Shown here: positions 1 to 64,000 of the stretch, piece after piece | Position numbering within the stretch: position 1 is the first letter of the stretch | How the letters are laid out: every line of letters begins with the position of its first letter | Assembly (NCBI GenBank): GCA_947034885.2 | Contig: OX344753.2 | Span: forward strand, 9,610,001-9,674,000 | Source: Thuidium tamariscinum | Taxonomy: Eukaryota; Streptophyta; Bryopsida; Hypnales; Thuidiaceae | DNA: 64,000 nt | Direction of reading: 5' to 3' | Position numbers and translations under genes: made by a program | The notes under the pieces: generated by a model | Told to the model about the DNA's origin: nothing | Database searches by the model: none | What the model saw: only the letters and a program-made list of their open reading frames with translations

Positions 1-622
1 GAAGCTCACAGTAGACTCTGAAATCCAACGCTGCTGGCTAGACAGATGAACCCCTGCAGCAGCTAAACACACACGACACCGTCGAATCAATTGCACCTGA
101 AATCCGAATTTCGACACGTTTATTGCGCGATGGTGCATTCCGGAGGGAGCTTACGTGAGAAGTCGATTTCTGCGTGTTTTCACCTGTTCCCGGTGCAATT
201 TGGTGAAGAATTGGCTTCGTTTGAGACTTGGGGGGAGTTTTCGGGTTTCTAGGCGTTTTGAGCTGCAGATTGAAGCAATTTCGTCCTGCGCTTGCAAAGG
301 TTAGAGAATCTGCGCCAGGATTAGGGTTTAGAAAGTTTGATATTGTGTATTGTGCAATGGCGCGTGTTTGCAGCTAAGTATTCGAGTTTGTAGTCTTTGC
401 TGATGGAGTTCGCGATTTGAGTCCGATCTGTGGATGGTTTGCGCGGGTGTGTCTTATGACGGTATTACTGTGAGAACAATAAATGTAAACTTCAAGAGGT
501 GCATGGACGTTTCTGGTTCTTTAGGCGAGAGGTGAATGGGTCTTAGGGTTCAGGAGCACGGCGTTTAGGGTTTAGGTTGAATCTGTTCTTATCGATTTGT
601 TTTATTGCGGTTTTTCGAAGAG
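1..622 (+). promoter_or_regulatory. Upstream region / 5' leader of the SNAPC3-like gene, with teloboxes and short upstream ORFs
   Basis: No coding gene is seen here. Two telobox-type motifs (TTAGGGTTTA at 321-330 and TTAGGGTTTAGG at 565-576) lie upstream of the start codon; such motifs are common near plant transcription starts, often of genes for RNA and protein synthesis. If transcription starts early, the leader holds three short upstream ORFs beginning with ATG at 357 (6 codons), 403 (5 codons) and 434 (33 codons, ends 535). The transcription start cannot be placed from sequence, so whether the uORFs are in the mRNA is open. A 5' UTR intron is possible but not demonstrated. Confidence 0.45.
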
Positions 623-2116
623 ATGGGAGCCTCAACTGGGAGCGCAGCACTAGGAGCGCCTGGTGGACCTTTGTCTGTCCCAGGATTCGTCTCCGGGTGC
701 CTGAGCGTGCCAGAGCTGCGATTGTCCTGGCATGCTCTGATCGCGGCTCTTGAATCGGATTCTCGTGCAATTGACGCAGAAGATGATGACGTTGATGATG
801 ACGTTGATGTCACAGTAGAGGATTTGAAGGTTGTCACTGATGCGCAACTAGTCGACAAAGCTTTAGCCGAGGTGCTGGATGGAGCTAACCATAGGCTGGA
901 TGGCGTTTCGAATTCTTGCCCGCTCTTGGAAGATGATCCTCGACGGGCGTCATCTTCTCTAGTTCTGTTCCATCCCAATGGAGTTGGTGCGGTGGAAGGT
1001 CAAGGCGAGGACACGGTTCCAGGAGAGGAACTGCTAGCGTTAATGGACAGCAACAGTACTGTGCCACAGGAAACTGAGAAGAATTCACGGAAGCAGAAAA
1101 AGTGTACAGAGAATCCGAAACGAAAGAAAGGAAGACCTTATGATCGAAGTCGGGGGGCCGGTGCTGCAAACGTGGATGACGCAGCAATGAGAAGAGAGGA
1201 GGCTCTCGTAAGGATGAAACAGTGGAGAGAAGATCAAAGGGATCAGGCAAACCTCCATGCTTTGCGCTTCAAGCGAGAGCGGGAAGCTGCTGATGAAGGC
1301 AACAAAACTCCGCTTCGCAGATGGAGGTTCTTTACTTCTGCTTTGCATTTTCCTACGAAATCTCCAGCAGACCCGGACAGGATGGAGCCGCTCAGCCCCG
1401 ATGAAATTATTTTTGTCGTAGAATTTTATCATAATCAAAGAAAGCATGATAAAATGCAAGAGTTTTTAGTTCTTGGCAGTCAACCTCTGTCAGCTTTACG
1501 GGACCGGCTCTATTGCCTCACTGACGAATTGGCTCGCAAGAGCAATCTCGACACCAAGTCCAGCTACTTCTTGATTGAGGACGTGTTCTATAATGATATG
1601 CGAGACTCAGATGCCAAGGATTACTCCTGGCCTATTCTGCAGTGGGCGGCCGAATCAAGGGAAACAACAGAAATCTGGAACAGAGATCTAGGAAGTAACC
1701 CTCGAGCAGTTATTCCAGCCATACATTCTGAAACTGATCAACTTCCTAATTTCCGTTCCACTGTCATGGACCACACTCGTTTCTGGGACTTACATTTGCG
1801 AGTTGGGGCCCAGTACCTCTACTGTCACCAGGGAGACTGCAAGCACAAAGTTGTCATTCGAGATATTCGACGTGCTCATGCTAAGGATGTGCAGGACGTG
1901 CTTGAGTATCCCGTGCTAAAGTGGCATGCGCGCGCTCGGCACCGCAAGTGCGGCATTTGCAACATTTATCAAGCCCGAAAGGTGACATATGAGGACAAGC
2001 TGGCCCCTGCTTGCCCATCATTCTTTTGTGAGCAGTGCTACTATTTGCTGCACTACGATAAGACTGGCTGTCTTCTTTATGACGATTTCAAGGTATACGA
2101 CTACTATCACGAGTAG
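623..2116 (+). CDS. snRNA-activating protein complex subunit 3-like protein (SNAPC3 / SRD2 family)
   Basis: The product is probably the plant counterpart of SNAPc subunit 3 (Arabidopsis SRD2), a nuclear factor that binds the upstream element of snRNA gene promoters and supports Pol II and Pol III snRNA transcription. The ORF is unbroken; the first ATG is at 623 (497 aa), since the open frame before it has only a TTG. The N-terminal third is low complexity: an acidic patch near residues 52-72, then a Lys/Arg-rich stretch and a basic, possibly helical segment around residues 190-225. The C-terminal half carries the conserved SNAPc3 domain and ends in the family signature LLYDDFKVYDYYHE. A Cys/His cluster that fits the family zinc-binding region includes Cys401, CxxC at 443-446, Cys464 and CxxC at 469-472. 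The protein is longer than Arabidopsis SRD2, mostly from the N-terminal extension. No intron is needed to explain the ORF. The family call is firm; the function is by homology. Confidence 0.88.
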   Translation: MGASTGSAALGAPGGPLSVPGFVSGCLSVPELRLSWHALIAALESDSRAIDAEDDDVDDDVDVTVEDLKVVTDAQLVDKALAEVLDGANHRLDGVSNSCPLLEDDPRRASSSLVLFHPNGVGAVEGQGEDTVPGEELLALMDSNSTVPQETEKNSRKQKKCTENPKRKKGRPYDRSRGAGAANVDDAAMRREEALVRMKQWREDQRDQANLHALRFKREREAADEGNKTPLRRWRFFTSALHFPTKSPADPDRMEPLSPDEIIFVVEFYHNQRKHDKMQEFLVLGSQPLSALRDRLYCLTDELARKSNLDTKSSYFLIEDVFYNDMRDSDAKDYSWPILQWAAESRETTEIWNRDLGSNPRAVIPAIHSETDQLPNFRSTVMDHTRFWDLHLRVGAQYLYCHQGDCKHKVVIRDIRRAHAKDVQDVLEYPVLKWHARARHRKCGICNIYQARKVTYEDKLAPACPSFFCEQCYYLLHYDKTGCLLYDDFKVYDYYHE

Positions 2117-3554
2117 GAGCAGAGGGCTTGAGGTGACTGCGAGGACTTGAGGTGACTTTGCAAGGACAGCGGCATATGAATTGAGGCAGGCATATGGTAT
2201 TTACGTTCCATTGTCTTTTCAGATTAACAATGGCAGGCCGCTCGCTGTTGCATCACAAATTTTTCGTTTCCGAGCGGCAGAGAAGGAGCATGGTATGCTT
2301 TATTGAAAAGACACTCTTGGTGAAGTCACAACGTAGCTGTGCGGCCATACAATTATTAGGGCATTGAAGACGCTGGAATCTATAGCTGGTTTTCCTTGCC
2401 TTCTGTCTTGCTTCTTTTTTCTCTTTTGGAAGATGGAAGGCTGGCATCGTGAGCGAGCACATCAACTGTCAATTATCATCTCTTCACTGAATTTGCTACT
2501 AGTAGCTATCACTAATTTTTTGGACATGTGTGGCCAGGACAATAGACAGTTGCTTGTGCTCGGATGGGAGTATTCAAAAGGGCTGGTATGAGTCCAAAAT
2601 CGATTTGAGAAATCCTTTCATTCCGCCTGTGCAATGCATTTCTCGACTTTTCCGGAACATCGTGCTTTGAAGTGTAAAAGAGATCTATCTGATACAAGTA
2701 TGTAGTGGGACTTCATCCTTGACTCACAAGAGCGTCGGAATGCACCGAATGGGCACTCTCCTGAGGTTGCTTCTGGAATGTACCTCCTACCTTATGGGCT
2801 AAACTTTGGTTCCTTCGATTATGAAAATGTACTGATTCAGAATTAATATGATGAAGTTTCATATGGTTCCATATTTTTGAGAGCCCTGGAAATAAGAAAT
2901 TTGATGTCTAAACCATGTCTCTGTTCAGGGCTGATTTGAGATATACTGTATGTTCACTGTTTTGCTATGGTTTGAGATGCCCAAGTTCAACTTGAGGCTG
3001 CTGATTAAACAGTTTTCTCTGTTATTTGCATTGAGGCCTCATAAAGGCAACTCTTAATCTTGGGTCATTGTCTTGAAAGCTACTGTAGTGTTCTGCCAAT
3101 TTGTACGATAGATCCAAATGAAGTTGCAGCTTTCTACAATATGGTTAGTCTTTGGAGAATCCTTTGGGAATATCTACGTAAATAGTGACTGTCACTTTCA
3201 TTCTCGGCCACTTGCTTCACACGATCCAAAGCCACCTTGGAACGCAAGAATCGGTCAGTTTCAAGCAACTAGTGTGCCGACAATTTTGGTGTGACCAGGT
3301 GCACTTAGTCCATTCTTTGGCAAGATTCAGAGGTCCACATCAGTTAGTATGCCATTGTTACCCACTTGCTCTTGCCTTTCTGCTGATAGTGCAAAATTCA
3401 ATTCAATTTATGTTATGGACACTTAATTTTTCTTGAATGCTCTATCGCTTAGGCATCTGTTACCCCTCAGTGATTGAACTAAAGAGAAGAGTTAGTTTTT
3501 CTTTTTTAAATCATAAGGAATATTAATACCTCCTTAATAATATTTATATCATTG
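2117..3554. other. 3' flank of the SNAPC3-like gene and unannotated intergenic DNA
   Basis: The first few hundred bases presumably hold the 3' UTR. No clear AATAAA signal was seen, which is not unusual in plants. The remaining short ORFs have no recognisable domains and look like chance. No repeat or RNA gene was recognised. Confidence 0.4.
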
Positions 3555-4395
3555 ATTTACTGAATGTAGAATAGGTTATCCATGAGGCCTTTTGTGTTCC
3601 TTTATCTCACTTGTCATCAAAACTTATCCTATAGCCACTTCATTATGAAAGGTAAAATAGGCTATTCTTGCAGCCCTTTATTCCACTTGTCATCAAAACT
3701 TATCTTATAGCCATTTCATTATGAAAGGTAAAATAGGCTATTCTTGAAGCCCTTTGTGTTCTTTTGCCCCACTTGGCACCAAAAACTATCTAGAAGTTCT
3801 TTACTATAGAAGCTAAAATGGGCTATTCTCAATCTCCTTCCCATTCTACCTCACTTATTACCAAAAACTTGTGTAGAGCTACTTCATTATAGAAGGTAGA
3901 GTGATTTATTCTCAAGGCTTTTTCTAGTTCTTTCTCCCACCTACCATCAAAAAGTATTCAATAGCCATTTCATTACAGAATGTAGACTCAATTGTTCCCA
4001 ATCTTTTTCTTGTTCTTCTATCTCATCTATCACCTCCAATTGGCAAGGCCACATCATTATAGAAGGTAAAATAGGCTATTATTGAAAAGTGTCAAGTAAT
4101 CACTTCATTATAGAAGGTAGATTTGGCTATTCTCAATATTCTTCCTCTTCTTCTACCCCACTTGTCACCAACAATTGGCTGATAGCCACTTCACTATGGA
4201 AGGTAGAGTGAATTATTCCCAATCTTCTTTTTGTTCTTCTGTCTCAACCTATCATATCTAATTGGCTTGAAGTGACTTCATTATGGAAGGTAGAGTGGAC
4301 TATTCACGAGCCTTTTGTATTCCTTTGCCCCACCTATTACTTCCAATTGGCCATTGACCACTTCATTATAGAAAGTAGAAGGGCTATCAGGTGAA
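3555..4395. repeat. Degenerate tandem array, unit about 84-86 bp, about 10-11 copies
   Basis: A motif like CATTATAGAAGGTA recurs at 3641, 3717, about 3802, 3885, 3971, 4055, 4106, 4192, 4279 and 4364. The steps are 76, 85, 83, 86, 84, 51, 86, 87 and 85 bases, so one unit is shortened and most are 83-87. A partial copy begins near 3557. Each unit also holds a GGCTATTCTC-like block, a pyrimidine-rich stretch and CCCACTTGTCACCAA-like sequence. Copies are diverged, so the array is old. It has no coding potential. Confidence 0.9.
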
Positions 4396-5000
4396 TGCAT
4401 GAAAGACTAGTACTAATTTGCATCACACTTGGAATGATGAAGTTGTCATTGACTAAAACTTTTAAATTAGTAATTGGATTAACTTGAAATTTTGATTGTA
4501 GATGTCTAACATGACAGTAATTAAATTCCTTGGTTTTCAAAATAATTCAAAAATCATTTTATAATTAGATTTGAACTTAGCAAATTTGTCACACTTTGTA
4601 GTTTAGAGGTTTTTAGTATTGGAGAGTATCCAAAATTAATGATCTAGAGCTGAATTTTTGTGGTTTATTTCCATATTAGGTAGGCATGTTCCTACAAAAG
4701 GGAATTTTTAAAATCACTATTTTCTTTCCTCTAAATGTGTGCTAAGAGGCCTCCCTTGCATGTGCATTTTTGAACATTCAAGATGGTTTTGAGATAATTC
4801 TTTTGGTTAAATCTCTTTATCATAAAGTTCTCCCCAATTCCCAATCTTTAGGTTTTTAAAAAATTCTTTTCCCTATTTTTGCCATTTTAATGAAATTCAC
4901 CATACTTCAACTGAGTCTCTACACATTGGAGTATAGTGACAGTGAGAATGGAATGCATACCGGATTTCATACACCATAGCTTTGCAACATTTATCCCCAA
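4386..5000. repeat. Diverged relative of the 698-bp TIR element found at 6900
   Basis: The start (GGTGAATGCATGAAAGACTA onward) matches the terminal repeat of the element at 6900-7597. Interior segments align in the same order, for example GAGGTTTTTAGTA and the TGATxxxGAGCT block. No matching right terminal repeat was found, so this looks like a decayed or truncated copy. Confidence 0.5.
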
Positions 5001-5028
5001 ATGCCCAAGGCACCAAAATTTGGTGTTT

Positions 5029-5193
5029 GCAAAACTTTGAAGTTAAAGAAAACCTAACCAAATTGTGATTTTTAATAGTTTGTATTTTTGGAGAATTTTT
5101 TTCAAGATTAGGTTTTTGCAAAACTTTGAAGTTAAAGAAAACCTAACCAAGTTGTGGTTTTTAATAGTTTGTATTTTTGGAGAATTTTTTTCA
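5029..5193. repeat. Two direct copies of an 89-bp unit
   Basis: The segment beginning GCAAAACTTTGAAGTTAAAG at 5029 is repeated from 5118 with only a few base changes. The period is 89 bases. The second copy is enclosed by an inverted repeat, annotated separately. Confidence 0.9.
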
Positions 5194-5208
5194 AAAACCT
5201 AATCTTGA
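5102..5208. repeat. Perfect 17-bp inverted repeat flanking the second 89-bp unit
   Basis: TCAAGATTAGGTTTTTG at 5102-5118 has its exact reverse complement at 5192-5208. The arms could pair across a 73-base loop. Confidence 0.85.
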
Positions 5209-5469
5209 AAATTATTGACTATGATTTTTCTATTCAAGATTTTATGCAAGTGTACCCATCGCAATCTTGACTTTCTCTAGTGTTGAGGGCTCTTGGAAAT
5301 GAGCTTCAAATACACTAGGTCTTGAAGAAAAAATCACATTAGAAATTCATTTAAGAAAATTAAAGAGTAGATTTTGAGAATCTACAAATTGATTGGGGTT
5401 ATGCATGTTACTATGGGACCTTTCACCTCATATTTTTCCAGTGACCAACTTTTTAGATTTGACTTGTGA

Positions 5470-5714
5470 AAAGAGGATTGAAAGATTTCACATCACTTTT
5501 GCATTTTTAACACCTTCATGATCGAACATTATAATCTTTCAATTCATAAGTGATTTTTTGGTGTTTTCTTTTTGTAAATGATCTCTAACATGTCTAGTTT
5601 GAATTTGTATAGTTACATTTTTTTTTAATTTGATAAAGCTTATCATAAAATTGACTTTTTGTTCACTTTAGAGCAAATACTTAGAAGCTCAAAAAGGCCT
5701 TGGGCAATTAAGGG
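5470..5714. mobile_element. Possible remnant of the 240-bp TTAA-type MITE (right end preserved)
   Basis: The sequence TTGGGCAATTAAGGG abuts TTAA at 5715-5718; its reverse complement resembles the terminal repeat CCCTTGAGTGCCCA of the elements at 29008 and 30305. An internal block (CATTATAATCTTTCAATTCAT) resembles the related remnants. No left end was found. Confidence 0.3.
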
Positions 5715-5906
5715 TTAAGCATTCAAACTGCGAACTTGAGATCCAACTTTCACAAAGATTCAACAAGTTTCCCTTCTACACATAACATTTAGTAGACCAT
5801 AGAAGGACTGCCTTCCCCTTGGTGAAGTCCCCATCACCTAATTTCATCTGACATTTCTTGGAGTTGCAACTTTAGTTACTGAATGGTGTGGAATACCATT
5901 GGTGTT

Positions 5907-5944
5907 GGATGGAATGGTGTGGGATATTCCACACCATTTCATCC
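5907..5944. repeat. 38-bp imperfect palindrome
   Basis: GGATGGAATGGTGTGG pairs with CCACACCATTTCATCC around a six-base centre (GATATT), one mismatch in 16. A homologous palindrome lies at 10310-10346. A half copy (GAATGGTGTGGAATACCATT) lies just upstream at 5881. Confidence 0.8.
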
Positions 5945-6119
5945 TCTGGGAGTCAGTGTCACAGGCTGCTATAGGATGTAATGTACCATTAAAGTGCTAA
6001 AAACAATCATCAAAATGCAAATTTAAAAAACATTCAAGGTAGATCAAGTTGATGCTCACATTTGGAGCACATCCAATAATGATCAATATATGGAGAAGCA
6101 AGAAATGTTGCACCTTGAG

Positions 6120-6417
6120 CGATGTTTTTTTTTCTAGCGATTTGGTGCAAAATTGCACCAAATTTTTTGGCCTAGTGCCAAGCCTATAGGAAAAAAATAG
6201 TAAAATTTTGGATGAAATTGCTAATAAACTTCAAATTTTTTTTAAATATTGGATGAAATTGTTAAGTAATGGATGAAAATAAAATGATAGATATGTATTA
6301 TGTGCTAATATGATATTTTCTATCCAATATATGGATGAATATTGAGATTTGGAATTCTACAATAAAATGAAATATCACTATTTTGGCACTTCATAAGAAA
6401 TGGAAAAAGAAACACTA
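6120..6417. mobile_element. Diverged hAT-like MITE, third family member (298 bp, 8-bp TSD)
   Basis: The element is flanked by the direct repeat ACCTTGAG at 6112-6119 and 6418-6425, an 8-bp duplication as made by hAT transposases. Its ends and interior resemble the copies at 14963 and 27989: a T-run, then a CTAGCGATTTGGTGC block near the left end and TTGGCACTTCAT near the right end. It is clearly older than the other two. It has no coding capacity. Confidence 0.7.
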
Positions 6418-6899
6418 ACCTTGAGGTTGAAAGTCAGGATGTCAAGAGGTCGCAAAGGGCAAGGAAGGCACCCCTCATCCCACCATCATCCACAAGCGAG
6501 GCAATAAGGGGATCGATTCACTGTGGCCTACTACTAGTGAATGCCCATTGAAAATTTAGGATCTTATTCCCAACTTGGAAGACCTTGGTAGCAAAAATTT
6601 AATCTGTAGACAAATGTAGAAGCCCAAAATAAGTGGTTTACAAAATAGGTCAAAGAGCAAGTAAGTAATGGAACAACTTAAAACAAAACATGAAGTAAAG
6701 CTTTGAAGTCATGGAGGTGAAGTGATCACATAAAACAACTTCCATTGGTAGTGATCATTGTTGAAGGTTAAATTTTGCCATCCCCACAAAATATTGTGTC
6801 ATGAAGAATAGTTTCTTTACAATTCTAGACAAAAGCCTTAGGGAGTTCACTTAGAGTGTCCATATGAGATCACATGCAAATAAAACTTTGGCCCCCCTA

Positions 6900-7597
6900 T
6901 ATGGGTGAATGCAAGAAACACTTGTACTATTTTGTATCACACAACATGTGCTGATTTGTTTTTTGGCCATAAATTTTGTGTTTGAACTTGAAATGACTCA
7001 AAATTTATAAAGAAGGTACTCATGACTATTCTACACTTTGTCTAATTTTTTTTGTAATTTAAAAAAAAAATTAAATATTTAAAAATAGACCGCAATTGAA
7101 TGTCACAAATGCTAATTTGGAGGTTTTTAGTACTATTGAGTACCTTTCTTTTTAATGATTTTGAGCTCAAATTTGGATGACATGGTTTTCTAGTAGACTT
7201 GTAGCTTTATGGCAAGGTATTTCTTAAAAATTTATTTTATGTGGTGCACAAATCTACAAAATGAGCCTCCTTCTACATTTTTTTGGAAATATGTAAAAAA
7301 TGATTATGGTGAATTTTTTTTATGAATAACCATCTTCATAAAGTTTTTGCAAATGGGCATTTTTTTTTTAAATTCCTATTTTTTACTAATTAAAACATTA
7401 AAGTATGTATTTTCTTGAGGTTTGGCACTTTTCAAGTTCTCCTACTTAGATTTTTTAACAAATTTCCTTCAGTGGTTTTTTCATCTTAAAGGTGCTTACA
7501 TTAGTCATATTTTTTTCATTTTTCTAATTTTAAAGTACTCCCAAAAAAATCAGCCAAATGCAACAAATAGTACAAGTGTTTCTTGCATTCACCCATA
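6900..7597. mobile_element. 698-bp TIR element with about 35-bp terminal inverted repeats, likely TA target site
   Basis: The left end TATGGGTGAATGCAAGAAAC and the following CACTTGTACTATTT are mirrored by the right end, nearly without mismatch over about 35 bases. Both sides carry TA (6898-6899 and 7598-7599), consistent with a Tc1/mariner-type target site. The interior is AT-rich and non-coding, so the element is non-autonomous. A diverged relative lies at about 4386-5000. Confidence 0.8.
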
Positions 7598-7600
7598 TAT

Positions 7601-10309
7601 TTTTTGAATTTTAAATAAAATTAAGTAAAAAAATATGAACACATTTTTTTTTTTAATTTTATGTTTTGAATTATTGATATTTTTATTTTTTAATACTTAT
7701 TAGTTACAAATTTTTGAAGTAAAAAGATACATTGTAGAATTGAAAAATAACTTTCACACCCCCATAAAATATAAGGAAAAATTGTCTAAAAAATGAACAA
7801 AAAAATCCTAAAATAACTTTCTATTGAAAGCTCATTTTGAGTTGAATATTGATGCAATGGTCATCTAAATGTGTTCACTATAAATGTTTGAGTTGAAAAA
7901 CATGCCATTTTAGTTCATTTTCAACTTCTTGTAGAAATCATGTCAAATATTATTTTAGTTGGAAATTATGGAAATAGAAACCTATCATTCTTATTAAACA
8001 ATGCTTAAAATTTTAGATTGAAAATATAGTTTATTAGAGACCAATTGTTTGTACATAGTTTGTTGTAGTAGAATTGAGTGCACCCCTCAAGACAAAAGCA
8101 CTGAAAAAATAATTATCACAAAAGTCAATTTTATTGGATGGATTGATGTTCTCTCAAAAAAAAATTTATTCATTTTATTTTAATTAATCCTATAATTAGT
8201 AAGCCCAAAATGCCTCCTTAGAAAACAATTGAAGGTTTAATTATGTTCCTATAATTTCAATTCAAGATTTCAAAATAGATTGGCTTTTAGATAATATAAT
8301 TTTTACATAAATAGATGTTTGGAAACATGTTTGGAAACAAAAGTTATGCCAAATGAAGTTCAAAATAATTGAGTTGTCATGAAATTATAGATTGCCATAT
8401 ACAATACATTGTGTTACCAAAAATGTCAAATAAAACATCAATCAAAATCAACACAAGAGAGTGTAAAAAATACTCTCTCAAGGAATAACATAAACATCTA
8501 TATTCATAAGCGAGGCTATCTTTTACATTATGAAAGGCTAAGAGAATCCAAGAGTGCAAGTGTTAAGAGAAACTTGGCAAGTTTTATTCAAAAAGCTCAC
8601 CACTATAGCCAAGCAAACTCTTACAACAAGAATTGTCTTCTTCAAAACACTCACAAGACTTCACTTGATAAGAATATCAAGTCAAAGAAGCCTCAAGTCT
8701 AGGTACTCCAAACCCTAGTTGATAAGAAAAAAGAGTCAACTTCTAAATGAGGTTCTTATTTTTTAAGTGACTAAGGACTGCCTAAAACGACAATATGGGC
8801 TAAAGAATCCATCCTAATTCAATAGAGGATATGCTATGTCATACTTCAGTAAGAATTCAACATTAGATGCCATGTCACTTGCTAGAGCTTTGACAACCAA
8901 AAAATATATATTTTCTTAGAGATTGTAGTTTTGTTTATATATAAAGAGATTGGTTTATTACATTTGTATAAGTATTGTAAGCTATAGAGCATCTTGCTTT
9001 GTTAGGAGTCATTAACATTTTGTTGGAAGATAAGCATATAGAATTTATTTTTTAATTTATTTTTTATAGTTTTAAAATGGAAAAATTTGCACAAGGTTTG
9101 GTTTGCTTGTTAGAACAATTGAGATTATTTCCCTTCAAGTCCATCTTAAACTATTACTAATTTTTGTTTCCAATCTAGTAGTTCCTACTTAATAACTTTT
9201 TGAAGAATAAGTATCTAAATTCTTGTTTTCAAATTTAAAGAAAAAATTCTCAACTAAGAATTTTTATTATCAAAATTTGTAGCAAGATAAATTTAAAATT
9301 AATGGGATTCAAATTTTTATATTTCAATGTAGCAAGTCAAGAAAAATTCATTTTCTTTACTTTAAATGCAAATATCTTACAATTTTTCTTTTTGAAAAAT
9401 TTTCTATACATTTCCATACATGTCTTATAGAAGATCCTTTGATTAGAAATGTAGAAATCAAATGCTTAGAAATTTTGCTCTTTCATTTAAAAGGGAATTT
9501 TTTAATGTTTTTTTGATGAAAAATTACCTAGGGGCTTTTAATTAGGTTAGGAGGGTGCACTACATGCAAACAAGCCCCTATTATTTGGGGTCTATGTAGG
9601 TGATTTTTTGGGATTTATGGGGGGCTTACTTTACCTAAATTTCTAAAGGGTGCTTATTTCATGTACCTTATCTTTTAGTTGAAATTTTTTTGGATGCTAA
9701 TTTTTTATACTCTATGTTCATTATAAATACAACATATTAGAATGTCATAGAAACAATTGACATACAAATAATTACAATATACTTTATAGATAACACTAAA
9801 TGGTATATTTACAAACTATATTTACAATAACACAAAATCACACCAATTGCAAAAACTAGTATAAAAGCTTGTACCAATGAAGCAATGAAGCAAAAACTAG
9901 TACCATGAGAAAACAATGCACACATTCAATGCAAGTTCAAGTCTAGAAGGCTCAAGGCAATGCACAAAATTGTGGTGTATGAGTTAACAAACACATAATA
10001 CACACCATTAACAAGAAGTTTCAAAAAATGAAGAGTATGACATGTCCAAGGTTCCCATTTTCAAATGCAATAGGACATTGAAGAACTCCAAACTAAGGCC
10101 AATATGATGCTTGTGACTTGTACATTAAAACAACCACTCATTCACTGAACTGAAATGGCCAAAGTATTATTCATTCATCCACAATTTGAATTTGTGCAAC
10201 AAGCAGATGGGATTTCACTCAACCCTAAACTATAAATTCTTACACCTCTATGAATTTGTACAGCGCATGCATAACATTTAATAGCAAAAAGCAGTACTAT
10301 CATTCTCCA
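7601..10309. repeat. AT-rich non-coding DNA containing a diverged dispersed repeat
   Basis: No gene was recognised. Segments at about 8281-8390 and 9060-9540 resemble segments at about 24990-25500 in the same orientation, for example the GGAAACAAAAGTTAT and TTTGCTTGxTAxAACAAT blocks. This suggests an old repeat family that is also present, inverted, at about 53450-54100. Confidence 0.4.
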
Positions 10310-10346
10310 GATGGAATGATGTAAAATATTTCACATCATTTCATCC
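10310..10346. repeat. 37-bp palindrome homologous to 5907-5944
   Basis: GATGGAATGATGTAAA pairs with TTTCACATCATTTCATC around a short AT centre. It aligns with the palindrome at 5907. A further related half, GATGGTGTGGAATATTC, follows at 10355. Confidence 0.75.
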
Positions 10347-10850
10347 CTATGATGAGATGGTGTGGAATATTCTACATCCATTTGTAACTAATAAGTTACA
10401 AGTTGGAAGGCGTCAAAAGACGTCAAAAAATGTAAAAGATAACTATTGGGTTGCAACTAATAGTCATAGACTATCCTAATTAATTGTTAGTGAGTTACTC
10501 TAGTTAAAATATAATGTATTAATAATAGACATGAAAAAAACTTGTGCAACTGCCATGGGTTGGATTAAAATGACTTTGTTGTAGTAGTTGAACATCCAAT
10601 AATCTGTAGATAATTTAATATCAAATTGTAATTAATTTAGCCTGTAAGTCCAATGACTGACTCATAAATTAGAATGAATTGATACATATTATTTTCATAA
10701 ATGAGAATGGATTACACATAATGTGACTCTAACAACTTGAATCCATATAATTCACATATTAGAATGGATTCAAACAAATGATCTAATACTGGATTGTTAT
10801 AACAATAATTTATAAATTATATATGACTTTTTTTCTTTTTGAAAAAAACA

Positions 10851-10947
10851 CAAATGAAATAGAATTTCATTGCAATTTCTTGGCAAACCTTGTAGGTGCC
10901 AATTCTATATTTTTTTCGTGGCTTGCAATGAAATTCTGTTTCATTTG
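10851..10947. repeat. 97-bp foldback: 25-bp arms, 24 of 25 pairing
   Basis: CAAATGAAATAGAATTTCAT at 10851 and onward to 10875 is mirrored at 10923-10947 with one mismatch. The loop is about 47 bases. The arm core (TGAAATxGAATTTCA) is itself palindromic and recurs singly at about 22541, 30269 and 63881. Confidence 0.85.
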
Positions 10948-13900
10948 TTACCAAAAAAAATTCATTGCAAAGGCCTAGTCAAAGTCTACTATCCTCACAA
11001 GCACACTTTCTCCCACCAGTATATATGATTTACAATAACTTAGATGAATTCCCAGATTGAAAGTCCCTATGGATGAAGCTTACAACAACTAACTTAGAAT
11101 AGAGTAAATACTTACTGTAAATAAGTTAAAATTTAGTTCATTACATGCTATTGTTATTCTGACATGTCATTTCTAACTTGGTGGCTCCTAACTTACAGTC
11201 TTAAACACCATGGATCCTTGGATGAACTTCAAGGATGAGAGTAAAAGACAATTTCTTTGAAGGCTATTGACTGCTATGTGAAATTTATATTATACTAAAT
11301 ATACTATGAAAAGTTTAAGTTTTTGAAGGGGGATTTTGGTGGGACTACTTTAGAAAAAAAAGATTGATAAAATTTAGTATTTTGGTATACCCTTCATTAT
11401 TTATAAAGTCTAAAAGCCCATTATATGGATGCTAGTTTACTTTGAATAATTGTTTAAAATTTAGGTTCAAGGCAATTAAAATTATCCTTCATTAAATTGC
11501 ACGGTGACATCAAAGAAACAAGGAGTGTACCCCTTGGAAATTAGGTATTAAGTATACATGTAGAGATATCTCCTTCAAAAATTGATTATAGGGTAAATAT
11601 TTGTAAGTTTCATACCAAAGATTGTTGAATATTTTTATTTTAATAGCAAAATGTTAAACATTTGTAACGTTGATCAATAGTTTTTTCACTACAACATTTC
11701 AATCCTAACTTTAACTTTGAGTTGGACATCATTGGTGATGAAAAGAGCATCACATCCCTAATGAGTAAATCACATGAATTATCAAAGTGAACACTCTAAA
11801 TTGTTGATGTATTGTGTTAAAATATTTTATTGATGTGTTGAAATCAAGTGTATTCAATTGTAGCCTTTACTTTCATAATTAGTCTTACTAAAACATTATC
11901 ATCATTAGAAATAAATTATAGTACACAAGACAAATTTACAAATTTATTTTTTTGCCTTCAACAATTCTTTAGTTCTCAACAATTACAATTTTTTTAAGAG
12001 GATGCAATTAAGAGTGAAGGGATACAAAATTTATTTGAACCAACAAGTAGTGGCTACAATTATTCACCTTCTTTACACAATTTTAGTCATGTGGATTCAT
12101 GATTCCTTAGCCAAGTTGTGTCTATTTGTCTCTATGTATTTGATACATTCTATATTCATCAATATGTATATATGTATGTATGCATGTGTATGTATATGTA
12201 TTACCAAATATTGGCTAAATCGATCAAAAAGTCATGAGTGGAATTAATAAACTTCAATCTTTAAAAAAAATATTATTCACAACCCTAATTATACTACAAT
12301 GTGTCACTAGAATAGTGTACATTTTCTATTTTCAAATCTACTCTAAGAGACTTTGTGGACAATCTATAGAAAGATTTCAATATAGGAAATGCCCTTTAAT
12401 GACACACTTATTGCAAACTCGTTGAATTTGTCAATGTTGTGCATGGACCTATTTAATTGAAGGATTTTTAGATTATTGTGTTTGAATAAATAATTAGATT
12501 TTTAATATTCTTATTAGAAATGAAAGTGTATTTTAGGTTCTTTTTTGTGTATTTTTGAATCCCCTATAAGTTCATTACATGAGTTTTCAAAATAATAATG
12601 CTCAAATGTTATGTTTTGTGTTGATATTGAAAATAAGTGTATTCAAAAGTGGCCTATAGCTTTTATGATTAGCTTCATTAAAATGTTCTATCCGGTGGTA
12701 ATAAGTACAAACCAAGGTTTTGTTGCTCTCTATGCTACCAATGACTCCCAATTCAAGGTTTTTTAGTCTTTGTTTTTTGGATACATAGGAGACTTTGGCA
12801 AGGGGAATTTTCACATAGACAATTGAGTTATTTGTAAAGTCTCCCTGACTTTGGGCATGACTTTATTTGAAGTTGGGAAGGCAACTATAGTTGAAGCGTC
12901 AAACTTTTTTGCAAGATACTTATGTCACACGACTTCAAAAGTGGGGATGAAACTTTTTTAGGCACCATTTCGATGGAAAAATAAGTTTCATACCCACTTT
13001 TATTTCGATTTTTTTAACTCAACCGGCTTTTTCACATAACTCATGGGTTTAAACCCTAGTTTAGGGTACTTTACGAATAACTCAAATGTAGCAAAAAGAG
13101 GCAACACAATTTGTTTTCAATTTCCCTAACACACATACATCCATTGGAAAATCACGAGCCGTTGAATTTGAAATCAAAAAAATCCCACCCTTCTCCAAGA
13201 AAAATCAACAATCGTCAGATACATACATTGAATATACATATGGATATTGGATACAAATACTACATATGGATACTGGATATGGTTGCAAGATATAGATATG
13301 GGATATTGAAAATTAAATACATATACGAAATACAAATACAAATACGGTAATGTAGTAATGTAAGTCCCCCCATTTTCTTATCCCATATCCATTGTATGGA
13401 GGCCCCACCCTCTCAAAATTATAAGAGGGGGTGGGAGTGAGGGGGACTCAATTTAATAAAATTTAAATATTTAAATCAGATTGGGGTGTGGGGGTGGGTG
13501 GATTGGAAATAATTAAAATTGTAAATTTTTTGAGCTCATTGTGACATTGGAGCCCATAAAACATAAGTTTTCTATTTAAAATCAATTCTTCGTTGATTCC
13601 CCTCGGCTATTCATTTGTAACTCTATTTAAGATATAAGAATTTTTATTGAAATATTGACCAACAATTTGGAAAAATGAATTTGCAAATACATTGAGTTGA
13701 TTTAAAATTTTTTGGAATGACATGATATAAAAAAATATGCACCATGATGTTCTATAGTATGTTCTACATGTATAAAAATTTTCTCTGTCTAAGCTTCAAT
13801 TTTAGTTGCATTGCCTTAAGATTCCATTTTCTTTGTCAAGGCTTCAAATCAATACTATGGCATCTAAGATTCCATATCAAGAAGTGATTTCTATATATGT

Positions 13901-14405
13901 CAATGCAATAATCCATCTATAAATAATGCATAAGCCAATTCCTACCTTATGGTTTTTGAAAATTTATAATATTTGCTAAGAAAGTATCACAAACATCTTT
14001 TAAACGTTGAACAAATGAAATTGGTGTATGTTGTATATAATGGTCCTAGAAACAATAGAAACAATCCAAAATGTGTCAATTGGACATTCCAAGTTCATAT
14101 ACTTTCAAAATACATTGAAAACATATTGGTTGCAATATTTAAGGATTAAAATAAGAGTACTTCATTGTAAAGCATTCTTGCTTATGACACAAAATGTGAC
14201 AACATTTAGATTTTAGAATGAAAATGAATAATAAAACTCTTCAATATATCAAAATTAAAATTACAACAATAGGTATTGTATGTTCCTTAATTATAGTATT
14301 GTTTGTCAACATAAAGAGGACTGATTACAATTTTGAAGCCCTCCCTCATATCTATCTCCAAACTCAATGAAATTAGAGTCATAAAATCTTACAAGTGGAC
14401 ACCTA
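10948..14405. other. AT-rich intergenic DNA, no gene recognised
   Basis: The stretch contains TGTA-type microsatellite sequence near 12165-12205 and an ATAC/GGATA-rich simple-sequence stretch near 13220-13350. A G-rich patch (GGGGGTGGG-like) lies at about 13425-13500. The short ORFs have no recognisable domains. Confidence 0.5.
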
Positions 14406-14828
14406 AGGTAGAACTACCTATACCCAATCACTTAAGCAATTCTGGAATAGATCATGAGGAGTATAAGACCATGCAAATCTTTCCCATGTAGAAAGATAGG
14501 AAATATAATGATTGCAAATTTTTCATAATTTTATCCCCAACACTGAAATTACTATGATTTTTGGAAGCCCAAAAGTGTTTTGAACCTATAGCCAATGTCT
14601 AAAGTCTTCCAATTCGGATCATAGCCAAGAGTACTTCCCTACTTGGTACTTCCTATACACTTTATGACACTTTGGGACATGTGTCATGACCTTATTAGTC
14701 CCAACCTTAACAATGGAGAAAAAGGACATTCCAAGCTTTGATAAGAAATCTCTTCTAGCTTTAGTTGGAAATAGCTGCATCCTATAGGTTGAGTATTGAT
14801 CCTTAGTTGGGAATAGATGGTTCTACGT
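14406..14828. mobile_element. TA-type MITE of the AGGTAGAACC family (423 bp)
   Basis: The left end AGGTAGAACTACCTATACCC follows TA and the right end GGTTCTACGT precedes TA (14829-14830), consistent with a Stowaway-like Tc1/mariner MITE. Interior blocks such as CTATGxAGAAAGATAGGAAATA and CCAATGTCTAxAxTCTTCCAATT recur in the copies near 43880 and 52930. It is non-coding. Confidence 0.7.
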
Positions 14829-14962
14829 TAATATTCATTCAACGAATTTCAATGAAGATTTCTTAACCTTTAAGTTACAAAGAGTGTATAAGGTTTTAAT
14901 AAACTCAAGGAAAGCATTGTCTACATACCATGTGGCCCCTACTGAGAGAAAATGATGACCAC

Positions 14963-15247
14963 CAGCCCTTTTTTTTCTGGCGATATGGTGCCAGAAAGCA
15001 CCATTTCAAAAAAAAATCTTTTTTTCGCCAGAAAAGTATCGAAAAAAGTAACCTTTTTTCGCCAGAAATTTACCATTTTTATGAAAACCGTGGATGAAAT
15101 CGCCAAATTTAGATGATAAAGTGTATGAATATAACTGTAAAGTATTTTTTAGTGCAAAAGTTGGATGAATGTAGAAATACAATGCTTCACCAAATTTTAA
15201 ATGATCGCCATGTTGGCACTTTCTCAAAAAGCAAAAAAAAAGGGTTG
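14963..15247. mobile_element. hAT-like MITE, copy 1 (285 bp, 8-bp TSD)
   Basis: The exact 8-bp direct repeat ATGACCAC flanks the element at 14955-14962 and 15248-15255. The termini are inverted: CAGCCCTTTTTTTT at the left and AAAAAAAAAGGGTTG at the right. Start CA, 8-bp duplication and short TIR fit the hAT superfamily. The interior contains several repeats of TTTTTTCGCCAGAAA. It is non-coding and about 95 percent identical by eye to the copy at 27989. Confidence 0.88.
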
Positions 15248-15569
15248 ATGACCACTACTAGCTTCTTGATTTTGGATGAGTTTCATTGTTTGCCATTCAT
15301 CTACAACGAGCTCATCTTTGCCCGTTGTTCCCTTCTTGCCCAAGTTCTTAACTTTTCTTAGTATTTATTAGATTTGTACAGTCTTTACATTGAGATAATT
15401 CCAAATTAATGTTAGGGATTTCCAATGACCTCTAACATTAAATCGCATATGTAACAAGGATTGGAAACCAATTTGAAACTTCAAATTAATTTAGCATTAT
15501 GTTAAGATTGATCTAATAGCCAAACTGTAATCCAATAGTGAAATCTTTTGAAGAAAAAAAACATTTGCA

Positions 15570-16856
15570 TTACCTGCCCGTGAAGATGAGCGCGACGAAG
15601 TGCGACAACGCCGGGTTGATAACTGGGAAGGGGCGGGTGGGTCCGCTGCCGGGCATGGAGGGCCTCCAGTTCGGGCAGGAAGGGTCGGTGGGTCCCCGCG
15701 TCTTGCAAAAAACGTCGGGGACTTAGTGCCGAGGCCCGCCGTTGTCTCTGGTTTACCCCCCGAGCTCCGTGTTTTAGCCAGAGTGCATCTTGTCGTTGCA
15801 GCGGGAGCGGAAGCAGCAGCAGCTGGGTCTCTCATCCTTTTGTCACTCACTAGCGTTCCATCGCCGCCGGTGGGTATTACGACCTTACTAACATTTTTTG
15901 CTCGTTCGTTTTCCTTTCGCTGGGTACTTTCCTTTCTAGGGCTTACATTTTGGAAGAGATTCATTCCGTATCGTCGCCTCCTCAGTCGCGGCTGCGCATT
16001 CGGCTGTCAGTTCGTCGTTTGTTGGCCGCGTAGGATGGCACTCACTTGACGGTCTTCTGATATTCTTTGGCGGTGCTCTCATTGCGTGTATTCGTGGGTT
16101 TAAGAGTTTTGCGTCCATTTAGGTTTTGGAAGCAAAAGCCTAGTTTTGTCTCTCTAATGCAGTGGTTTGAGTTTCCTTGTAACCACGGCGATGTTCTTGT
16201 ACTGTTTTGTCTTGTTTTAGGATTATGTATGCTCACCTTTTAAGCCACGATGTAGCGGCCTTTCTGTTGTCAGTCGATTATTTGCTGTTATCCTTTTTGT
16301 GTAAATATAATGTTGCGAATTGTGCACATCTGGGATAGACTGTTCATCTAGAGCTTTGACGCATTGTTTATTTGCTTTGCGTGCCTTTCGCACGTTTTGG
16401 GGGCTTGTTATGTGATTGGTGTTTGAACCAACGCTATTTATTCTATTTAATGTATGATACCCTATTTCCTATGTATAATGTTGATATGAAGACCATGTGT
16501 TAGTGTTTCTATTGATGTTTAATATTGGAACCCTATTTTGTGAGCTTTGGATCTCCTCTTGACCATGTCCGTACACTTAAAGCTTCTCTTTTCTACTTCT
16601 CAAAGGCCCCAAGTGATCCTGGGATTAAACCAAGTACAATATCAAACAAAAATGATTTTCTGTATGGTATGCTGTTTTGGTGACACTGTAATGGATGCTA
16701 CGGTTTAGTTCATGGATGAAACGGTTTGATTCTCGTTTTAGAGGCCTTCCTAATTTCATCCATGTTCATGCTTTTGATTGTGCATGAGGGGATAATGTTG
16801 CAACTCGTTTATGTATTGCTCATGTGGAGCTTGAATGTTTGTATTTCAGGTTCACC
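15570..16856 (+). promoter_or_regulatory. Promoter, 5' UTR and probable leader intron of the SCL-type SR gene
   Basis: GC and CpG content rises sharply between about 15570 and 16050, as at a plant promoter or first exon. A pyrimidine-rich tract ends in AG at 16848-16849, seven bases before the start codon at 16857. This implies that the coding start sits just inside a second exon and that the leader is spliced. A candidate donor is GT at 15870-15871, but other donors are possible. The short ORFs across this stretch look like chance. Confidence 0.5.
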
Positions 16857-19800
16857 ATGAGAGGACGCAGCCCCCCTGGACTCAGCCCCCCTCCACGAAG
16901 GAGCCATGGAGGTGGTAGCAGAAGACGCAGTCCCAGTCCTCGAGGTGGTCGTGGAGGTTACGGTCGGGACGAAACGGAACCGAGTAGCCTATTAGTACGG
17001 AACATTCCCCGAGATTGCAGGTACTGTAATTTCCAAGGACCAAGGCTAAAAATAGAAATGACTTGTTGGAAGCTAATAGTCGACCATAAGCGTACTAACT
17101 TGCAAATATAATTTTTCTGTTTTGAAAGTAAAGTCATAAGATGTAAGCTATAATTTTTTTCTGTTCGTACATTTGTTTAACTTATGTGGAGCTTCCTTCT
17201 AGATACGGATGCAGCCACTTCTGGCCATTTGGGACTCAGCCAGCGTCTGAACTCGTAAAGGAAGTCCTTTCTTGAAATCACAATCAATTACAGCAACTTC
17301 TGAAATATATTATCACCTTTCACAAGTGTAGGTGTTAGTTTCTTCTTTATATTGTTATGTACTGTCATCTTTATGCTTCCTAAATCATTCATATGAGCTC
17401 CTAGTGATATGGCTTTGTTCACATTGGGCCATTTCAGCGCTCAGGGGTAATCAGTCTCAGTGACATCTGTGATTGTTGTTTGTCGAATTAATGCAGTTTA
17501 GGTTTCAGTGTGCTCTCCTGTCTGTCTCTGAGCATCACAATTTTTTTATGTTCGCAGTGCCGAAGATCTACGGATCCCGTTCGAACGATATGGGGTAGTC
17601 AAGGACGTATATCTCCCCCGGGATTATTACACAGGGTACGTGGTGTAAAGTAATGGTAGTCGATCTTGCGTTTATACTGAGGTTTGTATCGATGGCATTG
17701 ACATAGTACTGAGCAGGGTATCATCGCGAATTCTTGTGTCGGTAAGGATTTTTCGAATAGGAGTTTTATATCCTATATCGTTTGTGATGGAGAAAAGTAT
17801 CTTCATGGAACTGCTTTTCGGTGTTCATCAGCCATTCTCTTCATCAGGGCGTGGAGAAGCGGTCGACTTTTGGCAGAGGGCATTTCTACATTTATCTTGA
17901 TTGTTCGGAAGCAGTATTTTGCGGTTAGACTCGAGAAGGGTTTATTGGTTCAATCGTGGTCCACTAGGGGTTATTTCTTCGTTTTCGGGGTATAGGAAAT
18001 TTTCAGTCATCCTTCGCCTTCCACGTGGTAGCCAATATTTGAACTATTATAATGCAATCTAATCCTCAATCTCTAAGGGGAATTTTGAAATCGTCGGTAA
18101 GATTCAGAGCGAATAACCCACGTAAGTGGTGTTCACACAGGTCGGCAGTACTTGAAGAAGTCTTAATTAACCACTTTGTTGGTTACCTAACAGTTTGGCT
18201 TTACAAGGGGCTGTAGAGAGGAAGCTTACATGAAGAAAACCAGTTCCCAGATTTTCTGAAGTTTCACGCATGGATCCAAGATAGTGAAGTTTAAAGTTGG
18301 AAGTGATTGAAGTGAAGATAGAGTTGGTCGATGGCCCAAGAGGTGAAGGTAGTTAATGATATTTTCTTCAGCGCATTGGAAGTTGGGAGTAAAGTCCAAG
18401 CAACAAGTGCAATGCTTACCCACAAATGTTTTTGGAAGATGTGGAAGAAACAGGAAGAAAAGGGGTCCTTCCATGTTTTAATAAGGCGTTGATTGTGGCT
18501 CTTAAAATGCCACAAGGTTAGCTGCTAATATCACTGGTGTTCTCAAAGGATTTTTTTTATATTCATGTGCAGACCAACAAAAGCTGACAAGTGTTTGCTC
18601 TGATAATTGATTAAGATGAAGAACCTGTTTCTTTTCCATTTTTAACTTTGATATGACGACCAAGGGTTTGTGTCAGTCTTCCAGCACTATGTTTTTAAAT
18701 ATGTCGGTAAGTAAGGCTTGTGCCTTCTCCTGATCTTGCAGTCGAGACTGCCATGATAGTGGGAGGTTAAGTCCGGTATGTTTGGAATTTTCTAAATTCC
18801 AAATCCTTTTGAAGGAGGCAGGTGTATGTTTTCAACGTTTGATGCAAGCAAAGTGGTGTTGTGAACCTTATGTGCGTTTGCAACGTAGTCTCTTTTTTTG
18901 CTGCTAGGGAAATTTTCGGTCTGTATTTACAGGTTGTGAATATTAATGAATTGTTAAGTTGGGCATATTTTGCTATCGCAAACGATATTATTTCCTTTGA
19001 ACCAGGAACGATCGTGTAGTTTCCAAGAGCTTTTTAGTGTGCATTTTGCTCTAATGTTTTTTATTCTGGCTGAAGAGTGACTGATTTCTCTGGTTAATGC
19101 AGGCAGCCAAGAGGATTTGGATTCGTGCAGTTTCTGGAACCTCGAGATGCCGCTGAAGCTCAATACTGTTTGGACCATCAGCTGATTTCTGGTCGAGAAA
19201 TTACTGTCGTTTTTGCGGAGGAGAATCGCAAGAAGCCCCAGGAGATGAGGACCAAGGAACGAGTCAGGTGCGGATCCTTTACCGAGTAATTGTGTTTGTG
19301 ATTGAGTTCAATGGCTGTGGGTGTTTTACAGTTTGTTTAATCCTGGAAGGACGCTTAGACCAAAAATCGGCCGATGGACGACTGTAAAAATGAAGAATGC
19401 ACCTATTGGCCCAGAATTTAAATCATTTTTGGCACAGTACCTTGGTAATAGGTCTCGTCCTGTCAGGGTTAATGTGCTTTCTCATCTGTTGTATTTTATC
19501 ATACGCCACCTTATGAGGTTGTAGATGAATTGGGACTTGTAATGAGTTGGAGTTGTATACCGGTAGTAACGCAGTCCCAATCATTTTCGTTGTGCAGGGG
19601 CCGTCCTGGTTTTGGAGGAGGCGGCCGCAGAGGCTCGCGATCCTCTTATGCACGTAAGGCACTTGCTCGTCATGTTCATGTTTTGCTGTGGATGCAGTAG
19701 ACAATCAGAAACTTTAATTCATTTGATGTTTTTATAATCTTACATTGTACCCTTTGTCTCCTGTTCTGCGGATTTTAAAAGTTCAATTGTATGACGATCT

Positions 19801-21015
19801 AGGTCAATAATAATACTATTTTAATCCCACGTAGAAATTCGAAGATATGGTACCGGTTTATATTGTACAGTATTCCCATCGTGACAAGAGAATGTCCTTG
19901 GGGTTCATTGGATATAATAGTGCTTTCAGATAATTTTGATGTTTATATCAAACATGGAAAAATAATGATGTAGATTAAACCTAGATGACCCGCAATATGG
20001 GTGCTGAAACTGCAAGGCTACGTGCTTAACTCATCGTCATGTGATTTCAGGTTCGCGCTCACGGTCACCAAGACGCTTCTCCCCGTCCCCTCGAGGTGGT
20101 CGCAGATCAAGGTGTGTAGAATTTTGGAACGAACTGAATTGGATTGCTTTCATGAATGTGCTCAGCTTCTCAGTAATCTTGAGGTATTGTCTCTTTTTGC
20201 AAGTGTTTCAAACATTTACATGTCCTAACTTCTTTGGTGCTTGTCATTTCAGATCATTGACACCGCCAGTCAGATCTACACGAACACCCTCTCCAGGTCG
20301 TCATGGCAATGCCCTTTCTAGATCTCCCTCTCCGGTGAGATCCGACAGGAGGCGAACAAGAGAGAGATCTCCCCTGGCTCCTCCAAGATCTAGGAGAGAT
20401 GTATCCCCTCCTCGTCGGTCAAGGGATGTGGAGCCTCGTGCCAGAGATGTGGAGCCGCGCGGAAGGGATGTCGAACCTCGTGCAAGAGATCTTGAGCCTC
20501 GCACAAACGGCAGGGATGGTCATGTTGCACGGTAAGTATACTTCTCTAACTACCGAACTGCAGTATCTAATATAAATTATATGTAAACGTACTTCTTTTG
20601 TTAGGCATAAAGTGGTTTATGCATTTGACACAATTGATCATAATATAGGTCACGGTCAAGGACCCCTGCTGGATTACCTGCTACTCCTCCCAGGAGGCAG
20701 CGATCTCCCTCTCCACAGGCTCGAAGGGCATCCCCGTCGGGCCATCGCAAGCACTCACGTGATGATCCCCGAGATGCTGCTGCCTCAGGAGGATCCCCTG
20801 TAACTGACCACAGGTAGAATCCTAACCTGTTTTTTATTTTGTTGATTTAAATCATGTCGATACTTAACTTCTATATCTTGGGATTGTAGTGGGTCTTGAA
20901 AATTGTTGCAAATTTGCTTGTGGTGCACTTCTTAAGTACTGTGTTCGTGTGCAGGCGAGCTCGACCTTCGGGTGGAGGATTTGACCAGCCTCCTCGATCT
21001 CCTATGTCCTCTTAG
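16857..21015 (+). CDS. SC35-like SR splicing factor, SCL30/SCL33 type (eight coding exons, 342 aa)
   Basis: The product is a nuclear serine/arginine-rich protein that binds pre-mRNA and promotes splice-site choice. Exons with GT-AG borders: 16857-17020, 17558-17635, 19103-19267, 19598-19653, 20051-20111, 20253-20531, 20649-20813 and 20955-21015; the sum is 1029 nt and the frame closes on TAG. The N-terminal SPPR/GGRGG-rich extension (residues 1-40) is typical of plant SCL proteins. A single RRM follows (about residues 43-120), with RNP2 LLVRNI, the PRDYYTG segment and RNP1 RGFGFVQF, ending in FAEENRKKP as in the SCL family. The RS tail has SR/RS and SP dipeptides and a repeated RxRDVEP unit. 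The 1467-base third-exon-preceding intron, splitting the RRM, matches the long alternatively spliced intron position of plant SCL genes. The start is fixed by the splice acceptor and the conserved MRGRS opening. Confidence 0.93.
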
Positions 21016-24000
21016 GAGTTCTCAATGCCAAGGCTGCTTGCTAGAAATTCTAGACAGCCTGCAACATTTATGTGTTCAGGAAACAAGCCAGATGCGGAAA
21101 ATCTGTCGATGAAGATGAAGATGAAGATGAATGCGTGCGGCAGAGGCATATATATATACTGATCTTATGCGTTGTTGCTTTTGAGGATTTCCAGACATGA
21201 CTGTAAGGCATTGGCTGTGGTCTGCATGTAATTTCGTTTGTGTTGTCTTGGATTGACTTTTTGAATTGAGGAACCTTTCTTGAGAAGGCTAAGTATGTTT
21301 AAGTTTTTATTTATTTTTCTCTTCCGCTTTTCAAAAAGCACCTAATGACTTATTTCTGTTTGGGGTTTGGAAAAGTTCGCGTCCTGGAAGTTTTCCATGT
21401 CTTTCGATGTCTTCTCTATACCTTATCTCTTTGCATGTCCATGATCAGATAACTTTCACGTGTCAAGTTGCGTGAACACATGTGAGTGCATTTAGAAGTT
21501 GGTTTATTCTGCAAGGTAGTGTTATTGGAATGGGTTAGTGTTCTTATCAGTCCAGAACTCCAGATAAGAGCATGTGGTTAAAAGAACTCTGTATTTGGTA
21601 AAATTTTCATGGAATTCGACCGTGCAGGTTGTAAAATACCGGTATTTGCATTTGAAGTGAAAAGAACAAGGGTTTTTTTGAGTTCGGAGAAGAGTTTCAG
21701 ATGACCTTGACTGCTGTTTTTGGAAAATTCTGCACTCGAGGTTTTGAATTTCTAGTTTTATTACACTTAAAAATCATGTTATGTACAAACTTGTTACCAA
21801 TGTAGTTCCTATGAGAGTGATGCTTGAATGTCAAATGTCTCGAATTAGCATTCTGACTCTCTGTTCCCTCTTTCACCTAGAAGATTTTTGTCCCACATAT
21901 TGTTCATCTAAATAGTTAGTATATTCCATATGATGAACATCAAGTTTGGGTCCCATCATCCATCATGACATCCTAATATCATGGCATGACATAATATGGA
22001 CAGCTATGTCTAGAATTTTGCATGTCTACAAAAAGTTTCAAAATATTGGTACAAATTGAGTTTATAGGAGTCCAATTAGCCAATTGTCCTCTAAGAAGAC
22101 AAATGGTCATTATGAAATAAAGACCCATTAAAGACTAGACATTCAAGTTTTGAACAATAGATGAATACAAATATGTCTCAAAAGTACACAAAGAGCCTTA
22201 GTTATTTCATCCATCAAAATATTTGTGAATTTTTTTGTTAATATTCTTAAAATATATGATATAGATTTCAAAAGTCTTTTTTATAATATTTGATAGTTGA
22301 ATAGGAATATATACACTTGACCTCAAAAAGTGACTTTTCTAGTTTGAAAATGATCCATCTAGATCTGCCAGTCTGGCTTGCATACCACCGATCTTTTGGG
22401 CACAGACAATTGCCACCACCGACAGTATCACTCGGAGAGCTGAAATGGGTCACTCCAATGAATCTTGCTCTGGTAGGCTAAGTCTCACGAGACAACGAAT
22501 GAATGAATGAACGACCTTCTTTTCTTTTCTTCTTGATACTAATGAAACGGAATTTCATTGCAAGAAAAAGGAAGAATGACTTTCCGATCATACCGGTGAG
22601 CGGGTGAGTGGTTTCACAAGCGTGGACTAATATTGGTTTTCGCATCCTACGTACCGGAGCTCCAGCCAAGACGATCGAAGAAGCCAATGTTTTGGGTGGT
22701 CTAGGATATACAACTCTGCAAATTTTGGAACGAAATTGCCACATTCAATCTAGGATTTGTCTCAATTTGAAGCCGTTATTGAAAAAGCCCATAATCTGGA
22801 CCATTTTGGAACTCTCGAGAAGGAAGTCAATGTACAGTACTGTACAGTCCATAAAATTCTCGAGGAAATGCCGCAATAGGGCGGATACCTTTGAAAACAG
22901 CATTGAGATTTTTTCTTTGGTGCATAATGTTGGACTCATCTCACGTGGAAGTGAAGAAAGTTAGAAGAGGAAGACATGCGCCAATCACTTAATTGTTGAG
23001 TGTTATGCCGTGCTCCAGACTGTGATTATCAATCTTTTTGAGTCTTTCTGTGGGGTGTGTGGAGGGTTTGCATGCATCAAGCTGAGGGTGAATGAGAAAT
23101 TAATTGCTGATGAATGTTATCTACAACATCACCACTTAGAGCTTGGAGAAGGCAAGGGTGAGATTTGTGCAAGCAGCTTTGTTTATATATTTATACATGA
23201 GATTAATTAGGGCTGCAAGACAGCTAGCCACGTTGAAATGGTCTTCATTGTGAACCAATTGCTGCGAAGTAGTTGCTCGCTTCTTTACGCGCCCATTCCT
23301 TCGTCAATGCCCCATGAAAGGTTTCACTCTGGAACAGAAGAGAAGGAGGATGCAAGACATGACAATCGAGTGGCACACAGGTTCGAAGGCCGTTTTCTGT
23401 TCAGGTCCGTAGAAGATCGATTTGTGACCAACTGAACTTCGTGGGTTAATTTCAGAAAATCTGCTTTCATTCATTGCTGGAGGTTGGTTTGTTTTGTTTT
23501 GTTTTGACACAAATAAAGAAGCCAGGCCTTTACTGCGAGAAAGAATAACATACAAGCCCAGCCTGGGCCGGGGTCAGTGGTCAGGTTAGCTATTGCTGGA
23601 GGGTTTTCAATTCCTAATCAGACAGAACTTGTCTCGGTGAAGCTTTCTCTCGTTTTTGAAAAACAGTAGCCTCCGATGACCGTGTAGAAAGAGTGAGAAA
23701 ACACCAAAAGACGGACCAAGAAATTTAGCTAATCCGGGTCCAAAGGAGTCCAGGACTGAAGCAAGTTGGACGAAAGATCTGAGAAGAGGCTGGGCCAGTT
23801 TCCACGGAGACTGAGAGGCCACCGGAGCCCAAGTTGTCTCTGTCAATTGCATCAATTACTATGAAATTTTCTTAGAGTTGCGGCATTTTTTCTAACAAAT
23901 GAAATTCCTTTCCAAAGACAAGACTGAAATTACTTTCAAGAGACAAAAAGAAGAATGCTCTGCCTGTCTGTCTACCTGCCAAGGATCCAATGGCCGCTCC

Positions 24001-24355
24001 CTGTGTACCGCCAAGCCTGGCAAGATGAATGTCAACGAAATATTCAGACTGCGATTCATAAACTGCCGCTGTGGAAACAAATCTAGCTCCTCCAACTCTC
24101 ACGAAGCTCATATATGCCAATGCGGAATTGCAGACTTGGGTGTCTGATGCAACTCGCAGGTCGAACTTATTAACTGAACTGACCCTCTCTGGGACCGAGT
24201 GACGATTGAATTCTGAATCGATCGCTCAGCTGCAATCCCTGCCACCTCTGCAGCCTCCACATGCCCAGTCCTGCCAATGCAAGCCATTGACTGAAGCTTT
24301 GCAATTAAGGGAACCGACCCTTTCCGATCACCTTCCTCCAGAGTCTAGGTTGTTC
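21016..24355. other. 3' UTR of the SR gene followed by intergenic DNA
   Basis: The 3' UTR holds a (GATGAA)4 microsatellite at 21108-21131 and a short TA run near 21150. Beyond about 21400 no gene is recognised. A 16-bp perfect palindrome (TGTACAGTACTGTACA) lies at 22831-22846. The TGAAACGGAATTTCA-type motif recurs near 22541. The region from 22.4 to 24.3 kb is less AT-rich than its surroundings and has ORFs of up to 118 codons, but none shows a known domain. Confidence 0.4.
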
Positions 24356-24690
24356 TAAGGTGAGAGGTCCTATAATGGACCATCTAAGGGCTGAAACAGA
24401 ATTTCAGGGAGGTAAAACTTCTAGAAATATTTTCCACTAAATTTTTCTTGAAAGAGAAGTATAATTGACATTTAACCCAAGTCGTTTCATATTTTTTGGA
24501 GCTTTGTGGAATTAGTTATCAAATTTTGAAGTTGAAAGGACATTAGGCTCTAATATGGTGCCCTAGGTAAAATATACATTGTCAATACACTGCTGAAGGC
24601 TATGAAAAAGCAACATGTACAAATACTATACATTTAAGGTAGGGCACCATTTTAGAACCCGCTCCATTTAAGAGCCTTCTACCTTATTTC
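24356..24690. mobile_element. Foldback/MITE-like repeat, copy 1 of 3 (about 330 bp)
   Basis: The sequence is shared with 43528-43855 and 56940-57245, including TTTCATATTTTTTGGAGCTT and the block before it. The interior half is a long imperfect inverted repeat: GGCTCTAATATGGTGCCCTA near 24547 mirrors TAGGGCACCATTTTAGA near 24638. The outer ends are weak inverted repeats here. No target duplication could be confirmed. It is non-coding. Confidence 0.65.
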
Positions 24691-27688
24691 CGAGCAGAGG
24701 AGGTGGGAGTAACAGGACCATTACATTGCATTATGCTCTGTTGATTTTCTCTAAATTTTGTGATCAGCCTATAGTTGGAATTAAAACATTCTAAGAAATT
24801 ATATTAATTTTGTTTTGGGCAAAAGAATATTTTTTTAATTTTTAAATTATTCTTTAATCTATTCCCGACAGAATAATCCCCCCCCCCCCCCCCATTATAC
24901 CCTAAAGGACCATTGTTCCTTCAAGGGACAAATGGGATTTTGGGCAAGTATTGACTCTATTTTTGTCCTGGTTTTTTAAATTTTTTTTAAGATAAAAAAA
25001 TTCATTAGCTTTGTAGGAATATAATCTTTTTTCAATTGATATTTGGGAACAAAAGTTATACCCAAATAAGCTCAAAATCATGCTCAAAATAGGGGAGAGG
25101 AGGGAGTCCAAAAAATTTAAGAAACTTAAATTTTCTTTTTTGTCTAAAAAATTCTCATAGATTATATTTTTGTCTATATGGGAAGATTTGATTCATTCCA
25201 TTTAAATTTGCTATGAGAAAGTTATAGACAATCTTGTTTTGGAGGCAATTTGATCATCTTTTTGAAAAAACAACTTGAAGAATTCATTTCCAAATGCAAT
25301 TTTTAAAATTTAAAGAAAAATCATATGGTTTGTTTTGCTTGCTAAAACAATCTTACCATTGGAATTGGTGCATTTTAATTCCATCTTAGAAATATTAATG
25401 ATTTAGATTTTCCTTCTATCTTCTATCTACTTCTATTTTTTTTTAAATTTGAAGAATAAAAAATAGGTTTTCTTATTTTCTTTGTTTTTCCCTAAGCTCT
25501 CAAGTCGATTCTTTATGTTAAATAATTTAAAGTTCAAAACTTTTTAGTGCAAAAAATTGATGCCCAAACTACTTTTTCTACAATATAGTGATTTTGGGTA
25601 GCTTACTATAAATGGGTTCTTCATTTTTTAATTGAAATTTTCAAACAACATTTTCTTGAGGATTACATTTAAGTCCCAACAATTTTCATAACTTTTGACT
25701 GTATATATTTAAAAAGTTATTGTATGATATGCAATTTTTACTACTTGGCAAGCAACCTAGGTAGCAAAAAATAATAATTTTATAAGTACTTTTTCAAGAA
25801 ATAAAAATTTGGAATTGTTTTCTTTATTTATATCTAGTTAAGTGGAAAGCTTTAGACCATTCTATTTGAATTAATGAGTCAAAAATTATGAGGAGTTTTA
25901 CTTTGGGGTAGTTTGTATCTAATTATAGAATCCTACTCTACAAAAAAGTTTGAAATTTTTTATTTAATATAATTTTTAATATTTTTGAAAAAAATTAGAA
26001 AGAATAGGTGTAAATTGTTTATTACAACATTTTAACCATTTGGAATGGGCATTTTACAATTCCATAAATAAATTGTTTACAATTTAGTATTTTGAATCAT
26101 TTTCTACTTCTTTCTACTTACTATTTTTTTCCTATATGTTGTACAATTTCAAATGATTTGATAATTTTCAAACACGTAGACAATTTGCCTTGAAGAAAAA
26201 ATCCAAAGAAAAACAACAAATTTGAACTTTTTTCATACATATGCAACCTTGTGAAGTACATCTACTTGGATTTTTTCAAGTCCCAAAAAATGATTTTCGT
26301 CAATTCAAATGTTAATATCTTGCAATCTACACATTGGAAAATTTTGATTTTTTTTCTAAATCTTTTCAAAACTATGTAATACAAGATCCAATGGTTACAT
26401 GGGGCAAAAAAATGTTTTTATTCAAAAATTTGGTACTTGTATTAGAAATGGCAATTTTGGAGCGTTTTTGGTGAAAACATCGTCAAAACCATCCACAGGT
26501 AAAGAGAGTTCAAAGTCAAATCCTACGATTAGATGTACAAAAAAAGTTTCAATCTTTTTTAACTCTTTGCTATAGAAATGGCAATTTTACGTGTTCTTTT
26601 GCTAAAAAAAGACTTTGGTCCTTTAGAGGTTAAGAGAATCTTAGTCAAGAATCTACACATTCAAAGTCCAATAGTTGTCCTTCCACAAAGGAAGAATCCA
26701 AGAGTACAAATATGAAAAGGAAGTAAAAGACTTTACTAAAACAGAAACAAAACTCTCTCCAACAAAGCGAAAACACAACCCTCTCCCAAAACACTAACAA
26801 AAGTTGACTCATAAACAATGTTCAAGTCAAAGAGTTCTCTTTACCTAAATACAAACCTCCAAAGATGGATGAACTTTATAATTTGAATGGAACTTATCCA
26901 AAAGAAAGGTGAATTTCTACAAAATTCAACTAACTTTATAAGTCAATGTGGAATGACTCCTAATGAGTCACTTCACTTGATATCCTAAAATCTAATAAAT
27001 TGTTAAAATATGAAGGGCCTACAATATGGCTCATAATAAGAGGATTTATAATTGTCATATCTTCTCAAGCATTGTTAGGTGTATCAATAAATTAAACCTT
27101 TTCTTGCGCATCAAAAATTAAAGCCTTTTTGTAATGTAGAATCTTTTCCACTTTTTTATTTTTAATAATTATGCAAAAGAAACTCATTTGTATTGGGTTT
27201 TTTTTTTGAAAAGTCACTAGAATATGATGGAGTTTACAAACCTCCGCTTGAAAATTTTGGTAATGTCTTTGTTTCCAATGATGCACTGCATAATGATGCT
27301 TTTAAAGTTGGCTTCTGTATGGAATTAGGGGCTAGTGAAGCCTACCATTCAACATTGGAATAAAAGTGCAATTATACAAGAAGTCACATTTCACTTGTGC
27401 TCCATGAGCTTCACTGGCTTACTTCACTATTCCCCAACTCCATATAGAAATTAGCCTTTAAGTTGAGTTTAGACTACAATCAAGGACCAAAAAACTTTAG
27501 AAATCAAGCAATCCTCTTGGTTTAGAGTGTAAACCCCTTTGATTGAGAGCAATCCTATTGGTTGTATGGTTTTGCAGACCTCATTCTAATCCCTAGTCTA
27601 AACCAAACCTCAATTACCAAAGTATATTCTACTAAAATTCCATTTCTAGAAATCACAACCTTTTTGTATCCAATGGAATTGTTTTTGA
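24691..27688. repeat. AT-rich DNA with a dispersed repeat; no gene
   Basis: A C16 tract lies at 24878-24893. Sequence at about 25900-26350 matches, inverted, the region 53500-53950, and 24990-25500 resembles 8281-9300. This looks like remnants of a larger AT-rich repeat. Short ORFs have no recognisable domains. Confidence 0.4.
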
Positions 27689-27939
27689 CCCTTGAGCATC
27701 GTAGTGCACCCGTCAAATCTATCTTCTACAAAAGAAATGGAAAAATTATCTTATTTGACCATTGTAATCTTTTGAGTGGTATGGTCAAATCATTTGTTTA
27801 TTTTCCTACAATTTTGGGCATACTTCCACTATCAACCCGTCTAGTCAATTATTGTGGATCTTTTTTTTAAGTGAAAATTTAATTAGAATGAGTTCAAAAG
27901 GGGCTCAATTTCACTAAAGTTATATTGGACGCTCACGAG
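27689..27939. mobile_element. Degenerate TTAA-type MITE (piggyBac-like, about 250 bp)
   Basis: The left end CCCTTGAGCATCG and right end GGACGCTCACGAG are weak versions of the termini seen at 29008 and 30305. The flanks are TTGA on the left (mutated) and TTAA at 27940-27943. The interior blocks CCATTGTAATCTTTTGAGTG and TATTGTGGATCTTTT align with the partial copy ending at 29648. It is an old copy. Confidence 0.45.
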
Positions 27940-27988
27940 TTAATATTGGCTAGTGTAGTGGTGGTGCTATATAATAGTTAGTGGCAAT

Positions 27989-28271
27989 CAGCTCTTTTTT
28001 TGGGCGATATGGTGCCAGAAAGCACCATTTCAAAAAGAAATCTTTTTTTCGCGAGAAAAGTATCGAAAAAAGTAACCTTTTTTCGCCGGAAATTTACCAT
28101 TTTTATGAAAACCATGGATGAAATTGCCAAATTTAGATGATAAAGTGTATGAATATAACTATAAAGTATTTTTTAGTGCAAAAGTTGGATCAATGTAGAA
28201 ATACAATGCTTCACCAAATTTTAAATGATCTCCATGTTGGCACTTTCTCAAAAAGCAAAAAAAAAGGGCTG
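27989..28271. mobile_element. hAT-like MITE, copy 2 (283 bp, 8-bp TSD)
   Basis: The exact direct repeat GTGGCAAT flanks it at 27981-27988 and 28272-28279. The termini are CAGCTCTTTTTTT and AAAAAAAAAGGGCTG. It matches the copy at 14963 with roughly a dozen differences over its length. The high identity and intact duplication point to recent movement by a hAT transposase encoded elsewhere. Confidence 0.9.
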
Positions 28272-29007
28272 GTGGCAATTATTGTATCTCTTTTAAAATA
28301 GGAGCACCCATTAATCCCTGTGTGTCACAAAGCAAAAAACGAAAGTAAGGAGCTTTCCTACACTTTTGAATGCATAGAAAATTATTTGAAGTGTACTCAA
28401 TTATACAAATTTTCACCGTTGCAATTTGAAACTAGCTTTGAGATGTGTGCTAATCCATAAATTCTTGGAGAATCTACCGTATGGATTTTGAGATTATAAG
28501 TTTTGATGAACTTTGTATTTTGTAGATTTGGATCTTTTTATAGGATGTTCAAAGTTTCACCCACCATATAGGGTACACGACAAATCACATTTGCATGAGC
28601 TTTGAGCATGATCTAGGAAGCACAACTAACAATTGGGTGGAAAAAAATTCTTCAAAATTTGTCAAAGCTTGGCTTCAACAACATCTAAAAGCAGCAAGAT
28701 TTGAGGCAAGGCTTGTGTGCATCCTCAGGCCATGGACACTATACATAGCTGAGTAAAATTTTGCAGAGATAGAGGACATCCGAGGCACAAATTGGGGTGC
28801 TTTGCTTCCCTAAACTATCATTTTAATTTAGTTACAAAGTGCAATTGAAACCCACTTGTAAACTTCTCAGAAAAAAATCTCAGTCTTGAACGTTTGAAAG
28901 ATGTCCATTGTGACGTACAAGGGTTAATTTTAGTGTATCCATTATTTGACACCAAAGTTCCCTCAAAAGTATCTTGAAAAGTACCATAAAACCATCCCCA
29001 AGCTTAA

Positions 29008-29247
29008 CCCCTGAGTGCCCAAAGCAAAATCATTGAATTTGAGACCTTTCTGAAATCATTCCAATCAAATTGCCTCCTAAATTGAGATCTACATGCTTCA
29101 ACCGTACTAATAAGTAGTAGAGATAAGTCTTAAGGTGTGATGAAAAGGACATGTCCTTTTACCGTACTATTGAAAAGATTATAATAGTCAAACATGGAAT
29201 TTTTTTGAAACGGAAGGCCATATTTAGGGCATTTGGGTACCCAAGGG
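29008..29247. mobile_element. TTAA-type MITE, piggyBac-like (240 bp)
   Basis: TTAA sits at 29004-29007 and 29248-29251. The termini CCCCTGAGTGCCCAAAG and GGGTACCCAAGGG are inverted repeats. Starting with CCC directly inside a TTAA duplication is the hallmark of piggyBac elements. It is non-coding and must move in trans. A close relative in the same orientation lies at 30305. Confidence 0.75.
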
Positions 29248-29399
29248 TTAATTGTGGTTGGTGAGCTTTGATTTTTTTAGATTTTGTTATAAGAATCAAG
29301 GTTGATTTAGGTGCTCCAAGGAGTCCTACTTTGAAAATTCATAGAAATTAGATGCTTTCTCCAAAAAAAAACTCTATTTCATTTATTTTTTAAATTCAT

Positions 29400-29648
29400 A
29401 ATTTCCAGTTGCTAATACAACAAAAATATCACCTTTTGAATTTTGAAACATGTCCTTGTTTGCCTATTATAATCTTGTCAATCAATGGTACAGTCAAAGG
29501 ACATGTCCCTTCCTATGTCCCTCCTCGCACGTCTCTCCTACATACCAATCAGTACGACCAATTAGTGTGGATCTTTTCTGAAGTGATATTCGGAATGAGT
29601 ATGAAAGGGTTTGCCTTTCAGTGAGCGTGGGGACTCCGTGCGCAAGGG
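29400..29648. mobile_element. Inverted, 5'-decayed copy of the 240-bp TTAA-type MITE
   Basis: The interior block ATAATCTTGTCAATCAATGG and CAGTCAAAGGACATGTCCCT is the reverse complement of interior sequence at 30440-30480. The right end GTGCGCAAGGG is followed by TTAA at 29649-29652. The other terminus is not recognisable, so the start is approximate. Confidence 0.55.
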
Positions 29649-29652
29649 TTAA

Positions 29653-30304
29653 GTTTGGAAGTACTTAACTTAATGGGTGCTTCCCACCGTAATCCATCAT
29701 TCTCTAGCACCCGCTCGTGGTGAAGCTCCCAGCGTGACCAGAAATCAGTCATTGCTGCTCAGGTGTCCTTGCACAGAATGGGGGTCACACAATCGGAGCC
29801 CAAATGCACGAAATCATGCTCACTTGCTCACTTGCCCTGCTCTCGCACCTGCTGGGGATGTCCAACCAAGTGGTGATGGCAGCCTGCTGACTTGCAGCAA
29901 GACTTCCAGGAGTTCCAGCCACGCCCACTCACTCGAAGTCTAAGCTTAAGTACACCTATTAATGAAGCTGATCAGTTGATCAATTGATTAATTAATTAGT
30001 ACCTGAACAATTCAAGCCTCAGTCCCATAACTCCCATTCAAGCTCATCATCTAACTTAAGTGAACTCAATCATTCTCATCAGGACGGAAGTTACTCAAAT
30101 TCTGTGGTGGAAACACCCCAGCCATGATCAAAATCATCAAATTAGAAATCATGAATAAATACGGTATAATTATGAGTATGGGGAGAAGAAGGTCTGATAA
30201 TTGGGTGTGCTGGCCACTGACTTAGTTCGCCTCATGGGATGATGGTATATAGACAAGCTTATGTTGACTCAAATGAAATGGAATTTCATTGCAAAATATA
30301 TTAA
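29653..30304. other. Moderately GC-rich intergenic patch, no gene recognised
   Basis: An 88-codon open frame at 29677-29943 has no recognisable domain and is proline/serine-rich. The TGAAATGGAATTTCA motif occurs at about 30271. Nothing else is supported. Confidence 0.35.
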
Positions 30305-30546
30305 CCCTTGAGTGCCCAGCTTATGTTCACCAAAATGCAAACCCTTTTGCACTCATTCCACTCAAACTGCCATTAAAACAAGATTCACATAAAAATAACT
30401 ATACTGGTTGATAGTGGAGACGTATCTTAGAGGTGGATGGGAAGGGATGTGTCCTTTGACCGTACCATTGACAAGATTGTAGCGGGCTAAGAAGGACATT
30501 TTTCAAAATTGAGAGGTTAGATCTGAGGTTCTAGGACACTCAGGGG
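30305..30546. mobile_element. TTAA-type MITE, piggyBac-like (242 bp)
   Basis: It is bounded by TTAA at 30301-30304 and 30547-30550. The termini CCCTTGAGTGCCCAGC and GGACACTCAGGGG are inverted repeats. The interior holds GGACATGTCC-like and GACCGTACCATTGACAAGAT blocks shared with the copy at 29008. It is non-coding. Confidence 0.78.
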
Positions 30547-30556
30547 TTAAAATATA

Positions 30557-30828
30557 AAGTGAGTACACCCAAAAGCGTTGGAAACTGAAATTGTACCTAG
30601 TTACTATCATTAGGTTGTTCATATCTTCATATAATCTTGTTAGCAAGTGAAAGTACATCTCAATGCACCAAAAAATGCACCATTTGGATACAATATGCAA
30701 AAGTTACTAAGGGTCAAAGTTTGTTTCTCAAAGCGCCATCTACAGTGTGTGTACATAATTAATTTTGAAAATGTACACAGACTGTAGATGGTGCTTTAAG
30801 GTCAGAGGCTTTTTTGGGTGTACACACT
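30557..30828. mobile_element. TA-type MITE of the GTACACCC family, copy A
   Basis: The ends read AAGTGAGTACACCCAAAA and GGGTGTACACACT, next to TA dinucleotides. The interior (for example TTTGGATACAATATGCAAAA and AAAGCGCCATCTACAGT) matches copies B and C. It is in the same orientation as the copy at 59315 and opposite to the adjacent copy B. Confidence 0.72.
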
Positions 30829-30857
30829 ATAGTTATATATCCATGTCATTGGTGTTA

Positions 30858-31129
30858 GGTAGGTACACCCAAAATGGCACTTAACCTTAAAGCGTCATCT
30901 ACAATGTGCATACATTTTCAAAATCAGTCATGTTCTTAGACTGTAGATGGCGCTTTCAGAAACAGACTTTGACCGCTAATAACTTTTGCATACGGTATCC
31001 AAATCCTTTGTTCTTTGGTGGGTTGGAACATGCTTTCACTCGCCAAGAAGACTGTATAAAAATCTGAACAGCATGATAACAGTACCTAGGCACAGTAAGA
31101 ATAAGTGGCACTTTTGAGTGTATCCACCT
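30858..31129. mobile_element. TA-type MITE of the GTACACCC family, copy B, inverted next to copy A
   Basis: Termini GGTAGGTACACCCAAAATGG and TTTTGAGTGTATCCACCT lie between TA at 30856-30857 and 31130-31131. It is about 272 bp. Internal sequence is the reverse complement of copy A and of the copy at 59315. TA duplications and 25-base TIRs fit Tc1/mariner-derived (Stowaway-like) MITEs. Confidence 0.82.
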
Positions 31130-31215
31130 TACATGGATTGAAGTTCACTGGACTGTGGAAGAGTAACTCTTCAGCTACAGGAATAAGTTTGTGTAATAAA
31201 AATAAAAACAAAACA

Positions 31216-31258
31216 CCTACAGTAATAAGCCACTTCCTCAGTGGTTTATTACTGTAGG
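31216..31258. repeat. Near-perfect hairpin: 19-bp stem, 5-base loop
   Basis: CCTACAGTAATAAGCCACT (31216-31234) and AGTGGTTTATTACTGTAGG (31240-31258) pair with a single G-T type mismatch around TCCTC. No U-run typical of a terminator follows; this is a eukaryotic setting, so a small foldback or TE footprint is more likely. Confidence 0.85.
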
Positions 31259-31395
31259 CTTCTCTGTCAGGTTAGCCTTTAATTTTCTGCATGTTCCGAG
31301 TCTTTATTGAGATTTCTGTTAGATTGATCGACTGCACTCAGACGCACTGAAGGTGGATATGGCATTATGGCAGGCTGGGGGACCTTGAAGGCTTG

Positions 31396-31643
31396 GCAGG
31401 ACGCTAACTTCGTCCCATGAAGTGGAACCAACGGGCTGGATTTACCCCACGGATAAACACTGAATTTTTTTATTTTTTGCAAATTTTGAATTCATATTTG
31501 CAATCGGGGACCTCAAATTATCTGGGAGAGGTCTAGAACATACCCAAAAACACGACACAAAATAGGCCTTTTTACTTTCATCCTGAGATAACTCAAGTTT
31601 TATCCTGCTGGACTCACTTCATAGGACGAAGTTAGCGTCCTGC
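31396..31643. mobile_element. 248-bp TIR element with 28-bp terminal repeats
   Basis: GCAGGACGCTAACTTCGTCC at the left continues as CATGAAGTG. The right end mirrors these 28-29 bases with one mismatch. No obvious target duplication flanks it. Interior sequence (GAATTCATATTTG, GTCTAGAACATxCCC, TACTTTCA) recurs at about 63410-63740. The superfamily is unassigned. Confidence 0.72.
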
Positions 31644-32540
31644 AAAGGGTTGTATCATCATATTATTATATCGACTGCCTGGATTCTAGATGGGGTCAAA
31701 AGATTGCATTGAATGGAACATGTGTATATGTACAGTATATACATGATTGATGCTCATTTTAATCCTTCTAGATGAATGAGCAAGGATGTGTGAAACAAAT
31801 TTTGCAGGGCACTTTCACTTTCTGGCTTTGCACTGAAAGTTTGTTTCATTTGTGTCAAAGAAAAAAAAAAAAAGGTTTGCAAGTTTTGTCTCCATTTTGC
31901 CACATTGATGCTCACTGTAAGACTTTTATTAAGTTGAGAAATGATGATCATGGAGACATAAAGTCCAAAGATTGTTTAACCCTGGAAGAACACAAGGTCC
32001 CTGTGGAAATCATTCTTTCTAAAATTGTGGGAATCATTGGTATTATGAAAAACAAAAGAACTCATTGGAAGTTAAAGTACTACATACAGAAGATCTCTAC
32101 TCTCCACCCCTAATTTTCAGGATAAACAGTTGCATTCTTGTCCTACATAGGAGAATGCCTTGTCATTCATCACAAGCACTAAATGTTTGTAGCATTCTTT
32201 TTGGGTTAAAAAATAATTGAATTTACTTGGTACTCTTTTTGGGGAAATAAATGAAACCTAAAGTGAAAAATACATACCAACCAACCATATAATATAATAA
32301 ACTCCGATCCACTTGCAAAAAGCAGTCCGGCGTGAATAAAGTGTCTGTTCGTCATGACAATGAGCCAATGTCCACAGGATCAAGGGCTATTGATGCAAGA
32401 CTACTCTTTCCTTTCGAAAATAGACACTAAAGTAACAAGTAACTAGTTCAAAGCATCCAAGCTTTAATTTTGTTTTGTTAGATTTAATTAGATTAATCAG
32501 ATTGATTTAACTTCATTTTAGTTATTAATTTATTAGTATT
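31644..32540. other. Intergenic DNA before the LINE 3' end, no gene recognised
   Basis: A 113-codon frame (31772-32113) is open but has no recognisable domain and is interrupted by an A13 tract. TTAACCC at 31976 and GGGTTAA at 32203 could bracket a 226-bp element, but the terminal match is weak. Confidence 0.35.
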
Positions 32541-32577
32541 GGGTAAGCATGCAATGTAGTGTGCCTTGTTGGGTTTC

Positions 32578-33132
32578 TTATTCTATTGGAAGTGGTTGGT
32601 TGTTTTCAATTCTTCTTTTATGTAGAATGATTGATCCAGCGTATTGTATGGCTATGGTATTGATTGTTTTGAAAGTGTGTGTTAGAGCAGTTTCTGTTAA
32701 TTTAAGTTTGGCTTCAAGGATTTTCATTGAAGGTATGTGTGTTGTTCCTCTAGCTCCTGCTGTAATGACAATAAGTGGATCTATTTTCCATCCTTGGGCC
32801 ACGATACTATTTATTAATGGTTGGTATTTTTGAATTTTATTGTCTATGGTTGTTTGTGCAAATCTGTCATTAGAGTATGTAAATTCAATGAATTGTATTG
32901 TGAGATTATTATCTGGGATATTTGGTGGGTTGCTCTGGTAGGAGAGTCCTTTAATCCAGAGGATATCCGGTTTAAATCTAGCGTTACAATGACATCTTTG
33001 TCTTTGGCAAGAACAAGGTAGCAACCATGGGGGGACTGTGTTTTCTTGTGGATTGTTATTGAATGTTCCTGCATTCATGAGAGTATAATATCTACTATTT
33101 TTGGTAGATAGGATTAGTTTTCTTAATTCCTA
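32578..33132 (-). pseudogene. LINE ORF2 C-terminus: restriction-like endonuclease (REL) domain
   Basis: This segment continues ORF2 in frame after a TAG at 33130-33132. It has a CxC...CxC cluster followed by a PD-(D/E)xK nuclease: KPD (Pro-Asp at 32965-32970), IEFT with Glu at 32884-32886, and KIQKYQPL with a Lys at 32827-32829. The PD, E-x-T and KxxKY spacing is that of R2-type and Dualen endonucleases, which nick the target for primed reverse transcription. The following block (PLIVITAGARG) is also typical of the C-terminus of such proteins. Whether this tail was ever made separately from its own ATG at 33078 is unknown; readthrough or decay is more likely. Confidence 0.72.
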
Positions 33133-36100
33133 TACTGCTTTGTTATGTCTTTTGACACGAAGGGCATGGATATGATGTTGTTTGCATTTTAGGAGTACAT
33201 GGAGCCATGTGTCTACGTCATGAGAGTTACAAATGGAGCATGTGATAGATGGGAATCTCTCAATCCCAAAAAATAATTGTTTTCTAGCATTTCCCATATA
33301 TTGGCCGGTGCGGAATTTTAATATGCTTGTTTTTTGTGAGTCGGTTATTTCAGGGTTTGACCAAAAATCATTAGAGAGGTTCTTATGTATATCGGGGTTA
33401 AGGGTCCATTTACTAATGTTAGGAAATCGTTGTGCCATTATTTCAAGGTTTCTATCATGATCATGTTTGATGATGTATGTTCCTAAACATCTAACCGGAC
33501 CTTTGTCAGGTCGATGGGCTTGACTTGGCCATTCATCTTTTTGGTAATAGAATGGAGTAGTATGTGCAAATTCATAATTTTTTGAGGCAAATTTATATTC
33601 TTTTGTTGTGCCATGTTTTGCAAGTTTGTCTGCTTGTTCATTGCCTAAGATATTAGTGTGGCCTTTAATTTTGGAAATTGTTGTAGGTTGTGTACGGCTT
33701 TGAAGCATCTCTACTATAGATTCTAATATGATTTTGTCTGCATGATTGCGATGTAGAGTAGGATGTTTTAGTTGTGTATTAAGGACATATAGACAGTTTA
33801 GGCAATCAGTGAATATATAGGCAGGTTCATGTGGATATTGGGTAGTGATTATGCGTAAGGTTTTGTGTATGGCCATGAGCTCAACTCTAAAAATGGTTTG
33901 TAAACCAGGAAGCCGTTTAGAGATTTGAATTTCTTCTTTGAAAGAGTTGTATATGCCGTATCCTGCTTTTTCGCGTATCCAGTGTCCATCTGCATGTTGT
34001 TGTGGTGGTATAAATGAACCATCTGTGTAGTAGCTATATTGCGGTGGAAACTTTAATTGAGGAATAGATGTATACGTTGGTAACGGGGAGGTATATAAAT
34101 TTATTGAATTATAGTTGGTTTTATAAGTGAGTTTTTTCCAATTTGAATTCTTTTTTACTATTACATTACTAGGTGTTGGTGCAGCAATTTGTATATGGTA
34201 CTGTGGTATTTGCATATTTTGGAGGATCTGTGTGAGGGAGTCTAGTTGGTTGGGTGAGCCGATATTGTGATTTTGGTGGTGTATGCATAGAATATGTATT
34301 GCAAGAGGCTCAGTGTGTGGTTGTTTATTTAGTTCAATTGGAATTGTTGGTTTTTCATATGTAATAGTGTCCGCAATAAAATGTGCAATAACGTTTGTAT
34401 CTTCAAATGGTCCAATATATGGGGAGAAGTTATGGTACCAGTTTATATCTGGTATGACTAATATAGTTATGGTGTTTAGATCATGTTTGGCTGCTAGTCT
34501 TGCCCAATGTAGTGCTTGTTGGGCTGTTTCTTCGTTTTGTGGATGTGCAAAACCTTTGCCTTTCCATTTGTATTGAAATGCTTTGCCAAGTGATCCAAAT
34601 ACTATATCTCTTTCAAAGAAAGAGTAAAATTGTGTGATTAGTGTGGAGCAAGTGATTGGTGATGAGAAATATGAATGAGAAATGTCAAATGTTTTTGTTA
34701 AGGAATCTAAGATGTTTTGTGGAAGGGAGTGTTGCGACGTTCTTAGCGTGTTTTTATTAGATTTTTTATGTTTGTAACGTTGATATAGCCATGTGATCTC
34801 GGTTTCAAATGATTGTATAGGTGGTGTTAAGCCATGCGTATTATGGATAGCAGTTTGATATTGTTTCCATAGCCATTGTAATCTAGTGGTTGGAATAGTT
34901 ATGAGGTAGTTACCGGTGTCAAGGTATATATGTGTTAGTTCATTTTGTGTTATTATGGTAGGTGTGCTTGTTATTATGTCTTTTTCTGGATTACATTCAT
35001 TAGTGAAGATTTGCATAAGTGGAATTGTTGTTGGGGGTGGGATAAATCTAGTATCTCTAGATTGTTCATGGTTAAAATTGACCATGATGAGGTTTTTGTA
35101 GTATTTGTGTTGTTGTTTTGTATAGTATTGTGTTAGTAGGTTGATGTTGTGTGCAATTACTGTTGGTTGATTAAATGGGAAAAGATATCTTTGTGGTAGC
35201 CATTTACTATAAATGGTATTATTTTCAAGTGTCCATTGGCACAGATATATATTAAATTTTTTGGGGATTTTGTATTTGTCTTTGATTTCTTTGATTTTAT
35301 GATCTATTATACTGTATATGGGGAAGTTAAGTGGGTTGTTTTGAATATGTAGAGGTGGATTTTGTTGTTGTGGTATTTGTATTGGTGGTGGGTGTGGAGG
35401 GCTATATGAAATCCTAGGAATTAAATCTCGGTTATCTGAGATGTATTGTGCTCTTAGAGTTCTTGGTAGTGAATGTCTTGGACAGGGTTGTAAGCATTCA
35501 GGTGTACATTGTGGATAACAGAAAAGTTGTTCAGCTATATTTAAAGCAACTTTTTCAATTTTTGTTGGAGTTTTATAGTATATTTTGAAGTCTTGAGGTG
35601 TCATTAAATGTGTACCATTTGGAAGTGTAATGTGTTTAATTTTATATATGTTATGTAAAAGGAGTTTATGTAGCATTTTGAAGGAAAGTTTGGAATTTAT
35701 ATGTGGTAGAATACGAGTAGTTTGTAACATCCATTCTTTTTCAAGTTCTGTTGGGTGTAGTTGAAAGTTTTCTACTACACTCATGAGGTGGATGTTTGCT
35801 TCATTTTTAAGAAGAAAGAGGGTCCTTGTTGTAGGTGATCTGACACAATCTTGTTGTTTGATTCTTGGAATGTTTTCTGCCCCTCCATATTTGGCCAATA
35901 TATGGTGGATGAGTCCTCTATATATTATTCCTAGTCTACCTGGATCGTTTAGAGCATTTCTAAGTTGTTCACTAATGCAACGTAGGTATGCATTTTTAAG
36001 AGAGAAGGCTTCAAGTCCAAAAAATTCATGTGGAAGTTGTGCTATTACATTGGCAGTGCATTTTGGTAATCCACATATAGTTTTCTGAATTCCAATGATC

Positions 36101-37530
36101 TTTTTATCAAGTTTTTTAATTGTTGGTAGAGAATATGGCACTACATAGAAACTATAGGCTATACCTGCTCTAATTACAGTGTCAACCATATTGATTTTTT
36201 GTTTTATTGTAGCTGGGCAGTTAGTAAGTTGTGCACATTGATCTGTTACCTTTTTAGTGGTGATATGAGTTTGTAGTTTCCATTTTAGAGAAGGTATTAG
36301 TTGTATTCCTAAATATGGGTAGGGTTCGTGTTGGTGTAAAACTGGTATTTGTTGATTTCTGTAGCTAATGTTCATGGCAAGTATTTGAGTTTTAAAGATG
36401 TCTGGTTTTGTTTTTGATTTATTAGGGCATCCAGTGATTGCACATTTTGGTACTCCTAAATCCATTCCTGCCCATTCACAATATTTATCTAGTTTGTTTA
36501 GTTGAGATTGGAGTGATTGTGGATTATTTGATGTAGCTGCTAGGTCATCTGCATATGCTGAAGAACTTATAGTTATCTGGGATGTGCCAAAGTTGTAGCC
36601 ATTATTACCTATTTGGAGCCATCTAAGTAGCGGTTCAAGAAAGATAAGGAAAAGGTATAGACTGAGTGTGTCACCTTGAATGGTTCCTCTTTATATTTGT
36701 ATTGGTTTAGTTTTACCAAAGTGTTCTCCTGTGAAAATAGTAGTGGAGTTTGAGTAAATATTTCCGATTAATGCTACTGCATCTTTTGGGTATCCAAGGT
36801 CTAGCATTATAGCCAAGAGCCTTGTGTGGTCTATGGAACCGAAGGCGTTTTTGAAGTCTATATATAATATGTAGATGTCTTGATTAGTAAAGCGTGCATC
36901 TTCTAAAGCTGCTATAAGAAGTTGTAGTTGTCGTGATGTGCTACGTTCTGGTCTAAATCCTTCTTGGCTATCATGTAGGATTTGGTGTTTTTCACCGTAG
37001 TTTGAAAGGGTTAAAGTGAGAGTACTAGTGAAAAATTTGTAGATTGTGTTTGCAAGTGCAATTGGTCTATGATTTGATAATTGAGAAGGATCTCCTTTTT
37101 TATAAAGTAATATAGTCAGACTAGTTTTCCAAGATGATGGGATTTGTTTGTGTTTATAACAATGTTTGAAAAATAGAAAAAGGAGGTTTTGAAAACATTG
37201 AGGCATATTTTTAAGGATTGTATTTGGAATTGAGTCTGGACCAGGGGTTTTATTATTGGATAAGTGTTTTAAACACATGTCATACGTTTCTTTAGTGAAG
37301 TAAGTATGTAAAGGAGTATCCGGGGTTCCACGTTTGTCTATGACAAAACCATTTAAGTCATGCCAGGGGTATTGTCTCACTGCGCATGTACAATGTGGTG
37401 AGTGTTCTGGTAGATAATAACATGTTGGAACTGTAGGGATATTATTAATTGATTATTGAATGTGTATCTCATTGGCAATGTCTTCAGGGTTGGTTAATAA
37501 GTTGTTTTGTCTATCCAAAATGCAATCTAG
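33133..37530 (-). pseudogene. LINE ORF2 middle: reverse transcriptase, RNase H and CCHC finger
   Basis: The frame runs from just after the frameshift near 37533-37569 down to the TAG at 33130, broken by in-frame TAA at 37453-37455 and TAA at 36691-36693. RT motifs in order: NNKTPGPDSIP, a YKKGD...NHRPIAL block, EGFRPERST, YIDFKNAFGSIDH (first catalytic Asp), RGTIQGDTLS directly after the 36691 stop, and YADD at 36544-36555. RNase H residues follow: Asp in TDGSF (34021-34023), Glu in RVELMAI (33880-33882), Asp in FTDCLN (33805-33807) and Asp in NEQADKLA (33628-33630). A CSIC...H....C zinc finger sits at about 33181-33240. All catalytic residues are retained despite the stops. Confidence 0.85.
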
Positions 37531-40004
37531 TGGGGGGGTATTTTGGTTTTTGAATTTTTTTTTTTTTTGGGACTTTTTTCATATAGTTGTCTATATTTTG
37601 TGATTGCCTTTTTGATGCATTTTTGAGTATATTGTGTAGTTATTTTACGAGCTTGTATGTTTGCGTTTTTGGCTAGGTTTGCTATGGTGTTAATCCATTC
37701 TTGTTGGTTTGTACCATGTATTTCAGGTGGTGGGATGCGGGCGTTGTTGTGTTTACGTATTTCTTCTATTATTGGATGGTTTGTCCAATTTGTTGTGTGT
37801 TTGGATATGTAGATTACCTTCCTGATCAGGTGGTAAGTAGAGAGGTGAGCTTTCCATTTTTTCTGTATTTTTCTTGGTAAAAAGCCACCTTGTTGGGCTG
37901 TACGGTTTGTTAGATGGGGTAATGGTGGTGCACTACAGGTTTCAAGTATTTTATTGGATATACTTTGTATGAGGTGGTCTAAGGTATTACATGCTTCGTG
38001 CCATTGGTGGTTTGTTATATTTTCATTTGTAAGAATGGTGGTTAGTTCATTTATTTGAATTACGTGTTCCTCAAAAAAGTTTGTTTTAAAACTTTCTATA
38101 TTTTCTTGGGGAATAGGGTTTAATATTCGTAGTGGTTTATTTATTATTGGTGTTGTAGGTCTTGCTAGTAATGTATTTGGTGGTATATGTAATGTTACTA
38201 GTGAATGGTCTGAATTGAGGTTGTGGTTATGATTTGTGGTTGCTGTGTATAAAGTAGAATTAGGTGTATTTATATAATAACCATCTATTAGACTTGTTTG
38301 AGTATAGTTTTGGCCACCTTGTCTAGAAAAAGGGCTGTTAGTAGATATATATGTGAGTTGCTGGCTATCTGTAAATCTACGCCATTCTATGTCTTCTGTT
38401 TGCGGTGAAGTTATGTTAAATTCATTTTGTCTACCAATGAAGGCAATGTCTCTGTTGAAGTCTCCACATAGAATATAAGTGTGTTGTGAGTGTAGGGAGA
38501 TTTGTTGACTTATACATTGTTGGATTTTGGGTATCAATTGTAGATCCTCTGTGTGTGATGGCATATACATGTGGAGTAATAGCCATGGTTGTAAAGGGTG
38601 ATTGTTGATTTTTATAATTTGTAAATATGGTGAGAATTCAGCTGGGGTTGGAATTTTGGTGATGTTTCCTGGGTATGCATATTTTTTATTTATTAGTGTA
38701 AGGAGTCCACCACGTCTTGGTGTATATGGTCGTCTCTGTTGCATACATCTAGTTAATGCATGCGTATTATTAAATATTAATTTATATTGTGGAAATAAAT
38801 TTTCGATGTATTTTGTGGATTTTGTTGCAGTTATTTTGGTTTCTTGTATTGTTATTATTGCAGGGGTAGTTGGTGTGAGTGATGTTAGTTGTTGGAGGCT
38901 TGGTAAGGCTGTGTTGATCGATGCGGCGTTCCATGTGGTCATGTATGTACTGGAGTTAGTAGTTTGTGTATTTGTAGTATCTATGTTTGGTAAATTGGTT
39001 AGAGGAGTGGAGTGGGAGTATTCTATTAAGGTGTCTTTGCATTTTAATGCTTCTAGGAGTAGTTTCTCAGGAAGGTATGGAAATTTGTTAAGCATTATTT
39101 GTAAGGTTGGTGTTGCAGGTGTTTGTTTAATGAAATTATATATTTCTTTGTGAATGGAGTTGGAAGGTTCAATGATATCTTGGTGTAGATTTTTAAATTG
39201 AGTGTATGGGTGTGGTGTTGTGATATGTCTTTCTGGTGGATTTTGTAGGAGGGCCATTTTTTCTAGTAATAGTGTGGTCCAGTCTGGGATTGATATTTGT
39301 CTTAATAGATGGTTACATGTCTCTAATTGTGGACTGATTGTGGTAATAAGTGCAAATAAAAGTCTTGGTGGTGGGTGATGTTGGTTTTGATGAATGTATT
39401 GTGATATGTAAGGGTAATTTATGGTAGTGTCGTTGTGGTGAGGGTGTGTAATGTTTATTATGGGTGAGAATAGTTTTGCTAAATGTTGGTATTCGGGTTG
39501 TAGTTTTATTGTGCATATTATAAAATACATTTTATATCTATTTTTATGTGAAGGTGGGTGGGTGGTAAGTATATCGGGCATGGGTCCCGGGTTAGTTTCT
39601 ATATCACCACATAAAAGCATTGTAATGTGCAAAGGGAATTTTTGGTGTTTTGAAATAAGATAGGTGGTTTTCAGTTTTACTTGAATATGTTGGCAAATTT
39701 TACTAAATATTTGAATATGGTTGCCAACCAATATAATGTGTTTATGTGTATATAAGTGTGATGTATAAGTGTTTAAATTTTGTGTAAAAGTTCTAATGTC
39801 AAAAACGAGGTGGAACTTTGATGAGGACATGGAGAGAAGCAAAAGCAAAATATATATATAATATTGCCACCAAGTGGCAGTGTACAATAGTGTGGTGCAA
39901 ATAATGGATGATAAACTACTAAGGTATATGACTATGGCACTCTGTTTTTGGGTGATGGCGTTGTAAAACTGAACTAGTTTGGCGATGAGGAGGGTTCTGG
40001 GGCT
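37527..40004 (-). pseudogene. LINE ORF2 N-terminus: 2A-like motif and APE endonuclease
   Basis: The frame opens after a TAA at 40005-40007, overlaps the end of ORF1 by 31 bases and has its first ATG only at 39828-39830. A hydrophobic stretch leads to CGDIETNPGP; its DIETNPGP core (39582-39605) fits the 2A ribosome-skipping consensus. The apurinic/apyrimidinic-type endonuclease follows: TWNAASIN, IQETK (near 38840), GDFNRD (near 38460) and SDHSLV (near 38200). It ends in a lysine-rich stretch over an A14 run (37555-37568), where the frame is lost, and a TAG at 37527. APE domains cut target DNA for priming; here a second, restriction-like nuclease sits at the far end of the same reading frame. 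Confidence 0.83.
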
Positions 40005-41653
40005 TTAATGGCTGGGCAATTCAAGCCTTTAATCATTTGCATGCTCTGAGCTAAGAGGGATTCTAGGTTTGTCAGGTTACCTCTGAGCTCCTGATCTACC
40101 TTGTCTGCATAACTTTGTGCCTCTATTGTCAGTTCTTCTTTCATTTGACTCATGTCGGACTTAAATTCCATACACAACTTCAAATTTTCTTTGGAAACCG
40201 CCTCTCCTATCAATGCTGATAGTTGCTCATTCTGAAATGATTGTTTTGGGGCAGAGGATGATGCTGTGTTCTGCATTGCTTCAACTGTACTAGCTAGAGC
40301 AGTGTTGATGTCCAAGAAGCCCCATTTCTGAAGGGTTTCATCATTGGGTTTGGCAGTCCCATCTAGAGAGTTAGGATGGGGTTGGAACTCCACCCATTTG
40401 TGCTGAAGGCGTGTTGATTTCTTCACATGTTGCTTATAGACTGCGGCGTTGAGACATTCGATGTTGGCTACACCACTATGAGCATCTCCTTTATACCGAG
40501 GGAAGAAGATGGATTTGACATTTTTGACTCCAAAGTGGTCGTGAAATCCCTGGGTTACTTCAGCAATGGATTTGGTGAGGTTGATGCCTTTGACAATGAG
40601 CACTAGGCAGTTTCTCTTGTTCACCTCTTCACGGGTCAGTTGATTCAAGTCTCTATTAACTGATTGTAGAAGTTCTCCCAATACTGCAATTCGTTGCTGC
40701 TTGATTTTTGCCAGTTGCTCCGGTGATGTTGTTGTCAACCAACCATAAGGTTCAGCGGTAGGTTTTTGAACCTGTGTTAGCTCGAATTCAAAGCCCCTAT
40801 GGAAACTCTCTTCAAGTGTCTGTTTGAAGAGGTGGTGGGGTTCCATGTTCCGAATGGTCTCACTATTAATCTTGATAGAGAGTAGAGTACTAGAGGTAAT
40901 AGGATCAAATGATTTGGAGACTTTGGCTATTGTGAGTATGTCATCATCTAGAGGAATGGCAAACACTCTAGTACCACGGAGTAGGGCTTTACCATCAATT
41001 TCTAGGTTTTGAAGGTGAATTCTAGCCATGCCTGACCAGACTTTGGAGTTTTTGGCTCCATGACATAGGATTGCTATGGGGTCGGCAATGCTATCACCTA
41101 ACTGTATGTTCATCTCTTGAAAACGCCCCAAGATCTTTACCATGGCTTGTTTTTGGGTCAGTGGGGACAAAGGCTTTTCAAAGTGTAAGAGAATGTGGTA
41201 ATCGAGAGCGAGTTGGGTGTGCATGTTTACCTCGACATCAAAGGGAATTTGAGTCAGGTTGAAGTGCTGGCCTGCAATATTGTCAGGTCTTGAAGTAGGC
41301 CACAGCTTTCGTTGCACGCAAGGAAATGACATACGAGCTTTTGTGAGGTCATCTGCTTCTTGTGGATTGTATCCTTGAGTAATGAGTTCTGCTACTGATG
41401 CTTTATTGGTGAATGGCGGCATACTGGCTTTGTAGGCAAGGGTTTCTATAGTAAGAAACCCATACCAAAATTCGTAAGTTGCTGGCTCACTGAGTAGGGC
41501 CATAGTTGTGACGGTGCCTTTTGATTTCTTTTATATGGATGTTTCAGCTTCTGGTGTTGTGCGCTTTTGTGAACCAACCGCATCTTCCATCTCAATATCA
41601 TTTGAGTAAGCCATATGTCTCCGAACTTTGTTGCTTTGTAGAGGGTCTGACAT
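39974..41653 (-). pseudogene. LINE ORF1 (gag-like RNA-binding protein)
   Basis: The first likely ATG is at 41651-41653 (MSDPLQ), followed after 40 codons by an in-frame TAA at 41531-41533. The downstream ATG at 41501-41503 gives an unbroken 509-aa frame, so this copy may still encode a slightly shortened protein. Around codons 295-390 of the 509 there is an RRM-like pattern (VLIVKGIN ... FHDHFGVKNVKSIFF ... VEFQPHP). The C-terminal 80 residues are rich in Glu, Gln, Lys and Leu and look like a coiled coil. No CCHC knuckle is seen. The role expected from family knowledge is RNA packaging and chaperone activity in the retrotransposition particle. Confidence 0.68.
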
Positions 41654-43500
41654 TGTACCTGCGGAGAATTGAATCTGATTTTTAGGCCCAAAGTGCAAAA
41701 CTAGTATGTTTTGAGAAATTCTAAAATATGTATGTATGCACTTTTGTTTTGGACAAAATATAATATTTTGAGGCTTTTTAGTGTAGAGAGGATCCGTATT
41801 TTGGAGAGAGATTGAAGTTTTAAGAGTTTGGTCTATGTTTGAACGAGTGTGTTGTAAAGTGTATGTATTGCAAGGAAAGTTTCTATGTATTGCAATGGGT
41901 TTGATATGGATTGCGATTTGTTTGAAGTATATTGTAAAAACCCTCCCGGTAGCAGTAGGCTCCCGGGCGTGAGTGGGATTACAATATACATATAGAGAAG
42001 AGGTGTCCAAATATATATTTTCATACAAAAGAGTACCATAAAGGAGGTAGAAGTTTAGAAGCATACCTCTAGTTTTAGCTTGTATCGTGTGTGAATCTGG
42101 AAGTGGAGGTGTGGACGTGGTATGGCGCCTTTGGATTCAAAATTCTTCTTCAACAAATACACTTGGGCGGATGGCGTGTTGTGTTTTGCTAGAAGAGCCT
42201 GTGGTCTTTGTGCTGCGGGATGACTGGCGATTTGAAGTAGATGGGGCCTTGGGCGTTGGGCGCAGCCTAGTGTCCTTCATGCTCCGTCTGGGATCCACCA
42301 ACTTGTCTTGAGGCTTGGTCTTCATACAGTTTCTATTGAACTGGGTAGGTTCCAGTAGGATCCAAGTAAGTCTTGAGGACCCGAAGATGCCGATGTCGAG
42401 CTGCGTCGTGCTGTCCGTGTGGAGCTGCGACTTGGTGTTCACGATGGGCTGCGGCGCACAGTACGGGTGGAGAGGTGGCGCGGGGTTGGCGATGAGCTGC
42501 GGTGCACAGTCCGAGTGGAGAGGTGGTGCTGAGTACCCCTAGCGCTGCGATGCGGAGTTACGAAGTAGATATTCCTTGGCTGGCCTGATGCGGGTGAAGC
42601 TGCAGAGTGCACTAACGGCGCAGAGTGCCGATCTCGAGCCGCGTCGATCTGGGTGGAGCTGCGAGTGTGCCGAGTTGGGATTGTCGATGCTAAGTTCCGG
42701 GGTGGTTGCGCTGTTGTAAACTAGTGTGGCCAATGCAGGCTCTAATCGAATGCTACCTTGTGTACCGTATTGTGTTTCAGCTTTGTGGGGATGAACTGTA
42801 ATGTTCACCGTGACCACTCCGAATGACACTGGGCATTTATCAATCTGGTAGTTTGTATGCTGGGTAATTTCAAGATCTGATCTAGGGCGGTTTGTGTGTG
42901 CATTGGATGAGGCTGAAAAGGAGTAATAGAGATCACTAAATAACTCAATAACTGAGAGAACGGTGATAATGATACCTGATCGGAACTTGATTATCTCGAT
43001 TTGCATGCTCCTGGTAGGCGGTCGGGGTGGCTTGGTAATGGCGAGGTTATCTTCAGCTCCAGTGAATTCCAGTCTTTGTAGATACTCCATCTGCGGAATC
43101 ATGATTTTGCTTGTTCCACCTGCATGCATATCCCCGTCCTCCCCAGCTGCTCAGCACGAGGCAGGGAACCAATGTTGCTCATAGGCGGGAACTGAGCATA
43201 GATCCAAGATTTCCGGATCTGAAATTTTTTTTGCGATCTGGAGCTTAGCTGCGGTGGATTGCTTGAACTCTCGTGGTTGCATCCGGTGTGGCTCAGCAAT
43301 CCACCGAGTTGCATCACTGGGAGTTAGACCACCATCGCCATCACCGGATACCCCTGGCGCTTGGTAGGTTTACTCCCTGTTCGCCATCGCCAAAGCTCCG
43401 CCCTGCTCTCCGACACACAATTACCAACCAACCACTACCATAGTGGCCTCGCAGAGAGGAATACTTACTTATACTTATTTTACTTCATGAGTAGAAACAC
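41654..43500 (-). promoter_or_regulatory. Probable 5' region of the LINE, GC-rich, with a 48-bp direct repeat
   Basis: The stretch lies directly upstream of ORF1 on the element strand and is much richer in GC than flanking DNA between about 42080 and 43400. GATGxGCTGCGGxGCACAGT occurs at 42443 and 42491, a 48-base period. ACCCCTxGCGCT occurs at 42534 and again at 43349. A 196-codon frame (42539-43129, minus) is open but shows no known domain. It may be a non-coding promoter/leader or captured host sequence. Confidence 0.45.
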
Positions 43501-43527
43501 CAATGACTTAACTAAGAGACGGGAGGT

Positions 43528-43855
43528 TCATAAAGTGCCCATCAAAGAGCTGAAACTGAATTTGGAGAGGTGAAACTTCTTGAAATATTTTTCGCTACAT
43601 TTTTCCTTGAAAGATAAAAGGGATTGGTATAGAAGCCAAGCCATTTCATAATTTTTTGGAGCTTTGTGGAATTAGTTATCAATTTTCGTAGTCGAAATGG
43701 CATGGGGCTCTAAAATTACCCACCTCCTCAAATGTACAGAGTTTATACATTCCTATAAAGATGAAATAGCAACGTCTACAAATACTATACATTTGAGAAG
43801 GTGGGTGGTTTTAGAGCTTGTGTGAGCACTTTATGGACCTCATTTGTAAGAAGAT
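43528..43855. mobile_element. Foldback/MITE-like repeat, copy 2 of 3, with clear terminal inverted repeats
   Basis: The left end GGTTCATAAAGTGCCCATC is mirrored by GAGCACTTTATGGACC at the right. The inner half also folds back (TACCCACCTCCTCAAATGTA against TACATTTGAGAAGGTGGGT). It shares TTTTTTGGAGCTTTGTGGAA with the copies at 24356 and 56940. No target duplication was confirmed. Confidence 0.7.
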
Positions 43856-43879
43856 TGAGGAAGTTTAGGAATTGGTTAA

Positions 43880-44330
43880 TGTTGAGGTATAAATAATCGA
43901 TCATTTAAGCAATTTCAAAGGAGATTGTACATAATAAGAGGTGGCCAAAAAATTTCCTATGTAGAAAGATAGGAAATATAGAGATTCTAAAATTTTTGAG
44001 GATTTAATTTCCAAAATTGAAAATACTATGAATTTTGGGAGCCCAAAAGTGCTTTTGACCAATAACCAATGTCTAGAATCTTCCAATTTTGATTTTTCAA
44101 AAAGTACTTTCTTGCCTACTATTTCTTATTTCTTACGCTCACTAATTTGGGACATTTGTCATAACCTTATTAGTCTCAACTAAGAAGGACCAAAAAAATG
44201 CAATTCAAGCTCTCATTGTAAATCCGGTTTGGCTATGATTAAAAATACTACACTCCTACAAGTTGGGAGTTGGATGTATTTGGTTATTTGTGCCTCAACC
44301 TTAGTAATTGAATGAACTAAACCTACCTAT
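43880..44330. mobile_element. Diverged copy of the AGGTAGAACC-family MITE
   Basis: Interior blocks match the element at 14406 in the same orientation and order: CTATGTAGAAAGATAGGAAATA-like, CCCAAAAGTGCTTTTGACC, CCAATGTCTAGAATCTTCCA and GGGACATTTGTCATAACC. The terminal repeats are degraded, so both ends are approximate. Confidence 0.6.
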
Positions 44331-46009
44331 GCTAGATGGAGCAAGTGGTCTAATTTATTGCAACATACAAAAATATTCAAATTTTTTTCCATATAAAGAT
44401 AAATGTGAGAAATGAAGTGAACAATTGAAGTTTTATTTTTTGGACAAAATATGAGTTTTTTTTAATGAATTTATAAAGTGTACTGCTAGATTGGCCTAAA
44501 AGAATCTTTAAAATATTCCAAAAATAGTTTAAAGTGTATTGTAATGGTCTTTTTAGTTTTTACTACTTGAAATAGTCACAACAATTTTTAACATAGCTAC
44601 AAGTTTTTTTAACATTGCCACAACATGAAAGAATAAAAAAATTACCTTTTACAACAAGTTTACACTAGAAAGGTGTAAGTTCCTATAGCCGTCACTAACA
44701 ACTCCATAATCATCTCTCAAAGGATTGATAGTCACTACAATCAACCTAAAATATTCCTAACCCATTTAAGAAAAAATGTCTATCATGGGTAGATATAAGA
44801 GTCTTTCATGGGTAGTTTCCTAGGAGCCACTCATAGAAGATTTGTCTATTATGGGAGGTATACCTAAAATTACTTGCACTACTTGCCACTTTTAATTGCC
44901 TAGGTATAGTGACAAAATATTCATACTACCAATTAATTGATTGATTATGAAATGACTCAATTAATCAAATTACAATTTCTACCCCTTCACCATACTTATT
45001 ACTTTTTACTATTATTGTAAATGTAGTGAATATGGGATATTGACATTGTAATCAATACCAATATCAGCATATAAACATCGTATCATAATACTACATTATA
45101 CATCTAGAGATTTATATGTTTTCATATATTATATGTGCTTATATATACCACATATGATGGCTAGGATTTTTTGAAGCTAAAGGGGGCCAATGTAGTAGCA
45201 CATGCTTCCACATTTGAAGAGGTAGTGAAGGCAAGAAAAAAAGTAAAGGGCTTTCTAGAGAAGATGTAAAATGAAGTGCAAATTTGTAAAACTTTATGTG
45301 TAAGCTACAACCTATGCGTATTTGGTCAATGCTAGTTTGATCAAATACCAACATATTTGCAATACACTATATGATTGCAAAGGGTTTTTTGGGTTCTTCC
45401 AAGATTAACAAACCAAGGAAGTATGGTTTTTTGGTTTTCATGTTAATAGAGGTTATAGGTGTAATGGTTCCTAATTCTTAAGCTAATAGTTAGAACAAAG
45501 TGCAAAGAAAAAAAGAGTAGTTTTTTAAATTTTTAATGAAAAAATACTTCAAAATTTAATATCTTTCTTTGTCATGAGTTGAAATGCCACAAACAAAGCC
45601 CATGCACCCCTTCTCACAAAGAAATTTTCTACACCACCATTACACAACCAAGGATTTATACTCCAAGGGATCTCATTATAACAAAACAAACAAATACATT
45701 TAAGGTTTAGATTATTCTATTAAATTTTTTTTATCAATATTCTTCTTCATAAGATATGATTATCTTTTCATTCACTTTCCATTCCATAAATGCTTTTTTT
45801 GGCTTTATCTTTGACTTTACATTATTCTCATTCTTTTACATTATTCTCTCTTTTACTTTTATTTTCTTTTAACACACATGTATTTATATTTCTCTCCTTA
45901 AATTTACATCAACCTTTTCACTTATCAATGATCAATTTTGTGACTATTCAAATAACAATCATCAGTGGCACTATTATTCTATTGTAATTTTTACTGTAAA
46001 TTTTTTCCT
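44331..46009. other. AT-rich intergenic DNA left of the piggyBac element, no gene
   Basis: Nothing coding was recognised. Simple AT-rich and pyrimidine-rich runs are present (for example a CTTTTACATTATTCTC-like stretch near 45790-45880). Confidence 0.45.
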
Positions 46010-46029
46010 TTAACCCCTAAGCGCTCAAA

Positions 46030-46046
46030 CGACCATTTTCTGGTCG
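46030..46046. repeat. Subterminal hairpin at the piggyBac left end
   Basis: CGACCA and TGGTCG form a perfect 6-bp stem around TTTTC. Similar short hairpins follow the left termini of the TTAA elements at 52469 and 57248, so this may be a transposase-binding feature. Confidence 0.6.
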
Positions 46047-47122
46047 CTGCCCTACTTGGTCAGGCTGCCCAGGGCAGGGAAATGAAAAATTTTGCACCCT
46101 ATTTTTTTTGGTGGGTGGTTAGGTAGAATTACTATGAAGTTCCACAAATATGCAATGGAAAAAAGGTTTAAATGTTTAGGGATTTTTTTTTAAAGTTGGA
46201 AGGTCAAGTTTGGGCTCAGAAGAATGTAAAAGTTGTAACCTTGGACCACTGATCATGTGCCATGTGTCATTTTTGAACAACTGCCCTTGCCTTGGAAGAA
46301 GGCCTCTAGGCTTGCACCCATCATCTTAGCAATGGAACTGGTCTGAGAGCACAGGGTTGTCAGATCCAAAATCTGGAAAACAAGATTCATAGTACAGAGG
46401 CGTTGCTGCAAGTGGTGGTTGGCACCCTTGTTCAGCTGAAAGGGGCCTGTTCAACTGCTAGGACATTCTGAAGAAATACAAAACACAAACATAGAAGAAA
46501 GCACCCCCAAAAAATTCCAAGTGTGCAATCATAACTGCAAGCACTATATTTTCACACATGAAAGTCTTCCTGAGTGTTTATGATTTGAAAAAAATTCCTA
46601 TTCCTGACATTCTACTCCAACAACCAAAAATGAGATGCCCTCACTCATTGATGTGGGGCTATGGGTATTCACTCCTGTGACTTCACAACATCCATGTCAT
46701 AAGATACCAAGTCACGTGGAGATAAATGGGAGATATTCGCATTCACCTTCTCATGTCCTGATATTTTTTTCTAAAAACATTTCTGAAATTCAAGAACACC
46801 AAAATCCACTTCACATTCCTATTCCACATGCTTGCATTCACATGTCCTCACTTACATTGGGAACATTGCAAATCACTGCAGATTCCACTACCTCATGGCT
46901 GAATGAAGATGCTCTCATTGATGGACAAGAACTACAAAGATCTCTCGAGATTCTTCTTCAATGACCCCTCTTCCATTTCTCCTCAACCATTGACTGCAGA
47001 AGCCACACTACAGATGAGAGAAGTCAAACTCAAATGAAGGCACCTTGCTTTCCATAGATTCCATATGGTCATAAAGGATTCAAAGAATTCAAGCAACTAT
47101 CACATCACAGCACTACCTTCAA

Positions 47123-48223
47123 ATGGAAACGGCTCTTACCATGGATTCTTCCTCTTCTTTTACTAGTCCTTCCATTTCAGCTTCTCTTGCTGCTAGTGCT
47201 CAAGTGATTAGACAATGGGCAGTTCAAGATCATGGAGCCTCTGAGGCTCAAGTTCACCTTCTTGTTGCATGTATGAACAAGGAATTCCTAGTTGGTAGAC
47301 CCAGATTAGCAAAAAGTAGAGTTCTGCCAACACAACCGTCTAATAGGAACTACCACCAACTGTACTATCGGAATGCAGCTGCGATTTTGGGTTGGGGACC
47401 ACCATGCCGTTTAGAAGGCAAAGGGCAAGGGTTCAACAGCGAGGTCTACTTCCACCTCCGCATTGTGATTTTCCCAGATGCAACTAGCCCTGCAGACGGC
47501 AATGGAGATATGAATGGTGGGAGAACAACACAACATCGGCAAGGACAGATAGAGGAAGACAACGGCAACACATTCAACGGCATTCAAGAGAGTCAAAGGG
47601 AGCAGTTCTTCTGCAGCAGCAATCACGGCAGAACAACAGGTTGTGAGCTGAACTTCTTTTAGTGGGTGAATTCCGCAATATTGTTACTAAGTGTGAGTCC
47701 TAACCATAAGCATGTGCTGCAGATCACCAAGCCAACAGCAGCAACAGCAGTCTTCTAGTCGGCAAACTGAAGCGCAGAGCCAGCGACGACGACATCCTGC
47801 CGAACCTCCTAGGTGAGTTTGTATGCCGAACCCCTCATCCTTGTCTTTTCCTGCAGCTTAGGGTTCATTTACTGACGATTCAATTTCTTGCAGGAACGGG
47901 AGGGAATCCGAAGGACAATGGAGAAGACAACTCAAAACAGCAAGGACTTGCCAGAGGAATCAACATCCGACCCATCGGTACTGCAGGTTCGACCCTGAAC
48001 CCTATCTCTCTTCTACATTTTTTTGTTTCAGCTGGTATAAGAGTTAGCTTTCACCTGATGCTTTATTTTTCCAGCCCTAGAATTGGGCTCAGATAGCAAA
48101 CGCGCGGGCAGACCCCTCGATAGCAAGCAGGAAGACTTCGCAGTTGAGTTCGGGGTTGCACATCCGAAGCGTACGACGAAAATTGCACGAACTGGAGAAC
48201 TTGCCGCCGCAGGAACTGAATAG
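47123..48223 (+). CDS. Spliced first ORF of the piggyBac element, unknown function (predicted 282 aa)
   Basis: I do not recognise this protein. An ATG at 47123 opens a 172-codon first exon. GT-AG introns of 83, 81 and 88 bases then join exons 47123-47639, 47723-47812, 47894-47986 and 48075-48223. All joins keep phase 1, total 849 nt, ending at TAG. Exon 1 encodes a Ser/Ala-rich start and a more globular stretch (QVIRQWAVQDHGASEAQ ... AAAILGWGPPCRLEGKG ... YFHLRIVIFPD). Later exons encode polar sequence with basic clusters (GKLKRRASDDD, KRAGRPLDSK; the latter resembles an AT-hook core). The last exon overlaps the transposase frame in another reading frame. The first donor (GTTGTGAG) is not ideal. 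The product could be an accessory protein, a regulatory upstream ORF or an alternative N-terminus. Confidence 0.5.
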
Positions 48224-48251
48224 GGATCCCTCTCAGCGTTGCAACAATAGA

Positions 48252-50708
48252 ATGCTACTACAGCAATTTCCTACCAAAAATGGAGACGCCATTGACGATG
48301 AAGAAGGCTGCCTGGAAAACGAATGCCAAGCTCCACCGTTGATGTTCCCAATGTCGGTGAGGGTGCCCTATTGCTACCTGGAAGAAGAAAACAAATGCCA
48401 CGACCAACAGTTAGATGACGAGCAATGTGGTTTTAGCGTAGGATTGGCTACGTACTCCTATGTCAATGAAGTATCAAAGAAAGAGATGTACTTCATAGTT
48501 TTGAAAAATAAAACTACGATTGCTTTGGCGAAATCAGTTGTGCATGAAAGTCTATTGTGTAAAGACCATGCAACCTCCGATTCAAGTACTCACACTTCAG
48601 ACTGCGAGGGATGCCAAGACTCGTCCTGTGATAGTGAGGAGGATGGCACCCAAGAGTCCTCCACCTCCGAATCAGATAGTAGCGAAACCTATGAGAGCAT
48701 CGATTACCCTGCAAACGACGAAGAGAACTACGTCGCTGACAATGGAGACGACCCCTACACGGATCGGGAGACTCAACCTCCGCTTGAAGTAGGTTCACAG
48801 ACTGGCTTCACCGTCGTCGCCTCTGCAACACAGCAACGGACGCGACCACTAACAAGGGCCGCATTGAGGGAGGAGCAGCAGCGTGTTGAAGAATCAATGC
48901 ACAGCGCTGCGACGACAAGCAAGCGGAAGGTGCCTCCGCTTCACGGCGAAGAGGGCCTCGCGGCCGAAGGAAGCGGCGGAGACGACCGCCCGACGACGTC
49001 AAGTGGACGAGGTCGCGGCAGGGGGCGCGGTAGGGGCCGCGGCCATGGCACAGGCACTGTGAACTGCTCATTGACTGAGCAGGCGCAAAATACAATCAAG
49101 GAAGAGTATGGTCCAAGGACTTGGGGCCACAGGTACATGAACTATAACCCCTCTGTAAAACCCTTTTCTGGACCATCTCCTGGATTGATTGAAGAGTGGG
49201 ATCGGGTCCCTTCTGTGCTTCAGTTATTTGGGCTTTTTTGGTCAATTCAGACCTTGAGGCGTATATGTTCCGAAACAAATAGATATGCCACACAGGAATT
49301 GCGGAGGGTGAAGCGGGGGGTAGTGAATGCTACATACCCTAGTGATTACAAGACATATACACGCGGGGGGATTGGGTGGAAACCGATGGATGTGGGTGAA
49401 TTGAAGGCTTTTTTTGCTATCTCATTATACATGGGATTGAAGAAACTTCCCAACATCCGCATGTATTGGCAAAAATCGGAACCCTTTCTTTATTGTCACA
49501 TTATTTCCCAACTTCTATCCCGCAATCGTTATTTGCTTCTATCTAAGTGTCTTCACATCACCAACCCAAGTACTATATGTGTAGACCGTGCGTCACAAAC
49601 CTATGACAAAGTAAACAAAGTGAGGTGGTTGCTAAATGAAATGAGGGATCGTTGCAAGGCCTTATGGAACAATGGGGAGAAAATCACCATAGATGAGATG
49701 ATGGTCCATTATAAGGGTGCGTATTGCCCCGTGCGGCAATACATGCCCAATAAACCCGAGAAATGGGGACTAAAGATTTGGTGTTTGGCCGATTCCGTAG
49801 CCCGTTTTGTAAGCAACTTCAACGTTTATTGTGGGGCATCCATTGAAAGTGTAGGGGCCCCTAAGTCCAAGAAAGGTGAGCCCAAGATGGGGCAAAGGGT
49901 AGTAGAGTCATTGGTTGGTGGATTGCAAGGGCGAGGACATGTAGTAGTTATGGATAATTTCTTCATGAGTGTTGAATTATTCCGTGATTTAGAGAGGGGG
50001 GGAACCTATGCCACGGGCACTCTTCGAAGCAACCGTATAGGACTCCCACAATTTATGAAGGACCAAAAAGCGTTCAAGAAAGCAACGCAAGGGAGTTTGG
50101 AATGGGCAATGCATGAATCCCGCAAAATGTGTGCGGTCATGTGGATGGATAAAAAACCGGTACTTTTATTGTCCACTAGTTCTTTGCCCCTATCTTTCCC
50201 TTGTGAAATAGTGGAAGTTCCTCGTCGCAAAGGGGGAAAAATTGATAAAATCAAGACATCACCGGTTCACTTGGAATATACTACGTTCATGCGAGGGGTT
50301 GATGTGGCAGATCAACTACGTGGTTCTTATTCTTGCCAAGTGCGTTCTCACAAATGGTGGCACCGTCTTTTCTACTTCCTTATTGACACTACCGTTGTGA
50401 ACATGTGGATTATGCACAAGGAAATTATGAGGAAAAAAGGCCGTGAGAAAGAGTCGTTGACACATTTCAATTTTATTTTGGCCTTGTGCAAGGCTTTGAC
50501 TAGAAGTTGGACTGGCCAAAAAGCTACCATATCTCTATTATTGGAAGACATGCCTCGAATTCATTACCCTCAGAGAAGTCATTTGCGCCGACTATGTGTT
50601 GTTTGTAAGCAGAGGACGAATTCTTTTTGTGCATTGTGTTCATTCCAATGGATGTGTTATAGTCGCGGATGCTATATGAAAATGCACCATCCTAGTGGTA
50701 CATTCTAG
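48252..50708 (+). CDS. piggyBac transposase (DDE_Tnp_1_7 family), apparently intact
   Basis: The enzyme cuts the element at TTAA and rejoins it. The first ATG in the frame is at 48252 (818 aa); the frame is open back to 48081, so a spliced N-terminus is possible. Order: an acidic Ser/Glu/Asp-rich region (about residues 110-175), an RG-repeat stretch near 255-265, then the catalytic domain. The catalytic triad is visible as Asp481 in TIDEMMVHYKG, Asp568 in VVMDNFF and Asp684 in GVDVADQL; spacings of 87 and 116 residues are close to those of the cabbage-looper enzyme. The C-terminal 42 residues form a Cys-rich domain (CVVC ... CALC ... C ... C ... HH) as needed for terminal-repeat binding. No stop or frameshift interrupts it. 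The product is longer than the insect protein because of the N-terminal region. Confidence 0.93.
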   Translation: MLLQQFPTKNGDAIDDEEGCLENECQAPPLMFPMSVRVPYCYLEEENKCHDQQLDDEQCGFSVGLATYSYVNEVSKKEMYFIVLKNKTTIALAKSVVHESLLCKDHATSDSSTHTSDCEGCQDSSCDSEEDGTQESSTSESDSSETYESIDYPANDEENYVADNGDDPYTDRETQPPLEVGSQTGFTVVASATQQRTRPLTRAALREEQQRVEESMHSAATTSKRKVPPLHGEEGLAAEGSGGDDRPTTSSGRGRGRGRGRGRGHGTGTVNCSLTEQAQNTIKEEYGPRTWGHRYMNYNPSVKPFSGPSPGLIEEWDRVPSVLQLFGLFWSIQTLRRICSETNRYATQELRRVKRGVVNATYPSDYKTYTRGGIGWKPMDVGELKAFFAISLYMGLKKLPNIRMYWQKSEPFLYCHIISQLLSRNRYLLLSKCLHITNPSTICVDRASQTYDKVNKVRWLLNEMRDRCKALWNNGEKITIDEMMVHYKGAYCPVRQYMPNKPEKWGLKIWCLADSVARFVSNFNVYCGASIESVGAPKSKKGEPKMGQRVVESLVGGLQGRGHVVVMDNFFMSVELFRDLERGGTYATGTLRSNRIGLPQFMKDQKAFKKATQGSLEWAMHESRKMCAVMWMDKKPVLLLSTSSLPLSFPCEIVEVPRRKGGKIDKIKTSPVHLEYTTFMRGVDVADQLRGSYSCQVRSHKWWHRLFYFLIDTTVVNMWIMHKEIMRKKGREKESLTHFNFILALCKALTRSWTGQKATISLLLEDMPRIHYPQRSHLRRLCVVCKQRTNSFCALCSFQWMCYSRGCYMKMHHPSGTF

Positions 50709-50965
50709 GAGGAGGGAGGTAATGTTTTTCATCAAATCATGTGTTTTTGGGAATTGTTTGACATTGATTCTAAATGTGCCTTTTTTGGGGTGCTTCAGAC
50801 ATTGAAACTTTACAGCATTTGTAGCTAGAAATGCCAATCCATCCTTCTTAGATGAAGAATTATTATTTCAAATGTACTTCTATGCCTTCTCTTTCATCTT
50901 TGGAGTATTCTTTGACTGAATTTGAAAATACTGCAGTCAGTGGCCCCTGTTGGCCTCAGGCAGCG

Positions 50966-51055
50966 CGACATGTGGCGGGAGGTGGGCGCCAGCTCGCGGG
51001 AGGTGGGCGGCAGACGGAGGTGGCCGGGAGGTGGGCAGGAGGTAGGCGGCGGATG
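50966..51055. repeat. G-rich minisatellite inside the piggyBac 3' region
   Basis: Imperfect tandem copies of a CGGGAGGTGGGCGGCAG-like unit, about 16-24 bases each. The G-runs could form a G-quadruplex. It lies after the transposase stop and before the right end. Confidence 0.65.
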
Positions 51056-51654
51056 AAGGGAGCCCCGTTTGAATTGGCAACGGCCCCCTGACAGCGCAGG
51101 AGGGCAAGGAGGCCATTGCAGTCGGGGCCGCTTGCTTGCTGGCATGCTGTGCACGGGCCCAATATAGGGGAGAGGGTGGTTTTTTTTCTGAGAATTGTAA
51201 CTGAACGTTGAGTTCCAACTATTTCAAGCCCCATTTTGAATACAAATTTTTTTTATCTCTTTTCCAATTTTGTTTGTAGATGTTGTAAACTTTATGGATG
51301 AACTATCTATCAAAAAATGCTAGGTGTTAAAAAAAATGGGAAAAAGTTATAGGCCTTCAAATGCAGGCTGCCCGGAAATACAGTGCAGTGAAATGGGTTG
51401 AAATTCAACTTCAGAACCATTTTCCCGAAAATCCGTGCGGTAAAATGACCTGAAATTTGCAGGGAATGATCAAAACTACTATATATACAAGATCCAACGG
51501 TTAAAATGTTGAAACAACGTTTTGAAATTTCTGTGGATCCCTTACTAGAAAACTGCTATTTCAGGACAGTTTTGAAGCACACACACCCCTTGGACGTTTA
51601 GGGGTTAATCAATTTTATTTTTTTGCATCAAAAAATCAAGCAGTATATTATCCA

Positions 51655-51942
51655 ATGGCTTGTGCGGAATTTGGCCACAAAGGCGGATGTCCAGATTGTG
51701 TGGCCACCACATTGGTAGCCCAATTTTATATCAAGTTGTGGACCGAGATGACCTCTGTCCCAGACATCAAAACCAGGTTTTTAAATCCCACTCCCAAACA
51801 ATTGAAAATTCCAGAAGCTGTAAAGAAAGCACAAGGACGCCTGCAATTCAAGCCCAAGTTTGTATGTATGATATGCAAGCAAAATAGAGAGACAACTGAA
51901 TGGTGCAAGTACACTTTAGTGAAGATCTTTGAGTTTGTTTGA
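51655..51942 (+). other. Small open frame next to the piggyBac right end, unrecognised
   Basis: A 95-codon frame from an ATG has two CxxC pairs (CPDC near the start, CMIC near the end) but no family I recognise. It lies 50 bases outside the element and 22 bases before a PIF-like MITE. It may be a fragment of an older element or a chance frame. Confidence 0.25.
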
Positions 51943-51964
51943 TGCAAGGTAGAACCACCCCTAA

Positions 51965-52453
51965 GAGCATCCCCATGGCATGCACGCCAAACAGGGGCGC
52001 CAAACTGACCTTTGGTGTGCGCAGTTGGTGAGCCAGGGCCATGTTCTCTTCTTGTGCTCCATCGCTGGAGCAAAATTTCAGCACACCAAGATGCGATCTA
52101 TTAATTTAAAATGTAGTTTATATTAACACAAATACAATATTTGAACAAAATTAATTTAAAATTGAACAAAGCATTGATGGTTCTCTGTATTTTCACTTGT
52201 GCATTAATTAGTATCAACTTCAAGCATTCTAATTCTACCACGTAGAAAGAGAATCAAGGCTTTGTACCTCGAAGATTGTTCCACATTATGTAGCGTGCCC
52301 TCCCAAGCCCCCCAATTTGGCTGTGGCATCCTCAAATTTTGGAGAGCCTGGCCACTTTTGCTCGTTTAGCGAGCCTGGCATGGGGCACTTTTTTTTGCGT
52401 GACATGCCCAACTGGCGTTTTTCCTCTTGTAGCGAGTTGGCGTGCGAATGCTC
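51965..52453. mobile_element. PIF/Harbinger-like MITE, copy 1 (489 bp, TAA target site)
   Basis: TAA flanks both ends (51962-51964 and 52454-52456). The termini GAGCATCCCCATGGCATG and GGCGTGCGAATGCTC are inverted repeats. A 3-bp TWA duplication with GAGCAT-type ends fits PIF/Harbinger. The interior block AGATTGTTCCACATTATGTA and neighbours recur inverted in the copy at 55404. It is non-coding. Confidence 0.78.
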
Positions 52454-52468
52454 TAAGCAACCGGTTAA

Positions 52469-52854
52469 CCCTTGAACGACGGGCCGATTCCCGTGGAAAC
52501 TGCCCAATAGCATGGACCTGAAGACCGTAGCAGTGGCCCACATGAGAAATAATTTTCATGATCAGTGAGCAGTGCAAATAAAAAAAGTGGAGTTGGATTG
52601 CCCTCGTTGTAAATTGAAAAGAAGGCAGCATGGGCCTCAAACCCGTGTACATGAATCTGTTGATGCTGTTCTCGATAAGCGGGACACCTAAAAATATATG
52701 AGAAGTTTACGGTACTATTTTTGTTTTGAACAATACAACACGCCTCCATGATTGTATTGGAAAAAAAATGGATGACAAATGGTCTTGGGATAAGCAACAC
52801 AAGAAATTTTTGTCATCCATTGGACGCACAACGTCCTCCGCGTTGTTCAAAGGG
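52469..52854. mobile_element. TTAA-type non-autonomous element, piggyBac-like (386 bp)
   Basis: TTAA sits at 52465-52468 and 52855-52858. The termini CCCTTGAACGACGGG and CGCGTTGTTCAAAGGG are inverted repeats. A subterminal ACGGG-CCGATT-CCCGT hairpin mirrors the one in the 5.6-kb piggyBac element. It is non-coding and would need a transposase in trans. It starts only 12 bases after the PIF-like MITE. Confidence 0.78.
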
Positions 52855-52929
52855 TTAAGGGATTCTAGACAATCATGATGTGATGTGGTGCAAGTATTTT
52901 TAGAGGTGCCATGATACAAATGATGGAGA

Positions 52930-53250
52930 TTGCAAAAACCTTCGTAATTTTATAGCATGAATTGAAATTATTATGAGATTTGAAAGGCAAACATGTTGCA
53001 GACCCATATCCAATGTCTAAACTCTTTCAATTACAATCATTGAAGAACTCCTTTCTAGTTCATTACTTCCTACTTTTTTATTGACTAGTTTGAGGCATGT
53101 ATTATGAACTTATCAGTCCCAACCTTGAAAAAGAAAAAAACATGCATTCCAGGCTTTGGTTGGAAATTTGTTCTAACCTTATTGGAAATAAATGCAATCT
53201 ATAGGTTAGGGATGGGGCTAAAAACTGGAATGTACACTATTAGTATAATT
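52930..53250. mobile_element. Partial copy of the AGGTAGAACC-family MITE
   Basis: Interior blocks match 14406-14828 in the same orientation: AGACCCATATCCAATGTCTAA, TTCAATTACAATCATTGAAGA-like, CAGTCCCAACCTTGA and GGTTGGAAATTTGTTCTAACC. The ends are not preserved. Confidence 0.55.
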
Positions 53251-53449
53251 ATACTTATAAAGGACTCACTCCTATTTGGATTATAATAGGCTAGTTTATC
53301 TTAGTTACATTGCCAAAGCATTCTACTCGTTTGTAACCAAGGTAAAATAGCCCATTGTAGTTATATGACTCATAATGGACAGCTAATGACTTCATGATGG
53401 TTTTTTAGGCCACTATCAATGTTTGACCCCTTAAGTTCTTTGATTATGT

Positions 53450-54560
53450 TTATTCCAAAAATGGTCAAAAAGTGCCACTTTTAATACCAATACCAATTAA
53501 TTTTGAAAACATGTGCAAAAAATTTCAAAGTTCTTTACTTTTTAGATTGCAAGATAGTAGCATTTGAATGTTCAAAAATCATTTTTTGACCTTGTGGAAA
53601 AGAGGGTAGTTGCACTTCAAATGGCAACAATCATATGAAAAATGGTCCAAAACAATTGTAACTTTGGATTCATTGTTGAGGCCAACTAGGATACTTGTCT
53701 AAAAAATTTCAAATTGTTTAGGACTGTACAACTTATAAGCAAAAAATAGTAAGTAAAAAGAAGTAGCAAATGATTCAAAACACAAAATTGTTAAGAATTT
53801 AATTGTGGAATTGAAAAATACCAATTTCAATGGTTGGAATGTTGTAATAAACAATGATCATTCTATAGTTTTAATTTTTTTCAAAAAATATTGAAAATTG
53901 AGTAAAATAAAGGACTTCAAAGTTTATTTTAGAGTAGAGAATCCATAACTGCTTACAAACAAAAAAAACTTCCATGCATATGTAAATGAAGAAAAATAAT
54001 TAAAAAAATTTGTTTTTGGAAATAGTGATTTTTTCCAATCTGCCCGAACCACCTAGTTACAAAAAAGTAACATGTTAGACCATATCTTTTTACTCATATT
54101 TCCAAATGTCCTTATTTTTCATATATGTGAAACATATTCCTCATCCCCACCTTCTATTAAAATCAAGATCCAAAGTATGGAAATCTCCACCCACACGAAC
54201 CTGCCTAAAATTGCTATATTGCCAAATTTAATAGGCTAGTCCTTTAGGGGTTGACTTCACACCAATGGAGTGATTACTAACTTCATTAGGAAAACTCTAC
54301 TTTTTTAGTGTAAATCATTGTAGGAAGTGACTTTTCATAGCCTTCCACAATAAAAATTATTGTGACCACTTTAGGTAATTATGATGAGTATATCAAATAC
54401 AATTTTTGTTGGTTATGGGACAACCTACTGACTATTTTTGGGCAGATCACTTCAAAAATTCATAACAAACTTGTACTTTGCCTAAAAAGATATAATTTCA
54501 ATTGCTCTCACTATTTCTCCTACTTGTCTTTAGGTGGGAAAAAATTTTGAAAAATTTCAG
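53450..54560. repeat. AT-rich repeat, inverted relative to 25.5-26.4 kb
   Basis: Reading the minus strand gives blocks similar to 25900-26350, for example around the GTAATAAACAATGATC and AGCAAATGATTCAAAACAC segments, and CAAGATAGTAGCATTTGAAT against 26310. It is non-coding. Confidence 0.4.
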
Positions 54561-55403
54561 CAATGGCATGAGTACAAACTCCAAAAGTTTGACCACAATG
54601 GGCTATTTAACCTTAGTGCATTGTATGTGACCACCGTCATTAATATTTGTGCAAAAATAATTAAACAAATCAAGTTTTAAAACTCCCCTAAATAAGAAGT
54701 AATTTCACATGTTTAGAAATACACCAAGAAATAATTATCAAATTTTTGAGCAATTTGTCAAGCAAACTAGTAGTAACCACCTATTTTGGGGGGATAGTTA
54801 GTAAGTTACTATCAAAATGTTGCCTTCTCCTTTGATGTACTCTCCTTTCATGAACTAGCCCTTGGCAAGGCCTCAATCTATGTGAATACAGCAACAATAC
54901 TTAGTCTCTCAGCACAAGAATCACCCCATTGACTCATGCTTGCAAGGAAAATATTCTATTTGCCTTGATGTCTTCACATATTGCCCATCTAAAAACAACT
55001 AATTCATTCCTCAATCAGTTGCTCAGTTACAAATTGATCTTCGAGAGTCATCGTTTGAGAAAAAATTAGTTGTATGGCCCTGATTAGAAATCACGTAAGG
55101 GAGAAACACCCAATACCGCACCTCTACTTTGCATTGGACCCTAGATTCATCCAAAACTGTACTTTGCATTCATAGAAATTACACCCGGCATCCAAAAAAT
55201 CTTTTTTTTGTTGAATATTCATGATTTTCACTTGCTAATACTAGAAAAACATTATTTTTAGAAATAGTTGCCTCCAACTATGGTGAATTCCTTATTTAGA
55301 TGGTTTTGGATGTTTCCATTGTAGTAACAAACTTTGCAAAGCCTCAATTGCTTCCGTTCGATCAGGTGTGAGTGTTAGAGTGGAGAGCTTGCTGGCTCTC
55401 TTA
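54561..55403. other. Intergenic DNA, no gene recognised
   Basis: Nothing coding or repetitive was recognised beyond general AT richness. Confidence 0.4.
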
Positions 55404-55915
55404 GAGCATCCGCACACTAGGGCGCCAAATGGCTCAAACATGCTAGTTGGGCAGGCCAGGGCTAAGAAATTGTCCCACGCCAGATTCATTAAATAGGAAA
55501 AAGTGGCCGGGCTCTCAAACATTTGAAGATGGCACGACCAAATTGGGAGTCTTGAGAGGGCACGCTACATGATGTGGCACAATCTTCAAGGTAGAGAGCT
55601 TGATTGGCTTTCTATGTGGCGGAATTTGGAATGCTTGAAGTTGATGCTTATGAATGCACCTTAGTAAGCTATTATTGCACAAGTAGAAATATAGAGAATC
55701 ATCAATATTTTTTTCATTTTTTCATTAATCTTATTCAAGAATTGTATTTGTATTGTGGATAAACTAGGTTCTAAATTAGTAGGTCACCACTTGGCGTATT
55801 GAGGTTCTACTTTAGTAATATAGTACACGAAGACTCTAGGGCCCACGTTCACCAATAGATCATGCGAAACTCACCTTTGATGCCCTTGCTTGAGGGGTCT
55901 AGCATGGGAATGCTC
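55404..55915. mobile_element. PIF/Harbinger-like MITE, copy 2 (512 bp, TTA target site)
   Basis: TTA flanks the element at 55401-55403 and 55916-55918. The ends GAGCATCCGCACACTAG and CTAGCATGGGAATGCTC are inverted repeats. Interior sequence such as GGGCACGCTACATGATGTGG is the reverse complement of the copy at 51965. It is non-coding. Confidence 0.78.
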
Positions 55916-56032
55916 TTAGCAATTGTCTTGAAAATATATTCATTTAATAATGCTATTAATATTAAGGAAACTAATTCAGTGCAAGTTTGCAAAAGTGAAT
56001 CCTAACCATATGTATGGAAATATGCTCACATA

Positions 56033-56447
56033 AGGTAGAACCACCCATTCCCAATCACCACCTCATAACCAATTGATTAGGTACCATATTTCCAACCAAG
56101 GTTGGAATGGATTTCCATTTTCTCCTTGGAATGTGTGTTTTGTACTTTTTCAAGGTTTGGACCAATAACTTAATGACACATAAGTGAGCAAGAAAGTATG
56201 AAGCAATGAGTGGGAAAGTAATTCTTTGATGATTAGAATTGGATGACTCTATGTATTGGTCATGGGTCAAGCCCAACTTTTGCCTTTCAAAATTCATAGT
56301 AATTTCAATTCATGCAATAAAATTACCAAAGTTTTTGCAATCTACATTATTTCTATCATTACACCTCTGAAAATATTTGCTTTGCCTTGCAATACACCAA
56401 ATCATGTCTAAAATAACTTAAATAATTGGTTATAGGTGGTTCTACCT
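56033..56447. mobile_element. TA-type MITE of the AGGTAGAACC family (415 bp), inverted copy
   Basis: The ends AGGTAGAACCACCCATTCCC and TATAGGTGGTTCTACCT form 20-25-base inverted repeats and sit between TA dinucleotides (56031-56032 and 56448-56449). Interior sequence such as CAATTCATGCAATAAAATTA is shared with 61413 and, inverted, with 52930. Confidence 0.8.
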
Positions 56448-56939
56448 TAGTAGTGTAGTAAAGCAATTACTACCTCTTTTGTGAAAGAATGTTAATTTCA
56501 AAGTATGGCATAATGTTTTTGAAAAAGGGGTATATGTGGCATCATTACATTTGTTGTTGAAATTGCCACAAAGGGTACTCAAGGCATTCATGTACAAAAT
56601 GTAAAATTTCAGGGTTCCAGAAACTCCAAGTAATTACAAGTAAAATTGTATATTAGGCAATAAAACTCCATAATTTGTAATTCAAAAAGTCAGTGTTCAC
56701 AAATTACATATTGAGGTGACCTCACTGCTTTTGTGCATATGTCTCAGCACCATTTTCAGTGCCAACAGTTTCCATTGCAACAGTGTTACCAAATCTCAAG
56801 TTCAAAACCTCTGTTCAAATTAAACAAAGAAGGGATGAGTGCAAAATTCTACCTAGTTGTAGCAAACAACCTGTCTGCAAGCAATACAAATGTCGAGCAA
56901 AGTGCTCAGGAAAACATCACTCTGCATGGACAAAGCACT
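56448..56939. other. Short intergenic stretch, no gene recognised
   Basis: Two overlapping small frames near 56733-57026 have several cysteines but no recognisable domain, and one runs into the adjacent repeat. Confidence 0.35.
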
Positions 56940-57245
56940 GTAAGGGCTGAAAGTGAATTTGGGGGGGAGGTGAAACATCTTGAAATATTTTCCAGTATAT
57001 TTTCTTTGAAAGAAAAGTGGAATTGACATCTAACCCAAGTCGTTTCATATTTTTTGGAGCTTTGTGAAATTCGTTATCAAATTTTGAAGTTGAAAAGGCA
57101 TAGGGCTCTAAAATGATGCCCTAGCTAAAATGTACATTGTCAGTACACTGTTGAAGGCTATGAAAAAAGCAACATGTACAAATGCTGTACATTTAAGGTA
57201 GGGCACCATTTTAGAACCCACTCCATTTAAGAGCCTTCTACCCTT
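56940..57245. mobile_element. Foldback/MITE-like repeat, copy 3 of 3
   Basis: It is highly similar to the copy at 24356, including AACCCAAGTCGTTTCATAT and the mirrored TGATGCCCTAGCTAAAATGT / GGTAGGGCACCATTTTAGA pair. Its right end directly abuts the TTAA of the next element, which appears to have inserted at the end of this repeat. Confidence 0.7.
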
Positions 57246-57247
57246 AA

Positions 57248-58816
57248 CCCCAGAACGACCCTGCAATTTCCAGGCTTCTCTGCAAGCAACACAGAGTCTC
57301 ACAAACACAGAATTTTAGAATAATAAAATTGTGCTCATCGGGAGATGTAACCGTTCCGATTGGCGAAGAGGGTATTTGTGCCCATGTCTAAAATTAGATC
57401 AGTGTCAAATATCGCAACATTGCGACGTGGATTCAAATTGTTCAAGGGAACAGAGGTGCTCGCCAAGGCTTTCTCCGGTGTCTGTCTGCTCTTCGACTGG
57501 TGCTGCAGGGTGATTGCCTTCATGAATAAACTCGATACCTATGTAATTCAAGAATTTACAACATGGCTCTGCATCTTGTAAGAAAAATCGGGAGAAGAAT
57601 CAGCACACACTCGATGCGAGGTCTCCAAAGTACGATGTCCAAAACACTTCGAATGCATGGCCACTTGATACAAAAAATTCTTCAAAAAAAAGGGGAGTCA
57701 TGTAAGGGGATCCAAACGGTGGATACAACAATCACAAACATACAGCTTTGCTACGTAAAAATTTAGGAAATCTAACGGTGCATTGTGATGAAAATCACAC
57801 ATTCAATCACCTCAAGGGGTGACCCGGTAAACGGAAGGGTGATGCCGGCGGTTTAGCACCCGTGGCAGTTGCCAAAAATCCGGGAAAAAACCAAAGGATG
57901 CCGTGGCAATGGAGGGAACTGCCAGCGATAGGAAAGGACTAACTGCTTCCCGCGCAATCTGCATAGCACGGCGCCATTGCGGGCTGAAGCAGTCATTCCT
58001 TCCTTTACGAGCAATAGCTACAGAACCTACTATGCAAAATTCGCCACTCAATTCTCCAACAAATACATGCAAGAATGTCATGCAACGCTCAGACAAAAGA
58101 ACCCACAAAACAATTTGAAATAAAAAGGAACGCATTCATGACAATTTCAAAAACATTGTTCGCTTCAACTCGGGAGTCAAAATGCGTGACATTGCCGCAA
58201 TGTGGAAGAGTCTCATGATGCTCTACAACATTTCCTGATACTCAAAATGAAAAACGTAACGATCTGCAACCCAATGCCTAGAAGCCAGAACTGAAATGAC
58301 AAGTTGAAATTGAACTGATAAGCCGATAGAAAAAAATGGTAACAACCTCGGGAAGACTACAACACACCTGACTTGCACTAGAGAGATCCTCGCCTCGCAA
58401 TGTGGTAGAAATCTGAAACCCTTGTTCTCGCAATTGTGACTAGGATATAGTTCTTGGGCTTCTATAGGGAGGCGCAACTGGAATAGAAAACACTAAACCC
58501 TGGCGGGAACTCCAAAGTCCCTAAGGATGGACCCTAAACTCCAACAGTCTTTCTCCGGGTCGCACCACAAGGGACCCGGCAGTGATGCTGAGGTGGCTCT
58601 GTACATCTCTTCCCGGGCATGGAACCTTGTAGCTTACTTTGGTTCATATAAAATCGAAGACACGTCAGCTTGCAAATCTGAAGACACCAATGGATTCACA
58701 ACTTTATGCTTCACAATCGAGTAGTTCACCAATTTTGAGAATATAGCCCTGATTTTCTGTTATTGCCCTTTGAAAAATCCTTGAGGACAGATTATGTCCT
58801 CAAGGTCATTTTGGGG
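57248..58816. mobile_element. Large non-autonomous piggyBac-like element (1569 bp, TTAA)
   Basis: TTAA sits at 57244-57247 and 58817-58820. The termini CCCCAGAACGACCCTG and CAAGGTCATTTTGGGG are inverted repeats with two mismatches in 16. A CCTG-CAATTT-CCAGG hairpin follows the left end. The interior is GC-richer than its surroundings (for example 57840-58030) and has only short frames with no transposase similarity. It could be a deletion derivative or may carry captured host sequence. Confidence 0.72.
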
Positions 58817-58820
58817 TTAA

Positions 58821-59314
58821 AAGGCAATTTGTACAGTGACTTGTTTCATGCCACATGGTTGCCGGAATGTGGTCTATATGAATGAAAAACACAATCAAGC
58901 TATGGAGTGCATTTAGAGTGAGACAGTATAGAAAACTAAGTTATACTGAGCACTTGGAGTCTTGAAAACCAAATTGAGCACTTCAAGAAGGCCACTTCAT
59001 TTTGCCCCAACTGAACCTCCTCAACCCAAGAGAGGTCCCACCCACCCTGTCTTTGCACATTCACTGCTGAAAGCAAACTCCTGAACTGGATTTGAAGTGT
59101 TTTACACAAACTCTGGTAAACAAGCAAACATCTGAGACATGAACTTGGACTCCTTACCTTAGAAATGCGGTTGACCTCCCAACGTCACCACACTTCCAAC
59201 ACCATTGAAGCCTGTGTTGCAGAGGCTCCAAGCTTGGACACACAAGCACTGTGAGGCCAATGCAACAACTCCAACGCTGCAAAGACAACTAGAAATTTGG
59301 AGTGCCGAAACCTA
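58821..59314. other. Intergenic stretch, no gene recognised
   Basis: No repeat or coding region was recognised. Confidence 0.35.
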
Positions 59315-59587
59315 AGGTGGATACACCTAAAAGTGCCACTTATTCTTACTATGCCTAGGTGCTGTTATCATGCTGTTCATATTTTTATACAGTCTTGTTG
59401 GTGAGTGAAAGCATGTTCCAACGCACCAAAGAATAAAGGATTTGGATACCATATGCAAAAGTTATTAGCGATCAAAGTCTGTTTCTGAAAGCGCCATCTA
59501 TAGTCTGGGTACATGACTGATTTTGGAAATGTATGCACATTATAGATGGCACTTTAAGGTCAAGTGCCATTTTGGGTGTACCTACCT
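59315..59587. mobile_element. TA-type MITE of the GTACACCC family, copy C (273 bp)
   Basis: The ends AGGTGGATACACCTAAAAGT and TTTTGGGTGTACCTACCT lie between TA at 59313-59314 and 59588-59589. It is the inverted counterpart of the copy at 30858 and matches it closely along its whole length. Confidence 0.85.
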
Positions 59588-59589
59588 TA

Positions 59590-61412
59590 CTTGCAAAACC
59601 CTCATGTTTTGCAACAGCAGCTTCAATGGCTCCAATTAGCAACTACCCTTAATCGGATGGCCCCTATTTACAATTCATCCACCCAAATCAATGGCAGCCC
59701 AAGTGGTGGTTATTTTTCTCCTCAAGTGATTGGATGGCATGAGTTTTTGGGTAGAGCAATTTTTGGAGGAGGCACTTCTGCTCCTCTTTTGGGCTCATTG
59801 CTCATTGTCATTGTGTCATCGTGTTTTACTTAGAAGGCCATTCTAGTTAAGAGCCTCCCCTCGGGACTCAAGAATGATGAAGACTTGGGGAATGGTTCTG
59901 CCCAGCCATAGTGCTTGCCCTATGGGAGGCATGACCAAACGAAAAGAAAGGCTGAGCTTCATCAAATTTAATGATGACTTGGCCAAATGGAGAGAATTTG
60001 GCTGGCTCGGTGTATTTAAAAAAAAGTTTAATTTCAACTTTTGAGGCACTTTAATATTGACAAAGGGTTTGTTTTCTTGAAATCCATGACAAAGTACCTC
60101 AAAATCTGAAGTAGTTTGTTCCCCATGCTTGTTCACCACGTTGGGGTGGGGCAAATTTATTTGGCCGGGTCGGGGCTTGCTCAATGGCTCCGCAAGTGGT
60201 CCCTGCCTGCACCTCTCTTATTCGCAACCCGTGGGGATGCTCGAAGTCAGCGACTCTACCTAAGACACACATTTGCCCATGTGTTTCGAAGGCAAAGAAA
60301 AAGCTGGCTCCTCTCTTCTGTCATGGACTCATGGTTGACTGTCAATTGCCCCAAATAAATATGCTGGGCACCAAGTCACCAACCTATGTTATGGAAGTTA
60401 ACTTATGTGCAGTTGTGCACAGCTCAGATTCAATCAGCAGTTTCAGCACACCAAGTCAACCCTAAAAAAGTTTGGGTCAATTATTGGTTCAGGACACCAC
60501 TGGTGACTGGTCTGGCTGCCACTCCAGCTTTCTGGTGTGTGCAACTTCAAGGGAGTGAACCAAAACAAAACAAGTTATGAAAACACCTCATATTGCTTGA
60601 CAGTAATTAAATTAGTATGGTGGAGGTTCATTCCCCCCCCCCCCCCCCCCCCCCTAAAAACAAATGGAAAACCTACATGTTTGTTCCAACTTCAGTGATC
60701 AATGCAATTGTCCATGTCTTTCAAACTTTTTTTCAAAAATTATGTAAGGTGGATGTGCCATTTACTGTACACGGTGTAGAACCAGCCCCCCACCATGCAT
60801 GAACTGGTAGTAAGGCTCAGCTTCCATGCGAGCTGGGCCGGTAGCAAAAGAGCTAGCAGACAAGAAGCTCCCACTGAATGTGTTGCCCAACTCGGTGAGT
60901 GGAGAAGGAGGGTTTGAAGTTTCACTGATATTGGTGGACAAGCCCATTGGTGAAGCTCGATTGAACTTCAAGGGAATCGTTATGTGTGCTTTTCTTACTC
61001 AACATCTCCTCACCCACCAGGTCCACATAGAAGTGTCATCACCCACTTCTCACTGTAGCTCTGACTGGCAAGTTCAACCGGTCCGGTTCACATGGAAGTT
61101 GGCCCTAACATCTTCTCCAAGGGAGCAACCGTGGAGGAAATGCTAGCTTCTTCCACCCACGGCATGATGTGTGGTGAAAAGCTTTTGGAAGGTTTTTTCA
61201 CAAAAAATAATTCTCTCTTGACGAGATTTACAATTGTGTTGAATTTTCATGATCTCATTTTTTGATTCGATTATTTGTAGAGTTGGCACTCCACATGGAT
61301 TCAATACACCAAGCTTCAAAAGAAATTGTCTTCAAATTTGTTTGGAAGAAAGGCTTCAAAGTTTGTTTGTGCAGTGATTAGTATGCCTACCTCAATTGGA
61401 GTGATAGTCATA
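59590..61412. other. Intergenic DNA with a C22 tract, no gene recognised
   Basis: A run of 22 C bases lies at 60633-60654. Frames of up to 113 codons exist on both strands but have no recognisable domain, and overlap one another. Composition is closer to balanced than in the AT-rich zones, so a decayed element is possible. Confidence 0.35.
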
Positions 61413-61788
61413 AGGTAGAACCGCTTATAACCAACCAGCACCCCATAGCCAACATCAGTTGATGGATGTATTTCCACCAAGGTTAGAATCTTTTTTTCTC
61501 CTTTTTAAAGTTGGAATAAAAAATTCATGGCACGTATCTCAAAGTAGTGTGCAAGAAATTAGGAAGGAGTGACTAAAAAAGTTGTTTTGTGTGTGATCAC
61601 AATTAGAAGACTCCACAAATTGGCATTGGGTCTAACACACTTTTTGCCCTCCAAAATTCATAGTATTTTCAATTCATGTCATAAAATTACCAAAGTATTT
61701 GCAATCCCCATCATTTATATCATTTCACCTTTGAAAATATTTGTTTTGCTTTGCACTATACTAAATCATGTCCAAAGTGGTTCTACGT
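61413..61788. mobile_element. TA-type MITE of the AGGTAGAACC family (376 bp)
   Basis: The left end AGGTAGAACCGCTTATAACC follows TA at 61411-61412. The right end AGTGGTTCTACGT precedes TA at 61789-61790; a second, similar GGATGGTTCTATGTTAG follows. Interior ATTCATGTCATAAAATTACC matches the copy at 56033 in the same orientation. Confidence 0.7.
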
Positions 61789-61806
61789 TAAGGATGGTTC
61801 TATGTT

Positions 61807-63172
61807 AGTGTACTTTAGCTAGCTTTTTGATCACCAAATTGTATAATAATATTTCTTTTGGTTGCATTTCATGGTTTTCTCACTCAATGCAATGAATGCA
61901 AAATGGATTATATAAATTTGTGGATAATCTGTCTATCAAAGGTGTAGGCATGTTATGGTCACCATCCATATGTTTAAAATATTTAATATGATATTCTTCT
62001 TCTAATGGAAAATAGAGATTAGATGTAGTTCTTTTCTATGGCCCCATGGTTATGTGGCCTTTCTTTTGAGAAGGTTTTGAGTTTCATGTTTTTTTGGGGG
62101 TTTTAGAAAATAAATGATCATGGACATTAAAAAAAACAAAGGCAAATAAAAACAATCAATTTGGGTCACATAGAATGTTCAACATCAAAGGAAGGTTGAG
62201 GCTAAAGTGCCACTCAGGCTTGTGAAGGGTGCCTAAACAAGAAACCTTGTAATGACACCAAGTATGCAAAAACTCTTAGCAAATGAAGCCTTGTTCATCC
62301 CCACTACAACAATCATAATAAGTGAAAATATGATTCCTATATGCCATACTTGTTAGGATAAATAGTATCTCTCTAAATATAAGTGCTAATTTTAGTAGTG
62401 CTATTGGTCTAGCTCTCAAAGATGAGTTTGTTCGGTTTCATGGCTTTTTCATTTAGATGAAATTTGAGGCCTTTGGGAGGTTGTTTTGAGTATGTTCCCG
62501 AAATTGTTCCTAATATTGCTAGTTGTTGTCAGGCGAGCATTTCCCAAAGAAAAATAATAATATTAAAATGGAAGGGGGAGGGCCTAAAATGTAAAAAAAA
62601 GTCTCCAATTTTTTTTTAATGACATGGCAGTCTCTTGACGAGACAACCACGTAGGATCCCTACAATTTTGCATTCTCGCAATAATTTTTACGTTCCCACA
62701 ATTCAGGAACTCACAGTCTTCTGGAGGCCTCAAATTTCATCTAATGATTGGGGGTTTGAATTGAAGAAGGCCAATCTTAATTGTACAAATTTCAATTATA
62801 TGCAATTTTTGAATGTACTCATTTTGTGCAATAGATGAAATACAAGGTTTTGAAAACATTATAGCAACAATGTGCAAGGCCTTATAATCTAACATTTTTA
62901 TGATAAGTTTATCATTTTTTCTATAGACTTGAAGCTATTCATTTTTTATTTTTTTAAAAGCAATTGAACATAGGATTGCCTTAAAGTAGAAAAAATTGAT
63001 CACTAAATATTATTTATTGACAAAGTACTTGTTGCCATACTATTTGTCTCTTTTGACTACCCTCATTTGAACAACAAATGCTAGAAGACACCAAATCTAA
63101 GGCTTCTTTTTTGGACTAGTGTCCCTTCTTGCAAGCCCTGCTCCACAAGCTAGTTTTTGAAGGGATGATTAA
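61807..63172. other. AT-rich intergenic DNA, no gene recognised
   Basis: Nothing coding was recognised. Several A- and T-runs are present. Confidence 0.4.
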
Positions 63173-63394
63173 CCCATAAATGTCGACATGGATGTTTGGC
63201 GTCTAATGAATGACAAGGGAGTTTCCTGTACATGACAAAAATACAAATATTCATCCCCGGTTATAGGGGTGGAAAGGAGAAATCTTCTCCAGTGCTTTGA
63301 CTTGTAATGAGTGGTTTTGGAATTTGATATACCAATGCTTCACACGGTATCAAAATGCATCATTTTCCACGGTCACCCGTCCATCCTTTAAGGG
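63173..63394. mobile_element. Putative short TTAA-type element (222 bp)
   Basis: TTAA lies at 63169-63172 and 63395-63398. The ends CCCATAAATGTCGACATGG and, read inward from the right, CCCTTAAAGGATGGACG agree at about 8-10 of the first 12 bases. The match is short, so the call is tentative. Confidence 0.45.
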
Positions 63395-63419
63395 TTAAGT
63401 ATTGGTTTATCGAATTTTG

Positions 63420-63740
63420 ACAAATTTGGCAAAATTTTGCATCCCCCCAAAGCCCCAACTCAATCTCTTATTCAAAGTGGCCCCAATAGTGTGGATTTAC
63501 TTTAAGAAAAAACAAAGTTTTAAAAAGTTTTTGCACATAATTTTAAAAAAAAATTCTGAATTCATATTTGTAATCAAAGACCCCACATTGAGTAAGAGAG
63601 ATCTAGAACATGCCCTACCCATGGCACAAAATAGGGTTTTTTTATTTTTATTTTTTACTTTCACCCCGCAGAACCCAAAAATTACCCTGCTGGCCCCACT
63701 TCGAATGGAGGATTTAGTGAGTGTCCTGCACCAATGTCAG
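63420..63740. mobile_element. Diverged copy of the 248-bp TIR element at 31396
   Basis: Shared blocks in the same order include CTGAATTCATATTTG, GATCTAGAACATGCCC, GGCACAAAATAGG and CCCTGCTGG...CACTTC, and the right end GAGTGTCCTGC. The left terminal repeat is not preserved. Confidence 0.55.
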
Positions 63741-64000
63741 TGTCCTGCCATGTTGACCCTCAAACTGGGGAATTCAATAAATGGGAACAGTTTTAGCCCC
63801 TACTTCCCTAAGTTACTTAGTTCTTGTTGTACAGTATGTACGTAGAATTTTCTTTCAAATTTGTTTTTTTAAAACAAACTGAATGAAATGGAATTTCATG
63901 TACATTAAGCTTACCTCACCTCAAGTCTTTCATCTAAAGGAAGGATCGTAGCTCCATCGCCATCAGAGGTTGGATGCCATATGCGGGGCAAGCTCTTCAA
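63741..64000. other. End of the window, no gene recognised
   Basis: The palindromic motif TGAAATGGAATTTCA occurs at about 63884, as at 10851 and 30271. Nothing else is supported. Confidence 0.35.

Follow-up and report, generated by a model that had tools for sequence, protein, structure and literature searches.

The 64-kb window examined here, by which we mean the whole stretch of DNA that was analysed, most likely contains a full-length DNA transposon of the piggyBac superfamily that resides in a nuclear chromosome of a moss and belongs to a large population with very recent movement. We put the probability of this reading at roughly 0.8. It also includes, with less assurance, an accessory protein encoded by an open reading frame (ORF1) upstream of the transposase, and it regards the copy in the window as an older insertion. 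A full-length element of this type had been proposed in a preliminary description of this DNA, and its ends, TTAA sites and transposase are indeed all present, although the coding content is larger than was described. The outer features of the element are:

46010..51608, + strand: whole piggyBac element including both TTAA copies, 5,599 bp
46010..46013, no strand assigned: left TTAA target site
46014..46028, + strand: left terminal inverted repeat, CCCCTAAGCGCTCAA (19-nt repeat including TTAA, 84%)
51590..51604, - strand: right terminal inverted repeat (same 19-nt repeat pair, 84%)
51605..51608, no strand assigned: right TTAA target site

There is only one occurrence of TTAACCCCTAA in the 64-kb window, at 46010, and only one of TTAGGGGTTAA, ending at 51608, and these mark the left and right borders of the element. 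The two end motifs, of 11 bases each, flank the transposase on either side. The ends match as TTAACCCCTAA[G/A]CG, the terminal inverted repeats begin with CCC and read CCCCTAA[G/A]CG at both ends, and extension to 19 nucleotides gives sequences that are 84% complementary. The matching CCCCTAA termini and flanking TTAA sites described earlier therefore hold up. When the full element was used as a DNA query against the host genome, at least 76 matches were returned, including the element itself. Among the 75 other matches listed, 17 end exactly at query base 5599 (the right border) and four start exactly at query base 1 (the left border). Because other copies stop at the same positions, the borders of the window element are real. 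Insertion at TTAA with duplication of this site is found for the window copy and for 11 of 11 copies of a young subfamily with distinct flanks. In the genome search, 300 bp of left flank from the window copy matched only itself, and no empty site was found. As a separate observation, the right end of another locus (L026 on contig C1, around position 3904) reads TTTAGGGGTTAACCCCTAA, apparently two adjoining ends of the piggyBac type with a single TTAA in common.

The features of the transposase are:

48252..50708, + strand: ORF2, transposase, 818 amino acids from the ATG at 48252 (uninterrupted ORF, PF13843)
49221..50408, + strand: DDE_Tnp_1_7 catalytic domain with D481, D568 and D684 (PF13843, residues 324-719)

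The match to PF13843 (DDE_Tnp_1_7) has an E-value of 1.6e-78 over residues 324-719, and the protein aligns with the solved structures of piggyBac (6x67, 7.3e-25) and piggyBat (9c0f, 1.2e-20). In the printed alignment, read by eye, D481, D568 and D684 are located opposite Asp residues of 6x67. These three residues, which we take to have the catalytic roles in piggyBac transposases, are invariant together with D687 in nine aligned transposase rows, all picked from the loci in hand for being free of stops. The same is true of C782, C785, C796, C802, C807 and H812 near the C terminus. Thus, the predicted protein carries both the DDD triad and the Cys-rich C-terminal domain of piggyBac transposases. 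Values of dN/dS for the catalytic part range from 0.07 to 0.11 in four comparisons. The uninterrupted transposase with three Asp residues and a Cys-rich domain that had been noted before is correct for the ORF that was named.

Relatives of this element are numerous. A protein search of the genome gave 57 matches on contigs C1-C10, of which 22 lack stops and 35 contain them, so that decay is common among the copies. A Pfam search yielded 659 first-look candidates; 116 of them were scored, and every one of these exceeded the cut-off. A 16-mer from the end of the youngest subfamily, which is not identical to the ends of the window element, has 229 exact hits genome-wide, and its reversed control has none. 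Several groups of copies are closely alike: L010, L012, L013 and L014 at about 99%, L004/L005 at 98% and L011/L015 at 98%. The pair L002/L006 is 97.5% alike, and looks like one duplicated segment because the likeness extends through the right flank.

The youngest subfamily has 11 full-length copies. Each is reported as 100% identical over 5,096 bp, with eight sharing the highest score and three scoring slightly below them. Three of the 11 copies were fetched, and they exhibit no mismatch at any base over the 5,096 bp. Every one of the 11 is bounded by TTAA on both sides, and no two share a left or a right flank; eight were judged from short flanking sequences and three from fetched loci. Their next relatives among the matches listed are at most 71% identical, and over a part only. 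With roughly 7e-9 substitutions per site annually, a value for Arabidopsis that may not apply to mosses, the insertions are tens of thousands of years old or less. As judged from these sequences, movement of this sister subfamily is very recent. The preliminary description had proposed recent activity and a search of the host assembly for near-identical copies. Such copies exist for this other subfamily and support recent activity of the population, but none was found for the window copy among the matches listed, where the closest relative is 91-95% identical.

The window corresponds to bases 9,610,001-9,674,000 of contig C5 (30.6 Mb), in an assembly of 363 Mb and 19 contigs. Contig C19 (115 kb) carries rbcL between frames that were read by eye as atpB and accD, and the order atpB-rbcL-accD is that of the land-plant plastid.

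Some other sequences in this assembly deserve mention in their own right. Nuclear contig C2 has a single uninterrupted frame of 360 codons (L043, C2:15617929) that by eye is an rpoA of the plastid type. The search reported no rpoA on the possibly incomplete contig C19. Since an rpoA relocated to the nucleus is characteristic of mosses, the host is most likely a moss. Sequences resembling rbcL are found in nuclear contigs (L032/L033, C1:38347545-38348475, and L034, C2:45922033-45922155), with a stop in the two C1 pieces, and are perhaps transferred plastid DNA. Within the window, a gene for SNAPC3, a subunit of the snRNA-activating complex, is located at 623-2116 (+ strand) as a single frame of 497 amino acids. 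A LINE-like retrotransposon at 32578-41503 (- strand) has reverse transcriptase and RNase H domains as well as weak endonuclease matches. One of its ORFs has a 2A-like motif (GDIETNPGP) close to its start, and the RNase H ORF matches PF12237 (PCIF1_WW, 2.8e-13). The presence of a PCIF1-like domain seems unusual for a LINE.

The earlier description of the piggyBac element named the transposase but missed a conserved ORF located upstream. The features of this region are as follows:

47123..47639, + strand: ORF1 exon 1, conserved, predicted helical domain of ~110 amino acids
47640..47722, + strand: predicted intron 1 (GT..AG at this alignment position in 8 of 10 copies, or in 8 of 12 if L010 and L012 are included)
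47723..47812, + strand: predicted ORF1 exon 2
47813..47893, + strand: predicted intron 2 (GT..AG at this alignment position in 6 of 10 copies, or in 6 of 12 if L010 and L012 are included)
47894..47986, + strand: predicted ORF1 exon 3, which holds the ATG at 47918
47987..48074, + strand: predicted intron 3 (GT..AG at this alignment position in 10 of 10 copies, or in 10 of 12 if L010 and L012 are included)
48075..48223, + strand: ORF1 part of the last exon, with stop codon TAG at 48221-48223; protein of 282 amino acids
48078..48080, + strand: TAG in the ORF2 frame, upstream of the ATG at 48252 (TGG in 8 of 10 aligned rows; TAG in the window copy and L003)

ORF1 probably corresponds to a spliced protein of 282 amino acids. 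We infer this gene model from the conservation of GT-AG sites and reading frame, and its borders are not kept in every copy. Copies L010 and L012 were set aside from the 10-row intron counts because their exon 2 aligned differently, and the 10 aligned copies are not independent cases because there are three close pairs among them. The modelled frame is open to its own stop in 7 of the 10 rows. Relatives of ORF1 (from 47123) are present in 18 other loci in hand, with identities of 44-62% in 15 copies of the wider group to which the window element belongs and about 33% over 95 amino acids in three copies of the young subfamily. Over the first 120 codons, seven comparisons with the window copy give dN/dS values of 0.09-0.27, where 0.09 and 0.13 rest on saturated dS (above 2). 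Copies L006, L009 and L014 have a stop in this stretch and were excluded from the alignment. Judged by these ratios, ORF1 is under purifying selection. The predicted structure is all-helical, with a pTM of 0.68, and the ten-residue blocks across residues 21-120 have pLDDT values of 81-93 except for two at 55 and 60. Structure searches revealed no convincing fold relative for ORF1, and it passed no Pfam cut-off.

A genome search with the ORF1 core from the window gave 149 matches at E-values up to 0.01, among the 150 of 296 candidates that were scored. At least 67 of the 116 scored transposase domains have an ORF1 match within 6 kb upstream on the same strand (at distances of 1.2-3.9 kb), and among the matches listed none has an ORF1 match elsewhere within 6 kb. 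Random placement, with partly approximate contig sizes, yielded a mean of 0.16 and a maximum of 2 in 500 trials, compared with the observed 67. Conversely, 93 of the 149 ORF1 matches have a listed transposase downstream within 6 kb. Ten of the other 56 sites, a hand-picked rather than random sample, were also retrieved, and each proved to have a same-strand transposase downstream. ORF1 is not universal, because there is a subfamily (L029/L030; 5.14 and 5.17 kb, 97.5% alike and recently copied) whose elements have TTAA ends and no recognisable ORF1. A copy of the subfamily lacking ORF1 is located at 2606-7778 of locus L046, with the minus strand read as element orientation, and lies ~1.7 kb from a frame (307-864) that is cytochrome P450-like by eye.

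Three other explanations for parts of this picture need to be weighed. Since piggyBac is best known from animals, the element might be animal, fungal or protist DNA that contaminates the plant assembly. This is extremely improbable given that the element is embedded in a chromosome-scale contig and has many dispersed relatives, including the 57 protein matches spread over ten contigs and the 229 end 16-mers. In addition, its 300-bp left flank matches only itself, and the assembly also includes a plastid contig on which rbcL is found and atpB and accD are recognised by eye. The earlier placement of a piggyBac element in plant-like DNA is thus supported, and the DNA is that of a land plant. A more serious question is whether the window copy is a non-autonomous relic, with its ends and most of the transposase preserved but inactive because a nonsense codon interrupts the N-terminal region of ORF2. 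The ATG at 47918 in exon 3 is present in 12 of 12 aligned copies (alignment read by eye), and the splice model joins it in frame to ORF2. This conserved ATG is followed in frame by the TAG at 48078-48080, a codon that is TGG in 8 of 10 rows, and the activity of the window copy is therefore uncertain. Furthermore, the closest copy among the matches listed (C2:1498078-1508156, with its own TTAA sites and flanks that differ from those of the window copy) is 91, 93 and 95% identical in three pieces. Against this sibling the window copy has a dN/dS of 0.47 at a dS of 0.068, which indicates weaker constraint than in the deeper comparisons. However, all 818 codons from the ATG at 48252 are open, the catalytic and Cys-rich residues are all retained, the ORF1 of the window copy is open to its stop and the element ends are intact. 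Moreover, L003 shares the TAG, and L002 and L005 have other stops between the conserved ATG and 48252, so that 4 of 10 rows carry a stop and the stretch may be dispensable or may simply not code for transposase. Either the region upstream of 48252 may be broken in these four rows, or the transposase may start further down, in which case the TAG would be of no consequence. We regard a relic as quite possible, although slightly the less probable state. The window copy is an older insertion and may have kept or lost its autonomy. The earlier description of the transposase as uninterrupted is right for the ORF at 48252-50708, but calling this copy intact becomes doubtful if translation starts at the conserved ATG of exon 3.

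The remaining alternative concerns ORF1, which might instead form the N-terminal portion of a single long transposase, with splicing or a +1 ribosomal frameshift linking it to ORF2. A longer frame overlaps the end of ORF1 in 12 of 16 elements examined; nine of these overlaps are +1 and the other three +2. The eight that reach at least 229 nucleotides are without exception +1 of ORF1, as is the transposase frame in the splice model for the window, and in L037 and L042 the overlapping frame continues through the transposase. The ORF2 frame also extends ahead of its first ATG for 264 codons in L030 and 161 in L029, and L039 has conserved ORF2 sequence ahead of any ATG in its open frame. However, ORF1 has its own stop in the seven rows whose modelled frame is open, the ATG at 48252 in the window copy sits 28 nucleotides past the ORF1 stop, and the ATG at 47918 in exon 3 is a possible start for ORF2 itself. 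In addition, L029 and L030 have no recognisable ORF1, and therefore their long frames without an ATG need another explanation. A joined protein is a serious possibility that falls somewhat short of even odds. The overlap fits either two proteins from overlapping frames or a fusion via frameshifting or splicing. It is only suggestive of dual coding, because 5-32% of synonymous shuffles, depending on the element, also leave it open, and because openness was the criterion for choosing the tested stretches. A bolder proposal is that moss piggyBacs are two-component systems, wherein ORF1 represents a new helical family tied to transposases and is a required co-factor made from the +1-overlapping frame by dual coding or programmed frameshifting, with one ORF1-bearing subfamily jumping today. 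We hold this tentatively and consider it less likely than not.

For our preferred reading, a full-length piggyBac element probably accompanied by an accessory protein, a mechanism can be outlined by analogy with established piggyBac biochemistry. The transposase would bind the element ends with help from its Cys-rich tail, the DDD triad would cut the DNA via hairpin intermediates, and the element would then be joined into TTAA. Perhaps, with less assurance, ORF1 is a second transposon-encoded protein produced from an overlapping frame of the same transcript. It could assist transposition through end binding, nuclear import or regulation.

The available parts of four papers list PiggyBac among the superfamilies found in all groups studied (PMC4438587), give 1,230 PiggyBac-annotated pieces for the fern Ceratopteris (PMC6890710), state that piggyBac has been found in plants (PMC10140906) and name PiggyBac among angiosperm MITE superfamilies (PMC10004981). 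The earlier remark that there are few land-plant records is fair in this light, but the number is not zero. Our literature search turned up no account of a moss piggyBac that is intact or has moved recently, or of a second conserved ORF in a piggyBac element. Among the main genome-engineering vectors is piggyBac, which has been studied mostly in animals, and a plant lineage with a very young subfamily bearing two open ORFs would provide a naturally plant-adapted version. A conserved second gene would also allow one to ask whether the piggyBac superfamily can depend on an accessory protein. Furthermore, 11 identical or nearly identical copies at 11 sites make recent movement directly testable by comparing moss individuals.

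The moss elements share with piggyBac from Trichoplusia ni (6x67/6x68) and piggyBat from Myotis (9c0f) the PF13843 domain, a DDD triad at matching positions, the TTAA target, ends that begin with CCC and a Cys-rich C terminus. They differ in having a much longer N-terminal region and probable introns, and in many copies the transposase is preceded by another conserved ORF, frequently with an overlap in a different frame. The compact layout that is usual but not defining for piggyBac (2.2-3.5 kb, one ORF of ~580 amino acids) contrasts with the 5,599 bp and two ORFs of the window element. Likewise, the moss elements of 5.1-5.6 kb exceed bee piggyBacs, which measure 2.23-3.52 kb with one ORF of ~580 amino acids in the available part of that study (PMC10140906). 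Another piggyBac element with extra genes is Teratorn, which, according to the part of the source available, is a piggyBac fused to a herpesvirus, 180 kb in length with viral genes (PMC10175614). Unlike Teratorn, neither ORF1 nor ORF2 gave a viral match in the searches made. Two-protein DNA transposons are known in PIF/Harbinger (transposase and a Myb-like protein), En/Spm (TNPA/TNPD) and MuDR (MURA/MURB), and some accessory proteins of these kinds are made by alternative splicing of one transcription unit. These systems belong to other transposase superfamilies, and the moss ORF1, as noted, passed no Pfam cut-off. Nevertheless, the architecture is similar in that a transposase is likewise paired with an element-encoded accessory protein, a role that is putative for ORF1.
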